Shown one piece after another: positions 1 to 64,000 of a stretch of DNA of 64,000 bases (its first letter is position 1; the number at the start of each line of letters is the position of its first letter). This DNA is from Hydrangea macrophylla. Its lineage: Eukaryota > Streptophyta > Magnoliopsida > Cornales > Hydrangeaceae. Location of the stretch: contig CM066998.1 of assembly GCA_033977485.1 (NCBI GenBank), positions 55,394,274 to 55,458,273 of the forward strand, written 5' to 3'. Under the pieces are notes generated by a model that was not told the DNA's origin, did not search any database, and saw nothing but the letters and a program-made list of their open reading frames with translations. The translations under genes and the position numbers were made by a program.

Positions 1-45
1 TATAGTATATATTGCAAGTATTTGGGAGGAAGCTTGCAATCTTAC
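1..45 (-). other. start of intron 1 of the dioxygenase gene
   Basis: The intron opens with GTAAGATT on the minus strand immediately after the exon. The sequence is AT-rich and leaves the window. Confidence 0.7.
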
Positions 46-548
46 TTGCATATAGGATGCCAAATGGTGTTAGCCTTTTCTTCAGAGACATAGAAAAGGC
101 TGAGGTAATCTTTCCACTCGAGGGCCTTCTCTACATTAGGAAGAAAGCTAGTCATAAGACGAACGTTGTTGGTAGGTGAATTCTCTTTCAAATACTTCCT
201 CTTCTCTTCTGCAGACAATCCGAAAAACTTATAAGTCGCGTCCTTAACGGACTCGAGTACTTCAATAGGGATTCCATGATTGATAATCTGGAAAAAGCTC
301 CAGTTCTCTGCAGCATTGCAGATGGCCTCAGCCACTTTGGGATCGGAATCCCAATGGGACATGTCAATGACTGGAATGGACTTATCGGGCACGACATGGC
401 TCATATCGAGCCTTTCTTCAAGAGGTTGAATATATTCCTTGGGGAGGGCTTTAAGGTCCATATCTGCAAGTGCCTTAACACCATGGCCATCTACTACAAA
501 CTTTGTGACATCGGAGTTTAACAAGTCATTTGAGATTGCTGGTGCCAT
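46..548 (-). CDS. 2-oxoglutarate/Fe(II) dioxygenase, exon 1 (feruloyl-CoA 6'-hydroxylase-like), partial
   Basis: The ATG is at 548-546 and 167 codons plus two bases stay open to a donor site (CAA, then GTAAGA), so the exon ends at 46 and the rest of the gene lies beyond the left edge. The protein begins MAPAISNDLL and carries the DIOX_N (non-heme dioxygenase N-terminal) domain from about residue 57, including SIPVIDMSHW, FFQIINHGIP and FFGLSAEEKRKY. The end (EWKDYLSLFYVSEEKA) resembles F6'H1/C2'H proteins, which ortho-hydroxylate feruloyl- or p-coumaroyl-CoA on the way to scopoletin and umbelliferone in the cytosol. The iron-binding His-Asp-His triad and the 2-oxoglutarate-binding Arg-x-Ser lie downstream of this exon and are not visible, so substrate specificity is inference. 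No stops or frameshifts are present and the start is a clean ATG, so the gene is probably functional. It is the only recognisable resident host gene in the window. Confidence 0.88.
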
Positions 549-648
549 TTCAGTTTGTTAGGAGGGAAGAGAACTTAGAACTTGGGAGATGAGAGCAAGG
601 AGTTAAGGTGGTTTTCTTATTTGTGCAGTTACTTGTACCCTTTGGGCC

Positions 649-656
649 TATATATA
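649..656 (-). promoter_or_regulatory. TATA box of the dioxygenase gene
   Basis: TATATATA on the minus strand lies 101 bp upstream of the ATG. With the usual 25-35 bp from TATA to start site, this predicts a 5' leader of about 70 bases. No other good TATA lies between it and the ATG. Confidence 0.65.
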
Positions 657-1042
657 CTATTTTGAGGGCTAGCTGTATAAAATTGATCCTTAGTGAGAGT
701 GTTCTTCGAAGCTGCATTACCCACAGGGGGAATTATTTTGGGCGGTGAGGGTCTCTTTTTGACCAAGTTGCCCATCATGCAGGCTAGCTGTATACACAGC
801 TAGCTAAAAGAAACAATTTTATAGTAAGTGTGTTAGTATTACAGTCAACTCATTTATATTTATATCGTATATACATAAATATGCAACCAGCTTCTTGATG
901 ACTTGATGCAAGCAAGTAATCTAGTTGTACCATATACATTCCAAAAATTTGTCTTGGTGTGGCATTCTATGACATAATTACATTATCCTCTACAAGCTCT
1001 CCCATACTGAAATGGAAATTGTAGAATATTTTTTTATCATTG
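657..1042. other. remaining native upstream region of the dioxygenase gene
   Basis: About 390 bp of unique-looking AT-rich DNA lies between the TATA box and the first base of the Ogre-like element. GCTAGCTGTATA occurs twice, at about 670 and 784. No other gene is seen. Confidence 0.5.
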
Positions 1043-1904
1043 TGTAGACACCCCATTTTGTCGGCTATCAGATTTAGGAGACCCATAGCTCGGTGGTTCA
1101 CAATGATCGAAAAGATTCAAAAGGACTCCTGGAAGTTGGTTCTATTTCTCAAAATGCTCAAAATGACCAAAATGCCCCTGAAAGCCCAAAAGCTCCCAGA
1201 TTTGGACCAAAAGTTCGGGAAACATGCTACGTCATAACAAAAATGATAAAAAGAGTTTTTAAATAAAATCGGATGAAATCGTCAGCTCCCAGAGACCCCC
1301 GGAAGACCCGGAAGTTCTCGGAAAGTCCCCGTTGACCGGTGTGACTAAAGTTTGACCAGGTTTGACCAAGTTTGACCATGTTTGACCAAAATCGTCCAAA
1401 TTTGCCAGAATCATTCTAGATCATGTGGAAAGTGTTAAAATGAGTTTTAAAAGAAAATCGAGCGAAAACGTCAGCTCTTGGGAGCTCCGAAAAGTTTCCA
1501 GAATTTCCCGGGAATCCCAGGTTTGACCAGTTTGACCAAAATTTGACTTTAGAACCGGAGCACCGTAACATTTTTCAAAAATTTTCATAGATACTAGAGG
1601 TCAATAGCTTTCCAACGGTATATCGCACATAATTTCTGGATTTAAAACGAATTTATTATGAATTTCCAAAGGCAAAAAAGGCGATCAAATCGGCTTTTAT
1701 CGCGAATACCGCAAACATTTTCAAAGTGACCTATCCCCGAACCACTGTTTATGTAAAGTAGACTCCATTACCTTTCCAACGGTATATCACAACCTCAATT
1801 TGGAGTTCGTATGCATTTTCTGTGAATTTCGAACGAAATAGGGCCTTTTCGCGAATACTGGAACCTCTGGGGGCCTAAACAGCATTATCTGGACGAAGAA
1901 AGAG

Positions 1905-1946
1905 CAGTGCCGCCGCGGGCACTGGCCCACTGCCGCTACGGCACTC
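1905..1946 (+). repeat. GC-rich palindromic word pair in the U3 of the Ogre 5' LTR
   Basis: CAGTGCCGCCGCGGGCACTG at 1905-1924 matches its own reverse complement at 18 of 20 positions. A relative starts at 1928. The pair stands out from AT-rich surroundings and lies about 155 bp upstream of the TATA box. The 3' LTR carries three words at the same place. Confidence 0.6.
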
Positions 1947-2100
1947 TCTCCCAGAACAGTCCACTTTTGTAATTTCTTTTAGGGGTCCAATTTGATATAT
2001 TAGAAATCAAAATGACGTAGTTTTGGTTCCCAGCTTATTTTGGACCAATGGGAGACCATTTTAAACTTTTTAAAACTCTATTTACCACCCCTCATTTGCC

Positions 2101-2108
2101 TATAAAAG
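2101..2108 (+). promoter_or_regulatory. TATA box of the Ogre 5' LTR
   Basis: TATAAAAG follows CCTCATTTGCC and is followed by purine-rich leader sequence (GAGAGAGAAAGAGAAAAAG) about 85 bp downstream. The 3' LTR has it at 33351-33358. It probably sets the U3/R border. An AAGGTGAGT at about 2231 looks like a splice donor within the leader, but no acceptor was assigned. Confidence 0.6.
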
Positions 2109-3937
2109 AAGTCATTTACTTCCATTTAGAGGAGAGACATGGAAGCTTAGAGAGAGCTTAGGAAGAAACTCTAGAGAAATCTAGAGAGAGAAAGAGAAAA
2201 AGTCTTCTTCTTCTTCCATTTTTTCCAATCAAGGTGAGTTTTAATCTTATTTTCTTCCATTACCTCTCATATACTCCACATTCAAATCATCTCCAACCAC
2301 CATTCTTGAGTATCTATGAGATAGGAAGCTACTTCCATGTCCAAATGTCAACACATATGAGTAAAACACCAAGCTATAAATCCAATATCTCAATGAATAT
2401 CAACTATTGATTGCTATTTGAATGTTTGTTTATTTTGATGTTCATCTCTCTCTTAACCTCATTTCTTTTGACTTTTCTTTGATTATTTAGTTGTTCATCA
2501 TCATCTAGATGACATGTTGTGTGAGAGAGTGAATCCTTATGGATAGTAGCTCTTGACCTCAAAGACATGTTTGATGGATGATGATTCTACCTTCAATACA
2601 TTCATATGTATTCTTGAAGTCATATTCTCAAACAAAACTATGTTTGTGCAAATAATGTTGGGAGTTCTTTGATGATTCAAGTTTGGATGAGGTTTTAAGT
2701 GGTCACATGGTCATCTCAAGAGTTTAAGTTCATGCTTTGAACATCTATTTCAAAACCCCCATTCAAGAACTCAAACTCTATTTCAAAACCCAAATCCATT
2801 TTCTTCAAGAATAATCCAAAACAGTGAGCTGTTCAGATTCAAAGATTTGATTTGAATTAAATACTTGAGTTATGATGATGAAACCAATTGGAAAATCTTC
2901 TTACGACATCAGTTTGTCTCCAATATTTCCCATCAATTATAGAGATATGAAAGTATTATTTTCAGATTTAAGAAGTTCATATTCATAATCTGCCTCTGTT
3001 CTCACAGAATATTTACCTGACTTCTTGCACTTATTCTGGATGTTTCCGTCATTGTACATATACCTTTCTATTTTTTTTTATGAAACATGGGTGTCTTAGG
3101 AAACGTTTGGTATATAATGGGTTATCATAAACCATTTCTTTGATTTAGGAAAAATCATACAAAATTAGTCAACAGTGTAGCTTTTGTTTCTGAGTCATGT
3201 GTACATTCTGATTTATTTCTTTTAATCTGTGATAGCTATTGAGGTTTGGCTTTTTGGGTTATTTTCTAGACACAATAAGTATGATCTCTGATTTTTCCCA
3301 CATTTGTCTAGGCATGTTTGACCTCCCATTATGATGTTCTAAAGTAATGCATACAGTTTGTCCACTATTCACAGCATGTCATTTTTTTTTACTTTCACAA
3401 TTTGATGCAACACTCTCTTGTATCTTGTCACACCCGTTCCAGAAATTTACGTTTTTCAGAATGTATCATTTGATATTTTGAAATATTAATGTTTATTAAT
3501 ATTGAGTTGAGGTTGACTGTGGGTCAACGGTGAAGTGTCAGTAAGGACACGAAGAAATTGGTAATTGAGATTTTCATTGGCACGAGTAAATGACATTTAT
3601 ATGATTTAAATGTTATTTGACTTATCTGGTATTCTATGAATAGTGAATTATACCTGTGTAGTATAATTTCTGATAGTTTCGATATTGTTATATCATTTTG
3701 AGAACTGTAGTGAGAACGTGAGTGATACGTTAATTAAAAAGGTAGGTTGTGTAGAGATTCCACAGAATATAGTTTTCGGACGTTATTTTCGGACCCAAAC
3801 GAAACCTAGTCGAAAACTTTTGGAATTTATAATTTTCACTCGTAAAGGCATAAAATGGACGTGTGCGAAGTTTCATGGATTAATTAGTGGTTTGAGAAAC
3901 TTGCGGGGAGGTAAACATAATTCCCCGAAAGTTTGCC

Positions 3938-3945
3938 TATATATA
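3938..3945 (+). promoter_or_regulatory. TATA box of the Tekay-like 5' LTR
   Basis: TATATATA in GTTTGCC-TATATATA-GG, followed 45 bp on by a GA-rich leader. The same box is at 10879-10886 in the 3' LTR. Confidence 0.6.
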
Positions 3946-5059
3946 GGTGAGGATGAGATTTCATTCTCATCCAAACACTCACAAATATCTAGAGAGAGGA
4001 GAGAGAAAAGGAGATTAAGCCAACGGGCTTTGCGACGACATACGACGACCGTTCGACCGTCAGATTTTCTCCAGATTTTAGATTTGAACTCATGGAGGTA
4101 AGATCTACATTTTGATACCACTTAGGTCGTGTTTGGCCAATTTTTGTAAAAATATTAATTCTGGACTTTTGGGAAAAATCAGGTAAAACTTGTAGGAATC
4201 GCGTATAAATTGAAATCCGACGATTATTTAGCCCCTTAGACGATCCTTCAAAGTTTGAAGAGATTCGCACGAGGTATGAATTCTAGATCTATGAAATATA
4301 TGGATTTTCATGTTTTGGACATCACTTTTGATATTCTTGGATCCGGACGAAATTCATGTATTAATTAGGCCCGTTAATTATGCACATGAAATTATGATAA
4401 AAGCACGTATAAATGTCTATGTGAGCATGTTATGTGTCTACTTGGGTCAAAGGGGAGTTTGGTGCAAATTCATCCGGAGTAAGCTCCTCGAACCTTGTGG
4501 ATTGTGATCTTGTTGGAATTGGAAATTTTGGTTGTGTCTGGATTGGAGGTGGGCCCAACCAGTACACGGTACCTGGTATGGAGGAAGGCCCAACCAGTGT
4601 ACGAGATGCGTGGGAGAGGTGGGACTTCTACGGCATCAGCCGGATGAATGCGTACCACTCACCCTAGAGACTATTTCTATGTGTTTTAGATGCTTAAACC
4701 ATGAATTGTCATATAAGCATATATTTAGAATTGTACGCTCAGCATATAGCTGAGCAGTGGAGATGTACTCCATTGCAGGTAAGAAGAAAGACACGAAGAA
4801 GCGCGATGAGTGAGGCCGATGAACGCCGGGGAAATCACACTTGTATATGTTTTTGTTTTAAGTCCTAAAACTTGTGTAATAATTGGGATTTGTAACATGA
4901 TGTAATATAAACATGGATTAGTTTCGCAGTATTGTAATCTTGTAATTGAACGTCTGTAATTGTGTTTTAATATGTTGAAAATCAGTTATGGTTGTTATTG
5001 TTGTTGGTATTGAGAAGCATGAGTTGTTAGTTTTCAACACAGGGCTGCCAGCAGGGGAG

Positions 5060-5382
5060 CAGTCGACTGGACCCAAGGTCAGTCGACTGGATCTCGTGTG
5101 TTTGAGACACTGAAAGTGAATAGTAAGAGAAGCAGTCGACTGGACCCCTTTGTCAGTCGACTGAACACTGTAGATTTTTGGCTACTGCTTCTATTAATGG
5201 AAAAGCAGTCGACTGAGTCCCTATATCAGTTGACTGGACCCCTTTTTAGTAAGTTGGATTTTGGGTTCTGCTTAACCCAGTCGACTGAGCAGTCGACTGG
5301 ACCTCTGTTGAGGGTTTAGGGTTTTAGTTTCTGCCAGGCACAGTCGACTGGACCCTAGTACAGTCGACTGGGCAGTCGACTG
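5060..5382 (+). repeat. cluster of eleven CAGTCGACTG palindromes (5' LTR)
   Basis: Words start at 5060, 5080, 5133, 5154, 5206, 5227, 5278, 5290, 5341, 5361 and 5373. Ten are the perfect 10-bp palindrome CAGTCGACTG and the one at 5227 is CAGTTGACTG. Pairs 20-21 bp apart recur every 72-73 bp over the first four blocks. Most words are followed by GACCC, GAACC or GAGTCC. The gaps are 20, 53, 21, 52, 21, 51, 12, 51, 20 and 12 bp. Confidence 0.9.
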
Positions 5383-5618
5383 AACCTCTGTATTTTGGAA
5401 TGGACTCTTGTGAACACTTTTGATTGAACAAAACTTTTTGTAACTCTGATTTCAATGGATTTTTACAACTCAGAGGGGAATGTTTCCTAAGTTTTAAATT
5501 ATCCAGGGTTGTTTTAAAGTTCTTTCCGCTGCATATAATTATATTGTTGTTGGTTGAGCCTTGGTGGCGTGCCACGTGTCCTAATTCCACGCGTAGTGGG
5601 ATGGGTCGTGACATTTAT

Positions 5619-5630
5619 TGGTATCAGAGC
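5619..5630 (+). other. primer-binding site, initiator tRNA-Met type
   Basis: TGGTATCAGAGC starts 5 bp after the LTR end and is complementary to the 3' end of plant initiator tRNA-Met. This is the usual minus-strand primer of many plant gypsy and copia elements. Confidence 0.85.
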
Positions 5631-5816
5631 TATAGGTAACAAAACTTTGGGAACGTTCGACGACGAGTGGAGTGTTGAGTGAATTTCCACATGTTATCAA
5701 TTGCATCCATACATATTAGAGATGTTTGATGCATATGGATGTTGGTTCACATACATGATATTGTTATTGTTGTACATGCATAGCGTTTATGCATTGAGAA
5801 CTACAGGATTGTAATC

Positions 5817-6890
5817 ATGGATGACCGAGAGTTATCACCCCATACCCGACGAATGAATGAAATGGCAGCAATGATGGGGAATATGGGGGAAATGATAAGG
5901 GATATAGCGGAGCGACTGCCTCCCACACCCCACATCGAAGTGGAACCGATAACTATAGTACATGCACCAGAAAATAGGGGTATGAGACCAATATCTGAAC
6001 AGTTTACTCGAAAGAAACCGATGGAATTTCATGGAACACCCGATACGACGTTAGCAGAACATTGGGTAATGGGTATGGAGTGAATTTTTTGATCTATTCC
6101 GATGACAGATAGGGAGAAGATTGAGAACGCAAGTGATGTATTGAGAGGTGAAGCTCAGAACTGGTGGGTAAACGTGTTAGATCAAGGGGCACCGATTACT
6201 TGGGAAGGGTTTAAGGCAGAATTCAATCGCCGATTCTTTCCGCGAGCCGCCTACAATGCAAAGAAGCGAGAATTTGATAACCTGAAGCAGGGAGATATGA
6301 CTGTGACTGAATATACTTCTAAGTATAACGCTTTGTTGAGATTTGGAAAGGGTTCTGTGCCCGAAGAGGAAGATAGGGCAAGAAAGTTCGAAGAGGGTTT
6401 AAGGGATAATATCCGGTTGAGAGTAGAGACCTACGAGCATTCTACTGTTGCAGCGGTACAACAGACGGCGCTTGTAGCCGAAAGTGGAATAGAGAGATCG
6501 AGACAAAATCACCAAGGAAAGCGAAGTCATGAGGGTGGTGACCGAAGTCAGGGTGGATCTTTTAAGAAGTCATTTTCACGAGGCTCTAGTTCTGGTTTTA
6601 ATGATTCCAGGAGAATACCCAGTAACATACGGTTGTGTTCACTTTGCAACCGACCACACACCGGTCGATGTTTTCTGGCCAATTTTCAGAACAGATCTAT
6701 AGGGGGAAATAGTGTGAGTTCTACGATCTACCCGCAACTCAAGTGCTTTGATTGTGGTACTTTGGGACACCGAGCGAAGGATTGCCCAAAGAAGCGTTCT
6801 CAACAAGGGGCAAGTTCTATGGCTTCTAGTGGTTCGAAGCCTAAGCAGTCTAGTGACGGAGGACGAAGAACAGAGCAACGTCAGGGAAGA
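5817..6890 (+). pseudogene. gag of the Tekay-like element, two in-frame stops
   Basis: The frame opens with MDDRELSPHTRR at 5817 and continues, after TGA codons at 6081-6083 and 6090-6092, into the capsid-like segment (REKIENASDVLRGEAQNWW). It ends in a zinc knuckle, CFDCGTLGHRAKDC (6744-6785, CX2CX4HX4C), preceded by a second Cys/His patch near 6630 and a Ser/Gly/Lys-rich stretch. Gag packages element RNA into virus-like particles in the cytoplasm. The two stops remove the link between the N-terminus and the capsid body, so full-length Gag cannot be made without readthrough. Confidence 0.88.
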
Positions 6891-7265
6891 TCATTCCAGA
6901 TGAACCCTGGAGACGTGGCTGCTACTGATACAGTGGTCTCAGGTATGGTGCTTGTATGTTCGCACTTAGCACGCATACTTGTTGACTCGGGATCTACGCA
7001 TTCATTTGTATCGCATGCTTTTGTTGAACATTTGAATGTTAAGTCGGCACCGTTAGGATATGAATTGTCTATTGCTGTGCCACTTAGTAAATCGATAACG
7101 ACGTCTACTGTATATAAGAACTGTGAGATCAAGCTAGGTGAGAAGTTGATGACTGTAGACCTTATACCGATTGTAGTGAACCATTTCGATGTGATACTAG
7201 GAATGGATTGGTTAGCTCTTAACCAAGCCACAAAAGACTGTGAATGGAAAGAGGTTAATTTTTGA
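6891..7265 (+). pseudogene. retropepsin (aspartic protease) of the Tekay-like element
   Basis: In the same frame as gag. The catalytic Asp is in ILVDSGSTHSF (GAC at 6984-6986), and the downstream flap and helix region includes VILGMDWLALN. It would cleave Gag-Pol. The frame ends at TGA 7263-7265, just after the protease, where the polyprotein should run on into reverse transcriptase; the same frame reopens at 7272. Confidence 0.85.
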
Positions 7266-7271
7266 TCACCG

Positions 7272-8800
7272 ATGCATGGGAACTTTTGCTTTCAAGGGAG
7301 TGGGGTTACACCTCCGCCGTACTTGGTTTCAGCTATTCGAGCGGGAAAGTTGTTGAGAAAGGGGTGTCATGGATTCCTATGTTCAGTGACTAATGTCTCA
7401 GCGACCGAATCTATAGTAGAGGATATTCTGATAGTGCGAGAATATTCAGATGTATTTCCCGATGACCTACCAGATGTTCTTATTGAGAGGGAGGTAGAAT
7501 TCACTATTGAGGTTATACCAGACGCAAGACCGGTATCCAAAGTACCGTATAGGATGGCACCAGTAGAACTAAGGGAACTGAAAGTTCAACTACAAGAGTT
7601 ACTTGACTTGACAAAGGTTTCATTCGACCTAGTATTTCACCGTGGGGAGCTCGAGTGTTGTTTGTAAAGAAGAAAGATGGTTCGATGAGAATGTGTGTTG
7701 ATTACCGGGAACTGAACAAGTTAACGATTAAGAATAAGTACCCATTACCCATAATTAATGACTTATTTGATCAACTTCGTGGGGCACAAGTGTTCTCCAA
7801 GATAGACCTGAGATCGGGTTATCATCAGTTGAAAGTAAAGGCCGAAGATGTTGAGAAAACAGCTTTCAGAACACGTTATGGACACTATGAGTTCTTAGTT
7901 ATGCCATTTGGAGTTACCAATGCACCAGCTGCGTTCATGGATCTTATGAATCGAGTATTCAAAGATTATTTGGATGACTTTGTGATTATATTCATCGACG
8001 ATATCCTTGTATATTCGCCGAGTGAGATAGAACACGAGAATCACTTGAGGTTGATACTTCAGAGACTGCGGGAAAAGCAGTTATTCGGAAAATTCAAGAA
8101 ATGTGAATTTTGGTTACCTAGCATTACTTTTCTTGGTCACGTGATTGATAAGAATGGAGTATCAGTTGATCCTTACAAAGTAGAAGCTGTATCTAATTGG
8201 CAGAGGCCGACATCCGTATCTGAAATTCAAAGTTTCTTGGGATTAGCGGGATACTACCGCCGTTTTATTGAACATTTCTCAAAGATTTCATTGCCAATGA
8301 CAAAGTTAATGAGAAAGGGTGTTACATTTGAATGGAGTCGGGAATCTGAAGACAGTTTCCAAGAATTGAAAGCACGACTGACGAGAGCACCTATTCTGAC
8401 AATACCATCCGGAACCGAGGGGTTTGTGATCTATAGTGATGCATCGCATCAAGGGTTGGGATGCGTGTTGATGCAAGGTGGTAAAGTAATTGCTTATGCT
8501 TCTAGGCAATTGAAGACACATGAGGTTAACTATCCTACCCATGATCTTGAATTAGTCGCGGTAATTCATGCTTTAAAAATTTGGAGACATTACTTGTACG
8601 GAGAAAAGTGTGAGATATTCACGGACCACAAGAGTTTAAAATATATTTTCACCCAACGGGATTTGAATATGAGATAGCGAAGATGGTTGGAGTTGAGGAA
8701 GGATTATGATATTTCGATAGAGTACCATCCGGGAAAGGCGAATGTAGTAGCCGATGCATTAAGCCGGAAGACGCCGAGGAATTTAGCCGATGAGCTAACA
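7272..8800 (+). pseudogene. reverse transcriptase and RNase H of the Tekay-like element
   Basis: The linker and N-terminal palm (REYSDVFPDDLP, PVSKVPYRMAP) read from 7272 in the gag frame. A tandem duplication of TTGAC at 7603-7612 then shifts the frame, and the rest reads in the next frame from about 7613. The catalytic motif FIDDIL is at 7991 onward. RNase H follows, with [10 protein letters not shown] near 8432 and [10 protein letters not shown] near 8623. A TAG at 8675-8677 interrupts RNase H; codons resume with the tail SIEYHPGKANVVADALSR. These enzymes copy element RNA into DNA. The frameshift and stop make the pol inactive. Confidence 0.9.
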
Positions 8801-9700
8801 CAACAAAAAGAATTGGTAAAAGAGATGGAACGCTTAGAGTTGGATGTAATTCCAGAGACTAGTGGTAGTTTACTGATGGCGATCATTGCACACCCAGATA
8901 TTATCGACGAGATCAAGAAGGAACAATTTAACGATGTCTATTTGTGCAAAATGAGAGATGAGATACCTTTGGGAAAACGACCTGGTTTGGCATTAGAACA
9001 GGGAATTCTGAAGTTGGAGAACCGATTATGTGTACCAAATGTGAAAGACCTGAAAGAACGACTTTTGGAGGAAGCTCATAGTACAAAATATTCAGTACAC
9101 CCGGGAAGTAATAAGATGTACAGAAACTTGAGAGAAAACTTCTGGTGGAAGGGTATGAAACGCGAAGTTGCTAAATACGTTTCTGAATGTTCGGCATGTC
9201 AGCAAGTCAAAAGCAGAGAGACAAGTACCCGCGGGGTTACTACAACCTTTGCCAGTGTCGGAATGGAAGTGGGACGAGATCACGATGGATTTTGTTTTAG
9301 GATTTCCACAATCAATCAATAAGAATGATAAGATTTGGGTTATAGTTGACCGATTAACCAAGTCAGCTCATTTTCTACTGATCAAAACGACTAAACCATC
9401 CAAATTGGCAGAATTGTATGTGAAAGAGATTGTAAGACTACATGGAGTACCAGCTGTGATTATATCCGATCGTGATAGTAGTTTTACGTCAAGATTTTGG
9501 GGAAGTTTACAGAAAGCTATGGGTACTAAATTGAGTTTCAGTATCGCATTTCATCCTCAGACCGATGGACAGACAGAGCGTATGATTCAGACCTTAGAAG
9601 ATATGTTGAGATTGTGTGTATTAGACTTTGGTAATGATTGGGAGCACCATTTGCCATTAATTGAATTTGCTTATAACAACGGATTTTAGTCGAGTATTGG
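8801..9700 (+). pseudogene. integrase (zinc-binding and catalytic domains) of the Tekay-like element
   Basis: The HHCC zinc-binding region spans about 9080-9205 (HPGSNKMYRNL ... CSACQQ). A one-base change in the A-run at 9209-9212 shifts the frame. The rve core then follows: [11 protein letters not shown] (first Asp, near 9285), [10 protein letters not shown] (second Asp, near 9470) and [13 protein letters not shown] (Glu, near 9572). A TAG at 9687-9689 falls just before the GMAPYEALYG motif. All three acidic residues of the DDE triad survive, but the chain is broken twice. Confidence 0.88.
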
Positions 9701-10325
9701 AATGGCACCGTATGAAGCTCTGTATGGCCATAAGTGTCGATCACCGGTTTGTTGGACCGAGGTTGGAGAAAGGAAGTTGTTAGGACCTGAGTTAATACAG
9801 GTGACTACTGAGAAAGTGAAGTTGATTCAAGAGCGACTCAAGGTAGCTCAGAGCCGATATAAGAGTTATGCAGACTCTAAACGACGACCGATGAATTTTG
9901 AAGTTGGAGATTTTGTATACTTGAGGACATCGCCTTCTAAAGGCATTGTACGATTTGGAAAGAGGGGAAAGCTCAATCCGAGATTCATAGGACCTTTTGA
10001 GATCCTAGAGAGGGTTGGTCCAGTAGCTTACCGATTGGCATTGTCGCCAAAGTTGGAATATGTGCACATTGTGTTTCACGTATCTATGTTGAGACGTTGT
10101 ATGACCGATACGAGTAAGATCATTGTGCCTGAACCACTACAGATTCAGGGAGACTTGACTTATGTGGAACAACCGGTCGAGATTCTAGATCGAAAAGAAC
10201 AAGTTTTGAGAACCAAGACTATTCCAATGGTGAAAGTGCTATGGCGTAGTCACACTATTGAAGAGGCTACGTAGGAAAATGAGGAAGACATGAGGAATGA
10301 GTATCCATACTTATTCGACGCATGA
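9701..10325 (+). pseudogene. integrase C-terminal domain, chromodomain-type tail
   Basis: The frame restarts at GMAPYEALYG and shows VGDFVYLRTSP, FIGPFEILERVGPVAYRLALSP and VFHVSMLRRC, the GPY/F region. It then has VLWRSHTIEEAT, typical of Del/Tekay chromoviruses, whose tails direct insertion to heterochromatin. A TAG at 10272-10274 stands where this motif normally has Trp, 16 codons before the likely natural stop TGA at 10323-10325. The truncation probably removes the last residues only. Confidence 0.82.
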
Positions 10326-10350
10326 GGTAAAGTTTGGGGACAAACTTCCT

Positions 10351-10366
10351 TTTTGGAGGGGAGAGT
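10351..10366 (+). other. polypurine tract of the Tekay-like element
   Basis: TTTTGGAGGGGAGAGT directly precedes the 3' LTR and would prime plus-strand synthesis. Confidence 0.8.
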
Positions 10367-12554
10367 TGTCACACCCGTTCCAGAAATTTACGTTTTTGAG
10401 AATGTATCATTTGATATTTTGAAATATTAATGTTTATTAATATTGAGTTGAGGTTGACTGTGGGTCAACGGTGAAGTGTCAGTAAGGACACGAGGAAATT
10501 GGTAATTGAGATTTTCATTGGCACGAGTAAATGACATTTATATGATTTAAATGTTATTTGACTTATCTGGTATTCTATGAATAGTGAATTATACCTGTGT
10601 AGTATAATTTCTGATAGTTTCGATATTGTTATATCATTTTGAGAACTGTGGTGAGAACGTGAGTGATACGTTAATTAAAAAGGTAGGTTGTGTAGAGATT
10701 CCACAGAATATAGTTTTCGGACGTTATTTTCGGACCCAAACGAAACCTAGTCGAAAACTTTTGGAATTTATAATTTTCACTCGTAAAGGCATAAAATGGA
10801 CGTGTACGAAGTTTCATGGATTAATTAGTGGTTTGAGAAACTTGCGGGGAGGTAAACGTAATTCTCCGAAAGTTTGCCTATATATAGGTGAGGATGAGAT
10901 TTCATTCTCATCCAAACACTCACAAATATCTAGAAAGAGGAGAGAGAAAAAGAGATTAAGCCAACGGGCTTTGCGACGACATACGACGACCGTTCGTCCG
11001 TCAGATTTTCTCCAGATTTCAGATTTGAACTCATGGAGGTAAGATCTACGTTTTGATACCACTTAGGTCATGTTTGGCCAATTTTTGTAAAAATATTAAT
11101 TCTAGACTTTTGGGAAAAATCAGGTAAAACTTGTAAGAATCACGTATAAATTGAAATTCGACGATTATTTAGCCCCTTAGACGATCCTTCAAAGTTTGAA
11201 GAGATTCGCACGAGGTATGAATTCTAGATCTATGAAATATATGGATTTTCATGTTTTGGACATCACTTTTGATATTCTTGGATCCGGGCGAAATTCATGT
11301 ATTAATTAGGCCCGTTAATTATGCACGTGAAATTATGATAAAAGCACGTATAACTGTCTATGTGAGCATGTTATGTGTTTACTTGGGTCAAAGGGGAGTT
11401 TGGTGCAAATTCATCCGGAGTAAGCTCCTCGAACCTCGAGGATTGTGATCTTGTTGGAATTGGAAATTGTGATTGTGTCTGGATTGGAGGTGGGCCCAAC
11501 CAGTACACGGTACCTGGTATGGAGGAAGGCCCAACCAGTGTACGAGATGCGTGGGAGAGGTGGGCTTCCTACGGCATCGACCGAATGAATGCGTACCACT
11601 CACCCTAGAGACTATTTCTATGTGTTTTAGATGCTTAAACCATGAATTGTCATATAAACATACATTAAGAATTGTACGCTCAGCATATAGCTGAGCAGTG
11701 GAGATGTACTCCGTTGCAGGTAAGAAGAAAGACAAGAAGAAGCGCGATGAGTGAGGCCGATGAACGCCGGGGAAATCACACTTGTATATGTTTTTGTTTT
11801 AAGTCCTAAAACTTGTGTAACAATTGGGATTTGTAACATGAAGTAATATAAACATGGATTAGTTTCGCAGTATTGTAATCTTGTAATTGAACGTCTGTAA
11901 TTGTGTTTTAATATGTTGGAAATCAGTTATGGTTGTGATTGTTGTTGGTATTGAGAAGCATGAGTTGTTAGTTTTCAACACAGGGCTGCCAGTAGGGGAG
12001 CAGTCGACTGGACCCAGGGTCAGTCGACTGGATCTCGTGTGTTTGAGACACTGAAAGTGAATAGTAAGAGAAGCAGTCGACTGGACCCCTTTGTCAGTCG
12101 ACTGAACACTGTAGATTTTTGGCTACTGCTTCTATTAATGGAAAAGCAGTCGACTGAGTCCCTATATCAGTCGACTGGACCCCTTTTTAGTAAGTTGCAT
12201 TTTGGGTTCTGCTTAACCCAGTCGACTGAGCAGTCGACTGGACCTCTGTTGAGGGTTTAGGGTTTTAGTTTCTGCCAGGCACAGTCGACTGGACCCTAGT
12301 ACAGTCGACTGGGCAGTCAACTGAACCTCTGTATTTTGGAATGGACTCTTGTGAACACTTTTGATTGAACAAAACTTTTTGTAACTCTGATTTCAATGGA
12401 TTTTTACAACTCAGAGGGAAATGTTTCCTAAGTTTTAAAATACCCAGGGTTGTTTTAAAGTTCTTTCCGCTGCGTATAATTATATTGTTGTTGGTTGAGC
12501 CTTGGTGGCGTGCCACGTGTCCTAATTCCACGCGTAGTGGGATGGGTCGTGACA
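10367..12554 (+). repeat. 3' LTR of the Tekay-like element
   Basis: 2188 bp, TG...CA. It has TATA at 10879-10886 and the same eleven-word palindrome cluster at 12001-12323. Its word set differs from the 5' copy by CAGTCGACTG where the 5' LTR has TTGA, and by CAGTCAACTG at 12314 where the 5' LTR is intact. Confidence 0.95.
12001..12323 (+). repeat. cluster of eleven CAGTCGACTG palindromes (3' LTR)
   Basis: Same positions as in the 5' LTR with an offset of 6941. One word has decayed to CAGTCAACTG. Spacing is unchanged. Confidence 0.9.
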
Positions 12555-14344
12555 TATCTAGATGAACCCATATCCCATAAACATGTTCTTTACCATTTTT
12601 AGCATGCTATATCATGTCATGTATCATCTATCCTCTCATGTATCATACTCTCATAGATTCTTGAGTTTGGTTTCTAAATAAAACCATGTTTTGCAAATAC
12701 TTGGAAAGTTCTTGAAATGAGTTAGGAAGGGATATTCCAAGTGGTTAGAATATTCATCCAAGTTCTGGAAGTATACTTTCAAAACCCCCCATTTCAAAAC
12801 CCCCCTTTTAAACCCCTCATTTTGATTTCAAGAGATAAACTTGTGTTTCTCAAAACTCTCAAAACAGTGAGTCATTTAACTTCAAGGAATTATTTTGAGT
12901 TCATTACTCAATGTATGAATGCAAGACCACTTGGAAAGTCTTTCTAACTCATTATAGAACATCCATGATTTTTGGCTTGACTTGGAAGCACTTGAAAAGG
13001 GCCCATTCTTGCCCAAACATTCTCTCCAGATATTCTGTTTTTGCTGTCACAGCAGCTTGGTCTACTTTCAACTTGTTTTACAGAAAAATTTTCCCAAACG
13101 AGTGGTCCCAACTTATTTTTCCCTTGAACTTCAATGTCTTAGGGAACCTTCTGTATAATATGGGCCTCTAGATATTTTGTTTTCATTTTCTAAGAGTTTC
13201 TAACATTTCAGTCGACAGTACGGACTCTGTTTCTGAATAACCTCTATTGTTAATATGATTTCTCTCAATCTGTGACAGTTATTAAAGATTGGCTTTTTGG
13301 ATTGTGTTCTAGACACAATAAGGTAGATCTCCATAATAAATTATGTATTGAAAACATTCCTAACCCCTCTTTTCAATTTTCAAAAGATCATGTTGCTGTT
13401 CTGTCCAATATTCACAGCAAGCGCACTTTTACTTCCCCCTTTTGATTTGATGCTTACATGCACTCCAAATTAGCTCATGTCTTAGGAAGTAGTTCATACT
13501 ACATTTGTACATATCCCATGATGATTTCATTCATTCATTCATACACATTCTAGACTTCTAAGTCATTCTAGGAATTCATGAACACAAAGCACACTACAAC
13601 CTTGGCACATTCTGGATACATACATTGCATCCATGCAAGATTTGGGACTTTTGTGACTCCTAATCTAAGAAGATTATAAGGAATGATCATGATCACACGT
13701 TCATGCTTCCCCTCGATCTAATCATCCTTTTTCATCCGTCCCGGGGATTGAGAGATCTTCTATTCTCAAAGATTAACATGCATCATTCTAGCTTGCTAAG
13801 CATCCTTGTTTTCTTTGATTTATTTGTTTCAAGAACAATTCATGTCTCCTTTAGATTAGGGAAACTTAATTACTTGATACATGATTAGACGATTTTTCCT
13901 AAGTTTATTTGTGTGATTTTTCACTTTACATTGTATGATAATTGACTTAGATCTTATGAATGATATCTTGTCTTTTGATTTTCAATTTCAAGATTCTTAT
14001 GTGATGTAATATACTATCATAGTATTAATTGCCGAACCATACATAGTATAAGATGATTATTTGGATGCTAATTGAGGCCCATCGAAAGACGGGACGAGTT
14101 GAGGGTGTTTTAGTCGCGACAAAGGCTCCTTCCTCTCTCGTACCAAAACCCCGAGCCAAGTTCTTTGGTTATGAAGGGCCGGTGCCCTTTATCCATTTGG
14201 GTGAGTCAAAATTAGGCTTCTTTGTTCCTTAAAGACCAAGTGGCGACTCTGTATCTGTTTTCAACAGACCTTTTCTCTTCCTTTGATCCAAATCAATTTC
14301 AAACAAAAACAACAAAAGAGGTGGAACGCCGCGTGTCCACAATC

Positions 14345-14362
14345 TGGCGACTCTGCTGGGGA
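14345..14362 (+). other. primer-binding site of the Ogre-like element
   Basis: TGGCGACTCTGCTGGGGA starts 3 bp after the 5' LTR. It begins with TGG, as needed to pair with a tRNA CCA end, and resembles the tRNA-Arg-type site reported for Ogre elements. The exact tRNA is from memory and should be confirmed against plant tRNA 3' ends. Confidence 0.7.
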
Positions 14363-14956
14363 TATTTATTTTCAAAACAAAATAATACAGAGGTTTGACT
14401 CATAAGAATCATCCTTAAAATCATCTTTTTACTGTGTCTGGTTCACCACATTGCACTCTTGCATTTCCCCCCCTCCGACTGTGTCTGAAATGCGGCGCTG
14501 ACATTGTTCAGGTCTTGCTGTGCCAGGGCACAAGTCACCGTTGATACTGTACCTTCCAAGGTATATCAAAAAGAGTAAACACTTCCGTACTGTCTCTCTG
14601 ACGGTATATTGGAACTCTCGTCAACGGACCCTCTTTGACTAAACCCAGCCTTTGCATATAGATTCCTGTAGAACCTTTCATAGGACTGTTCATTTACCTT
14701 TTCAGATAGGACAATGTGATATAACTGCTGTATGCCCTAACGGGATTACCTGCGCGGTGTAGACGCTTATGTGGCATAGAACAGAACCTCTTTCTTATGA
14801 TTCCCAAGGCAATCACTCACATGTGATCACATTGAGTTGACTTGCCTAGGCACCATGATAAGGATGTGTGCTCCATGCTCACAAAGATATACACCACAAA
14901 CCTTGTTTGTCGGTCCTAAGACATAGGAGTATGAAAACCTGCTAGACAGTATGATC
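14363..14956 (+). other. untranslated leader of the Ogre-like element
   Basis: About 600 bp with no convincing open frame. CTGTGTCTGGTTCACC and CTGTGTCTGAAATG occur near 14432 and 14478. Nothing else was recognised. Confidence 0.4.
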
Positions 14957-15518
14957 ACTATCACCATATTAACCAGTTTCTTCCAGAAACTCTGTCCAGA
15001 TATCCCAGATATAACCATATTAACCAGTTTCTCCCAGAAACTCTGTCCAGATATCCCAGATATAACCATATTAACCAGTTTCTCCCAGAAACTCTATCCA
15101 GATATCCCAGATATAACCATATTAACCAATTTTTCCCAGAAACTCTGTCCAAATATCCCAAATATAACCATATTAACCAGTTTTTCCCAGAAACTCTGTC
15201 CAGATATCCCAGATATAATCATATTAACCAGTTTCTCCCAGAAACTCTGTCTAGATATCCCAGATATAACCATATTAACCAGTTTCTCCCAGAAACTCTG
15301 TCCAGATATCCCAGATATAACCATGTTAACCACTTTCTCCCAGAAACTCTGTCTAGATATCCCAGATATAACCATATTAACCAGTTTCTCCCAGAAACTC
15401 TGTCCAGATATCCCAGATATAACCATATTAACCAGTTTTTCCCAAAAACTTTGTCCAGATATCCCAGATATAACCATATTAACCAGTTTTTCCCAAAAAA
15501 TCTGTCTAAATCTTCCAG
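14957..15518 (+). repeat. minisatellite 1: 51-bp unit, 11 copies
   Basis: Each unit contains ATATTAACCAGTTTCTCCCA and AACTCTGTCCAGATATCCCA. Because 51 is divisible by three, the array is open on both strands. On the plus strand it would read as a 17-residue repeat (ITILTSFSQKLCPDIP and a linker Asp). Copies differ by point changes only. Degenerate relatives of the CCAGTTTCTCC core continue to about 15850. It lies between the primer site and gag. Confidence 0.9.
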
Positions 15519-15870
15519 ATTTCCCAGATATACCAGTTTCTCCCAGAAACTCTAGAAACTCTATCCAAATTTCCTATAAATACCCAAAGTACCTGTTTTC
15601 CCAGCATCTCCGCCCAAATCACCTAGAAATGCTCGAATATACATGTTTCTCCAAGAAACTCTATCCATTTTTCTCAAAAATACCCAAAATACCAGTTTCT
15701 CCTAGAAGCTTAGTCCAAATCAACCAGAAATCCCTATTTCTCCTAGAAACTCAAATGACTTCTAGAAATTTCTCTGAATCTTCCAAATCCCTGTTTCTCC
15801 AAGAAACTCTGTCCAAAATTCCCGAAGTATCCCGGAAATCCCTGTTATCCCTTGATGATCATACTAGAAA

Positions 15871-16233
15871 GTAAGGTTAGCACACTTTGTATGGCTAGGA
15901 CCTTATTTGTTTAACTGCTATCTGTTAGAAGTAGGGGCATCATATCGATTAGGGCTTGCATCCGCATGCTTGTCTCATATGCATACATGATTCATGTTAG
16001 TCTACATGCACGCACATCTTGTCAGTCTCACATATGTCAGTCTATACACATCAAGCGCGTACATGTCATCATCCTCACCCATCTCAATCATTGTATAGAA
16101 GTCGTATACATACCACAATCATCATCAATTCACATCGATAAATTCTTTGAGACTCTGATCAGCTCTCCCCACTAGGAGTCCATAAGAAGTATTTCGTGCC
16201 TCTGTTAATTTGGGCTTTTACTTCTATTTGCAG
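15871..16233 (+). other. possible intron in the leader of the Ogre-like element
   Basis: GTAAGG at 15871 follows the end of the degenerate repeat. A pyrimidine-rich stretch ending TTTGCAG at 16227-16233 lies 80 bp before the gag ATG. The pair would define a 363-bp intron. This is inference from consensus sites; the intron known in Ogre elements is placed elsewhere. Confidence 0.3.
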
Positions 16234-16313
16234 AAAACATAGCCCCGAGTAAGGACACCTCTATACCTTCCCAAATTCATTGTCTCAATCGTGGGCTAGC
16301 CCAAGCTATCATA

Positions 16314-16916
16314 ATGGCCTACCAAGCTCTGGAAGGGAAAGTGGACAAACTACAAACCACTGTTGAACAACTAAATTTAAGGATAAGCCGATTTGAGAAA
16401 ATGGTGCAGAGCATCAATAAAGGAAAGTATGGGTTGCCCGACGCCGTCTATCCAAGCCTATTTCCACATCCGAATCTCTACTTGTATCCAAGCCCACACC
16501 CTAGCCTTGGTAATCCTAGACCATATCCAAATCCAAGAGCCACTCCAAGGACCCACTTGAACCCGAAGTTTAACAAAGCTCGCAACCCAAGAATCTTTAC
16601 CAACCTGGGTATGTCATTGACCGTTATCCTTGATAACCTCATCAAAAAGTGGCACCTCCAACTCCTTCAACCTCGTGTCGATCTCCCACCACCTAACTCT
16701 AACTTGTCCAAATGTTGTGCCTACCACCAAGGCCCAGGCCATGACACCGACAGCTGCATGCGCCTTCGCCATGATATCCAAGACCTCCTCGATCAAAAAA
16801 TCATCGAGCCATCGCCCATCCAACCTTATGTCAACCAAAGTGTCAACTTCATCGAAACTAAAGCCCCTGGCTTACCTGTTCAAATGATCCCCTTTCCTGA
16901 GGCCAATGATTGTTGA
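16314..16916 (+). CDS. reduced gag of the Ogre/Tat-like element
   Basis: An uninterrupted 200-codon frame starting MAYQALEGKVDKLQ. The N-terminus is a heptad-like helix (VEQLNLRISRFEKM). A Pro/Tyr/Asn-rich linker follows, then the Tat-type Cys/His motif CCAYHQGPGHDTDSCMRLRH (about residues 132-151) with the trailing helix DIQDLLDQK and a PVQMIP tail. Autonomous Tat/Ogre Gag proteins are much longer, with a capsid body between coiled coil and knuckle; that body is missing here. The codons are intact despite the reduced content, so the protein may still be made, perhaps as an RNA-binding helper. No protease or pol follows. Confidence 0.7.
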   Translation: MAYQALEGKVDKLQTTVEQLNLRISRFEKMVQSINKGKYGLPDAVYPSLFPHPNLYLYPSPHPSLGNPRPYPNPRATPRTHLNPKFNKARNPRIFTNLGMSLTVILDNLIKKWHLQLLQPRVDLPPPNSNLSKCCAYHQGPGHDTDSCMRLRHDIQDLLDQKIIEPSPIQPYVNQSVNFIETKAPGLPVQMIPFPEANDC

Positions 16917-18048
16917 AGCTACACGGTGAACTGATAGTGTTTGGAACTTCTGCTAAAAAAAAAGTAAGAATAAATGGGTCACAAAGACACTCCATTTGAG
17001 ACCGGGTCGAGTCAAGTTGAGTCTGTTCTATGTTCCAAGTCCATTTCAAATCTAGTCTTGTGATCGAGTCTGTCTGTCATCGAGTTGTTAATAAGTCTAT
17101 GAACCTTCTCTATTGATGGAATGAAATCTCATTTTGCTTGATCTGATGTGCCTAGTCATAAATGCATGAATCACTAAACTGAAGTGTCACTTTTCAAATT
17201 ACCATGGATATTACTCTGCTAATAATATTTCTATAACAAAACAAAAAAGAATCCTGAAAGGTTAAAGTCGATTTTCACGCTGACACTGATGAAGAGCTGA
17301 GAATTGAATAGTCTTACTTTAAGAATTTAAAGATGCTCTTACCTCAATCTTGAAAAGACATACTTGAAACTGACTTGGGGCTTTCCCAACACCCTTTTTC
17401 CACCATTTCGAAGCCTTAAGTCCAATCCAATTGGGAGCCACGCAATTTGTCTGATTGAAAGCAATGCAAACTTAGCCCTTGATGGTAGCCAAACATTTCA
17501 GTGAGTTTCATCTCCACTTTCAAAAAAAAAAAAAACAAAAAAAAAATAAAAAAAAAAAGAAAAGAAAAGAAAAAGCTCGCTAGGTTGAAAACCCGAAAGG
17601 GCACCTAGGCAAAAGTTAGAGCTGAAAAAGGTATTGATTTCCAAAATCTGACCCTAGCCAGTGAAAATGTTGAAGAAAATTTTGATGAAACAAATGAGAG
17701 AATCATACGCTTCAAGATACATCTTAAGAACATGCCAAGATCACATTTCAAAAGGCACAGAATGATAACAAATAAATTCTGAGAGCTAACATGCACATTC
17801 TGGAATTCTGAGATTGCGATTGAAAGATCTCACAAGAATCGACTACATTAAAAAGCAAAATTGACTGGCTAGGCGAAAGTGAAAAGGATCAATCCTCAAA
17901 ACAAAACAAAAAGAAAAAGAAAAAGGAAAGAAAGGGAGATTGAAACTGAATCCTTTTATTCAAAGCTACCATAAGTGGCTCAAGTTTGAACTTCTTTGAC
18001 GATAGGTTTGAAAAACCCTCATACCTCAAACCCCTTATTTCAGACTTT
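16917..18048 (+). other. non-coding spacer after gag in the Ogre-like element
   Basis: No supported frame. An A-rich tract lies at 17521-17572. A 50-bp motif with CTAGGTTGAAAACCC and CACCTAGGCAAAAG starts at about 17576 and recurs, diverged, at about 18836 and 18920. GTCGAGTCAAGTTGAGTC-type text lies near 17007. Confidence 0.45.
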
Positions 18049-18800
18049 GCCTTGAACTACGCTCAACCTGATTCCCACTCGGGGATACGTAGGCAACCGC
18101 ATCGGTTCGGTCGACACCATCATAATCAAACCAATTTCCTTCAAGCCTCGCCTTGAACTACGCTCGACCTGATTCCCACTTGGGGATACGTAGGCAACTG
18201 CATCGGTTCGGTCGACACCATCATAATCAAACCGATTTCTTTCAAGACCTTGCCTTGAACTATGCTCGACCTGATTCCCACTCGGGGATACATAGGCAAC
18301 CGCATCGGTTCGATTGACACCATCATAATCAAACCAATTTCCTTCAAGCCTCGCCTTGAACTACGCTCGACCTGATTCCCACTCGGGGATACGTAGGCAA
18401 CTGCATCGGTTTGGTCGACACCATCATAATCAAACCGATTTCTTTCAAGACCTTGCCTTGAACTACGCTCGACCTAATTCCCACTCGGGGATACGTAGGC
18501 AATCGCATCGGTTCGATCGACACCATCATAATCAAACCAATTTCCTTCAAGCCTCGCCTTGAACTACGCTCGACCTGATTCCCACTCGGGGATACGTAGG
18601 TAACCGCATCGGTTCGGTCGACACTGTCATAATCAAACCGATTTCTTTCAAGACCTTGCCTTGAACTACGCTCGACCTGATTCCCGCTCGGGGATACGTA
18701 GGCAACCACAACGGTTCGGTCACCAACCTACCTAAAAATCAACCCGCTTCTTTCCAACCATGGCCCGAACTACGTTGGACCTGATCCCCGCTCGGGTGTA
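18049..18800 (+). repeat. minisatellite 2: 101-bp unit, about seven copies, dimeric order
   Basis: Units contain CCTTGAACTACGCTCGACCT and GGGGATACGTAGGCAACCG. Their ends alternate strictly: AATTTCCTTCAAGCCTCG, then GATTTCTTTCAAGACCTTG, three times over. The amplified block is therefore a dimer of about 202 bp. The last copies are diverged. A single diverged copy of the core (TGAACTAC ... GGGATACGTAGGCAG) lies near the 3' LTR at about 32079-32122. Confidence 0.88.
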
Positions 18801-19018
18801 CGTAGGCAGACTTTCAAAAAGAAAAGAATGATGGCTTGCTAGGTCGAAAATCCAAAAGTACGCCTAGGCAAAAATTAGAGCTAAATCCAAAGTGAGCAAT
18901 AATAAAAGAGAGAAAAGAGCTCGTTAGGTCAACTCATTGGTGCATAGGCAAAAGTTATGAGCATTTGAAAGATTAAAGTCACGGTCCTTGCCTCAAGCCA
19001 GAAATCACCTTCCACATT

Positions 19019-19220
19019 AGGGGCAAACTTTGGCTACTCGCCTCATTTACCTAAATTTTACTATCTACCCTTCATACAAGGGGCAAACTTCGGTCACCTA
19101 CCTCGTTTGCCCAAAACCTCCAATGAACCTTCCTCCAATCTAGGGGCAAACTTCGGTCATTTACCTCGTTTGCCTACCGATCCCACTTCATGCCCTTCAA
19201 ACTAGGGGCAAACTTCGTTT
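19019..19220 (+). repeat. minisatellite 3: 60-63 bp unit containing a PPT-like core, four copies
   Basis: AGGGGCAAACTT starts at 19019, 19079, 19142 and 19204. The same GGGGCAAACT string is the polypurine tract next to the 3' LTR at 32268-32281. The units also share CCTCGTTTGCC. Confidence 0.75.
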
Positions 19221-19764
19221 GCCACCCAATCCCTATACACCAACGGTAAGCCTTCAAGTCACAAACATTGTCTTGAACAGATGGAAATAGAGCATCTTAT
19301 ATTCCATAAGCTAAGGTAATAATTCAAAGCACATCTTGAGAGAAGCAAAGAAATTGATTAGATCAGTAGGGAGGAATTTTCAAAAATAAGATTCACCATC
19401 AAAGTGATGCCACGTTAAGGTGAGAAGTAAACACAAAAGAGAAATGGTACATCATTTATGACAAGAGCACATTAAGTTTTGGCAAGTCGAGCTTCTTTCA
19501 TTTCAGTGTCGAATGTGTCACCCTCGCGTATCGGTGTCTGTCAGTTTTGAGTCTGTCATAGTCTTTTTCAGGAAAAGAGTCGATCGTAGTCTCAAATGTG
19601 TAAGTCAACAGTGACGAATAATGAAGTTATAAAGAGCATTCTAATGACAATGCAAACAGGAGTACCAAACACTATTACTGCACCAGTCAAGGCGTCAGCA
19701 TGAGAAGCGTCCAAACTTGGGAAAAATTTCATCCCTTTCCAAACTGTCGAAAGTTAACCATCTT
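19221..19764 (+). other. spacer between minisatellites 3 and 4
   Basis: No convincing open frame or repeat seen. Confidence 0.4.
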
Positions 19765-20440
19765 CGTTCATGTAACATAAGTCCATGAGTGGCTGTTGAT
19801 GATCTTCCTTTCTCCTAGCAACATAAGTCCATAAGTGGCTGTTGCTCATCTTCGTTCATGCAACATAAGTCCATGTGTGGCTGTTGATGATCTTCTTTCA
19901 TCCTAGCAACATAAGTCCATGGGTGGCTGTTGACTGTCTTCCTTCGCTCATGCAACATAAGTCCATGAGTAGCTATTGATGATCTTCCTTCCTCCTAGCA
20001 ACATAAGTCCATGTGTGGCTGTTGATGATCTTCTTTCATCCTAGCAACATAAGTCCATGAGTGGCTGTTGGTCATCCTCCTTCATTCATGCAACAAAAGT
20101 CCACGAATGGCTGTTGATAATCTTCTTTTGTCCATGCAACATAAGTCCACGAATGGCTGTTGATGATCTTCTTTTATCCATGCAACATAAGTCCACGAAT
20201 GGCTGTTGACGATCTTCCTTCGTCCTAGAAACATAAGTCCATGAGTGGCTGTTGAACATCTTTCTTCGTTCATGCGACATAAGTCCATGAGTAGCTGTTG
20301 ATGATCTTCTTTCATCCTAGCAACATAAGTCCATGAGTGGCTGTTGACCATCTTTCTTCGTTCATGCAACATAAGTCTATGAGTGGCTGTTGATGATCTT
20401 CTTTCATCCTAGCAACATAAGTCCATAAGTTGCTATTGAT
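19765..20440 (+). repeat. minisatellite 4: about 45-bp unit, about 15 copies
   Basis: Each unit contains CAACATAAGTCCATGAGTGG and CTGTTGATGATCTTC. Two linker variants, CATCCTAG and GTTCATG, occur in irregular order. Open frames across it on the minus strand are products of the repeat. Confidence 0.85.
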
Positions 20441-20789
20441 TATCACCCTCGATCAGTGTCAACCCACAGCAAATCATCTCTGTCACAAATAGAATGATAC
20501 CTTTACTCCCATTTAATGGACGTATTTCCTTCTTCCTAGCAGAGTACATTATCCTTCAGCTCCCAAAGGCCTTAACCGGCTCTTTTGGATTGAACATTAC
20601 AAGATTTGATTAACCGCGAGAGATTCAAAGATGGATCCCGATTTTGGGCCAGCAAGATTTGATCAAATATGAGAGATTCAAATTTGAATCCTGGTCCCCG
20701 GTCAAGAAAAGTAGTCGCTTCATCCCCAGCAGATTCAGTTTAATCCCCAGCAGGCATATCGATTCATACATCGGCAGTTCAATCCTGAC
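20441..20789 (+). other. spacer between minisatellites 4 and 5
   Basis: Short direct repeats of AGATTTGATCAA/AGATTTGATTAA and TCCCCAGCAG; no gene seen. Confidence 0.35.
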
Positions 20790-21178
20790 AGTCACAGTAG
20801 TTCACTGTCGACTCGTCATCTTCATTAGTACATCATCAGTTCAATCCATGACAGTCACGGTAGTTCACTGTTGACTCGTCATCTCATTCGAACATCATCA
20901 GTTCAATCCATGACAGTCACAGTAGTTCACTGTCGACTCATCATCTCGATTCGTACATCATCAGTTCAATCCATGACAGTCACGGTAGTTCACTGTTGAC
21001 TCGTCATCTCATTAGTACATCGTCAGTTCAATCCATGACAGTCACAGTAGTTCACTGTCGACTCGTTATCTCGATTCGTACATCATCATTTCTTTTGATC
21101 ACAGTTAGTCTAACCATTGGTCCAATCCATGACAGTCATAGTAGTTCACTGTCGACTCATCATCTCGATTTGTTCATC
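20790..21178 (+). repeat. minisatellite 5: about 60-bp unit, six copies
   Basis: Units carry TCAATCCATGACAGTCACAG and TAGTTCACTGTCGACTC. One interruption at about 21085-21115 carries a different filler. Confidence 0.8.
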
Positions 21179-22020
21179 ACTAGCCCTCTAGATTGAGGCA
21201 AATCCTTCATCGCCAGCCCTCTAGATTGAGGCAAATCCTTCATCGCCAGCCCTCTAGATTGAGGCAAATCCTTCATCATCAGCCCTCTAGATTGAGGCAA
21301 ATCCTTCATCAACAGTCCTCTAGATTGAGGCAAATCCTTCATCATCAGCCCTGTAGATTGAGGCAAATCCTTCATCGCTAGCCCTCTAGATTGAGGCAAA
21401 TCCGTCATCATCAGCCCTCTAGATTGAGGCAAATCCTTCATTGTTAGCCCTCTAGATTGAGGCAAATCCTTCATCGCCAGCCCTCTAGATTGAGGCAAAT
21501 CCTTCATTGTTAGCCCTCTAGATTGAGGTAAATCCTTCATTATTAGCCCTCTAGATTGAGGCAAATCCTTTATCATCAGCCCTCTAGATTGAGGCCCTCT
21601 ATATTGAAGCAAATACTTCATCACCAGCCCTCTAAATTAAGACAAATCCTTCATTGTCAGCCCTCTAGGTTGAGGCAAATCCTTCATCGCTAGCCCTCTA
21701 GATTGAGGCAAATCCTTCATCAACAACCCTCTAGATTGAGGCAAATCCTTCATCATCAGCCCTCTTGATTGAGGCAAATCCTTCATCATTAGCCCTCTAG
21801 ATTGAGGCAAATCCTTCATCACCAGCCCTCTAGATTGAGGCAAGTCATTCATCATTAGCCCTCTAGATTGAGGCAAATCCTTCATTGTCAGCCCTCTAGA
21901 TTGAGGCAAATTCTTCATTGTCAGCCCTCTGGATTGAGGCAAATCCTTCATCATCAGCCCTCTAGATTGAGGCAAATCCTTCATCACCAGCCCTCTAGAT
22001 TGAGGCAAATCTTTCATTGC
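21179..22020 (+). repeat. minisatellite 6: 30-bp unit, about 28 copies
   Basis: AGCCCTCTAGATTGAGGCAA followed by ATCCTTCATC repeats head to tail with few changes and one short break near 21595. Thirty is divisible by three, so the minus strand reads as repeated MKDLPQSRGL. There are no variable spacers, so this is not a CRISPR-like array. Confidence 0.92.
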
Positions 22021-22249
22021 AAACCCTTTAGGTTAGGGTAGAACTTCCTCATCTATCAATCATTTTAGAGAGATTCTCATAGAGTCCCCTACCATCCCCA
22101 GCAGAAGATAACAGAAGTGCGAACCAATTCTCCAGACTTTATCATCATAAGGATTGGCCAGCGATTGAAAACATCACCCGCAGTCAAATCACCTCGATTC
22201 CCAGGGCAAGCACTGTCTATTCACAATTCAAGGATCCATGTCCAAACAA

Positions 22250-23070
22250 ATATCATGAGCTTCCTCACCAACTCAATTATCGTGAGCTTCCTCACTCCTC
22301 TGTCCAAAATCATGAGCTTCCTCACCAAACAAATATCATGAGCTTTGTCACCAACTCAACTATCGTGAGCTTCCTCACTCCAAAATCGTGAGCTTCCTCA
22401 CCAAACAATTATCATGAGCTTCCTCACCAACACAGCTATTGAACTTTCTCATAAGTTTCCTCAATATCATGAGCTTCCTCACCAACTCAACTATCGTGAG
22501 CTTCCTCACTCCTTCGTCTAAAATTATAAGCTTCCTCACTCCTCTGTCCAAAATCATGAGCTTTCTCACCAACTCAACTATCGTGAGCTTCCTCACTCAT
22601 CTGTCCAAAATCATGAGCTTCCTCACCAAATAATTATCATGAGCTTCCTCACTAACTCAGCTATTGAACTTTCTCATGAGCTTCCTCACCAACTCAACTA
22701 TTGTGAGTTTTGTCACTTATCGTGAGCTTCCTCACTCCTTCATCTAAAAGTATAAGCTTTCTCACTCCTCTGTCCAAAATCATGTGCTTCCTCACCGCTC
22801 AATTCTCGTGAGCTTTCTCACATATCAATATTCGTGAGCTCCTCACTTATTGTGAGCTTCCTCACTCATTTGTCCAAAATCGTGAGTCCACCTCACCTAC
22901 CTATTGATTATTGAGAGATTCCTTGCCTGTCGCTTATCGTGAGCTTTCTCACTTATCGTGAGCTTCCTCACTCCTTTGTCCAAGATCATGAGCTTCTTCA
23001 CTTATTGTGAGCTTTCTCACTTTTCGCTCCTGAGCTTTCTCACTCTGGTTTCCTCAAACTGTCAGTAATC
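22250..23070 (+). repeat. minisatellite 7: hairpin-forming GTGAGCTTCCTCAC words at variable spacing
   Basis: Dozens of GTGAGCTTCCTCAC or ATGAGCTTCCTCAC, an inverted repeat with a 4-base loop, are separated by variable 10-35 bp linkers such as CTCTGTCCAAAATC and CAACTCAACTAT. The last word is split by the SIRE-like insertion and resumes at 31716. Confidence 0.85.
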
Positions 23071-23075
23071 GTGAG

Positions 23076-24454
23076 TGTTGGCCTAAATATGGAAACCTTA
23101 GAGGGGGGGTGAATAAGGTTTTAGCGGAAATTAACCTTTTAAAACACTTAATTGCAAATTAAACACAAACACAAATAATAATGTAAAAAGATAAGGGAAG
23201 AGAAACTTGCAAACCAATTTTTCAAGTGGTTCGGCAATCGCACCCTGCGGCCTACGTCCACCCCTCAAGAACGCCTCTTGAGGATTCCTTTACTCCGATC
23301 TACTTCACGGGTGTAGACCAAACCGTTCTCCCGGAGCACTTACGGGTGTGCACCAAACCGTTACAAGAGCCTATAATCTCTCCCAAAGAAGAACACCTCT
23401 TCTTTGCACACAAGGGTTACTAACCCTCAACCTTTACAATGATTTTAACACAAATTGAAACTCTCTCTAAGAGTAGATGATACAATGATAGCTCACACTA
23501 TAACCCCTTAGTGAGTGGATAATACAAGTAAATCTCACTACAATTTTGCTCTCTCAAGAAATACAAATGAAAGATTTGAGCAAATTGATAAACTCACACA
23601 ACTAGGGCTCAATTGTGAATGATTAACAATTAACAAGTTGTGTGATTGAAATAGATGTTTTCCAATTGATTGATCAACATGAAATGGTGTGGGAAAACAT
23701 GTATTTATAGGCCAAGAAAGATTATAGCCGTTGGTGGAAAGTTTGGTAATTAAAAGCCCCTTTAAAAACTAGCCGTTATGCTTTTTCAGGTCGCTTCAGT
23801 CGACTGGAACATGAAGCAGTCGACTGGGCCTTGAAGTAGTTGACTGAGATGTGTTTCCAGAGGGTTCTGTTTGCATTCTGCTCACTTCGGTCGACTGCAT
23901 CGGGCCTTCAGTCGACTGCCCCTCCCTATTTGACAGCCTGACACATCTACACTAAAATATCCATAACTCCCTCTACAAAACTCGAATTTTTGATCCGTTT
24001 GATGTTTTGGAAACTAGATTCAAATACCTTTCCAACCATATAAGATTCAACATTTAATTATTTTCCAATTGGTTGGGACATTGCTTTAAAGATGACCCAT
24101 TTAAAATTTATTTCCAAAACTTTAACTTTTAGAATTTGTTTGAGCCCCTACGAGTGTGAGATCAAGATGCCTTACAATGATGGTCCTAGACTTCAACCAA
24201 GGATGAAATATCTTCAAGTCTTCAAGCTTGATCCTTGTTGAGCTCCTTGTAATCTTGATCTACATCAATTGAATCTCATGCACACAAAGGTGTTAAAACA
24301 TTGATACAATATTAATACATGAGATTATATATGAGCGTAAAAATTACTATGATAATAACAAAGAATGAATCAATATGAATCATGTAATTATCATAGCATA
24401 TTTGACATCATCAAAACATAATTAAATATGCCTTAATATACCTTAAGGCTAACA
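23076..24454 (-). repeat. LTR A (3'-terminal) of the SIRE-like element
   Basis: 1379 bp. The TATA box TATAAATA is at 23702-23709 on the minus strand. Five TCGA words start at 23797, 23817, 23837, 23888 and 23909, 90-210 bp upstream of it. It is not followed by a primer site, as expected for the 3' end. Confidence 0.92.
23797..23918 (-). repeat. cluster of five CAGTCGACTG-type palindromes in SIRE-like U3
   Basis: CAGTCGACTG at 23797, 23817 and 23909, TAGTTGACTG at 23837 and CGGTCGACTG at 23888. Gaps are 20, 20, 51 and 21 bp. The other LTR copies have matching sets near 24784-24905, 27925-28038 and 31057-31170. Confidence 0.85.
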
Positions 24455-24610
24455 ATCTCCCCCTTTTTGATGATGGCAAACAACCAATGAAAGATATGCC
24501 AATATAAGCACATTTGGTCATTTTCATATTATCATTCATAATGGATACCATATGTTAAAGAACATGAATGATAACTACCCAAATATTTCTCCCCAATACT
24601 TCTCATATTT
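24455..24610 (-). repeat. 156-bp 3' tail fragment of a SIRE-like unit
   Basis: It holds the polypurine tract (AAAAAGGGGGAGAT on the minus strand) and the first part of the 3' untranslated region. It then jumps at 24610/24611 into the middle of an LTR (CATATTT joined to AACAATT) with about 2 bp of shared sequence. Confidence 0.8.
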
Positions 24611-25439
24611 AACAATTGACAAGTTGTGTGATTGAAATAGATATTTTCCAATTAGTTGATCAACATGAAATGGTGTGGGAAAACATGTATTTATAGGCCA
24701 AGAAAGATTATAGCCGTTGGTGGCAAGTTTGGTAATTAAAAGCCCCTTTAAAAACTAGCCGTTATGCCTTTTCAGGTCGCTTCAGTCGACTGTAACATGA
24801 AGCAGTCGATTGGGCCTTGAAGCAGTCGACTGAGATGTCTTTCCAGAGGGTTCTGTTTGCATTCTGCTCACTTCGGTCGACTGCATCGGGCCTTCAGTCG
24901 ACTGCCCCTCCCTGTTTGACAACCTGACACATCTCCACTAAAATGGCCATAACTCCCTCTACAAAACTTGGATTTTCGATCCGTTTGATGTTTTGGAAAC
25001 TAGATTCAAATACCTTTCCAACCATATAAGATTCAATATTTAATTATTTTCCAATTGGTTGGGGCATTGCTTTAAAGATGACCCATTTAAAATTTATTTC
25101 CAAAACTTTAACTTTTAGAATTTGTTTGAGCCCCTAAGATGTGAGATCAAGATGCCTTACAATGATGGTCCTAGACTTCAACCAAGGATGAAATATTTTC
25201 AAGTCTTAAAGTTTAATCCTTGTTGAGCTCCTTGTAATCTTGATCTACATCAATTGAATCTCATGCACACAAAGATATTAAAACATTGATACAATATTAA
25301 TACATGAGATTATATATGAGCATAAAAATGACTATGATAATAACAAAGAATGAATCACTATGAATCATGTAATTATCATAGCATATTTGACATCATCAAA
25401 ACATAATTAAATATGCCTTAATATACCTTAAGGCTAACA
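24611..25439 (-). repeat. LTR B, truncated, of the SIRE-like element
   Basis: 829 bp, corresponding to the first 60% of the minus-strand LTR (TGTTAGCC end present, CCAACA end missing). It includes the palindrome cluster and TATA. Confidence 0.85.
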
Positions 25440-25863
25440 ATCTCCCCCTTTTTGATGATGGCAAACAACCAATGAAGGATATGCCAATATAAGCACATTT
25501 GGTCATTTTCATATTATCATTCATAATGGATACCATATGTTAAAGAACATGAATGATAACTACCCAAATATTTCTCCCCAATACTTCTCATATTTCTCCC
25601 CCTTTGACATTATCAAAAAGATTTGGGGATAAAACACGAAGCTCCCCCTCACAATAGGCATACAAATCGAAAGGCCAAAATGATACCAAAAATAAACAAA
25701 TATAACCATATGTGAGAAAATGAATATATGAGAGTGCTCCCCCTAAGCATGTGCAATGATAAAAGATACCAAAAGATATGAATAGAGAGCATATTCTCCC
25801 AAAAGATACCAATAATAAAGTTGGCGAACTCAAAATATAAGATAAACAACAATTCAGTTGGAT

Positions 25864-26008
25864 CAGTCGACTCCTTAGTCGACGTCCCTAGGCAGAGAGT
25901 TTAAAACATCAATGCAGTCGATGCCACAGTCGACTTAACAATGCAGAATCAAAAAATTCAAAGCTTCACACCTGAATCAGTCGACTGTGTCGGGGTACCA
26001 GTCGACTG
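25864..26008 (-). repeat. second TCGA-word cluster, in the SIRE-like internal region
   Basis: Words at 25864, 25876, 25915, 25927, 25978 and 25999 (CAGTCGACTC, TAGTCGACGT, CAGTCGATGC, CAGTCGACTT, then two CAGTCGACTG). Gaps are 12, 39, 12, 51 and 21 bp. The other internal copy has the same set near 29006-29151. Confidence 0.75.
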
Positions 26009-26364
26009 CTTTGTTCAGCAGTTCATAAAAATGACAATTCAGCAGCAAGAATATGAATGATTCAAAAAATATCATTTGGTCATTTGGTCTAACCATTATT
26101 AAAACTTTGTCTAATCAAACAAAAGCATATCATCATTTTTTTTTAAATAAACAATATCAAGAGCATGATGATTTATGTAAAGACATATCCAAATCACAAG
26201 TGGATGAAACAAGATATAAAAATCAAGTATGCATATCAAAACAAAATCAATGTGATTTGAAGCAAATAAGAGTATGATATGAAATCAAAAAAAATTAAGT
26301 AGTATGATAATGAAAACAAATCAAAACAAAATTACCTACTAACCTACCATTACCAAATCAATAC

Positions 26365-27138
26365 TTAACCTTTGTCCAAGCATTTCTTGGATGCTCCATT
26401 TGCCGAGGTAGTAGGAGAGGCTCCCCTCACAACCCAAACCATGTTAATTTTATTTCGAAATGAACATTTAAAATTAACATGCCCCTTTTTCATACAATAA
26501 TGACATGTTACATGGGGAAGGGTCTCATTTGAGATTGATGCTTTAGCAAAGAAATTTTTGTGAGCATTTTGAGAATTTGAAGTAAAGGATGTGGACTTTA
26601 CAAAGAAGTTTTTGTACTTCTTTTCCTTGAATGTGGTATTAAATCCCAAACCGGCCTTATCAAAAATACATTTTTGTTTACCCAAAAGCATATTCAAATT
26701 TTGTTCACCTTGGGTAAACTTGGCCAAAGTTTTTGTCAAATCATCCACCTCCTTTCTCAATTCAACCTTTTCCTTTTCAATAAGTTCACTTGAAGGTTGA
26801 TTGGTTGAAACAAGCTTTTCTTTTCTCAAAATTTCATTTTGAGATTTTAGCTCATCTAATTGCTTTTTCAACTCCAAATTTTCTTTTTCAAGCTAATTTG
26901 AAGATTGTGCTTTTAAAACATGTTTTTCATTTTCAATCTTCAAAGATTCATTTTGGGATTTCAAAATATTTAACTCATTTGAAAGTTTGGAAAAATTCTT
27001 TTTAAGAGTTATATATTTGATTCCCAAATTTTCCAACTCCTCGTGTAATTCTTCAAATGCACTTTGAAGTTCATCATAATCATGAGATTGAATAATTGAG
27101 GTTGGTTTAGAATTTACCCCAAAATATGTAGTTTCCAT
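26365..27138 (-). pseudogene. gag of the SIRE-like element, copy in internal region 2
   Basis: The ATG at 27138 starts METTYFGVNSK. A Leu/Glu/Lys-rich coiled coil follows (LHEELENLGIKYITLKKN, KQLDELKSQNEIL), then a zinc knuckle CHYCMKKGHVNFKC (CX2CX4HX4C). One in-frame TAG at 26893-26895 splits it. The frame closes at 26365 without protease or pol. The short capsid region and early end suggest a gag-only element rather than recent loss of pol at this copy, since both internal copies end alike. Confidence 0.75.
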
Positions 27139-27187
27139 GGATCTTAACTCAAAATTTTTCAAAGACTTTTGAAAAGAGAAGAGCCGA

Positions 27188-27202
27188 GGCTCTGATACGA
27201 AT
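27188..27202 (-). other. primer-binding site, Met type (internal region 2)
   Basis: ATTCGTATCAGAGCC on the minus strand directly after the LTR, with CGTATCAGAGC in place of the usual TGGTATCAGAGC. The copy at 30322-30336 is identical. Confidence 0.65.
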
Positions 27203-28581
27203 TGTTGGCCCAAATATGGAAACCTTAGAGGGGGGGTGAATAAGGTTTTAGCGGAAATTAACCTTTTAAAAAACTTAATTGCAAATTAAACACAAACACA
27301 AACAATAATGTAAAGAGATAAGGGAAGAGAAACTTGCAAACCAATTTTTCAAGTGGTTCGGCAATCGCACCCCGCGGCCTACGTCCACCCCTCAAGAACA
27401 CCTCTTGAGGATTCCTTTACTCCGATCTACTTCACGAGTGTAGACCAAACTGTTCTCCCGGAGCACTTACGGGTGTGCACCAAACCGTTACAAGAGCCTA
27501 TAATCTTTCCCAAAGAAGAACACCTCTTCTTTGCACACAAGGGTTACTAACCCTCAACCTTTACAATGATTTTAACACAAATTGAAACTCTCTCTAAGAG
27601 TAGATGATACAATGATAGCTCACACTATAACTCCTTAGTGAGTGGATAATACAAGTAACGCTCACTACAATTTTGCTCTCTCAAGAAATACAAATGAAAG
27701 GTTTGAGCAAATTGATAAACTCACACAACTAGGGCTCAATTGTGAATGATTAACAATTAACAAGTTGTGTGATTGAAATAGATGTTTTCCAATTGATTGA
27801 TCAACATGAAATGGTGTGGGAAAACATGTATTTATAGGCCAAGAAAGATTATAGCCGTTGGTGGAAAGTTTGGTAATTAAAAGCCCCTTTAAAAACTAGC
27901 CGTTATGCCTTTTCAGGTCGCTTCAGTCGACTGGAACATGAAGCAGTCGACTTGGCCTTGAAGCAGTCGACTGAAATGTGTTTCCAGAGGGTTCTATTTG
28001 CATTCTGCTCACTTCGGTCGACTGCATCGGGCCTTCAGTCGACTGCCCCTCCATGTTTGATAGCCTGACACATCTCCACTAAAATGGCCATAACTCCCTC
28101 TACAAAACTCAGATTTTCGATCCGTTTGATGTTTTGGAAACTAGATTCAAATACCTTTCCAACCATATAAGATTCAACATTTAATTATTTTCCAATTGGT
28201 TGGTACATTGCTTTAAAGATGACCCATTTAAAATTTATTTTCAAAACTTTAACTTTTAGAATTTGTTTGAGCCCCTAAGAGTGTGAGATCAAGATGCCTT
28301 ACAATGATGGTCCTAGACTTCAACCAAGGATGAAATATCTTCAAGTCTTCAAGCTTGATCCTTGTTGAGCTCCTTGTAATCTTGATCTACATCAATTGAA
28401 TCTCATGCACACAAAGATGTTAAAACATTGATACAATATTAATACATGAGATTATATATGAGGATAAAAATGACTATGATAATAACAAAGAATGAATCAA
28501 TATGAATCATGTAATTATCATAGCATATTTGACATCATCAAAACATAATTAAATATGCCTTAATATACCTTAAGGCTAACA
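27203..28581 (-). repeat. LTR C of the SIRE-like element
   Basis: 1379 bp. Internal to the ladder, with internal regions on both sides, so it serves as the 3' LTR of one unit and the 5' LTR of the next. Confidence 0.92.
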
Positions 28582-30336
28582 ATCTCCCCCTTTTTGATGA
28601 TGGCAAACAACCAATGAAGGATATGCCAATATAAGCACATTTGGTCATTTTCATATTATCATTCATAATGGATACCATATGTTAAAGAACATGAATGATA
28701 ACTACCCAAATATTTCTCTCCAATACTTCTCATATTTCTCCCCCTTTGACATTATCAAAAAGATTTGGGGATAAAACACGAAGCTCCCCCTCGCAATAGA
28801 CATACAAATCAAAAGGCCAAAATGATACCAAAAATAAACAAATATAACCATATGTGAGAAAATGAATATATGAGAGTGCTCCCCCTAAACATGTGCAATG
28901 ATAAAGGATACCAAAAGATATGAATAGAGAGCATATTCTCCCAAAAGATACCAATAATAAAGTTGGAGAACTCAAAATATAAGATAAACAACAATTCAGT
29001 TGGATCAGTCGACTCCTCAGTCGACGTCCCAAGGCAGAGAGTTTAAAACATCAATGCAGTCGACGCCACAGTCGACTTAACAATGCAGAATCAAAAAATT
29101 CAAAGCTTCACACCTGAATCAGTCGACTGTGTCGGGGTACCAGTCGACTGCTTTGTTCAGCAGTTCATAAAAATGACAGTTCAGTAGCAAGAATATGAAT
29201 GATTCAAAAAATTTCATTTGGTCTAACCATTATTAAAACTTTGTCTAATCAAACAAAAGCATATCATCATTTTTTTTAAATAAGCAATATCAAGAGCATG
29301 ATGATTTATGTAAAGACATATCAAAATCACAAGTGGATGAAACAAGATATAAAAATCAAGTATGCATATCAAAACAAAATCAATGTGATTTGAAGCAAAT
29401 AAGAGTATGATATGAAATCAAAAAAAATTAAGTAGTATGATAATGAAAACAAATCAAAACAAAATTACCTAGTAACCTACCATTACCAAATCAATACTTA
29501 ACCTTTGTCCAAGCATTTCTTGGATGCTCCATTTGCCGAGGTAGTAGGAGAGGCTCCCTTCACAACCCAAACCATGTTAATTTTATTTCGAAATGAACAT
29601 TTAAAATTAACATGCCCCTTTTTCATACAATAATGACATGTTACATGGGGAAGGGTCTCATTTGAGATTGATGCTTTAGCAAAGAAATTCTTGTGAGCAT
29701 TTTGAGAATTTGAAGTAAAGGATGTGGACTTTACAAAGAAGTTTTTGTACTTTTTTTCCTTGAATGTGGGATTAAATCCCAAACCGGCCTTATCAAAAAC
29801 ACATTTTTGTTTACCCAAAAGCATATTCAAATTTTGTTCACCTTGGGTAAACTTGGCCAAAGTTTTTGTCAAATCATCCACCTCCTTTCTCAATTCAACC
29901 TTTTTCCTTTTCAATAAGTTCACTTGAAGGTTGATTGGTTGAAACAAGCTTTTCTTTTCTCAAAATTTCATTTTGAGATTTTAACTCATCTAATTGCTTT
30001 TTTAACTCCAAATTTTATTTTTCAAGCTCATTTGAAGATTATGCTTTTAAAACATGTTTTTCATTTTCAATCTTCAAAGATTCATTTTGGGATTTCAAAA
30101 TATTTAACTCATTTGAAAGTTTGAAAAAATTCTTTTTAAGAGTTATATATTTGATTCCCAAATTTTCCGACTCCTCGTGTAATTCTTCAAATGCACTTTG
30201 AAGTTCATCATAATCATGAGATTGAATAATTGAGGTTGGTTTAGAATTTACCCCAAAATATGTAGTTTCCATGGATCTTAACTCAAAATTTTTCAAAGAC
30301 TTTTGAAAAGAGAAGAGCCGAGGCTCTGATACGAAT
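28582..30336 (-). repeat. internal region 1 of the SIRE-like element
   Basis: 1755 bp, nearly identical to internal region 2, with the same primer site, polypurine tracts and TCGA-word set. Confidence 0.85.
29498..30272 (-). pseudogene. gag of the SIRE-like element, copy in internal region 1
   Basis: Same architecture as the other copy (METTYFG start at 30272, coiled coil, CHYCMKKGHVNFKC knuckle) but with different lesions: TAA codons at 30039-30041 and 30015-30017, and one extra T in the run near 29900 that shifts the frame. The TAG of the other copy is absent. The two copies have therefore decayed independently since they were formed. Confidence 0.75.
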
Positions 30337-31715
30337 TGTTGGCCCAAATATGGAAACCTTAGAGGGGGGGTGAATAAGGTTTTAGCGGAAATTAACCTTT
30401 TAAAAAACTTAATTGCAAATTAAACACAAACACAAACAATAATGTAAAGAGATAAGGGAAGAGAAACTTGCAAACCAATTTTTCAAGTGGTTCGGCAATC
30501 GCACCCCGCAGCCTACGTCCACCCCTCAAGAACACCTCTTGAGGATTCCTTTACTCCGATCTACTTCACGGGTGTAGACCAAACCGTTCTCCCAGAGCAC
30601 TTACGGGTGTGCACCAAACCGTTACAAGAGCCAATAATCTTTTCCAAAGAAGAACACCTCTTCTTTGCACACAAGGGTTACTAACCCTCAACCTTTACAA
30701 TGATTTTAACTCAAATTGAAACTCTCTCTAAGAGTAGATGATAGAATGATATCTCACACTATAACTCCTTAGTGAGTGGATAATACAAGTAAAGCTCACT
30801 ACAATTTTGCTCTCTCAAGAAATACAAATGAAAGATTTGAGCAAATTGATAAACTCACACAACTAGGGCTCAATTGTGAATGATTAACAATTAACAAGTT
30901 GTGTGATTGAAATAGATGTTTTCCAATTGATTGATCAACATGAAATGGTGTGGGAAAACATGTATTTATAGGCCAAGAAAGATTATAGCCGTTGGTGGAA
31001 AGTTTGGTAATTAAAAGCCCCTTTAAAAACTAGCCGTTATGCCTTTTCAGGTCGCTTCAGTCGACTGGAACATGAAGCAGTCGACTTGGCCTTGAAGCAG
31101 TCGACTGAAATGTGTTTCCAGAGGGTTCTATTTGCATTCTGCTCACTTCGGTCGACTGCATCGGGCCTTCAGTCGACTGCCCCTCCATGTTTGACAGCCT
31201 GACACATCTCCACTAAAATGGCCATAACTCCTTCTACAAAACTCGGATTTTCGATCCGTTTGATGTTTTGGAAACTAGATTCAAATACCTTTCCAACCAT
31301 ATAAGATTCAACATTTAATTATTTTCCAATTGGTTGGGACATTGCTTTAAAGATGACCCATTTAAAATTTATTTCCAAAACTTTAACTTTTAGAATTTGT
31401 TTGAGCCCCTAAGAGTGTGAGATCAAGATGCCTTACAATGATGGTCCTAGACTTCAACCAAGGATGAAATATCTTCAAGTCTTCAAGCTTGATCCTTGTT
31501 GAGCTCCTTGTAATCTTGATCTACATCAATTGAATCTCATGCACACAAAGATGTTAAAACATTGATACAATATTAATACATGAGATTATATATGAGCATA
31601 AAAATGACTATGATAATAACAAAGAATGAATCAATATGAATCATATAATTATCATAGCATATTTGACATCATCAAAACATAATTAAATATGCCTTAATAT
31701 ACCTTAAGGCTAACA
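30337..31715 (-). repeat. LTR D (5'-terminal) of the SIRE-like element
   Basis: 1379 bp, followed on the minus strand by the primer site. Confidence 0.92.
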
Positions 31716-32267
31716 GTGAGCTCCCTCACTTGTCGGTTATCTTTAGTTATCATTCTCGAGGACCCAGCGTCCGATCCGTTTTGCTTACAAAGCACACCTC
31801 CCAAATTCCAGAAGTTTGCCCCTAGACCCAGAGTCTTCTAGACCTTGATGTCTTTATCTAAGTCATCCAACACATCACAATCGCAACACACTAGCACAAC
31901 ACCAGCTCACTCGGAGTGGCACACCCCACAACACCTGCTCATACTAGGATTAGAACACTAGGCATGATAGGACTCATGTACACAATCATATCACATACAT
32001 GCATTGCATATCACTCTTTTGGCATAGCATCCGCCTGATTGTTGTGTATGTGCATGTGTGATTGGTTCCTTTGTGCCCTGAACTACATCCTGGTCTGATT
32101 CTCCTTGGGATACGTAGGCAGCTCACGCAGAGGGCGACCAGCACTAGCCTCAGCATCATTGCATCTTTTGCATCGCTTTTTATCCTAAATCTATAGCCTC
32201 CAAAAGACCTGTCTCTTTAAAGCTTTTGCACTCGCTTGCGACATGCGTTGCCTCGCAAGTTCATGCC
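31716..32267 (+). other. 3' untranslated end of the Ogre-like element
   Basis: It resumes minisatellite 7 for about 20 bp. It contains a single diverged unit of minisatellite 2 at about 32079-32122 (GGGATACGTAGGCAG). No coding frame. Confidence 0.5.
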
Positions 32268-32281
32268 AAAGAGGGGCAAAC
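32268..32281 (+). other. polypurine tract of the Ogre-like element
   Basis: AAAGAGGGGCAAAC lies directly before TGTAGACACCCC, the expected plus-strand primer and the usual Tat-lineage junction. Confidence 0.85.
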
Positions 32282-33132
32282 TGTAGACACCCCATTTTGT
32301 CGGCTATCAGATTTAGGAGACCCATAGGTTGGTGGTTCACAATGATCGAAAAGATTCAAAAGGACTCCTGGAAGTTGGTTCTATTTCTCAAAATGCTCAG
32401 AATGACCAAAATGCCCCTGAAAGCCCAAAAGCTCCCAGATTTGGACCAAAAGTTCGGAAAACATGCTAAGTCATAAGAAAAATGATAAAAAGAGTTTTGA
32501 AGTAAAATCGGATGAAATCGTCAGCTCCCTGAGACCCCCGGAAGACCCGAAAGTTCCCGGAAAGTCCCCGTTGACCGGTTTGACCAAAGTTTGACCAGGT
32601 TTGACCAAGTTTGACCAAAATTGCCCAAACTCGCCAGAATCATTCTGGATCATGTGGAAAGTGTTAAAATAAGTTTTAAAAGAAAATCGAGCGAAAACGT
32701 CAGCTCCTGGGAGATCCCAGAAGTTTCCAAAACTTCCCGGGAATTCCAGGTTTGACTATTTTGACCAAACTTTGACTTTAGAACTAGAGCACCGTAATAT
32801 TTTTCAAGCATTTTTCATGGATACTAGAGGTCAATAGCTTTCCAACGGTTTATCGCACATAATTTTTGGATTTAAAACGAATTTATTATGAATTTCCAAA
32901 GGCAAAAAAGGCGATCAAATCGGCTTTAATCGCGAATACCGCAAAACTTTTCAAAGTAACCTATCCCCGAATTATTTTTTATGTAAAGTAGACTCCATTA
33001 GCTTTCCAACAGTATATCACAACCTCAATTTGGAGTTCGTATACATTTTCTGTGAATTTCGGACGAAATAGGGCCTTTTCGCGAATACTCGAACCTAAGG
33101 GGGCCGAAACAGCATTATCTGGACGAAGGAAG

Positions 33133-33200
33133 AGTAGTGCAGCGCGACACTAGCCCACTGCCGCCGCGGTACATGCCCAGTGCCGCCGCAGCACTCTCCC
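33133..33200 (+). repeat. GC-rich palindromic word triplet in the U3 of the Ogre 3' LTR
   Basis: Words resembling TAGTGCAGCGCGACACTA, CACTGCCGCCGCGGTACATG and CAGTGCCGCCGCAGCACT lie in tandem, about 150 bp before the TATA box. Confidence 0.6.
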
Positions 33201-33350
33201 CCAGAACAGTCCACTTTTGTAATTTCTTTTGGGGGTCCAATTTGATATATTAGAAATCAAAACGACATAGTTTTGGTTCCCAGCTTATTTTGGACCAATG
33301 GGAGACCATTTTAAACTTTTTAAAACTCTATTTACCACCCCTCCTTTGCC

Positions 33351-33358
33351 TATAAAAG
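33351..33358 (+). promoter_or_regulatory. TATA box of the Ogre 3' LTR
   Basis: TATAAAAG in the same context as at 2101 in the 5' LTR. Transcripts starting here would read out toward 36464. Confidence 0.55.
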
Positions 33359-36300
33359 AAGCCATTTACTTCCATTTAGAGGAGAGACATGGAAGCTTAG
33401 AGAGAGTTTAGGAAGAAACTCTAGAGAAATATAGAGAGAGAAAGAGAAGAAGTCTTCTTCTTCTTCCATTTTATCCAATCAAGGTGAGTTTTAATCTTAT
33501 TTTCTTCCATTACCTCTCATATACTCTACATTCAAATCATCTCCAACCACCATTCTTGAGTTTCTATGAGATAGGAAGCTACTTCCATGTCCAAATGTCA
33601 ACACATATGAGTGAAACACCAAGCTACAAGTCCAATATCTCAATGAATATCAACTATTGATTGCTATTTGAATGTTTGTTTACTTTGATGTTCATCTCTC
33701 TCTTAACCTCATTTCTTTTGACTTTTCTTTGATTATTTAGTTGTTCATCATCATCTAGATGACATGTTGTGTGAGGAGAGTGAATCCTTATGGATAGTAG
33801 CTCTTGACCTCAAAGACATGTTTGATGGATGATGATTCTACCTTCAATATATTCATATGTATTCTTGAAGTCATATTCTCAAACAAAACTATGTTTGTGC
33901 AAATAATGTTGGGAGTTCTTTGATGATTCAAGTTTGGATGAGGTTTTAAGTGGTCACATGGTCATCTCAAGAGTTTAAGTTCATGCTTTGAACATCTATT
34001 TCAAAACCCCCATTCAAGAACTCAAACTTTATTTCAAAACCCAAATCCATTTTCTTCAAGAATAATCCAAAACAGTGAGCTGTTCAGATTCAAAGATTTG
34101 ATTTGAATTAAATACTTGGGTTATGATGATGAAAGCACTTGGAAAATCTTCTTAAGACAACATAGTTTATCTCCAATATTTCCCATCAATTATAGAGATA
34201 TGAAAGTATTATTTTTGGATTTAAGAAGTTCATATTCATAATATGCCTCTGTTCTCACAAAATGTTTACCTGACTTCTTGCACTTATTCTGGATGTTTTC
34301 GTCATTGTACATATATCCTTTCTATTTTTTTTTATAAAACTTGGGTGTCTTAGGAAACGTTTGGTATATAATGGGTCATCATAAACCATTTCTTTGATTT
34401 ATGAAAAATCATACAAAATCAGTCAACAGTGCAGCTTTTGTTTCTGAGTCATGTGTACATTCTAATTTATTTCTTTTAATCTGTGATAGCTATTGAGGTT
34501 TGGCTTTTTGGGTTATTTTCTAGACACAATAAGTATGATCTCTGACCTTTCCCACATTTTTCTAGGCATGTTTGACCTCCCATTATGATGTTATAAAGTA
34601 ATGCATACAGTCTGTTCACTATTCACAGTATGTCATTTTTTTTACTTTCACACTTTGATGCAACACTCTTTTGTATCTAGATGAACCCATATCTCATGAA
34701 CATGTTCTTTACCACTTTTAGCATGCTATATCATATCATGTATCATCTATCCTCTCATGTATCATACTCTCATAGATTCTTGAGTTTGGTTTCTAAATAA
34801 AACCATGTTTTGCAAATACTTGGGAAGTTCTTGAAATGAGTTAGGAAGGGATATTCCAAGTGGTTAGAATATTCATCCAATTTCTAGAAGTATACTTTCA
34901 AAACCCCCCATTTCAAAACCCCCCTTTTAAACTCCTAATTTTGATTTCAAGAGATAAACTTGTGTTTCTCAAAACTCTCAAAACAGTGAGTCATTTAACT
35001 TCAAGGAATTATTTTGAGTTTATTACTCAATGTATGAATGCAACACCACTTGGAAAGTCTCTCTAACTCATTATAGAACATCCACGATTTTTGGTTTGAC
35101 TTGGAAGCACTTGAAAAGGGTCCATTCTTGCCCAAATATTCTCTCCAGATATTCTGTTTTTGCTGTCACAGCAGCTTGGTCTACTTTCAACTTGTTTTAC
35201 AGAAAACCTTTCCCAAACGAGTGGTCCCAACTGATTTTTACCTTGAACTTCAATGTCTTAGGGAACTCTCTGTATAATATGGGCCTCTAGATTTTTTGTT
35301 TTCATTTTCTAAGATTTTCTAACATTTCAGTCGACAGTACGGACTCTGTTTCTGAATAATCTCTATTGTTTATATGATTTCTCTCAATCTGTGATAGTTA
35401 TTAAAGATTGGCTTTTTGGGTTGTGTTCTAGACACAATAAGGAAGATCTCCATAAAAAATCATGCATTGAAAACATTCCTAACCCCTCTTTTCAATTTTC
35501 AAAAGATTATGTTACTGTTCTGTCCACTATTCACAGCCAGCACACTTTTACTTCCCCCTTTTGATTTGATGCTTACATGCACTCCAAATTAGCTCATGTC
35601 TTAGGAAGTAGTTCATACTACATTTGTACATATCCCATGATGATTTCATTCATTCATTCGTACACATTCTAGACTTCTATGTCATTCTAGGAATCCATGA
35701 ACACAAAGCACACTACAACCTTGGCACATTCTGGATGCATACATTGCATCCATGCAAGATTTGGGGCTTTTGTGACTCCTAATCTAAGAAGATTATAAGG
35801 AATGATCATGATCACACGTTCATGCTTCCCCTCGATCTAATCATCCTTTCTCATATGTCCCGGGGATTGAGAGATCTTCTATTCTCAAAGATTAACATGC
35901 ATCATTCTAGTTTGCTAAGCATCCTTGTTTTCTTTGATTATTTGTTTCAAGAACAATTCATGTCCCCTTTAGATTAGGGAAACTTAATTACTTGATACAT
36001 GATTAGACGATTTTTCCTAAGTTTATTTGTGTGATTTTTCACTTTACATTGTATGATATTTAACTTAGATCTATGAATGATATCTTATTTTTTGATTTTC
36101 AATTTCAAGATTCTTATGTGATGTAATATACTATCATAGTATTAATTGCCGAACCATACATAGTATAAGATGATTATTTGGATGCTAATTGAGGCCCGTC
36201 AAAAGACGGGGCGAGTTGAGGGTGTTTTAGTCGCGACAAAGGCTCTTTCCTCTCTTGTACCAAAACTCCGAGCCAAGTTCTTTGGTTATGAAGGGCCGGT

Positions 36301-37004
36301 GTCCTTTATCCATTTGGGTGAGTCAAAATTAGGTTTCTTGGTTCCTTAAAGACCAAGTGGCGACTCTGTATCTGTTTTCAACAGACCTTTTCTCTTCCTT
36401 TGATCCAAATCAATTTCAAACAAAAACAACAAAAGAGGCGTAACGCCGCGTGTCCACACATTGCTTTTTGAATTTTTCCAAAAAAAAATAAGTAAAATAA
36501 AAGAAAATGCAGCAATTTTATTTCAGTGAATAAAAGATACCCTCCCTCCTAAAGTAATAGTCCTTTATTCTATTTTATCTCCCAATTAATAGGTTACTCT
36601 TTAAAATGTCATGATACTGTAACTACACATTTTTTTTCAAATTTACTATTTGTCATATAAAAACTATCCCTCTTTTTGGGTAATGTGACATTAGAATTTT
36701 GAATTTCAGAAAGAATAATAATTGAAAATTGAATTTCAAAAAGAATAATATTATTTCGGTGTATGAGGCTAAGTATGATTTAAATATTATTTGGATTCAC
36801 CTAAGTCCCACAGAGTAGTGTGTCAAAGTATTGGAAAATTATTCACTGAGACTACATACTACGCCACCATCTTAAACATGCTACGTGAAACTGTTAAGTT
36901 AAACCCCCTTTGATTTTGAATTAAAGTGAAATTATTAAGATTTATCTTAAAATTGATGAAAATTTTAATATTGGCAAAAAAAAATAATAAATAAATTTAA
37001 CATT

Positions 37005-37205
37005 TGACCCACCTTGTGAGGTTAATTTTGGGGTTAACCTCCTCTGCGGGGATAATACTGTCATTTAACCCACCTATGTGGGGCTTATTTTTAATACTTA
37101 ACCCTTTTGTAGGGTTGGTTTTGGGGTTAAGTGTCTATGTGGGCTTAATTTTGACACTTAATTCTCTTATTGAACTAATTTTAACACTTAATCCCAATGT
37201 GTGAC
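37005..37205. repeat. degenerate minisatellite, 35-70 bp spacing
   Basis: Repeated phrases of the type ACTTAACCC and TGTGGGGCTTAATTTT, five to six imperfect copies. Confidence 0.5.
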
Positions 37206-37514
37206 TATTTTAAGAGAAATCTTAAATAGTTTCACTTAGTCTGAAATTATAGGAGTTTGAAGTGTATACTTTTAAAGCACAGAAAATAAAGTGAAGATGG
37301 CCTGACATATGGAGTAAAATATAATTAACCCTAAATGGCCTAACATATGGAGTAAAACATAGGTAGCTAACTTTCTGCTGTAAGCAGCATTTTTACAGAA
37401 GATATTTGCCTAAAAGGGCCAAAGAAAAGGATTGATAGTCAGCAAGATTGGACAATTTTATGATACAACTGGTCGTATTATATGACTATTTTTTTTTTTT
37501 TTTTTTTTCCCTTT

Positions 37515-37690
37515 TTGAGAATAACTGTTGTTATTTGAGGAATAATATTTTGTTATCTTGCATACAAAATTTTGGTAAAATTTTCAATAGCAAATTTTTG
37601 TACCTAACATAACAAAATTTTGTTCCTCGAGTAATGAAGTTGTTCCAAAATTTTTTTTTTACTATTACTCGAGTAACAAATGTTATTTAT
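37515..37690. repeat. AT-rich foldback, MITE-like
   Basis: GAGGAATAATATTTTGTTAT is inverted as ATAACAAAATTTTGTTCCTC about 50 bp on. An outer arm pairs GTTATTTGAGG with CTCGAGTAAC. No clear target duplication. Confidence 0.4.
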
Positions 37691-38059
37691 AAAAAAAAAA
37701 AAAAAGGGTCCTATCATAGCTTCATCGTCCCAGCAAGATTATATTGAATTTTGAATGAATAGATTTTTTTTTTCGGATCAATTGTTAGTCTTCGAGAGGA
37801 GAAATTGTGAATGCATTACCTTACACTTCAGTTTCAGTTTGTAATTAAACATGCATTTTTATTTTGTCTGACCACTAATCGAAAGTGACCCACTTGTGCG
37901 TTGGTGGATGACTTAGGGATAGGGATTATTGTCAACAATTCAAATTGTCCATTCCTTGGCCACCCTGCTTGACTACCCACCTACCCAAAACACTTTGCAT
38001 ACATACATCGAATCAAATTCCATAAACATTTGACTGCATTATCCAAGATTGAAAAAAAA

Positions 38060-38298
38060 GGCTAAATAATATTTTAGTATTCTATAGATTTAGTAAATTT
38101 TACTTGAAGATCTGCATTTTGAAGTGCATCATTTTGGTTCCTCATGGTATAAAATATTTTATTTTGGGCTATGCATTTTAAAAGTTTTTCAAATTGAGAC
38201 AATTTTGTAACTTTGGGGACCAAAATATTGCATTTAAAAATACAGAATCCAAAGTTTAATTTCACTAAAACTACAGAGTACTGAAATGTGGTTTAGTC
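38060..38298. mobile_element. MITE-like foldback of about 239 bp
   Basis: Inverted repeats of about 85 bp: left GGCTAAATAATATTTTAGTA, right (reverse complement) GACTAAACCACATTTCAGTA, then matching text through ATTTTGGTTCC/ATTTTGGTCCC. TGAAAAAA flanks both ends approximately, consistent with a Mutator-type 8-9 bp duplication, but the flanks are A-rich so this is weak. Confidence 0.55.
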
Positions 38299-39303
38299 AT
38301 GAAAAAAGGGCAAATTTTAGTCAACAGTTCAATACATTTATATATATTTGGTCTTATGTCCAACCTGTTTTAAATTTATTAATATATATATATATATATA
38401 TGTCATTGAACAAGAACTTTTACATAACTAGTTATGTGAAAATTTTGTGACACAGGGATTTGTTTTGATTAAGTTTCATTAATTAGGGACTTCTGAGCAA
38501 AACTAAAATTGGCTTGTCCTTAAAACTCAAATAATCCATTGGGAGGATTTTCGAACACCAATATTCTAAAAAGAGAAAGTATAACGTAATTTTGCATACA
38601 TTTTTTGTTTTGTTTTCTCCAAGCAAATTAATTAAGAAAATAAGAACACATTGCCAAAACTTTTGTTCATTCCATTCTTAATATGCAAATGCATGTATAA
38701 TATTGCAATCAAGGGACTAGGTAGCTAGAATTTAACTTTGCGGTGGATTAAACTGAAATTCAGAAGAAAAAAAATACTGATTAGATTGAAATTGGCAATA
38801 TGGGCTAAATTGAAAAGGAGGAAGAAAAATAATGAATTGAATTAAATTAGGTAATATGTTAAGTATAGAAAAAGAACAAAATCTAGTATATTGACAAACC
38901 TGAAAGCAAGTTTCAACTTACTTCTTCATTTCTCTTTTGAACATCTCAATTTAAAACTTGAAACTCAAAATTGGAGTCTCCAAAGTAATCATGGTAGTTC
39001 GTTTCCAGTTTTGTATTTTCCTCCGTGTACACAAATTCAAAATTTATTTACTACACCAATCAATTAGGCAATTAAATTTCTCAAACCCATTAAGTTTTGA
39101 ACTTATTTTTCAAAAACACCAATTTTTGAAACCGCATGTTCAACTTGCAACTTCAGCCAAAACCTTTTGGATGAAGTTGCGCGGCTCCTTGAAAACAACC
39201 ACCGGAACACCAGTTTCATATCAAACAACGAAAAGCACAGCAATTAAACTCGCCAAACCTACATTCATGGTTTCAGACTGTTTCCAACAATTATTTGACG
39301 TAT

Positions 39304-39640
39304 CACTACACCATATGGCCTCATTACTAATGGGTATTTCCATTAGGAAAAATATTTGTAACGGAAAAAACTACTAGTATTTTGGTGTGGATAATATTAA
39401 TAATGGCTTTCCTAACAGATGTATTCATTAGGAATGCTATATTTATATCCCTTTTAGGAATCTATGTACTATTGTTTTATTTTTCAACAGTTTTAAAAGT
39501 TTTAGATTAAATACTAACAATTTATGAAAGGATTGCTAACGGTTATATCTGTTAGTAATTCCAAACAAAAAGAAAATTAAAAAATACTAACAGATTTTCT
39601 AATGGGTACATCTGTTAGAAGTATTAATACAATGTAAAAA
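39304..39640. repeat. left subterminal repeat region of the CACTA element
   Basis: Words: CTAATGGGTATTTCCATTAG (39330), CTAACAGATGTATTCATTAG (39412), GCTAACGGTTATATCTGTTAG-like text (about 39535) and CTAACAGA ... TCTGTTAG (39590-39620). These are transposase-binding-type subterminal motifs by analogy. Confidence 0.75.
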
Positions 39641-40297
39641 AATAATTTATTTATATACTTTCTAATTTTTTTTGCTCTTAATTAACAAGCATAATAATCC
39701 ATACCACAAATACGAAAATAACAAGCTCAATCTACACCGAACACAACAAAAATAATCAATAGAAATCATAACAAGTTTAATCATCGATAATGTACAATAT
39801 TATTGAAAATATTCTCTATGAATCCTAAAAATAAAACATCAAATTATATAAATTACAAACATATACTTTATAATATTCTCTATGAATCCTAAAAATAAAA
39901 CATCAATATATAGATTACAAGCATGTACTTTACATTCCCGCCCTTTGACTTTGATGTAGTAAATTAAACCCAAGGTTATCTCATATGATTATGTAATTCC
40001 AATCTCTCATATCATATCCTACATAGCTAAAAGTAGACACCATCTTTCAATGACAAGAAAGAAGGCGGATAGCAAGCTGAAAACCACTTATTTAACCCAA
40101 GCTATCAGTAAAATGTAATCTACTCAAAGCTTTTTTTTTTTTTTAAACCCCTAGAAGCAACACATAGCAATTGTAATCCGTATAATTCCATCCTCAATAA
40201 GGAAAGGTTTCATTGAATTCACATAATGGATATGCATGGTGCTTAATATAGGTTGGTGATGGTAAGAAAAAGGGAGGATCAAGTAGAAGTGCCAATT
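39641..40297. other. AT-rich CACTA interior, no gene seen
   Basis: Contains a direct repeat of ATATTCTCTATGAATCCTAA (about 39809 and 39872) with neighbouring sequence. Nothing else recognised. Confidence 0.45.
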
Positions 40298-41222
40298 TGT
40301 TGGGATTGTGCCCTCAAACCTATTGCTTTGTGTGTATGACTTTATAACATTTTATATTTTTATGGATATTGGCTTACATTATTGGAATGTATGCTTCATG
40401 AGATGAATGTTTATTTGTTAGTAATCCTTAAACATTGTTGTAAGTAATTTGTTTGTATGTGTGAGATGCATACAAAGGAGATACAGATTACTATTCCTCG
40501 ATGTTTAGAATTTTCGGTAGATGATGAGATTGGATATCTTATCAGGTTTATATTGTAGCATGATTACTACCATAGGATGGAGTAATGTATCTCATTCACT
40601 AGAGTTTGTGACTCTTAGTTAATATGCTGATACTTTAAGTGTATTGACGGACCATGAGGTTTCCTATGGACATTGATTACTGCCAACAGTCGATAGGAAC
40701 TCATAACTTGTGTATGACACAAGTTCTTAATCTTGAGACGATTATGGACACAAGTTATGTGTATGGTTGCTTTGACTTACCAATTAGTGAGGTATTCAAG
40801 ACCAACACCTAGTTATCTTGGGTAATCATATTTCATGATTTTGTTAACACATACCGTCAAGATAGAATCTACCTCCTTAATAGAGTAAGCATTCCCTTGA
40901 GAATGTCACCAAGTTGATTACTGAGAACTGTAGTCTTGTTGATAATTAGTTATCGCATGTTTGATAATCATGAGAGTTGAATGAGACTCAAGGAATGACA
41001 GATGTATTGACAGTTCAGGTTGACAGTATTGGTTATCCGGCTACCTGAATGAGAATATGAATGCTGCAGGTAGAGGGACATTAGTATCACCTTATGAATC
41101 TAGCTACAGCTTCAAATATCTTAATATGCACTGTAGTGCAGTTATTGTTATTTAGTGGTACTAATGTTAACTATTTAGTTATTAATCCTTTGATTAAGGA
41201 GTTAAATCTAAGAGGGATAAAT

Positions 41223-44200
41223 TGTAATACTCGTAAAATTCTGCATTTAATAAAATAAGCCCCTGTATTTTGCCGTATTAATTTCCAGTGTGGTGATTTC
41301 ATAATTCCAGAGACCCGAACTTATACGTAGGCGTATTTAATTATTAGTTCCTTGGACTGTAAAATACGAACCCGGACTGACTTGCACGTTAATCCGTAAA
41401 ATCTGTATCAGAACTGGACTGCATTGCACGTAATTCTAGCGACGACTAACTCATACCATAAATGGAAGGTTGGAATCTTACCCTATATGGAAGTGTACCA
41501 ACCACCCTACCTTTGCCTATTGGGTAATACACTACCCAAACCTTTTTCCCCCCCAAAACCCACCGGACTTACCCCTTCACCCCCAACCGCCAGCCACACA
41601 TCCCATTAGATGCCACTCACATCTCCATCCAATCATGCAGATATGGAATCTGCGGGTGTATGTATAAACCACATTGTGTTTACACATGTGGGTTTATATA
41701 TATATATATATGTATAAGAGGATGTTGAGAGGGAGAGTATTACCGAGAGAGAGAGAGATCAAACAAAGCACACACACTCACTGCTCACCCTTTGCCTCAC
41801 CCTTACCCTCACACACACACGCAGAAGTAGGAGACGCCGGAGAAGAGAGAGAGAAGCTCGCCGGAGACGGAAAAGCAGAGAAAAGAGAGAACCCGAGGCT
41901 TGGTAACACCCCCTTCCCCCTCATTTTAATTTCTATACATTCTATACACTCACACACCCTCCCTGGACCCTCACAAGCAAACCAAACAGAGCCTTAGATT
42001 CCGAAAATGGCAAATATGCCATTAAAGAGCCCCTCGCTGGAGCTCATTTTCCCAAAATCAATTAAGACCCCTAAAAATTATACCAAACGGACCCTATAGG
42101 TCCCAGATAGACCCCCTAACCACAGCTTTTGATAAGAACCGCGTTTGGACCTCCATGCATAGCATTATTCTTTCAATACCCGAAAAGAATAGTGGGTTCG
42201 TAGGAACCCAAAACGAATGAAGCACGAACCTAGCTTATACTATGTGTTAGAGGACCCCTTTCCGGTCATTTTGGCGTTGGAATTAGGGATTTCTATGGAG
42301 AAATGAGAAACTTATGAGCTGGAGAAGTTTTCCGGCCAAATCGGGGCTCACCGGCGGCGGGCTACACGCCGGGGAAGGTGACCGGGACCCTAGCGCTTAA
42401 TCAGGTTGTACCCCGAGCTTAGTTAGGTGCACAAACCCGTTTAAAATTAGGGTTATATCGTTTTAATATAATCGGGTCGGGTCTATTTAAAATAACCCGA
42501 AACGACTTAATGAAACGGCGTCGTTTGGTTTCGGACCCAACCAGATTTGGTTGGGTCTGGTTCGGGTTAAAGGGACAGGTTAGGATAAGAGTGAAAGTGG
42601 GTCTGGTTTGAGTACACGGGTTGACCCATTTATTTAGTAAATATAGGATCCGATTGGGATTCGGGTTGACCCGCGAGTTTTGGTCCTAAACTCTGTTGAG
42701 TCTGTATTTGGGTAACCCAATGGATCGGGTTGGATCCAAGTTTAACCCGCGGGTTTTGGTTAGTTGTCAATTAGTTATATTATATTCTTAATTAATCTGT
42801 TAATCCTAATTAGGGTTTTATTTATCTATGTTAATAGTTAATTATTCTGTTAATCATAATTAGTGTGATAATAATATGTTTTATATTATTAAGTATTCTG
42901 TTAATTCTAATTAGTATTTTAATATTCTATTTTAGTAATAATTAGTATATAATAATCGAGATTAGTGTATAAATATATTATTTAGGATATACTTTGTATT
43001 AATAAATAAATATAAAGAATTATAAATGGTTTTAAATTGTTTTAAAAATCTAAAAATGGTTTCAATAATACCATAAATTATATTCTAATAAATTGTAATA
43101 TTATTTTTGATAATATTCTTATATTATAAAATTATGAATTATTATTGTTATATATATTTATTATTTATTGGTTTAAATAAATAACAAGTAAATACTTTAA
43201 ATTAAAATAATTAGGTAATAAATACCTAATGACCCCTTTTCAAGTGTGGGAAAATTATATTAAATTTTCCTAAGGCCTAGTACCTCTATATTATAAATTA
43301 TTATATATAAAACTTAGCTTTAGCATTTCTAATAATTATTAATTATTGTTAAAAGCCCAATTTGGTTGTATTTTAATTATTTAAAATACCAAACGAGCCC
43401 CGAAAATTATGAAATAAATACCCCTAGCCTATTTTAAGGCCTAGTATTTAATAAAAATATTTATAAGGGCCAAATATCTCCCTAAATCATATTTTATAAT
43501 TATGGGGCCCTGCAGTCTATTATTAGACGATTTAAACTTCGAAAATTCATAATAAATAAACCGTAACTCAGAAAAATACGCGGTCAGTTCCTAGAGTTTT
43601 AGAATAATGTCTAGAACATCCCCTTAGAGTTTGGTGACCTTTCGACACGGTCAAAAATACAGCTTATCTTTAGGGCCCAAACTAGTATAGAAAACCCAGC
43701 CTTTTATGCGACGGACTCCGATTTGAGTCTAGTCAATGGCGCTGGACTCAGAATGATGTCTAGATCATCATGTTGAGGTTTAGGAATCCATCCGGCACAA
43801 TTACCATTTTGCCCCTGATTTTAGTAAGCTTATTAATCAATGTTCTACGTAATTTTATACTTTGTAGGAACCACTACGCTTACTGTTACGCACCCGCATC
43901 GAGGTGAGTCGTCCTAACTCACTTGGTATATTATAGAATTATTCTTTGATCATATATGTATGCCCAGTGCGTCCTGTGTGGACGATACTGATAAATATTA
44001 GTATTGTAAATGTTGAGATTATTTCTTATATAATGATCGCATGTTAGTTAACTATACTCCATGCTTCGTTAATATTCGTTGATTTTCTCGTTTATCATAA
44101 TTTCCCGAGTATATAGTCACATGAACATTCACATGAACATGGTCGAGTCATGATGTCCATATTGACGTCTGCATGGTTAGTCACGGGGACTAACCCAGTC

Positions 44201-45295
44201 ATATTGTTATACACGTTGAGTGGACCGTAGTGGTCCGAGTAGTACAGTCAAGTAAATGGGAACAACAATGAAACTGCTATAGGGCCCTGCTAGGCGACGA
44301 TAGCCAGAGTTTCCATTGAAATCATTGAAGTTATGTATGAATTGATGATTGATACGCTATAGGGCCCTGCTAAGCGACGATAGCAATGTATCCATCAGAA
44401 TACAATAGTTACCTTTCAAATGCTATAGGGCCCTGTTAGGCGACGATAGCGCTGTAACTATTCTATTCACCCGGCAAGGTCACGAGGACCTAAGAGTCTA
44501 ATGATTACACTCTTTTTAAAACCAAAATTTGTTATAGGGCCCTGCTAGGCGACGATAGCAACGTAATCATTCTACTCTGAGCTAACGGTGTTACACTGGT
44601 AATGTAACAAGTCACATGAGTCGGTTGTGGTGTCCATGGTCGAGTTAAAGTCGAATATATCGATAATGCATTGTGTTGTCATTCTACCATGTCATATGCT
44701 TATTTAATGTTGGATCAAGATATTGTTATACTTGTATATCCTTAATTGTATTAGGAGTGATCGGTTAAGACGATTTCACTTAGCTTCAAAAGCTAACGGC
44801 TCCTTCCCTGCCCTGGACATTTTACGTCTAGGTTATAATGAGGAGAACCATCAAGGTAACCATGAAGATGCATATCACTATCCTCAGGATGGGAACTATC
44901 AGGAAGGTGATCCTGAGGTAGACTATCAAGAAGAGTTCGATAATGAGGGTTACGGGTTTGCCAGTTAGAAGAAGGACCTTGGCCCATTTCCGCATTGAGA
45001 CTTCTCTTATGTTTTAGCTATCTTTTGGTTGATGTAATAATTTAAGTGGCGTAAATCGCCCAAACTTATCTTTTGTGATTTTCATTTGGAACTATTGTAA
45101 TAGCTTAAGTAGCAAAACACTCTAAGTTCCCCCATGAATACCATTAGACGCTTCTGCAAATTCCTTACTCTGATATATATATCTTTTGTTAGTATGTTGC
45201 ATGGACAGGTCAGTTTTATGTAACTCGTCATTCCCTACGGGTCCAGAAAGGAGATTTTAAATTTTCCCTATTTTTGGCTACTCCGGGGCGTGACA
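41223..45295 (+). mobile_element. solo LTR of a gypsy (Tekay-like) element, 4073 bp
   Basis: TGTAATACTCG ... GGGGCGTGACA with perfect TAAAT flanks (41218-41222 and 45296-45300). These ends are typical of chromovirus LTRs. (TA)n and TATA-like text lie at 41697-41713, followed by GA-rich leader sequence. The open frames inside (41674-41997, 44723-44968) are short, lack recognised domains and are not called as genes. Confidence 0.82.
44275..44559 (+). repeat. four hairpin words with GGGCCC core inside the gypsy solo LTR
   Basis: Starts at 44275, 44356, 44422 and 44531. Each begins GCTATAGGGCCCTG (GTTATA in the last) and ends GGCGACGATAGC, so the ends GCTAT and ATAGC pair and GGGCCC is itself palindromic. 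A separate hairpin TGGACCGTAGTGGTCC precedes them at about 44221. Confidence 0.75.
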
Positions 45296-45385
45296 TAAAT
45301 AACTTATCTAAGCCGATAAATAACAACCTAGGAGGTCCCATTCTTAGATCCATAAGAATAATTGGAAAGGCATGAAGAGGTGAAC

Positions 45386-45453
45386 CAATTGATTGGATGG
45401 GGTCCAATCGATTGGCAAGGGTTCAATCGATTGGACGGGGGTTCAATCGATTG
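45386..45453 (+). repeat. cluster of four CAATCGATTG palindromes in copia solo LTR
   Basis: CAATTGATTG at 45386, then CAATCGATTG at 45405, 45424 and 45444. Gaps are 19, 19 and 20 bp. The last word ends 24 bp before the TATAAATA box. Confidence 0.85.
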
Positions 45454-45797
45454 CAACATAGGTTGGCTGGAAAACTTATAAATAGGACTTGCGAGACAGA
45501 AGAAACTAAACGTCTTTTTTAGCTCCCAAAAAGTCCAGGCCTATTTCTAAATGCTCTAGAGCTTCCTCATCTCTCATTAGGGTTTCCACAAGCCCTAGTC
45601 TTTTGAGAAGCATTCAAGGAGACATAAGAGTGAAGACTTACTATAGGAAGTTGCCAGACATAGCTGGACATCAAAGAGAGAAAACAAAATCAGAATTGGA
45701 TTCAAGACCATAAGGGTACATTCTCTGCTCTACGCATAAATAGATTCAATAATAAGTAGTTTTGAACTTTGCCTTCCGGTCTAAATCCAACATAATT

Positions 45798-46183
45798 GAC
45801 ATAGCACATACTATGGGGTCACTTTGTCTATGGTACAAAGAATATAACCCTTCCTAAAAGTCAAAATCCTAGCATTGGGGATGAATAGGGTCAAAGTGAA
45901 GTTTTATAGATAGCTTCCAACTATACTATTGCTAGAACATGTGAAGAAGCATAGCCACGGTGAACCTATTTAAAAATTTTGCCCATTGCTATATAACATA
46001 TATATGTGCATAAAACATTATGTATACAGGAGATATGGCTTGTTCTTTCCTTGGTAACGCTTTCCGAGTCCCCAAAAGATGAAGCGGAATCCTTATTTAA
46101 CATAATGATCAAATGACTTAATACTATAGAACATCAATGGAATGACATTAACAAGTTTGGAATTTAATTATGAGATAATTTAC
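45798..46183. other. CACTA interior between the solo LTR and exon fragments
   Basis: AT-rich with no supported frame. A segment at about 46030-46095 (GGAGATATGGCTTG ... GATGAAGCGG) has higher GC and could be another exon piece on the minus strand, but no protein was recognised. Confidence 0.35.
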
Positions 46184-46296
46184 TTGGAGTTTTCTTCTTG
46201 TAAAACATCATCACTTTTGTGGAATCAATTGACTTCCTGATATTCCCATCAACAACTGGCAAACTTCCTGTCACCAAATTAAGAAGCTTTTGTGAG
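46184..46296 (-). pseudogene. exon-like fragment of an unidentified host gene
   Basis: Bounded by ATATGCAG (acceptor) and CCAA-GTAAAT (donor) on the minus strand, with 37 open codons from 46295: SQKLLNLVTGSLPVVDGNIR and then KSIDSTKVMMFYKKKTP. The codon quality and splice sites point to a real captured exon. I do not recognise the protein. It lies 530 bp downstream of the MKK6-like exon on the same strand, but nothing shows that they come from one gene. Confidence 0.45.
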
Positions 46297-46822
46297 CTGC
46301 ATATGTAAATGGTTGATAAGAAATGAAAATGATTTTATGAATATGAGGTTTTATTCATGAATTTCTGAGAAATAAAAAAATTCATTTAAATCAAGAAAAA
46401 GTGAAGCCAAATTCTTGAAAAACTCCTTTTAAATTTTCTTTGCCATTTAGAGCAAGAGTTCCGGACTTCTAGATTTCGTATTACATTTTGAAAAGTTTAC
46501 TTTATCAGGTTATTTATCCATGGAGGAAATACTCAGAAAATAAATTTCTCTCTCTCTCTCTAAATCCACAAACCAAACAGAGCCTAAGTGTTTCACTAAT
46601 ATCAACGATGTTTGGTGCTTGCACAAACACTAACCCATTTCTACACACATTTGATTTGCCACCAGAGCAACCTATGAAAACTCGCACTATAACTGCGCAG
46701 ACTGTCATACAAGTCAATAATGTACTAAGTAGTAAAACTCAACAAATTAGTAGGAAATAAGAGTGGAATTGTAGAAATTAGTAGGAAATAAGAATGGAAT
46801 TAGTAGAAATATGTATATTGAC
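46297..46822. other. non-coding DNA between captured exon fragments
   Basis: Contains a CT-repeat (46545-46560) and AACCAAACAGAGCCTAA at about 46568, which matches the right end of the Tourist-like MITEs; a left end was not found. Confidence 0.35.
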
Positions 46823-46917
46823 CTTCAAGGCAAATAATTTACCAACCCACTTGTGGCGAACAAGTTGAACTACACCACCACTTCCTTTTCCAATAACTCT
46901 GACAGTCTCTAGGTCTA
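46823..46917 (-). pseudogene. captured exon of a MAPK kinase (MKK6-like), kinase subdomains I-II
   Basis: On the minus strand an acceptor TTTTTACTAG is followed by 31 open codons starting [20 protein letters not shown] and continuing [11 protein letters not shown], then the donor GTCAAT. This is the glycine-rich loop (GKGSGG) and the ATP-anchoring Lys of the MKK6/ANQ group, which activates MPK4-type kinases in cytokinesis signalling. In plants the exon lies between the N-terminal docking region and subdomain III. The activation loop, catalytic Asp and all other exons were not found, so it cannot encode a kinase. It lies inside the CACTA boundaries, so capture by the transposon is inferred. 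Confidence 0.8.
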
Positions 46918-47639
46918 CTAGTAAAAATTGGAGACCAAGTTCTAAAGCTACTCAAGAAGCTGAGGTGACAGGATTCATAAATAGAAATGTAAGATAAGCC
47001 ACCCAAATTAGGGATATCAATTTAAAACCTATGTAGGTGCACGACTGCACATCCTTCCCATGCGTTAACAAGACCGTTAATTCAAAACAATCTAATGAAA
47101 CTTTGAAACAAAATTTTTTACATTCGAGTATTTCAAAAGTTGGGTCTTTAATTCTGTCCCTTAACAAGTTACATGTGGTCCCTCATGATGATTTGCTGTA
47201 CTTTGACTATTTTTTTCATTGGCTAGTGATTGCATAACTAGAACAGTGGCAAAATAATAAAATAGTGGTGCACATACAGAATCAAAATTTATCGTAAGTC
47301 GTATCTAGACTTTCACAAACCACAAATCAATAGCTTGAAAATATGGAATTGATGATCAACAATGAATGTGAGTGTACAACAACAATGAATGTGTACCAAT
47401 CATATGTTTATCTATCTCTCTTTGTCTTCATGCTTTGAGTTCCAAAGAGAGAAGCAGACAATTATGTTAGCAAAACTAGCAAAATTAGGTTTAAGTATTT
47501 GGAGCTCAAAATGCAAGATTTCGTCTAATTTGTCAGTAACTGTAATATGTTCTTTCCTATTTATTTAACAAATCAAACTTACATGGTCTCAGACAACAAT
47601 ATTGAATCATGCAAACAATGTTTTCAAGTCAAAGCTTAC
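46918..47639. other. non-coding DNA, probably captured intron and flanks
   Basis: AT-rich with no recognised exon. CAACAATGAATGTG is repeated at about 47359 and 47380. Confidence 0.35.
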
Positions 47640-47718
47640 ATTGGTGCCATGGACAATATTTAAAACACCATTGGGTAATCCAGCCCCCATAGCTAACTCC
47701 GCAGGTGTCACAGAAACC
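47640..47718 (-). pseudogene. captured exon of methylmalonate-semialdehyde dehydrogenase (second fragment)
   Basis: Between an acceptor TTTTTTCCAAG and a donor GTAAGC the minus strand reads VSVTPAELAMGAGLPNGVLN and then IVHGTN. This is the conserved ELAMEAGLPNGVLNIVHGT segment of ALDH6B2, the mitochondrial CoA-acylating dehydrogenase of valine and pyrimidine breakdown. The usual Glu after Met is Gly here. It lies downstream of the other ALDH6 fragment (52590-52744) in the correct gene order. The exon expected between them (ending near KPSEKDPG) was not found. Confidence 0.8.
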
Positions 47719-48231
47719 CTTGGAAAAAAAAGAAAAGCAAACTAGTTGCTAAAAGCAATGAGAAAAAAAAAGAACATAAACTTCTTATGGAAGAATACTG
47801 AGCATAAATAGTATAGAAAGAGCTAGATTTCAATAAAGTACGTGATCATCGCACATGAATGCATACAACGTGAAGGAAGATGGCAACAAGGCATACAACT
47901 GAGAATTAAGATTACTTGGCTGGCGCGCTAAAGCTATTACATGAAAATCAGCTAGAAACTATAAGTTCAATCATTTACTAAACTCATTTTCAAAAGTTTT
48001 AACTCAAAACAGGCCAAATTGACCAAGATAGAGAAAGCACATTCCTTAATTTTCCTACACTTAAACTCTTAGTGTTTGTAGCCACCTCTTAGTCTTATCT
48101 CTGGTACTCGCCATTATGCAAAGTGGAAATATAGTAACTTTGAACACCAAAATAAGGGGTTCAAACAATTCTTGATGTGAACAACTATATATATGAGTTG
48201 CAGACCCAAAATTCTAAATGCAAATTGCTTC
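47719..48231. other. non-coding, captured intron-like DNA
   Basis: AT-rich with no recognised exon or repeat. Confidence 0.35.
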
Positions 48232-48570
48232 TGTTTGTGGATATGACCTATAACACAATCCAATCGCACACAAAAAATAAGAAACAGAGAAAAACACTGC
48301 ACAAGATATACCCTGTGGTTCCGCCAAATTGCCTACATCCACAGCCTCTCACAGTAGTTCACTATAATCAACAATCAGAAAAGGTTACAAGATGTCTCTC
48401 TCAAAATGTAACTCTCAACATAGTGCGGCTACACAAAGAAGGAAAATTTATCCCACTAGGGTTACACTAAAAGTTACTAAAATACCATTTGGCCAACTAA
48501 AATATATCCTACTAGGGTTACACTACTCGTCCAACTTGGGGGGACTGCCCCCCGAACCCCCGTCCAACTC
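48232..48570 (-). repeat. diverged LTR related to the Tork-like copia element
   Basis: It shares ATATGACCT, GATATACCCTGTGGTTC, CCACAGCCTCTCAC and CTGCCCCCCGAACCCCC with the LTRs at 58293-58598 and 62632-62955. It carries an extra internal duplication around ACTAGGGTTACACTA (two copies at about 48456 and 48512). The far end does not match and is approximate. Probably a solo-LTR remnant. Confidence 0.65.
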
Positions 48571-50636
48571 GATAGTCTACTCCATAATACCACATATCAT
48601 TTGACTACAAAGAAAACTGTGCTCTAACACTTCAGATCACTTGAAACTTGAACGCAATAAACACTAACTGGATCTTTCTCCAATGGTTTTAGAATGAAAG
48701 TATTGCAGTTTGTAATTGTAACTCGGAATATCTATGACAAATCACATTCGGTTGAGGTATAAGAATCATACAAGTTTAAACAAACCTTCCCCTGAGCGCA
48801 CACACATAAACATACCCCAACTGAATAGGTATACATATATGCGTTGAAAGTGGCGAAGAGTGTTTGTTGGCAAATTACTTTAGTAATGATACAATGGAGA
48901 TTCTTAAATATTTTCTTCTTGATATCTTAATGTAGACCCAAAGATTTTCTGGGTTGGCACAAACCTCGCAGTTAGAAAGGAAACGTTATGTTTTCAAACC
49001 TAGACACCTTTCCTCCAAATTTAGGCTTTTTACTCTTGCTTTCCATCAAATCCTTATTTCCTTCACAAGGGTTTCGTCTTTCCTTGTACTATTTTTCATA
49101 GAAAATTAATTTTGAACTCCCCGTGGGTACCTCGACCAAGTATAGGGCCTAAAGAGATCAAGTCCACTTGATTAATCCCCACACAAATCTCATGTCAACA
49201 ACCTCAAGTGAGGTTCACCACCCATATAGCTTTTATCCTATCTGATCAATTTGGATTACTCTTATTTGGATTCTATGGGCCTTTTATTCATACCCAAGGC
49301 TACAATCGATGCCCATGATCCATATTCGAGCTGCGAGTGAGTAATCCACATTTTATCTCATAAGGCTAGATCAGGAGAGATCCTCACTAATAGATTTCCC
49401 CTTGGTTTGATAAAACAAACCAAGAAAACTAAATCTTTCAAGTCTAATGGATAGAGTGCACAACCCATTTATTACCAAAGAACTTGGTTCGGGGGTTAAT
49501 GTACAAGAGATGAAGGAGCTAGATCATGTTAAAACACTTACCCCATCATAAGATGAGCCTCTACTCAGCTTTCAAGGTTTATGACTAGACATTATGTGGG
49601 TCATTTTATTTATTCTATTGCAATCCTAATTTCAAGTTATAAACAACTAAGAAAGAAAAAGCATGCAAGAAGATATACACATGTCACATGCAATGCACAT
49701 GCTAAAGCAATGATTCAGGGACTAAACATATTGTTACACTCCCCTATGCATGCGACGGAAAAGAAAATCAAAGTAAACGTGCAAACCACACACAAAACCT
49801 AGAAAAACATGGATTCTAAGCATATGTACCATGTAAGGAATTAAACTTATTTTATCTACCTATGCCTACTTCTATGTGATCATAGGAAAGCAGTAAATAA
49901 AAGGGAATCTAGGCCACTTACCCTAATTGCATAGCATTCCCAATTATTCCTAATTAGCCATACTTAGGACAATAATACAAAATATAGTATAAACATGATG
50001 AATATATACCATAATATTCTAAGCATGGATAACATGTATGTATGTCCAAACATAACTACTATGTGAAGTAGTGTGCATATATATATATGAAAGCCTAACT
50101 AGGGTGTTATCCCTTGTATGAATAACCTACTATTCTAAGTGGGGATAGTGTGCATGTGTATGCATATGCATGGATAAACATAGAAATGGATAGATTACTA
50201 TGCATGGATAACTACTATGCATGGAGAGCAATTAAACTATTAAGTGAATACCTTAAAACTAATACATGAGATCCAAATTAGGGTTTCATTATGCCCCGGG
50301 GTTCGAATATCCAAGGATTGGATACCAACTCCACAAGTATGCATCCACAACATTTCGGGTAGAGTCTACTTAGGATAAATTACTCTAACAGGGATACTAA
50401 AAACAAGGACTACAACTTAATATACGACTCTTAAGATATCATCAAAGCTAAGAAAAACTAAGAACAATATGAATAAACAAGAACTTCAAGCTAACTCGAT
50501 CGATCGAAAATAGGGTTTTAGACTGCTGCACGGCAGAGGCTGGAGATCACTATTTCATCGTGATCTCCCATCTTTGGGACTACTCAGACATGGTCTAGAG
50601 TACTGTAGATGCGTTTTTAACGTGAAAATTCATTAA

Positions 50637-50779
50637 GGTCTTGTTTGGTTATGATTTAAACATGCAAACTACAAAAAAAACTATGGATTTATGTTAAACT
50701 AACAAGCAACACTAGGATTATTACTGTTTAAACTACGAAAAACTACTACCAGAATGTAAATAATTAATTAAACAGAACC
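50637..50779. mobile_element. short MITE, Tourist-like
   Basis: Ends GGTCTTGTTTGGTTATGATT and (reverse complement) GGTTCTGTTTAATTAATTAT, flanked by TAA on the left and TGA on the right. 143 bp, diverged. Confidence 0.4.
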
Positions 50780-51015
50780 TGAATGCAAAGATTTGTATTG
50801 AAAAGCAGAAATCTTCAAGAAAACCAATGTAATATGCAAGATTAACCTACAAAAAAAAAAAGACAAACTCTCCCCTTTCCCTATAAACTGTAAAACTTAA
50901 GTGGGGCGTCCCTATGGACGTATTCATAACTAGTATATATAGAAAATTCTAAGGTTAGGGTTAAAAAAAAAAAAACATTTCAGCTGCGTGGGTATAAATT
51001 CTGATAAAAGACATG

Positions 51016-51126
51016 TTCGATCAATCGAACATCCTTCGATCGCTTGAACTTTGAATTACTCGAGCGCTTGAACTGGATTCGATCGATCGAACACTCGATC
51101 GCTTGAACCTCCTTCGATCGTTCGAA
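51016..51126 (-). repeat. cluster of six TTCGATCGATCGAA-type palindromes
   Basis: 14-mer words at 51016, 51035, 51059, 51078, 51094 and 51113. TTCGATCGATCGAA (51078) is the perfect form; others are TTCGATCAATCGAA, TTCGATCGCTTGAA and TTCGATCGTTCGAA. Gaps are 19, 24, 19, 16 and 19 bp. A minus-strand TATATATA lies 75 bp downstream. Confidence 0.8.
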
Positions 51127-51811
51127 CTCCACTTTTCTTCTTTGAATTGCCTTGCTTATAAACAAGCTTTTCCCTTATCCTGCTATTCATTTATGCACAC
51201 AGTAGAATAGTGATCTGCACAAATACTAGCTACAATAACACAACTTAGTATAGATTTGTCATATTGTGCATGAACTAGCCTTATTATATGAATTGCAGAT
51301 ATAACAGGGAGTTGTAAACTAAATCAGTATATTTCTTTATTTTAGCGCGATTGTCTTTTACAAATACCCCGGCTTGTCACTAACACTATGAATATAAAGA
51401 TCAAACTAAGAAAATAAGAAAGAATAAGAAAGAAACTATAAAGGATAAGAGCTTACACCCCCCCCCCCTTAGAATCTTACTCCAGCTGAGCTTGGATAGC
51501 ACCAAGGTCTCAAAGACTCAAATCCTAAGTCTAAATATTTAACTACTCCTATGAACTTTCGCAGAGTGCTTAGGAATCCTCTTTATGGAGTTTTCTGGAG
51601 CTCTCTAGTTCTTAGGATTTTCTGGTGCATCACCAAGTGCGTTGAATGAAAAAGGGAAGACCCCTTTTATAGTTTAAGGTTTGGATTGGAAAGCTAGTAC
51701 AAGTTTGATGTAGGATAGAAAAAATACATTTGTGGGTGTTTTGTTTTTTTGTGATTATTCACGCAGATTAAGGCAAAATTAAGGGTTAAAAATACATATG
51801 GGGCATCTAAG

Positions 51812-51890
51812 TGCCGTAGTGACACTCAAAATTTGGGGCGCATTAGTCTAGAGTACTGCACAGAACTCACATGAGTGTCACTGTGGCACT
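51812..51890 (-). repeat. pair of GTGCC/GGCAC-type inverted words in Tat-type LTR
   Basis: AGTGCCGTAGTGACACT near 51811 and GAGTGTCACTGTGGCACTC near 51873, about 140 bp upstream of the minus-strand TATAAAAG. Confidence 0.5.
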
Positions 51891-52589
51891 CAACCCAGAA
51901 AGTTGTGTTTTCTTTTTCTGTTTGCGGGCTTTGTTCTCTCACCTCGGACATCCAATTTAGGCTTGCCATATACTGTTGGAAAGGTATGGAAGTATAGTTT
52001 GCAATTTTTTTTGGTTTTACTGAAAAAAGTTTTGTAGATTTTGAGTTATGGTAAAAAGGGTAAGACTCATTTCAAGGAGCTAATCGGAGAAGCATAGAAA
52101 GACTATTTTGACACGAAAATTCTCCTAAGTGGTTTTTAGACAACGTGAGGGATTAGGACATTGTTTTAAAGACATTTTAGGAATATTTTGTAAAGGGAGC
52201 TCTTGGGATCCCACCTCGAGATCCAAAATTTTCTCGGTTAAGGACGATTTTTTCATTTCATGTAGAAAGGCGTGGGTTCTTGTTTCTAAATTTAGTATCT
52301 AACATATCTAAGAGACCACAGTGCTTCACAGAGTTCTGCTTCATATAATCGACATTTCCCAAATCCAGTCATCAAGTTGTTCTTAAGGCGTGGGTTACTT
52401 ACGTCGAACGGAGGAACCAAAATGGGGTGTCTACACTCCCTCTTCTGGATCAAAGATTTTCAAGAAAAATGTAACAAAATATCTTGGTATCTCAATCAAC
52501 ATGATGGACCCAAAGGCTAGCTGAAAATATGTTTGGAAAGAAAAAACAAGAAAAACAACTCACACAATAAATTACAATTACAATCTTAC

Positions 52590-52744
52590 CCACAAGGGAA
52601 TCATGGTCAAAAAGTTGAAGGGACAAATCAAAGCATAAACCCCAAGTGACTCTTTGATCTTGTAAGTAGCAATTCCATTTGACACATTAGGAACTAATTT
52701 CCCCATTTGCAAACTTGCTATTCCAAAAGCATGTTCTACCACCT
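52590..52744 (-). pseudogene. captured exon of methylmalonate-semialdehyde dehydrogenase (first fragment)
   Basis: An acceptor TTCTATTACAG and a donor GTAAGA flank 155 bp that read EVVEHAFGIASLQMGKLVPN, then VSNGIATYKIKESLG and VYALICPFNFLTMIPLW. This matches the ALDH6B2 segment ending in the Rossmann-fold entry PFNFPAMIPLW; Pro-Ala has become Leu-Thr here. The reading frame is open but several conserved residues have changed (Cys to Phe, Gly to Ala), as expected of a fragment without selection. The catalytic Cys and NAD-binding Lys lie in other exons that are absent. The 4.9 kb to the next fragment is filled with LTR remnants. Confidence 0.85.
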
Positions 52745-52819
52745 CTGTAATAGAAAACCCAAGAATTTGAAGTGCTTGACTATGATCACTACAGCTACTT
52801 ATTTGACTATGGACACTAA

Positions 52820-53096
52820 GGCTATATTTGGTTTATGAATTTAAAGAAGGAAAGAAAAACAGAAGGATCCATGCTTAAATAACATTAAAAATTAAAAAGT
52901 TTCAAACCAAGACTATAACTTAAGTAAAAAGAAGGAAGCGAGTCTTAAAATTCAAAATTCATTATTTATTTCTCACAATATTATCTTTTCCATCTTTATT
53001 TTATGTCCCAATTTCTTATTAACTAAACAAAGAAAGAAAAGGCTTTGTTGGTTTTTCCTTTCCTTCCCTCACAAAATCCATCAACCAAACAGAGGG
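52820..53096. mobile_element. Tourist-like (PIF/Harbinger) MITE, 277 bp
   Basis: Left end GGCTATATTTGGTTTATGAA, right end (reverse complement) CCCTCTGTTTGGTTGATGGA, flanked by TAA on both sides (52817-52819 and 53097-53099). Same family as 57492-57790. Confidence 0.6.
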
Positions 53097-53099
53097 TAA

Positions 53100-53566
53100 A
53101 GAGACCACCTAGCCCGCAAAATACATCGCCTTAATTGTGCATCCATTAATGTCTGTCCCTGTTCTGTACTTATCCTGGGATAGAAGTTACAGTCACTCTA
53201 GTAAATAACAATAATGTTTAAACAAAAAGTTATTGAATTCTACAAGTTCAACATACTTACCATATCTCTGCATATAAGCTTGAGCATGACTCGCTGACTG
53301 GTTGTAATTGGAGTGTTATGTAAAGCCAAAAAGGCTTATTTTATAGTCGATATTGTCTATTTGAACTCTTCATTTGTAGTTAATGGAATTTGAGAAACAA
53401 CCTATTGTGTCACCTGTTCCAAATTATAACTTAATTAGACCAACACCACCAAACCATGAAGAGAGCCCTCAAAACCTGTAAAAAGAAAAAAAAAAATCAA
53501 ATAGTGAGAAATAGTGTATATGTGTGTTGGAATAGGGAGGGGGTGTGTGTGTCGAACAAATCTGGT
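53100..53566. other. CACTA interior, no gene seen
   Basis: AT-rich. ATGCAGAGATATGGTAAGTA on the minus strand near 53250 looks like splice sites around a tiny exon, but no protein can be assigned. Confidence 0.35.
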
Positions 53567-53570
53567 ATGT

Positions 53571-53621
<51 letters not shown>

Positions 53622-53630
53622 TAGAGAGAG
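53567..53630. repeat. (GT)n-(GA)n microsatellite
   Basis: GT repeats run to about 53584 and then pass into GA repeats with two interruptions. Confidence 0.9.
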
Positions 53631-53799
53631 ACTAACAGCGACAGTGAAGGAAAAGGAGAGGGCGAGGGGCCGACAGTAGAGTGGCGGGCGGCCAGGGACC
53701 AGTGGTGGAGCGGCGACAGATTTGGGTAATTTTATTCTTCTCTTCTTCTTCTTCTTCTTCTTTTATTTTTCTTCTTTTTTTGTGCTATTTTTAATTTCT

Positions 53800-53997
53800 G
53801 TCAAAAATTGTAACAGATAATCCATTAGGACTTGTTTTAACTGTTAGAAAAATCAGAAATGTATATATGAATGGTCATTAATTACTAACAGATATGTACA
53901 ATTTCTAACGGAAATTTACCATTACTCAGTAGCAACGGGTATCTCCGTTGGAAATCAAAAAAGCTGTCCATTAGAAATCTTGCCATATGTTGTAGTG
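53800..53997. repeat. right subterminal repeat region of the CACTA element
   Basis: TAACAGATAATCCATTAGGA, CTAACAGATATGTACAATTT, CAACGGGTATCTCCGTTGG and the terminus ATATGTTGTAGTG mirror words at the left end. Confidence 0.75.
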
Positions 53998-54000
53998 TAT

Positions 54001-54460
54001 ATGCCCCTCAAACCTACAACAATATCAACATAAAACAAACTAAATGAAAGAAAGTAAAATGCCTCCATATTTAAGATATCATCAACTAGTAATAGAAATT
54101 AAAAGCTCCACTAGATATCATCAACAGTTTAAGACATGTAAAAAAAGAAACTCCACTACATGTATTGTCAAGTTTGTAATTATAATATAAATAAATACAA
54201 AAATACAAAAATGCAACTATGCTACACATCTCGATTTCCTCCACACTCATTGAGGCCTACACTTTTACTGTGGTACATCTGGTGGATCCTCCTGAATGAC
54301 CTATGATGGATCCTCTTGAATGACCTATGATGGATCCTCATGAATGACCTGCAATACTCTTACATCTAGGTCCTGCCCAAACACAATGCCACCTCTGCAC
54401 TACCTCATACATGACGATGACTTGTACCCCTAACATAAATCCTATGTACCAGAGGACGTC
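54001..54460. other. short spacer between the CACTA element and the Tat solo LTR
   Basis: It holds three tandem copies of an approximately 26-bp unit (TGGATCCTC-TGAATGACC) at about 54280-54350. No gene seen. Confidence 0.45.
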
Positions 54461-57314
54461 TATAGACACCCCGATTTTGACCAATCATCGAATTTAGGGG
54501 AGTATTACCTCCAAGTTCGATGGTGTTTATGTCTGAACGAACCTAAGGCTTCCAAGGTGATTCAATCTCTTTGAAAGGCTCTTCAATTCAAACAAAAAAG
54601 AAATAAAAATAAAAAGAGAGGGAAAAGGGAAGGAAAGAAGAAAATGGCAGAAGGCCTACTTTACGACAGTCACGCGGTGCGTTGCGCCACTCCTTGACTG
54701 CTGGACCAGTAGTCAGTAAGTGCCGCATCGGCATTCATTGATCGCCGTAAAAACACACCAAATGCCGTGAATATCAAAAATCCAGTGAGTGCCGCATCGG
54801 CATTCAGTGAATGTCGTGCCGGCTATCAGTGAGTGCCGTTCCGACATGTACTGAGTGCCGCTTCCAACTCCACTAAGTGTCGCACTTTTCAGACAATCTG
54901 CTTTGATATAGTACATTTTGTACCATCAAAAGGACATTCGGGATTAGGCTTTTATCCCTAAAATTACCAAAATAACCCTCCAAAAATTGCCTATATATAG
55001 GGGATGGATATCCCATTACTAAGGATCTCAACTTTTGGCTTGAATCTTGTCTTGAATCTCTCTTTGGTGTTTTTGAATATTAAATTTCTTAAAATTCTTT
55101 GATACAACTAAGAGAGAGTCTTAGAGAAGTTTAAGAAAATTAGGAAGTTACATGAGTTAGAAGAAGAAGAGCTTGAACCGCATTTGGAAGACCTTCAAAA
55201 ACATAAAAGTTGAGGATAATTGGATGTAACCTCTAAATTAATTAGTCTTTAATTCAAGTTCGATCACAATATATAGAATTCTATAGGATCTTTTACACAT
55301 TTTCAAAAACTCCCTTCCCACCTCATTTCATTACACACCACTAATATTGTGATTGAACTTTCATTTTATTGGTTTGGATCAAAGTAACCTAAGGTTTAAG
55401 ATTAAATAAATCATGAAGTAAAAGTTAACTTGGATGTTATTTGAACCTTGATTTCATTTTCTTTTAATTATGTTCATCTCTTGGGATTCATGAGACCTTC
55501 AATGTCTTACTTGAGTCCTTAGACTTGGATCCTTTAATCTTCTAGTATGTTTGGTCGATCAGTCTAAACCTATCTCCGTGGTTTAGGTTCATTAATTTGA
55601 GATTTCATGAAGCTTCTTCATAGTCCATTGAAATCTATGAGTATAAGTGTCCTTAGTCTCCAATGACCATCAAGTGGAAGGAGAAGTAATTTGGGTTAAG
55701 CCAATCTCCATGGCTTGGTAGGTAGAGTTAACAAATAAAAGATGAACTTGGCAATGGTGCAGTGAGTTCATTAACCACCTTTGATCAAAGATTTTTAATT
55801 AAATAATGGACCGTTGGAATTGGATGAGACTAGTTGGAGATTATTAATAACGCAAAGATCTACCATTGCAATTTTTATTTCGATGAGATTTCATGTTTAA
55901 GATGGTTTGGTCATGAGTTTTTTGAAGCAATTATAATCTGTCCAGAATTTCAGAACAGTAACACCTTCTTGAAATAAGTAAATCAGAGCCTTACTCAAGC
56001 AATCTTGACCTCAAATAATTTTGTATATAAAGTGTAATGTATTAATAAGATCTCCTAAAAATATTAGAGTCATTCGGATTTATGTACTATTTTAAAAAAT
56101 CAAGTAAAATCTCTGGACTCTGAGTGATGTCTTGTTTTTGTCCAATTCCAAGAGATTGAACCGTTGATCTTTAATTTTTCTTTTTGGGATAGAAACTAGA
56201 TTCACAGAGGCATCTTGTGTCCAAAATCATTGAAATCAAACCATGAGAAGCATGCGTTTTCCATTTTTGAATTTCTAGTTCGCTCTCTGTAATTTTTAGA
56301 ATTCTATGACAGATTTGACAAACTTAGCAAATAATGGTTCAAATGACTTTCCTATAACCTATGGCCTGAAATATGTTTTAGTAATGATTAATTAAACTAA
56401 ATCTAGAGGCTAAATGATCCAAATCAATGAATTAATAGTTCATAGCTTACTCTTGTTCATATTCATGTATTCATATACATTCATTCATGTAGATTGATAC
56501 TTGTAATTAGGATTTGTTTGGTGTTGAGACCAAGTTGCATTTAATTGAACCTAATTGTGAGTTCCTGGTGACCATGTTGGGACTACACCATCTATAGATG
56601 GACATTACATTGGCTCCTAGTTGAGACTTGTATTTTATTTAGAATTCCACACTATATCTCGATTAAGGCATGTGGACTAACCCTCTGTTTTGTAGCGCTA
56701 TTGAGGTATGATTTCTCAAACTCCTCTTTAGTCTATTTAATTTCTTGATTTTTTTTATTTTTTTTTATTTTTCGACTTCATGCTCGACACCTTAGAATTA
56801 GGTCTTGCCTTAGGTGTATATATATGGATTAGAGACCCCCTTAGATTTTTATTACTTCCATGCATTACACGTTTCCATATTCGCGATTGGATGTTGGATA
56901 AGTTCTTTTGTTCCCTATTGCATATCATATTGTTAGCTAATTGAATTATGTGGTTTTGAATGCTATTTTTATCATTAGCAATCTTACACCCTTTTCGACA
57001 TGCTTTTGTAATGTATATTTATATCTACATATAGTTGAGGACATGCATAGATTAATTATTCAACTAAAAGGATGTTGAGTAGAGGCCTATCGCGAGATAG
57101 GATGAGAGGGGGTGTTTTAGTTCGTCGGGCTCCTTCCCCTCTCATTCCATAATCTCCGGACCTAGAAATCACTAGTTTCCAAAAAAGATCAATTCGCTTT
57201 CAAACGGTTTCTTAATTTTCCTTTAAAAAATTAAGTGGTGACTCGTGTTTTGTATTTTAAAATTTGAAAAAGTTTAAAAAAAAAGCCGTGGGTAAGAAAA
57301 ATGCGATATCCACA
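54461..57314 (+). mobile_element. Tat-type solo LTR, 2854 bp
   Basis: It starts TATAGACACCCCGATTTTG (the expected TG is mutated to TA) and ends GCGATATCCACA, with perfect ACGTC flanks (54456-54460 and 57315-57319). TATATATA is at 54992-54999. Near the end, GAGGGGGTGTTTTAGTTCG resembles text near the end of the Ogre-like LTRs (GAGGGTGTTTTAGTCGCG). No second LTR or coding region. Confidence 0.8.
54720..54895 (+). repeat. GTGCCGCATCGGCAT-type word cluster in Tat solo LTR
   Basis: GTGCCGCATCGGCAT at 54720 and 54789, with relatives near 54810, 54832 and 54855 (AGTGAGTGCCGTTCCGACAT, GAGTGCCGC). The words are inverted repeats (GTGCCG/CGGCAT). The cluster ends about 100 bp before the TATATATA box. 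Confidence 0.65.
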
Positions 57315-57319
57315 ACGTC

Positions 57320-57491
57320 CTTGAGGCTCAACCTGTGTCTCCCTCATGTGCGTTCTTCACAGTTTGGATTTTATTTATCTTCTTCTCATTTGGTTCGTAA
57401 AATTTAGGATCTGAATCACTTAGGAATCTTGATCTGGAATGCAAGATCTAGATCATGGCTCCATGGGGTACCACGATTCCTGAAATCCTAA
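57320..57491. other. spacer, no gene seen
   Basis: Unique-looking sequence between the solo LTR and the MITE; no supported frame. Confidence 0.3.
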
Positions 57492-57790
57492 GGCTTTGTT
57501 TGGTCTGCGGTATTAAAGAAGGAAAACAAAAAAGATAACGAAAAGGAAAAATGCCTAGGCATTTTCCCTTGTATCTTGTCCATCCTTTAGTAAGTTTAAA
57601 ACATGAAAATTTCCAAAGGAGTATTATAAAAAAAAAAAACAAAAAAAAAAGAGGGAAGTAACTCACGAATTTTGAAATCTTGATGGAAAATTTTTCCCCA
57701 ATATTTTCTTTTCCTTACTGTCCTCATTAGTTTTCTTATTAATCAAACAACTTTCCTTTCTCTTTCCAAATTCATGAACCAAACGGTGCC
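57492..57790. mobile_element. Tourist-like (PIF/Harbinger) MITE, 299 bp
   Basis: GGCTTTGTTTGGT at the left and ACCAAACGGTGCC at the right, flanked by TAA on both sides (57489-57491 and 57791-57793), the 3-bp duplication of PIF/Harbinger elements. No coding capacity. Confidence 0.72.
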
Positions 57791-57793
57791 TAA

Positions 57794-58083
57794 GCTGAGC
57801 ATAGGATTACCTTGAGTATTTAGAAATCACTACCCGCCCCTTTTTTTTTTTATTGTTCTAAGGCTCTAATCAGATGTTTCCAGCCAAATGACCCTAATCA
57901 GATGATCTTTGAACAATCAGGTTGTACACATTTATTTCCAGGATTCAAAATGAGAAACAAAAAGTAGTTTGTTGTTCAAGCACATGATGCATATTTTTTC
58001 TTGGTAACATCTTTTATATTGGATCAATTTAAGATGAATCATCTATGTTAGAATATCTAACACAAATACACACATAGACACAG

Positions 58084-58087
<4 letters not shown>
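57794..58087. other. spacer, no gene seen
   Basis: AT-rich, with a T-run at about 57841 and a CAGATGTTTCC/CAGATGATCTT near-repeat. Confidence 0.3.

Positions 58088-58154
<67 letters not shown>
58088..58154. repeat. (GA)n microsatellite, 67 bp
   Basis: Uninterrupted AG dinucleotides (about 33 units), likely length-polymorphic. Confidence 0.95.
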
Positions 58155-58156
<2 letters not shown>

Positions 58157-58292
58157 CTGTATGCATTGAATGATGTAAGTTTACAAAAGTACAAGGTGCC
58201 TATTTATAGGATAAGCTTGACTAGGGCAGTACACTAGTAGTACAATGTATCTAGACATTATGTATTTGGACTATTATATTCTAACAGCCCCA

Positions 58293-58598
58293 TGTTGGGT
58301 ATATGACCTGTAACACACACAATGCAAACGCACACAGAAAACAAGAAACAAACAAACCACGACACAAGATGTACCCTGTGGTTCTGCCAAATTGCCTAAA
58401 TCCACAGCCTCTCACACCAGTTCACTATAATCAAAGAACAGAAAGGATTACAAGTTTTCTCTCTAAAAAACAGCACTCATCACACTACGACTGCACATAG
58501 AAGGGATAATATATCCTACTAGGGTTATTCATCCAACTCGGGGGGCCTGCCCCCCGAACCCCCGGTATTGGAGTGGATCAGACATCACAAACCAAACA
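58293..58598 (-). repeat. 3' LTR of the Tork-like element
   Basis: 306 bp; the minus strand starts TGTTTGGTTTGTGATG and ends ATACCCAACA. Confidence 0.85.
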
Positions 58599-58688
58599 AT
58601 CTCCCACTTGAAGACTGATCTGAGAGAGAAAGAAACAGTTGTCACCTTCATCGAAACAAATAGTACTAGTGTGAAAAATCATTGTCTT

Positions 58689-59360
58689 CTAGTCTTGAAG
58701 ACAAGTAGAAGGTGAACATTTCTTCAGCTTCTCCACAATGACCTCCTTGGTAAACATATTTGCAAGATTATCGTTAGTATGAATTTTTTCCAAAGTGAAC
58801 TGTTCATCCTCCAAAAGCGAGCGAATGAAATGGTACTTGATGTTGATGTGCTTGGTTCTCGAGTGAAAAGCTGAATTCTTTGCAAGATGAATTGCACTTT
58901 GACTATCACTGAACAATTGAGAACCCCCCTATTGTTCCTTACCAATTTCTTTCATGAAATTCCTCAACCATACCATTTCTTTGTAAGCCTCAGTGGTTGC
59001 CACATACTCTGCCTCTGTCGTGGAAATGGTTACAATTTTCTGTAGCCTAGAGACCTAACTGACTACTGCACTGCCAAAGTAAACATATACCTTGTAGTGC
59101 TCTTTTTGCTGTCAATATCCCCTACTAAATCTGAATCCACATAGCCTTGAATACGAATGTCTGAACCATTATAACATAATGCCACATCTTTAGTGCCTCT
59201 AAGGTACCTCAGAATCCACTTAACACCTTCCCAATGCTCCTTGTCTGGATCTGCCATAAATCTACTCACTACTCCTACTACATGAGCAATGTCTGGCCTT
59301 GTACAGACCATATCATACATCAAGCTGCCTACTACTGATGCGTAAGGTACTCTAGCCATA
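58689..59360 (-). pseudogene. RNase H region of the Tork-like pol
   Basis: The minus strand shows VPYASVVGSLMYDMVCTRPD, HWEGVKWILRYLRGTKD and GYVDSDLVGDIDSKKSTT in one segment (59359-59063), then the C-terminal SDSQSAIHLAKNSAFHSRTK, HINIKYHFIR and NLANMFTKEV (58916-58689). A gap between the two is frameshifted. RNase H removes the RNA template during cDNA synthesis. TNT1-94-like wording supports Tork. Confidence 0.8.
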
Positions 59361-60250
59361 TACTTACGGTCTTCATCTGTGACTGCTGCTTGATCTTTGG
59401 AAAGTCAGAAGTGACTTGCCAAAGGAGTGCTAACTGGTTTAACATTTTCCATGTTAAACCTTTCAGAACCTTGTCCACATATTCTGCCTGTGTTAGTTCC
59501 AACTTCCTATTTACCCTATCCCTGTTGATTCTTATCCCAAGAATTTTCTTTGCATTTCCCGAATCCTTCATAGCAAATTCCTTGGAAAACTATGCCTTGA
59601 GATTTGAAATCTCTTCCATGCTTGATCCTGCAACAAGCATATCATCTACATACAAAAGCAATATGAGATATGATTTAGCAAGCTTCTTAAAATAACAACA
59701 ATGGTCTAAGTACATCTAGTAAAGCCAACGTTTGCCATAAAAGTGTCAAACTTTCTATCCTGCTGCCTTGGGGCTTGTTTCAACCCATATAGACTTTTCT
59801 TAAGCTTACATACCAGATTCTCTTTCCCTTTCACCACATAGCCATGTGGTTGATGCATATAAATATCCTCCTCCAAATCACTATGGAGGAAGGCAGTTTT
59901 GACATCCAATTATTCCAAGTGCAAGTTCTCAGCTGCTACAATACTTAGTGCAAATCTAATAGTAGAAATTTTAAAAATAGGGGAAAAAATTTATGTGTAG
60001 TAAATACCTGGTTTCTGCTAAACCCTTTTACTACCAACCTTGCCTTGTACCGATTGCTCCCATCAGATTCTTCCTTATTCTATAAACCCATTTGTTGTGC
60101 AAAGCTGACTTCCCCTTTGGCAACTGGACAAGTTCCCATGTCTAGTTTGATGAAAGAGAATACATCTCATCATCCATGGCATGCTCCCACTCCTCCCTAG
60201 TCTGAACTTGTAAAGCTTCCTCAAAACATTCTGGTTCACCACAATCAGTT
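59361..60250 (-). pseudogene. reverse transcriptase of the Tork-like pol
   Basis: [20 protein letters not shown] and [16 protein letters not shown] read at 59909-59706. The catalytic LLYVDDMLVAGSS is in the next stretch, near 59680-59640, after a frame break. KILGIRINRDRVNRKLELTQ follows at about 59571. The upstream palm (EALQVQTREEWEHAMDDEM) reads near 60230-60160. At least three breaks. Confidence 0.8.
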
Positions 60251-60473
60251 AATAACAAAAAATTCATTGAAGGTAAATAGCGCATTACAGGCTTACTAAC
60301 TCTAGTAGATTTCCTCGGAGGGGAGTCTGTGGTTCTTCCTGCGGTGTAGGTTGTATGTTCACATCTTAGGTCTTCAAAACATTCTAATTTGAAATCTCTT
60401 CAAACTCTATAAAATCTGAATTTTCAGTAGTCTCCTTTTGATGACCAAGTCTATATCTTTGTACAAAATAGAC

Positions 60474-61620
60474 TCATTGAACACTACATCCATGTTCCTC
60501 GCTATTTTTGTTTTTCAAAGTCCCACAGTCTATACCCATAACTATCAGTGCCATAGCCAATGAAGTAACACTTCCTAGACTTAGGATCATGCTTACCCCT
60601 ATTCTCAGGTTTAATGTGTACATAACCAGTGCAACCCAAATACGAAGATGAGAGAGATTTACCTCTTTTCCAGTCCAAGACTCTTCTGGTAAACCACAAT
60701 TCAAAGCAACTGAAGGTCCCCTGTTAATCAAATACACGGGCAGTGTTTACTGCATCAGCCCAGAATTGCTTAGGTAGCCCAACATCTATTCTCATGCTCC
60801 TTGCATGCTCTAGGATCGTCCTATTCATCCTCTCAGCCACTCCATTCTGCCTTGGCTTCCTCGAGATTGTTTTCAGTCTTCTAATCCCATTTTCCAGCAC
60901 AATATGGCTCAAAGTCAGCATCACAATACTCACCACCATTATCGGACTTGAGACACTTTAGCTTTAACCTTATCTCATTTTCAACCAAAGCTTTCCAATT
61001 TTTGAAAGTACCAAACACATCAGAATTACGCTTTATGAAATACACCCACAATGTTCTAGTAGCATCATCTATGAAAGTGACAAAATAGCGAGAGCCACCA
61101 AGACAAGGTACCTTAGATGGGTCCCATACATCAGTATGGACCAATTCCAATCGTTCTGATTTTGGAGTCCTTGCCACCTTGGTAAAACTGAATTTCTTCT
61201 GTTTTCCCAAAATGCAATCTTTACAAAAGTCTAGATCAAGATACTTCAACCTAGGTAGTTTCCATTCCTTCATCAACACCTTTATACCTTTCTCACTCAT
61301 GTTACCAAGTCTTCTATGCCATGTACTAGCATCAATTCCAGATGATGCCATTGTTATGCTACTGTAGTTACCCAAGGAGACATAGAAGGTGCCTTCTTTC
61401 TTATCATGAGCCAAAACCATGGCCCCTTTGCTCATCTTCCAAGAATCTGCCGTGAATGACGTTACCACTCCAGTTCCTGACAACTGCCCAACTAAAATCA
61501 AGTTCCTTGTCAAACTAGGCACATGTCTGACATCCTTCACATTTAACACTATCCCATTGGTTTGAGCAATCTGCACATTACCCTTCCCAACAATATTGCA
61601 GGCCTCGTCATCACCTAAAT
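60474..61620 (-). pseudogene. integrase of the Tork-like pol
   Basis: The GAG-pre-integrase zinc region WHRRLGNMSEKGIKVLMKEW ... CKDCILGKQKK is at about 61340-61180. It is followed by VHTDVWDPSK (first Asp), FVTFIDDATRTLWVYF and KSDNGGEYCDADF (second Asp) to 60881. After a frameshift, SRKPRQNGVAERMNRTILEH supplies the Glu (near 60840), then FWADAVNTA. The C-terminal part runs to 60474 with another shift. Confidence 0.82.
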
Positions 61621-61629
61621 AGACTTTTT

Positions 61630-61860
61630 CAAAATTACACTACACATAATTCTGAAGGACATCCATGTGTGGGGTGGCATGGAATGAAGCTCTCGAGTCT
61701 ACAATCCATAACTCACTGCGAGAATCTGCTACACAAATCAAGGCATCACTATCCTCATCTTTAGAAATGTTTGCGTTGTTCCTACCCCCTTGATTGTTGT
61801 CATTCTGCTGCTTTCTCGGATTTTTGTAATCTCTCTTGTAGTGGCCTTTTTTACCATAAT
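61630..61860 (-). pseudogene. protease and zinc-knuckle region of the Tork-like element
   Basis: The minus strand reads DYGKKGHYKRDYKNPRKQ near 61855-61805, where two of the knuckle Cys have become Tyr. ELWIVDSRASFHATP near 61715 is the retropepsin site with Gly of DSGA changed to Arg. Both domains are therefore inactivated. Confidence 0.7.
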
Positions 61861-61861
61861 C

Positions 61862-62593
61862 CTAGCATTCAGCTGATTTCTTATCACGCCCGCGAGATTT
61901 TGATCTCCCTTTTCTCAATTTCGATCTCCCATGAGAACCATTGTTCCAATTTTTATTGTTGTCCCTGTACAATTTTCTGCCTCTTTCTTCTGTATTCAAT
62001 GCTGAACCAAAAGTTGAGTCTTCCCCTAAAGATCTCCTACGAGCCTCTTCTCCCAAAACAAATCCAGCCACATCTTCGAATTTTAGCACCGAGGACCCAG
62101 ATGAATTGCTTACTGCCACGATCAGTCCATTCCAACTGTCCGGCAAACTTGACAGAAGTAACAAGGCTTTTACCTCATCATCAAATATAATTTTCACAGA
62201 CTCCAATTGGATTGTTATGGTATTGAACTCATTCAAATGTTCGGCAATGATAACATCATCTGCCATCTTTAGATTGAACAACTTCTTCATCAAATAAACT
62301 TTATTGGATGCAGAGGGCTTTTCGTACATCTTTTCTAAGGATGCAAAAAACCCTGCTGTCATCTTCTCCTTCACGATGTTCGAAGCAACCGATGGTGACA
62401 TACTCAATCATACGGTTCCTAGGGCTTTACGATCTAGTACAACCCAATCTTTGTCTTTCATATTTGCTGGTTTTATGCCTTCGATAGGTAGGTATAGATC
62501 CTTCTAGTATAGCACATCTTCAATCTGCATCTTCCAGAAAGAAAAGTTCCAACCATTGAACTTCTCAATCTTACCCTTCTCTTCCTCTACCAT
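61862..62593 (-). pseudogene. gag of the Tork-like element
   Basis: The ATG at 62593 begins MVEEEKGKIEKFNGWNFSFW. In-frame stops occur near 62505 and at 62410-62408. The main body (VYLMKKLFNLKMADD, LPDSWNGLIVAVSN, an Arg/Lys-rich tail) runs to a TAG at 61864-61862, in the knuckle. Confidence 0.82.
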
Positions 62594-62617
62594 TGTAAGT
62601 CACTGGTCTACAACCTC

Positions 62618-62629
62618 GCTCTAATACCA
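62618..62629 (-). other. primer-binding site of the Tork-like element
   Basis: TGGTATTAGAGC on the minus strand, 2 bp after the LTR. One change from the initiator-Met-complementary TGGTATCAGAGC. Confidence 0.75.
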
Positions 62630-62631
62630 AT

Positions 62632-62955
62632 TGTTGCGTATATGACCTGTAACACACAATGCAAATGCACATAAAAAATAAGAAACAAACAAACCATGAC
62701 ACAAGATATACCCTGTGGTTCGGCCAAATTGCCTATGTCTACAGCCTCTCACACCAGTTTACCATAATCAAATAACAGAAAGGATTACAAGTTTTCTCTC
62801 TAAAAAATAGCACTCATCACACTACGGTTGCACATAGAAGGGATAATATATCCCACTAGGGTTACACTGAAAATTACAGCTCATCCAACTCAGAGGGCCC
62901 ACCCCCTGAACCCCCAATATCAGAGTGGATCAGACTTCACAAACCCAACCCAACA
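62632..62955 (-). repeat. 5' LTR of the Tork-like element
   Basis: 324 bp, TGTTGGGTTGGG ... ATACGCAACA on the minus strand, clearly related to the 306-bp partner with several small differences. The divergence is larger than for the gypsy and SIRE-like LTRs, so this insertion is older. Confidence 0.85.
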
Positions 62956-62960
62956 CCCCA

Positions 62961-63027
62961 CCCCCTCCCCTACCCTACCCTACCCTCTCCTCTCCTCCTC
63001 CTCCTCCTCCTCTCTCTCTCTCTCTCT
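62961..63027. repeat. C/T-rich low-complexity tract
   Basis: CCCTACCCTACC passes into (CTC)n and (CT)n. The short CCCTA run is too brief and wrong in period to be telomeric. Confidence 0.8.
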
Positions 63028-63044
63028 TTAGCTTGAGTTTGGAA

Positions 63045-63175
63045 AGCAAATCCTAATGACAACCCGATGGATGAGCTTTAGTGAAAATATCAGCAGTCTG
63101 ATTATCGAAAGAAACAGAAAGAAGGCTAATTGTGCCACAAGTAAGATAAGGATGCACAAAATGATAGTAACGAAA
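63045..63175 (-). pseudogene. remnant of a second copia RNase H C-terminus
   Basis: The minus strand reads YHFVHPYLTCGTISLLSVSF and then DNQTADIFTKAHPSGCH, a stop, and DLLSKLKLK. ADIFTKA and LLSKL are the conserved end of copia RNase H. Its neighbours are unrelated, so it is an isolated fragment. Confidence 0.6.
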
Positions 63176-63179
63176 GCAG

Positions 63180-63890
63180 CTTGATATAGCAGAGCTGGCA
63201 ATGGGGAATAGTAGAGGTGGTAGCGAAAGGCGTGACTTAGCGATCCGACAAAGGGGACTAGATCGTAAAAACTAGCATGATATATATCATCAAGTTGTGC
63301 TGAGAGAACTAATAATAGAAATGCTGATTGAAATTAGACTGGTTATACCAACATGATAGCATCGGGTTGAGGCGGTCGTAATGGCAACTAGCTAGAGGCA
63401 AAGGAGGATGCCAGATGGAAAAGATGGTGGTCGCAGTCAGTGGTTCAGTGGCAGAAGGAGTCGGATGGAGGGAGTGGTGGCAATGGCCGGTGGTTCGATG
63501 ATGGTAAATAGCCATGTAGAGGTAGTAGTAGTAGTGGTCGGTGATCCGGACAGAGGCGAGGTGAGTTAGATGGAGGGAGTGGTGCTAGTGATTAGTAGTT
63601 CAGTGACGGAGGGAGCCGGACTGCAAAAGTGGCGGTACAGCTAGAGGTTCAGCGGCTGAGAGAGCTCAAATGAGGATGTGGCATCTTGGTGATGGAAGCG
63701 GCGGGGGTGGTGGTCCGGTAGGCAGCGGTGTGCCACCCGCCGAGGTGACCACTACGAAGAAGGCTACCACTAGAAGTATTTTTGATGTGGAGGGTCAACT
63801 AATAGTGGCAACCACAGAGTATCCTTTCCTCTTGAGCGGGCACTGAGAGGAGTAAGAGGACACTAGGAGCTTATACCTCTGAAACTATGT
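63180..63890. repeat. purine-rich degenerate repeat region
   Basis: Phrases such as GGAGGGAGTGGTGG and GTGGTTCAGTGG recur about every 70 bp from 63425 to 63680 (four imperfect copies). G content rises strongly. No sustained frame or recognised protein. Confidence 0.45.
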
Positions 63891-64000
63891 TAGAATATAC
63901 GATTAAATGCATTTTGCACCCTCAAACTATACCCTGTTTCGCACTTTGATCCCTAAACAAAAAATTTTCGTATTTTTGTCCCTCAACTAACATTTTGTGG
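63891..64000. repeat. start of a dispersed repeat, cut by the window end
   Basis: GCACCCTCAAACTATACCC and TTTGTCCCTCAACTAA are typical of a common plant foldback-type repeat. The other end is outside the window. Confidence 0.35.

What the first reader, a model, noticed from the sequence alone, without database searches (positions are those of the whole stretch)
5060..5382. Eleven CAGTCGACTG palindromes phased on one face of the DNA helix in a gypsy LTR
Seen: word starts are 5060, 5080, 5133, 5154, 5206, 5227, 5278, 5290, 5341, 5361 and 5373. Relative to the first, the offsets are 0, 20, 73, 94, 146, 167, 218, 230, 281, 301 and 313. Divided by 10.4 bp, every offset lies within about 1.2 bp of a whole number of turns. 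The gaps (12, 20-21, 51-53) are not one tandem unit, yet all keep phase. Inference: an array of sites for a dimeric DNA-binding factor, or a structure used in chromatin positioning or element expression. Nothing I know describes this.
Basis: partly seen in the sequence, partly recalled or inferred. Interest (0 to 1): 0.86.

Follow-up and report, generated by a model that had tools for sequence, protein, structure and literature searches.

The report
Phased palindrome arrays in retrotransposon LTRs
A plant jumping gene carries rows of one short mirror-image DNA word at near-constant, helix-matched distances; the same layout recurs with other words in other jumping genes of this genome, and the whole row seems to be swapped like a cassette, which points to a shared protein-binding control switch.

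Summary
Ten exact CAGTCGACTG words plus one CAGTTGACTG lie at the stated places in the 5' LTR (3426-5613) of a gypsy element; the 3' LTR has the same layout. Phase coherence at 10.4 bp is R=0.94. It is not one LTR's oddity: CAGTCGACTG pairs 10-40 bp apart number 61,095 in this 2.2-Gb plant genome, against 2 for a palindrome of equal composition. The commonest pattern is a two-word unit (20-21 + 49-55 bp). Two other palindromes (GGATCGATCC, CGACCGGTCG) use nearly the same grid (20-23 + 49-51), and a Sirevirus-type Copia element shares word and spacings. LTRs 92-93% identical on both sides carry unrelated 640-670-bp array modules with different words: the array is exchanged as a cassette. Words are more conserved than spacers. 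Phasing is not universal: 9 of 24 loci hold one word about 100 degrees off, and two other word classes are unphased. Best reading: a swappable cis-regulatory cassette of sites for a dimeric DNA-binding protein, related to published Sirevirus repeated motifs but in Gypsy, downstream of the TATA box and on a helical grid. No binding, expression or small-RNA data were available.

The parts
3426..5613 (+). 5' LTR (2188 bp, TG...CA) of a Ty3/gypsy element
   Evidence: LTR pair 97.8% identical; ends read; flanked by TATCT at 3421-3425
10367..12554 (+). 3' LTR, with TATCT at 12555-12559
   Evidence: identical flanking pentamers = target-site duplication
5060..5382 (+). array of 11 palindromes in the 5' LTR (10 exact CAGTCGACTG, one CAGTTGACTG), gaps 20,53,21,52,21,51,12,51,20,12
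12001..12323 (+). the same array in the 3' LTR (10 exact, one CAGTCAACTG)
3936..3947 (+). TATA box CCTATATATAGG, about 1.1 kb upstream of the array
   Evidence: aligned TATA motif in 6 of 7 LTRs compared, the window's included
4098..4099 (+). splice-donor-like GAG|GTAAGATC in the presumed leader
   Evidence: GAG|GTAAG lies at the aligned place in the same 6 LTRs; splicing inferred
4777..4778 (+). splice-acceptor-like TTGCAG|GTAAG
   Evidence: similar in L001 and L002; inferred
5619..5630 (+). primer binding site TGGTATCAGAGC
   Evidence: assignment to tRNA-Met recalled
5817..10274 (+). gag-pol remains (capsid, zinc knuckle, protease, RT, RNase H, integrase), broken into several frames
24783..24904 (-). 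array of the same word in a Sirevirus-type Copia LTR copy (partial), about 90 bp upstream of TATAAATA on the minus strand; gaps 20,20,51,21
   Evidence: sister copies at 23797-23918, 27924-28045, 31058-31179
25864..26008 (-). second array of the same word between the gag-like region (by eye) and the 3' LTR of that Copia element; gaps 63,51,21
   Evidence: sister copy 29006-29150
45386..45453 (+). array of a different palindrome (CAATCGATTG, 3 exact and 1 one-mismatch) just upstream of TATAAATAG; gaps 19,19,20
51016..51126 (+). array of TTCGATCGATCGAA-like palindromes upstream of TATAAAC; spacing 19/24/19/35, a different class

Best explanation
The array is a cis-regulatory cassette of the LTR: paired palindromic sites for a protein that binds as a symmetric dimer. 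Pairs lie about two helical turns apart (20-23 bp) and successive pairs about five turns apart (49-53 bp), so most bound dimers face one side of the DNA and can contact each other or a shared partner. The cassette most likely acts on DNA as an enhancer (or as a tether for an activator or anti-silencing factor). In the gypsy element it lies about 1.1 kb downstream of the TATA box, in the presumed leader; in Copia LTRs it lies just upstream of the TATA box. Arrays grew by duplication of a two-word unit of about 73 bp, words were then kept by selection while spacers drifted, and whole cassettes, words included, were exchanged between LTRs, probably by template switching in reverse transcription. 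SHOWN: words, spacings, word conservation, sharing of the word between Gypsy and Copia, cassette replacement. INFERRED: dimer binding, enhancer role, growth by duplication, template switching.
For: Real and abundant: 20,559 CAGTCGACTG-N10-CAGTCGACTG, 61,095 pairs at 10-40 bp, 50,498 at 41-70 bp; reversed-pattern controls 0 in all three; a same-composition palindrome 2 pairs, its reversed control 1; 9 stretches in 257 Gb of prokaryote genomes at gaps 9-12, 0 in viral contigs. Position-only sample: in 20 stretches of 10 kb, 8 palindrome clusters in 6 stretches (5 of the 8 on the 20-22/50-53 grid), against 0 mirror-word and 0 direct-complement clusters. Same grid, other words: GGATCGATCC 12,967 pairs, 50 of 50 listed at 20-23 bp, and 17 of 20 listed neighbouring pairs 71-73 bp apart; CGACCGGTCG 3,243 pairs, 47 of 50 listed at exactly 22 bp. 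Same spacings in a Sirevirus-type Copia LTR: 20,20,51,21. L054 uses 42 and 41 bp where others use 49-53, about one turn less. Word constraint: 15 gypsy LTR loci, words 92.2% identical to the window against 82.5% for spacers, exact 20-bp pairs removed; 0 of 360 slid masks reach the difference, best slid 0.087 against 0.097. Cassette exchange: L005 against L053 is 92.2% identical left of the array (396 bp) and 92.8% right of it (375 bp), with no match better than E=0.065 between the L005 module and any of four relatives. Rigidity: 2 of 59 long gaps depart by more than 3 bp from 52, against 21% of 143 control intervals of 45-60 bp.
Against: No binding, expression, methylation or chromatin data exist here. 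Phase is not universal: 17-18/24 doublets in 9 of 24 loci and a lone 24-bp gap in 4 more (L004, L038, L039, L045); R at 10.4 bp is 0.61-0.79 in 7 of 13 arrays with the three phased words; best-fit periods differ (10.15-10.55); five of these 13 arrays do not reach the 5% level of their random-gap null on their own; the word classes CAATCGATTG and CGATCGATCG are unphased (R 0.10-0.54). Two of the neighbouring CGACCGGTCG pairs listed lie 81 bp apart, off the grid. Arrays of one family share descent, so effective sample sizes are small. The listed places come from the first part of one contig and include close copies. The RNA of the array folds far better than shuffles (z -6.98), so an RNA role is open. 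The control compares LTR pairs, the array figure a deviation from one value, so that contrast is only indicative.
Confidence: 0.58

Rival explanations
1. RNA-level feature: the self-complementary words make hairpins in the element transcript. These serve the element (dimerisation, packaging, processing) or, as proposed for maize Sireviruses, feed host small-RNA silencing.
For: The 343-nt array as RNA folds at -146.1 kcal/mol, z -6.98. By TATA position the gypsy array is transcribed. PMC10760457 (passages) reports that excess small RNAs map to the palindrome clusters of maize Sireviruses, citing Bousios 2016 (not held).
Against: A hairpin does not need 49-53 bp between pairs, nor centre distances of 20-23 bp for both 10- and 14-bp words. 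In Copia LTRs arrays lie upstream of the TATA box. Of 84 changed positions in 120 would-be neighbour hairpins, 1 is restored to a Watson-Crick pair and 37 are G-U. The folding score follows from the palindromes themselves.
Confidence: 0.2
2. By-product only: a two-word 73-bp unit was duplicated in tandem and the regular spacing is inherited, with no present function of phase.
For: Units are partly alike (L023 68%, L017 72-78%); within one family spacing is inherited; single short arrays give little phase evidence on their own.
Against: Words are kept while spacers diverge. Three different words share near-equal spacings, and arrays of different words show no match better than E=0.069. A variant of the long gap is about one turn shorter (41-42 bp).
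Confidence: 0.17
3. Transfer of modules between unrelated elements explains a shared word and grid, rather than convergence on a common factor.
For: Arrays of the same word in different elements align over 31-38 bp: Copia with gypsy at E 3.6e-5 to 1e-4, L008 with L017 at E down to 4.6e-10 (36 bp at 89%). Module swapping occurs within gypsy LTRs.
Against: The alignments are short and hold the words; transfer does not give three different words nearly the same grid. It could coexist with the best explanation.
Confidence: 0.15
4. [quoted passage not shown]
For: Words differ between close relatives and change as a block, as VANC targets vary between related TEs (PMC5735166, abstract and passages). 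An array lies about 650 bp upstream of a PF20167 reading frame in L017.
Against: Apart from gag-pol, the frames of 100 aa or more in the window element are one in each LTR that spans the TATA box, one antisense in the 3' LTR and one antisense to gag-pol; none was searched further. The trans factor is unknown.
Confidence: 0.12

Closest known systems
Sirevirus (Ty1/copia) repeated motifs, RM; Bousios et al. 2010, PMC2829016 (abstract, passages and section 9 read)
   Same: Palindromes repeated 8 or more times, in LTRs near the TATA box and, in elements with an envelope-like gene, upstream of it; consensus differs between elements; CGGTCGACCG (Vitis) and ACAATCGATTGT (Tnd-1) are close to words here; a role in activation was suggested.
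   Different: There the motif was called Sirevirus-specific, with a CGG-CCG core in all but Tnd-1. Here it is also in a gypsy LTR, downstream of the TATA box, mostly without a CGG core, and on a helical grid; the passages and section read describe no phasing, no sharing with Gypsy and no cassette exchange.
[quoted passage not shown] Bousios et al. 2016 (not held; known here only through passages of PMC10760457, and PMC5311732)
   Same: Palindrome clusters in the LTR regulatory region with strong predicted folding.
   Different: Copia in maize; small-RNA evidence that could not be tested here.
Tnt1/Retrolyc1 subfamilies with different U3 regions; PMC1838419 (passages)
   Same: LTR regulatory region turns over as a module while the rest of the element stays alike.
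   Different: Copia, Solanaceae; in the passages read, no conserved grid on which words are exchanged. A fungal case of LTRs diverging in one half only is crapaud (PMC10787394, abstract only).
VANC target arrays in VANDAL transposons; PMC5735166 (abstract and passages)
   Same: Short motifs in repeats that differ between close relatives and are read sequence-specifically.
   Different: DNA transposons with an own binding protein; the motifs shown are not palindromes; no such protein identified here.
Heat-responsive ONSEN/Copia78 LTR with clustered heat-shock elements (recalled)
   Same: Clustered dyad sites for an oligomeric activator in an LTR.
   Different: The words here are not heat-shock elements (recalled consensus).

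Membership tests
Sirevirus repeated motif (RM) | Palindrome with dyad symmetry, at least eight copies per element | tested here: met
   11 words per LTR
Sirevirus repeated motif (RM) | CGG-CCG core signature (published exception Tnd-1) | tested here: not met
   CAGTCGACTG lacks it; CGGTCGACTG or its complement CAGTCGACCG is a recurrent one-sided variant, 12 of 236 words
Sirevirus repeated motif (RM) | Host element is a Sirevirus (Ty1/copia) | tested here: not met
   Pfam: Retrotrans_gag, Ty3_capsid, RVP_2, RVT_1, Integrase_H2C2, SH3_Tf2-1
Sirevirus repeated motif (RM) | Cluster shortly upstream of the TATA box | tested here: not met
   gypsy array about 1.1 kb downstream of the aligned TATA box
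Sirevirus repeated motif (RM) | Cluster forms a CpG island | not tested
   no CpG-island run made
Sirevirus (the Copia block at 23-31.7 kb, minus strand) | PPT AGGGGGAG followed by AT/TG, PBS TATCAGAGC | tested here: met
   AGGGGGAGAT|TG and TATCAGAGC read; signature
Tekay-type chromovirus (name recalled) | Chromodomain at the end of pol | tested here: inconclusive
   no chromodomain found by Pfam up to E=10 in the last pol frame, 9702-10271
Tekay-type chromovirus (name recalled) | Reverse transcriptase places it in that lineage | not tested
   no tree built
VANC-type anti-silencing system | Element encodes the binding protein | tested here: inconclusive
   outside gag-pol only LTR or antisense frames of 115-138 aa in the list; not searched against families
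VANC-type anti-silencing system | Target region loses DNA methylation | not testable with these tools
   no methylation data

The most novel reading that the evidence does not exclude
Unrelated Gypsy and Copia retrotransposons of this genome obey a common geometric code: palindromes of quite different sequence, but in pairs about two turns apart and, in this class, repeated about every seven turns. The code is read by one structural family of dimeric proteins whose DNA specificity diversifies. Elements change 'language' by swapping the whole cassette, an arms race or niche partition between retrotransposons and host (or TE-encoded) regulators.
Probability: 0.3. Interest if true: 0.88.

Novelty: new variant of a known kind. 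Interest (0 to 1): 0.64.

Why it matters
Palindromic motif arrays in plant retrotransposon LTRs were described in 2010, and that paper found no common binding factor (passages). Tens of thousands of word pairs, three words on one grid, and natural cassette swaps between LTRs that are 92-93% identical turn 'what reads these motifs?' into a simple test: compare sister LTRs that differ mainly in the cassette, and add half-turn insertions between words. If a protein family reads the grid, it could be a general switch for both large superfamilies of plant retrotransposons.

Tried and rejected
Chance: rejected. Prokaryotic or viral source: 9 stretches in prokaryote genomes and 0 in viral contigs at gaps 9-12. 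'All offsets keep phase' as a family rule: rejected, because 17-18/24 doublets occur in 9 of 24 loci and two word classes are unphased. Coding function of the array: none of the five stop-to-stop frames of 50 aa or more that overlap 5000-5450 covers all of 5060-5382. A conserved TATA box between the array and the LTR end: none seen by eye in the window and L001 sequences; the aligned TATA box is at LTR position about 510. Compensatory change in would-be neighbour hairpins: 1 of 84. Gradual symmetric change of words: 0 of 69 variant words is itself a palindrome (words up to 2 mismatches in 25 loci), so word classes seem to change by replacement. Paper search for the exact word: 29 papers hold it; the 20 listed titles concern unrelated subjects. 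A claim that phasing in LTRs is unpublished would rest only on searches of open-access text; it is not made.

Limits: only CAGTCGACTG, GGATCGATCC, CGACCGGTCG and one control palindrome were counted genome-wide; the last three only at 10-40 bp. Lists show 50 places each from the start of the assembly (for the control, both pairs found). Loci L001-L004 and L034-L053 were ascertained by one exact 20-bp pair; L054-L060 by other listed pairs; L005-L024 were chosen by position only (5000 bases of L016 read N). One search ran on the 20 stretches plus the window, on the 20 stretches alone with a complexity filter that drops CGATCGATCG. Counts and distances read off the lists were made by eye. The first word-conservation count used a mask biased towards conserved words and was replaced. 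In one search, 15 gypsy loci were used of 25 loci with this word (L001-L004, L023, L034-L053); Copia loci and loci with a short or no match to the window's LTR were left out. The arrays are 18 chosen examples, not all arrays seen.

Full report
WHAT IS THERE. The window lies on a large contig (C17) of a 2.22-Gb genome held in 19 contigs. It holds a Ty3/gypsy element with LTRs at 3426-5613 and 10367-12554 (97.8% identical), target-site duplication TATCT at 3421-3425 and 12555-12559, primer binding site at 5619-5630, and a broken gag-pol region. It is inserted in another repeat whose other copy lies at 32282-36458. The lineage name Tekay is recalled; Pfam found gypsy-type domains but no chromodomain.

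THE ARRAY. Phase coherence at 10.4 bp is 0.936, the best of all periods from 3 to 60 bp. Because the array looks grown by duplication, a null with three free gap lengths is fairer: p about 0.001. Against ten free gaps, 0 of 20,000 draws reach it.

NOT A SINGLE LOCUS. CAGTCGACTG-N10-CAGTCGACTG occurs 20,559 times; pairs with 0-30 intervening bases 61,095 times and with 31-60 bases 50,498 times. The reversed patterns give 0. A palindrome of equal composition and central CpG, GACTCGAGTC, gives 2 pairs. Prokaryote genomes (257 Gb) hold 9 stretches with gaps 9-12. Of 50 listed pairs, 36 lie at 20-22 bp; the others are 12 (2), 17-18 (3), 24 (5) and 32-37 (4, with a near-word in between). The 50 listed distances are 41-43, 45, 49-54, 63 and 70 bp; no other value between 41 and 70 is seen in that list.

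FAMILY ANATOMY. In 24 loci carrying the word (L001-L004, L034-L053) gaps are mostly 12, 17-18, 20-21, 24 and 49-55 bp; rare others up to 80 bp are 14, 19, 22, 23, 42, 48, 57, 59, 70 and 73. In 16 gypsy LTRs 154 gaps up to 80 bp divide into 68 at 20-21, 57 at 49-55, 14 at 12, 6 at 17-18, 6 at 24, 1 at 22 and 2 at 57-59. The most regular array, L023 from the position-only sample, runs 20,53,20,53,21,51,20,53,21,51,21. Gaps of 12 bp occur in 6 of the 24 loci, those resembling the window's LTR; against L023 one of the window's two aligns to a deletion and the other to an extra word. Nine of the 24 loci carry a 17-18 + 24 doublet (sum 41-42, four turns) that places one word about 100 degrees off the face, and four more have a lone 24-bp gap. 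The strict claim that all words keep phase therefore fails for the family.

OTHER WORDS, NEARLY THE SAME GRID. Twenty 10-kb stretches were taken at pre-set positions. They hold 8 clusters of repeated palindromes in 6 stretches, against none for mirror words or direct-complement words. Five of the 8 are on the grid, L013 partly, the two in L024 not. GGATCGATCC arrays read 21,51,21 and 21,50,21,51,21 (L017) and 22,50,22 (L008); a CGACCGGTCG array reads 22,50,22 (L005). Genome-wide, GGATCGATCC has 12,967 pairs, 50 of 50 listed at 20-23 bp; of 20 neighbouring pairs in that list 17 lie 71-73 bp apart and 3 at 123-146 bp. CGACCGGTCG has 3,243 pairs, 47 of 50 listed at 22 bp (reversed control 2); of 8 neighbouring pairs 5 lie 72 bp apart, 2 at 81 bp and 1 at 22 bp. 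L056-L060 give 20-23 and 49-51 bp. In the window, a Copia element with the Sirevirus polypurine-tract junction and primer site (signature from PMC2829016) carries the gypsy word in its LTR with gaps 20,20,51,21, about 90 bp upstream of TATAAATA, and again in its linker with 63,51,21. L054, also upstream of a TATAAATA, reads 21,42,21,41,12,16,21, its long gap about one turn shorter; L055 reads 21,52,12,39,12,39,12,62,51,21. Two other words, CAATCGATTG and CGATCGATCG, form arrays, several near TATA boxes, that are not on this grid (19/25 and mixed spacing; R at 10.4 bp 0.10-0.54). Phasing is therefore a property of one class of these arrays, not of all. Even within that class best-fit periods range from 10.15 to 10.55 bp, and short arrays prove little singly.

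CONSTRAINT ON WORDS. Across 15 gypsy LTR loci aligned to the window array, word positions are 92.2% identical (1132 cells) and spacers 82.5% (3197 cells) after removing exact 20-bp pairs, by which all but L023 of these loci were found; 0 of 360 slid masks reach the difference, the best coming close (0.087 against 0.097). Variant words are mostly transitions (63 of 81 changes) and none of 69 is itself a palindrome: they look like decay from a fixed word.

CASSETTE EXCHANGE. L005 (word TTCGACCGGTCGAA) and L053 (word CAGTCGACTG) are 92.2% identical over 396 bp left of the array and 92.8% over 375 bp right of it, through the LTR end into the internal region. Between these lie modules of 672 and 638 bp with no match better than E=0.22 to each other. 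L039 and L043 show the same breakpoints against L005 (93% left, 95-97% over the last 57-58 bp of the LTR). L003, 84.7% to L005 up to about the same left point, also joins it again 57 bp before the LTR end. Two different words on nearly the same grid thus sit in otherwise nearly identical LTRs.

POSITION IN THE ELEMENT. A TATA box at LTR position about 510 and a splice-donor-like site about 160 bp further on are found at aligned places in 6 of 7 gypsy LTRs (not in L008). The gypsy array, at LTR positions 1635-1957, is therefore in the presumed transcribed leader. In the Copia LTR and in L054 it is upstream of the TATA box. In L017 one array lies between an unassigned frame that resembles the end of an integrase (by eye; no Pfam match) and, about 650 bp on, a frame with PF20167, where an envelope-like gene would lie in Athila elements (recalled); its other array is not assigned to an element. 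A function at either side of a start site suits an enhancer.

MECHANISM AND RIVALS. The dyad word, the centre distances of 20-23 bp for 10- and 14-bp palindromes alike, the 49-53-bp step and the shorter variant suit dimers stacked on one face of DNA. The RNA-hairpin rival is helped by strong folding (z -6.98) and by reports on maize Sireviruses (PMC10760457, passages), but it does not predict the step between pairs, and only 1 of 84 changed positions is compensated. Plain duplication explains regularity within one array, not the recurrence with other words. Transfer of modules may explain the same word in different elements: L008 and L017 arrays align at E=4.6e-10 over 36 bp.

WHAT IS KNOWN. 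PMC2829016 described palindromic repeated motifs in Sirevirus LTRs and upstream of envelope-like genes, called them Sirevirus-specific, listed the close relatives CGGTCGACCG and ACAATCGATTGT, and found no common binding factor (abstract, passages and section 9). Modular turnover of the LTR regulatory region is known from Tnt1 relatives (PMC1838419, passages). Co-evolving target arrays are known from VANDAL transposons (PMC5735166, abstract and passages). What appears new, within what I read, is the gypsy host, the sharing of one word between Gypsy and Copia, the helical grid kept across words, and the cassette exchange.

CAUTION. Copies of one family are not independent, the listed places come from the start of the assembly, and nothing here shows binding or activity.

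Noticed in passing
window 23076-31715: Head-to-tail LTR/internal/LTR copies of the Sirevirus-type Copia element (period about 3.14 kb), probably from unequal recombination.
   Followed up: partly
L006:3923-4031; L008:7270-7381, 8480-8547 and 8954-9055; L024:3107-3227; window 51016-51126: Arrays of TTCGATCGATCGAA-like palindromes with 19/25/16-bp spacing; those in L006, L008 (8.5 kb) and at window 51 kb sit upstream of TATA boxes by eye; a second, unphased class.
   Followed up: partly
L017:9194-9371 (minus strand): GGATCGATCC array about 650 bp upstream of a reading frame with PF20167 (Transposase_32), possibly an internal promoter.
   Followed up: no
short spacers: Many short spacers between paired words hold GGACCC or GGGTC, in two word classes (by eye); a possible third box between the palindromes.
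   Followed up: no
window 4098 and 4777: Donor-like and acceptor-like sites in the gypsy leader suggest a spliced 5' leader inside the LTR.
   Followed up: partly
window 14959-15553, 18042-18721, 19774-22870: Dense minisatellites: a 51-bp unit x11.7, a 101/203-bp unit, and 46-, 62-, 33- and 30-bp units.
   Followed up: no
L053, L043, L003 and L039 modules: Modules with the same word differ from L053's by 16% (L043), 23% (L003) and 30% (L039), while the left flanks of L053, L043 and L039 are each 92-93% identical to L005 (L003 84.7%): the cassette may also turn over fast within one word class.
   Followed up: partly
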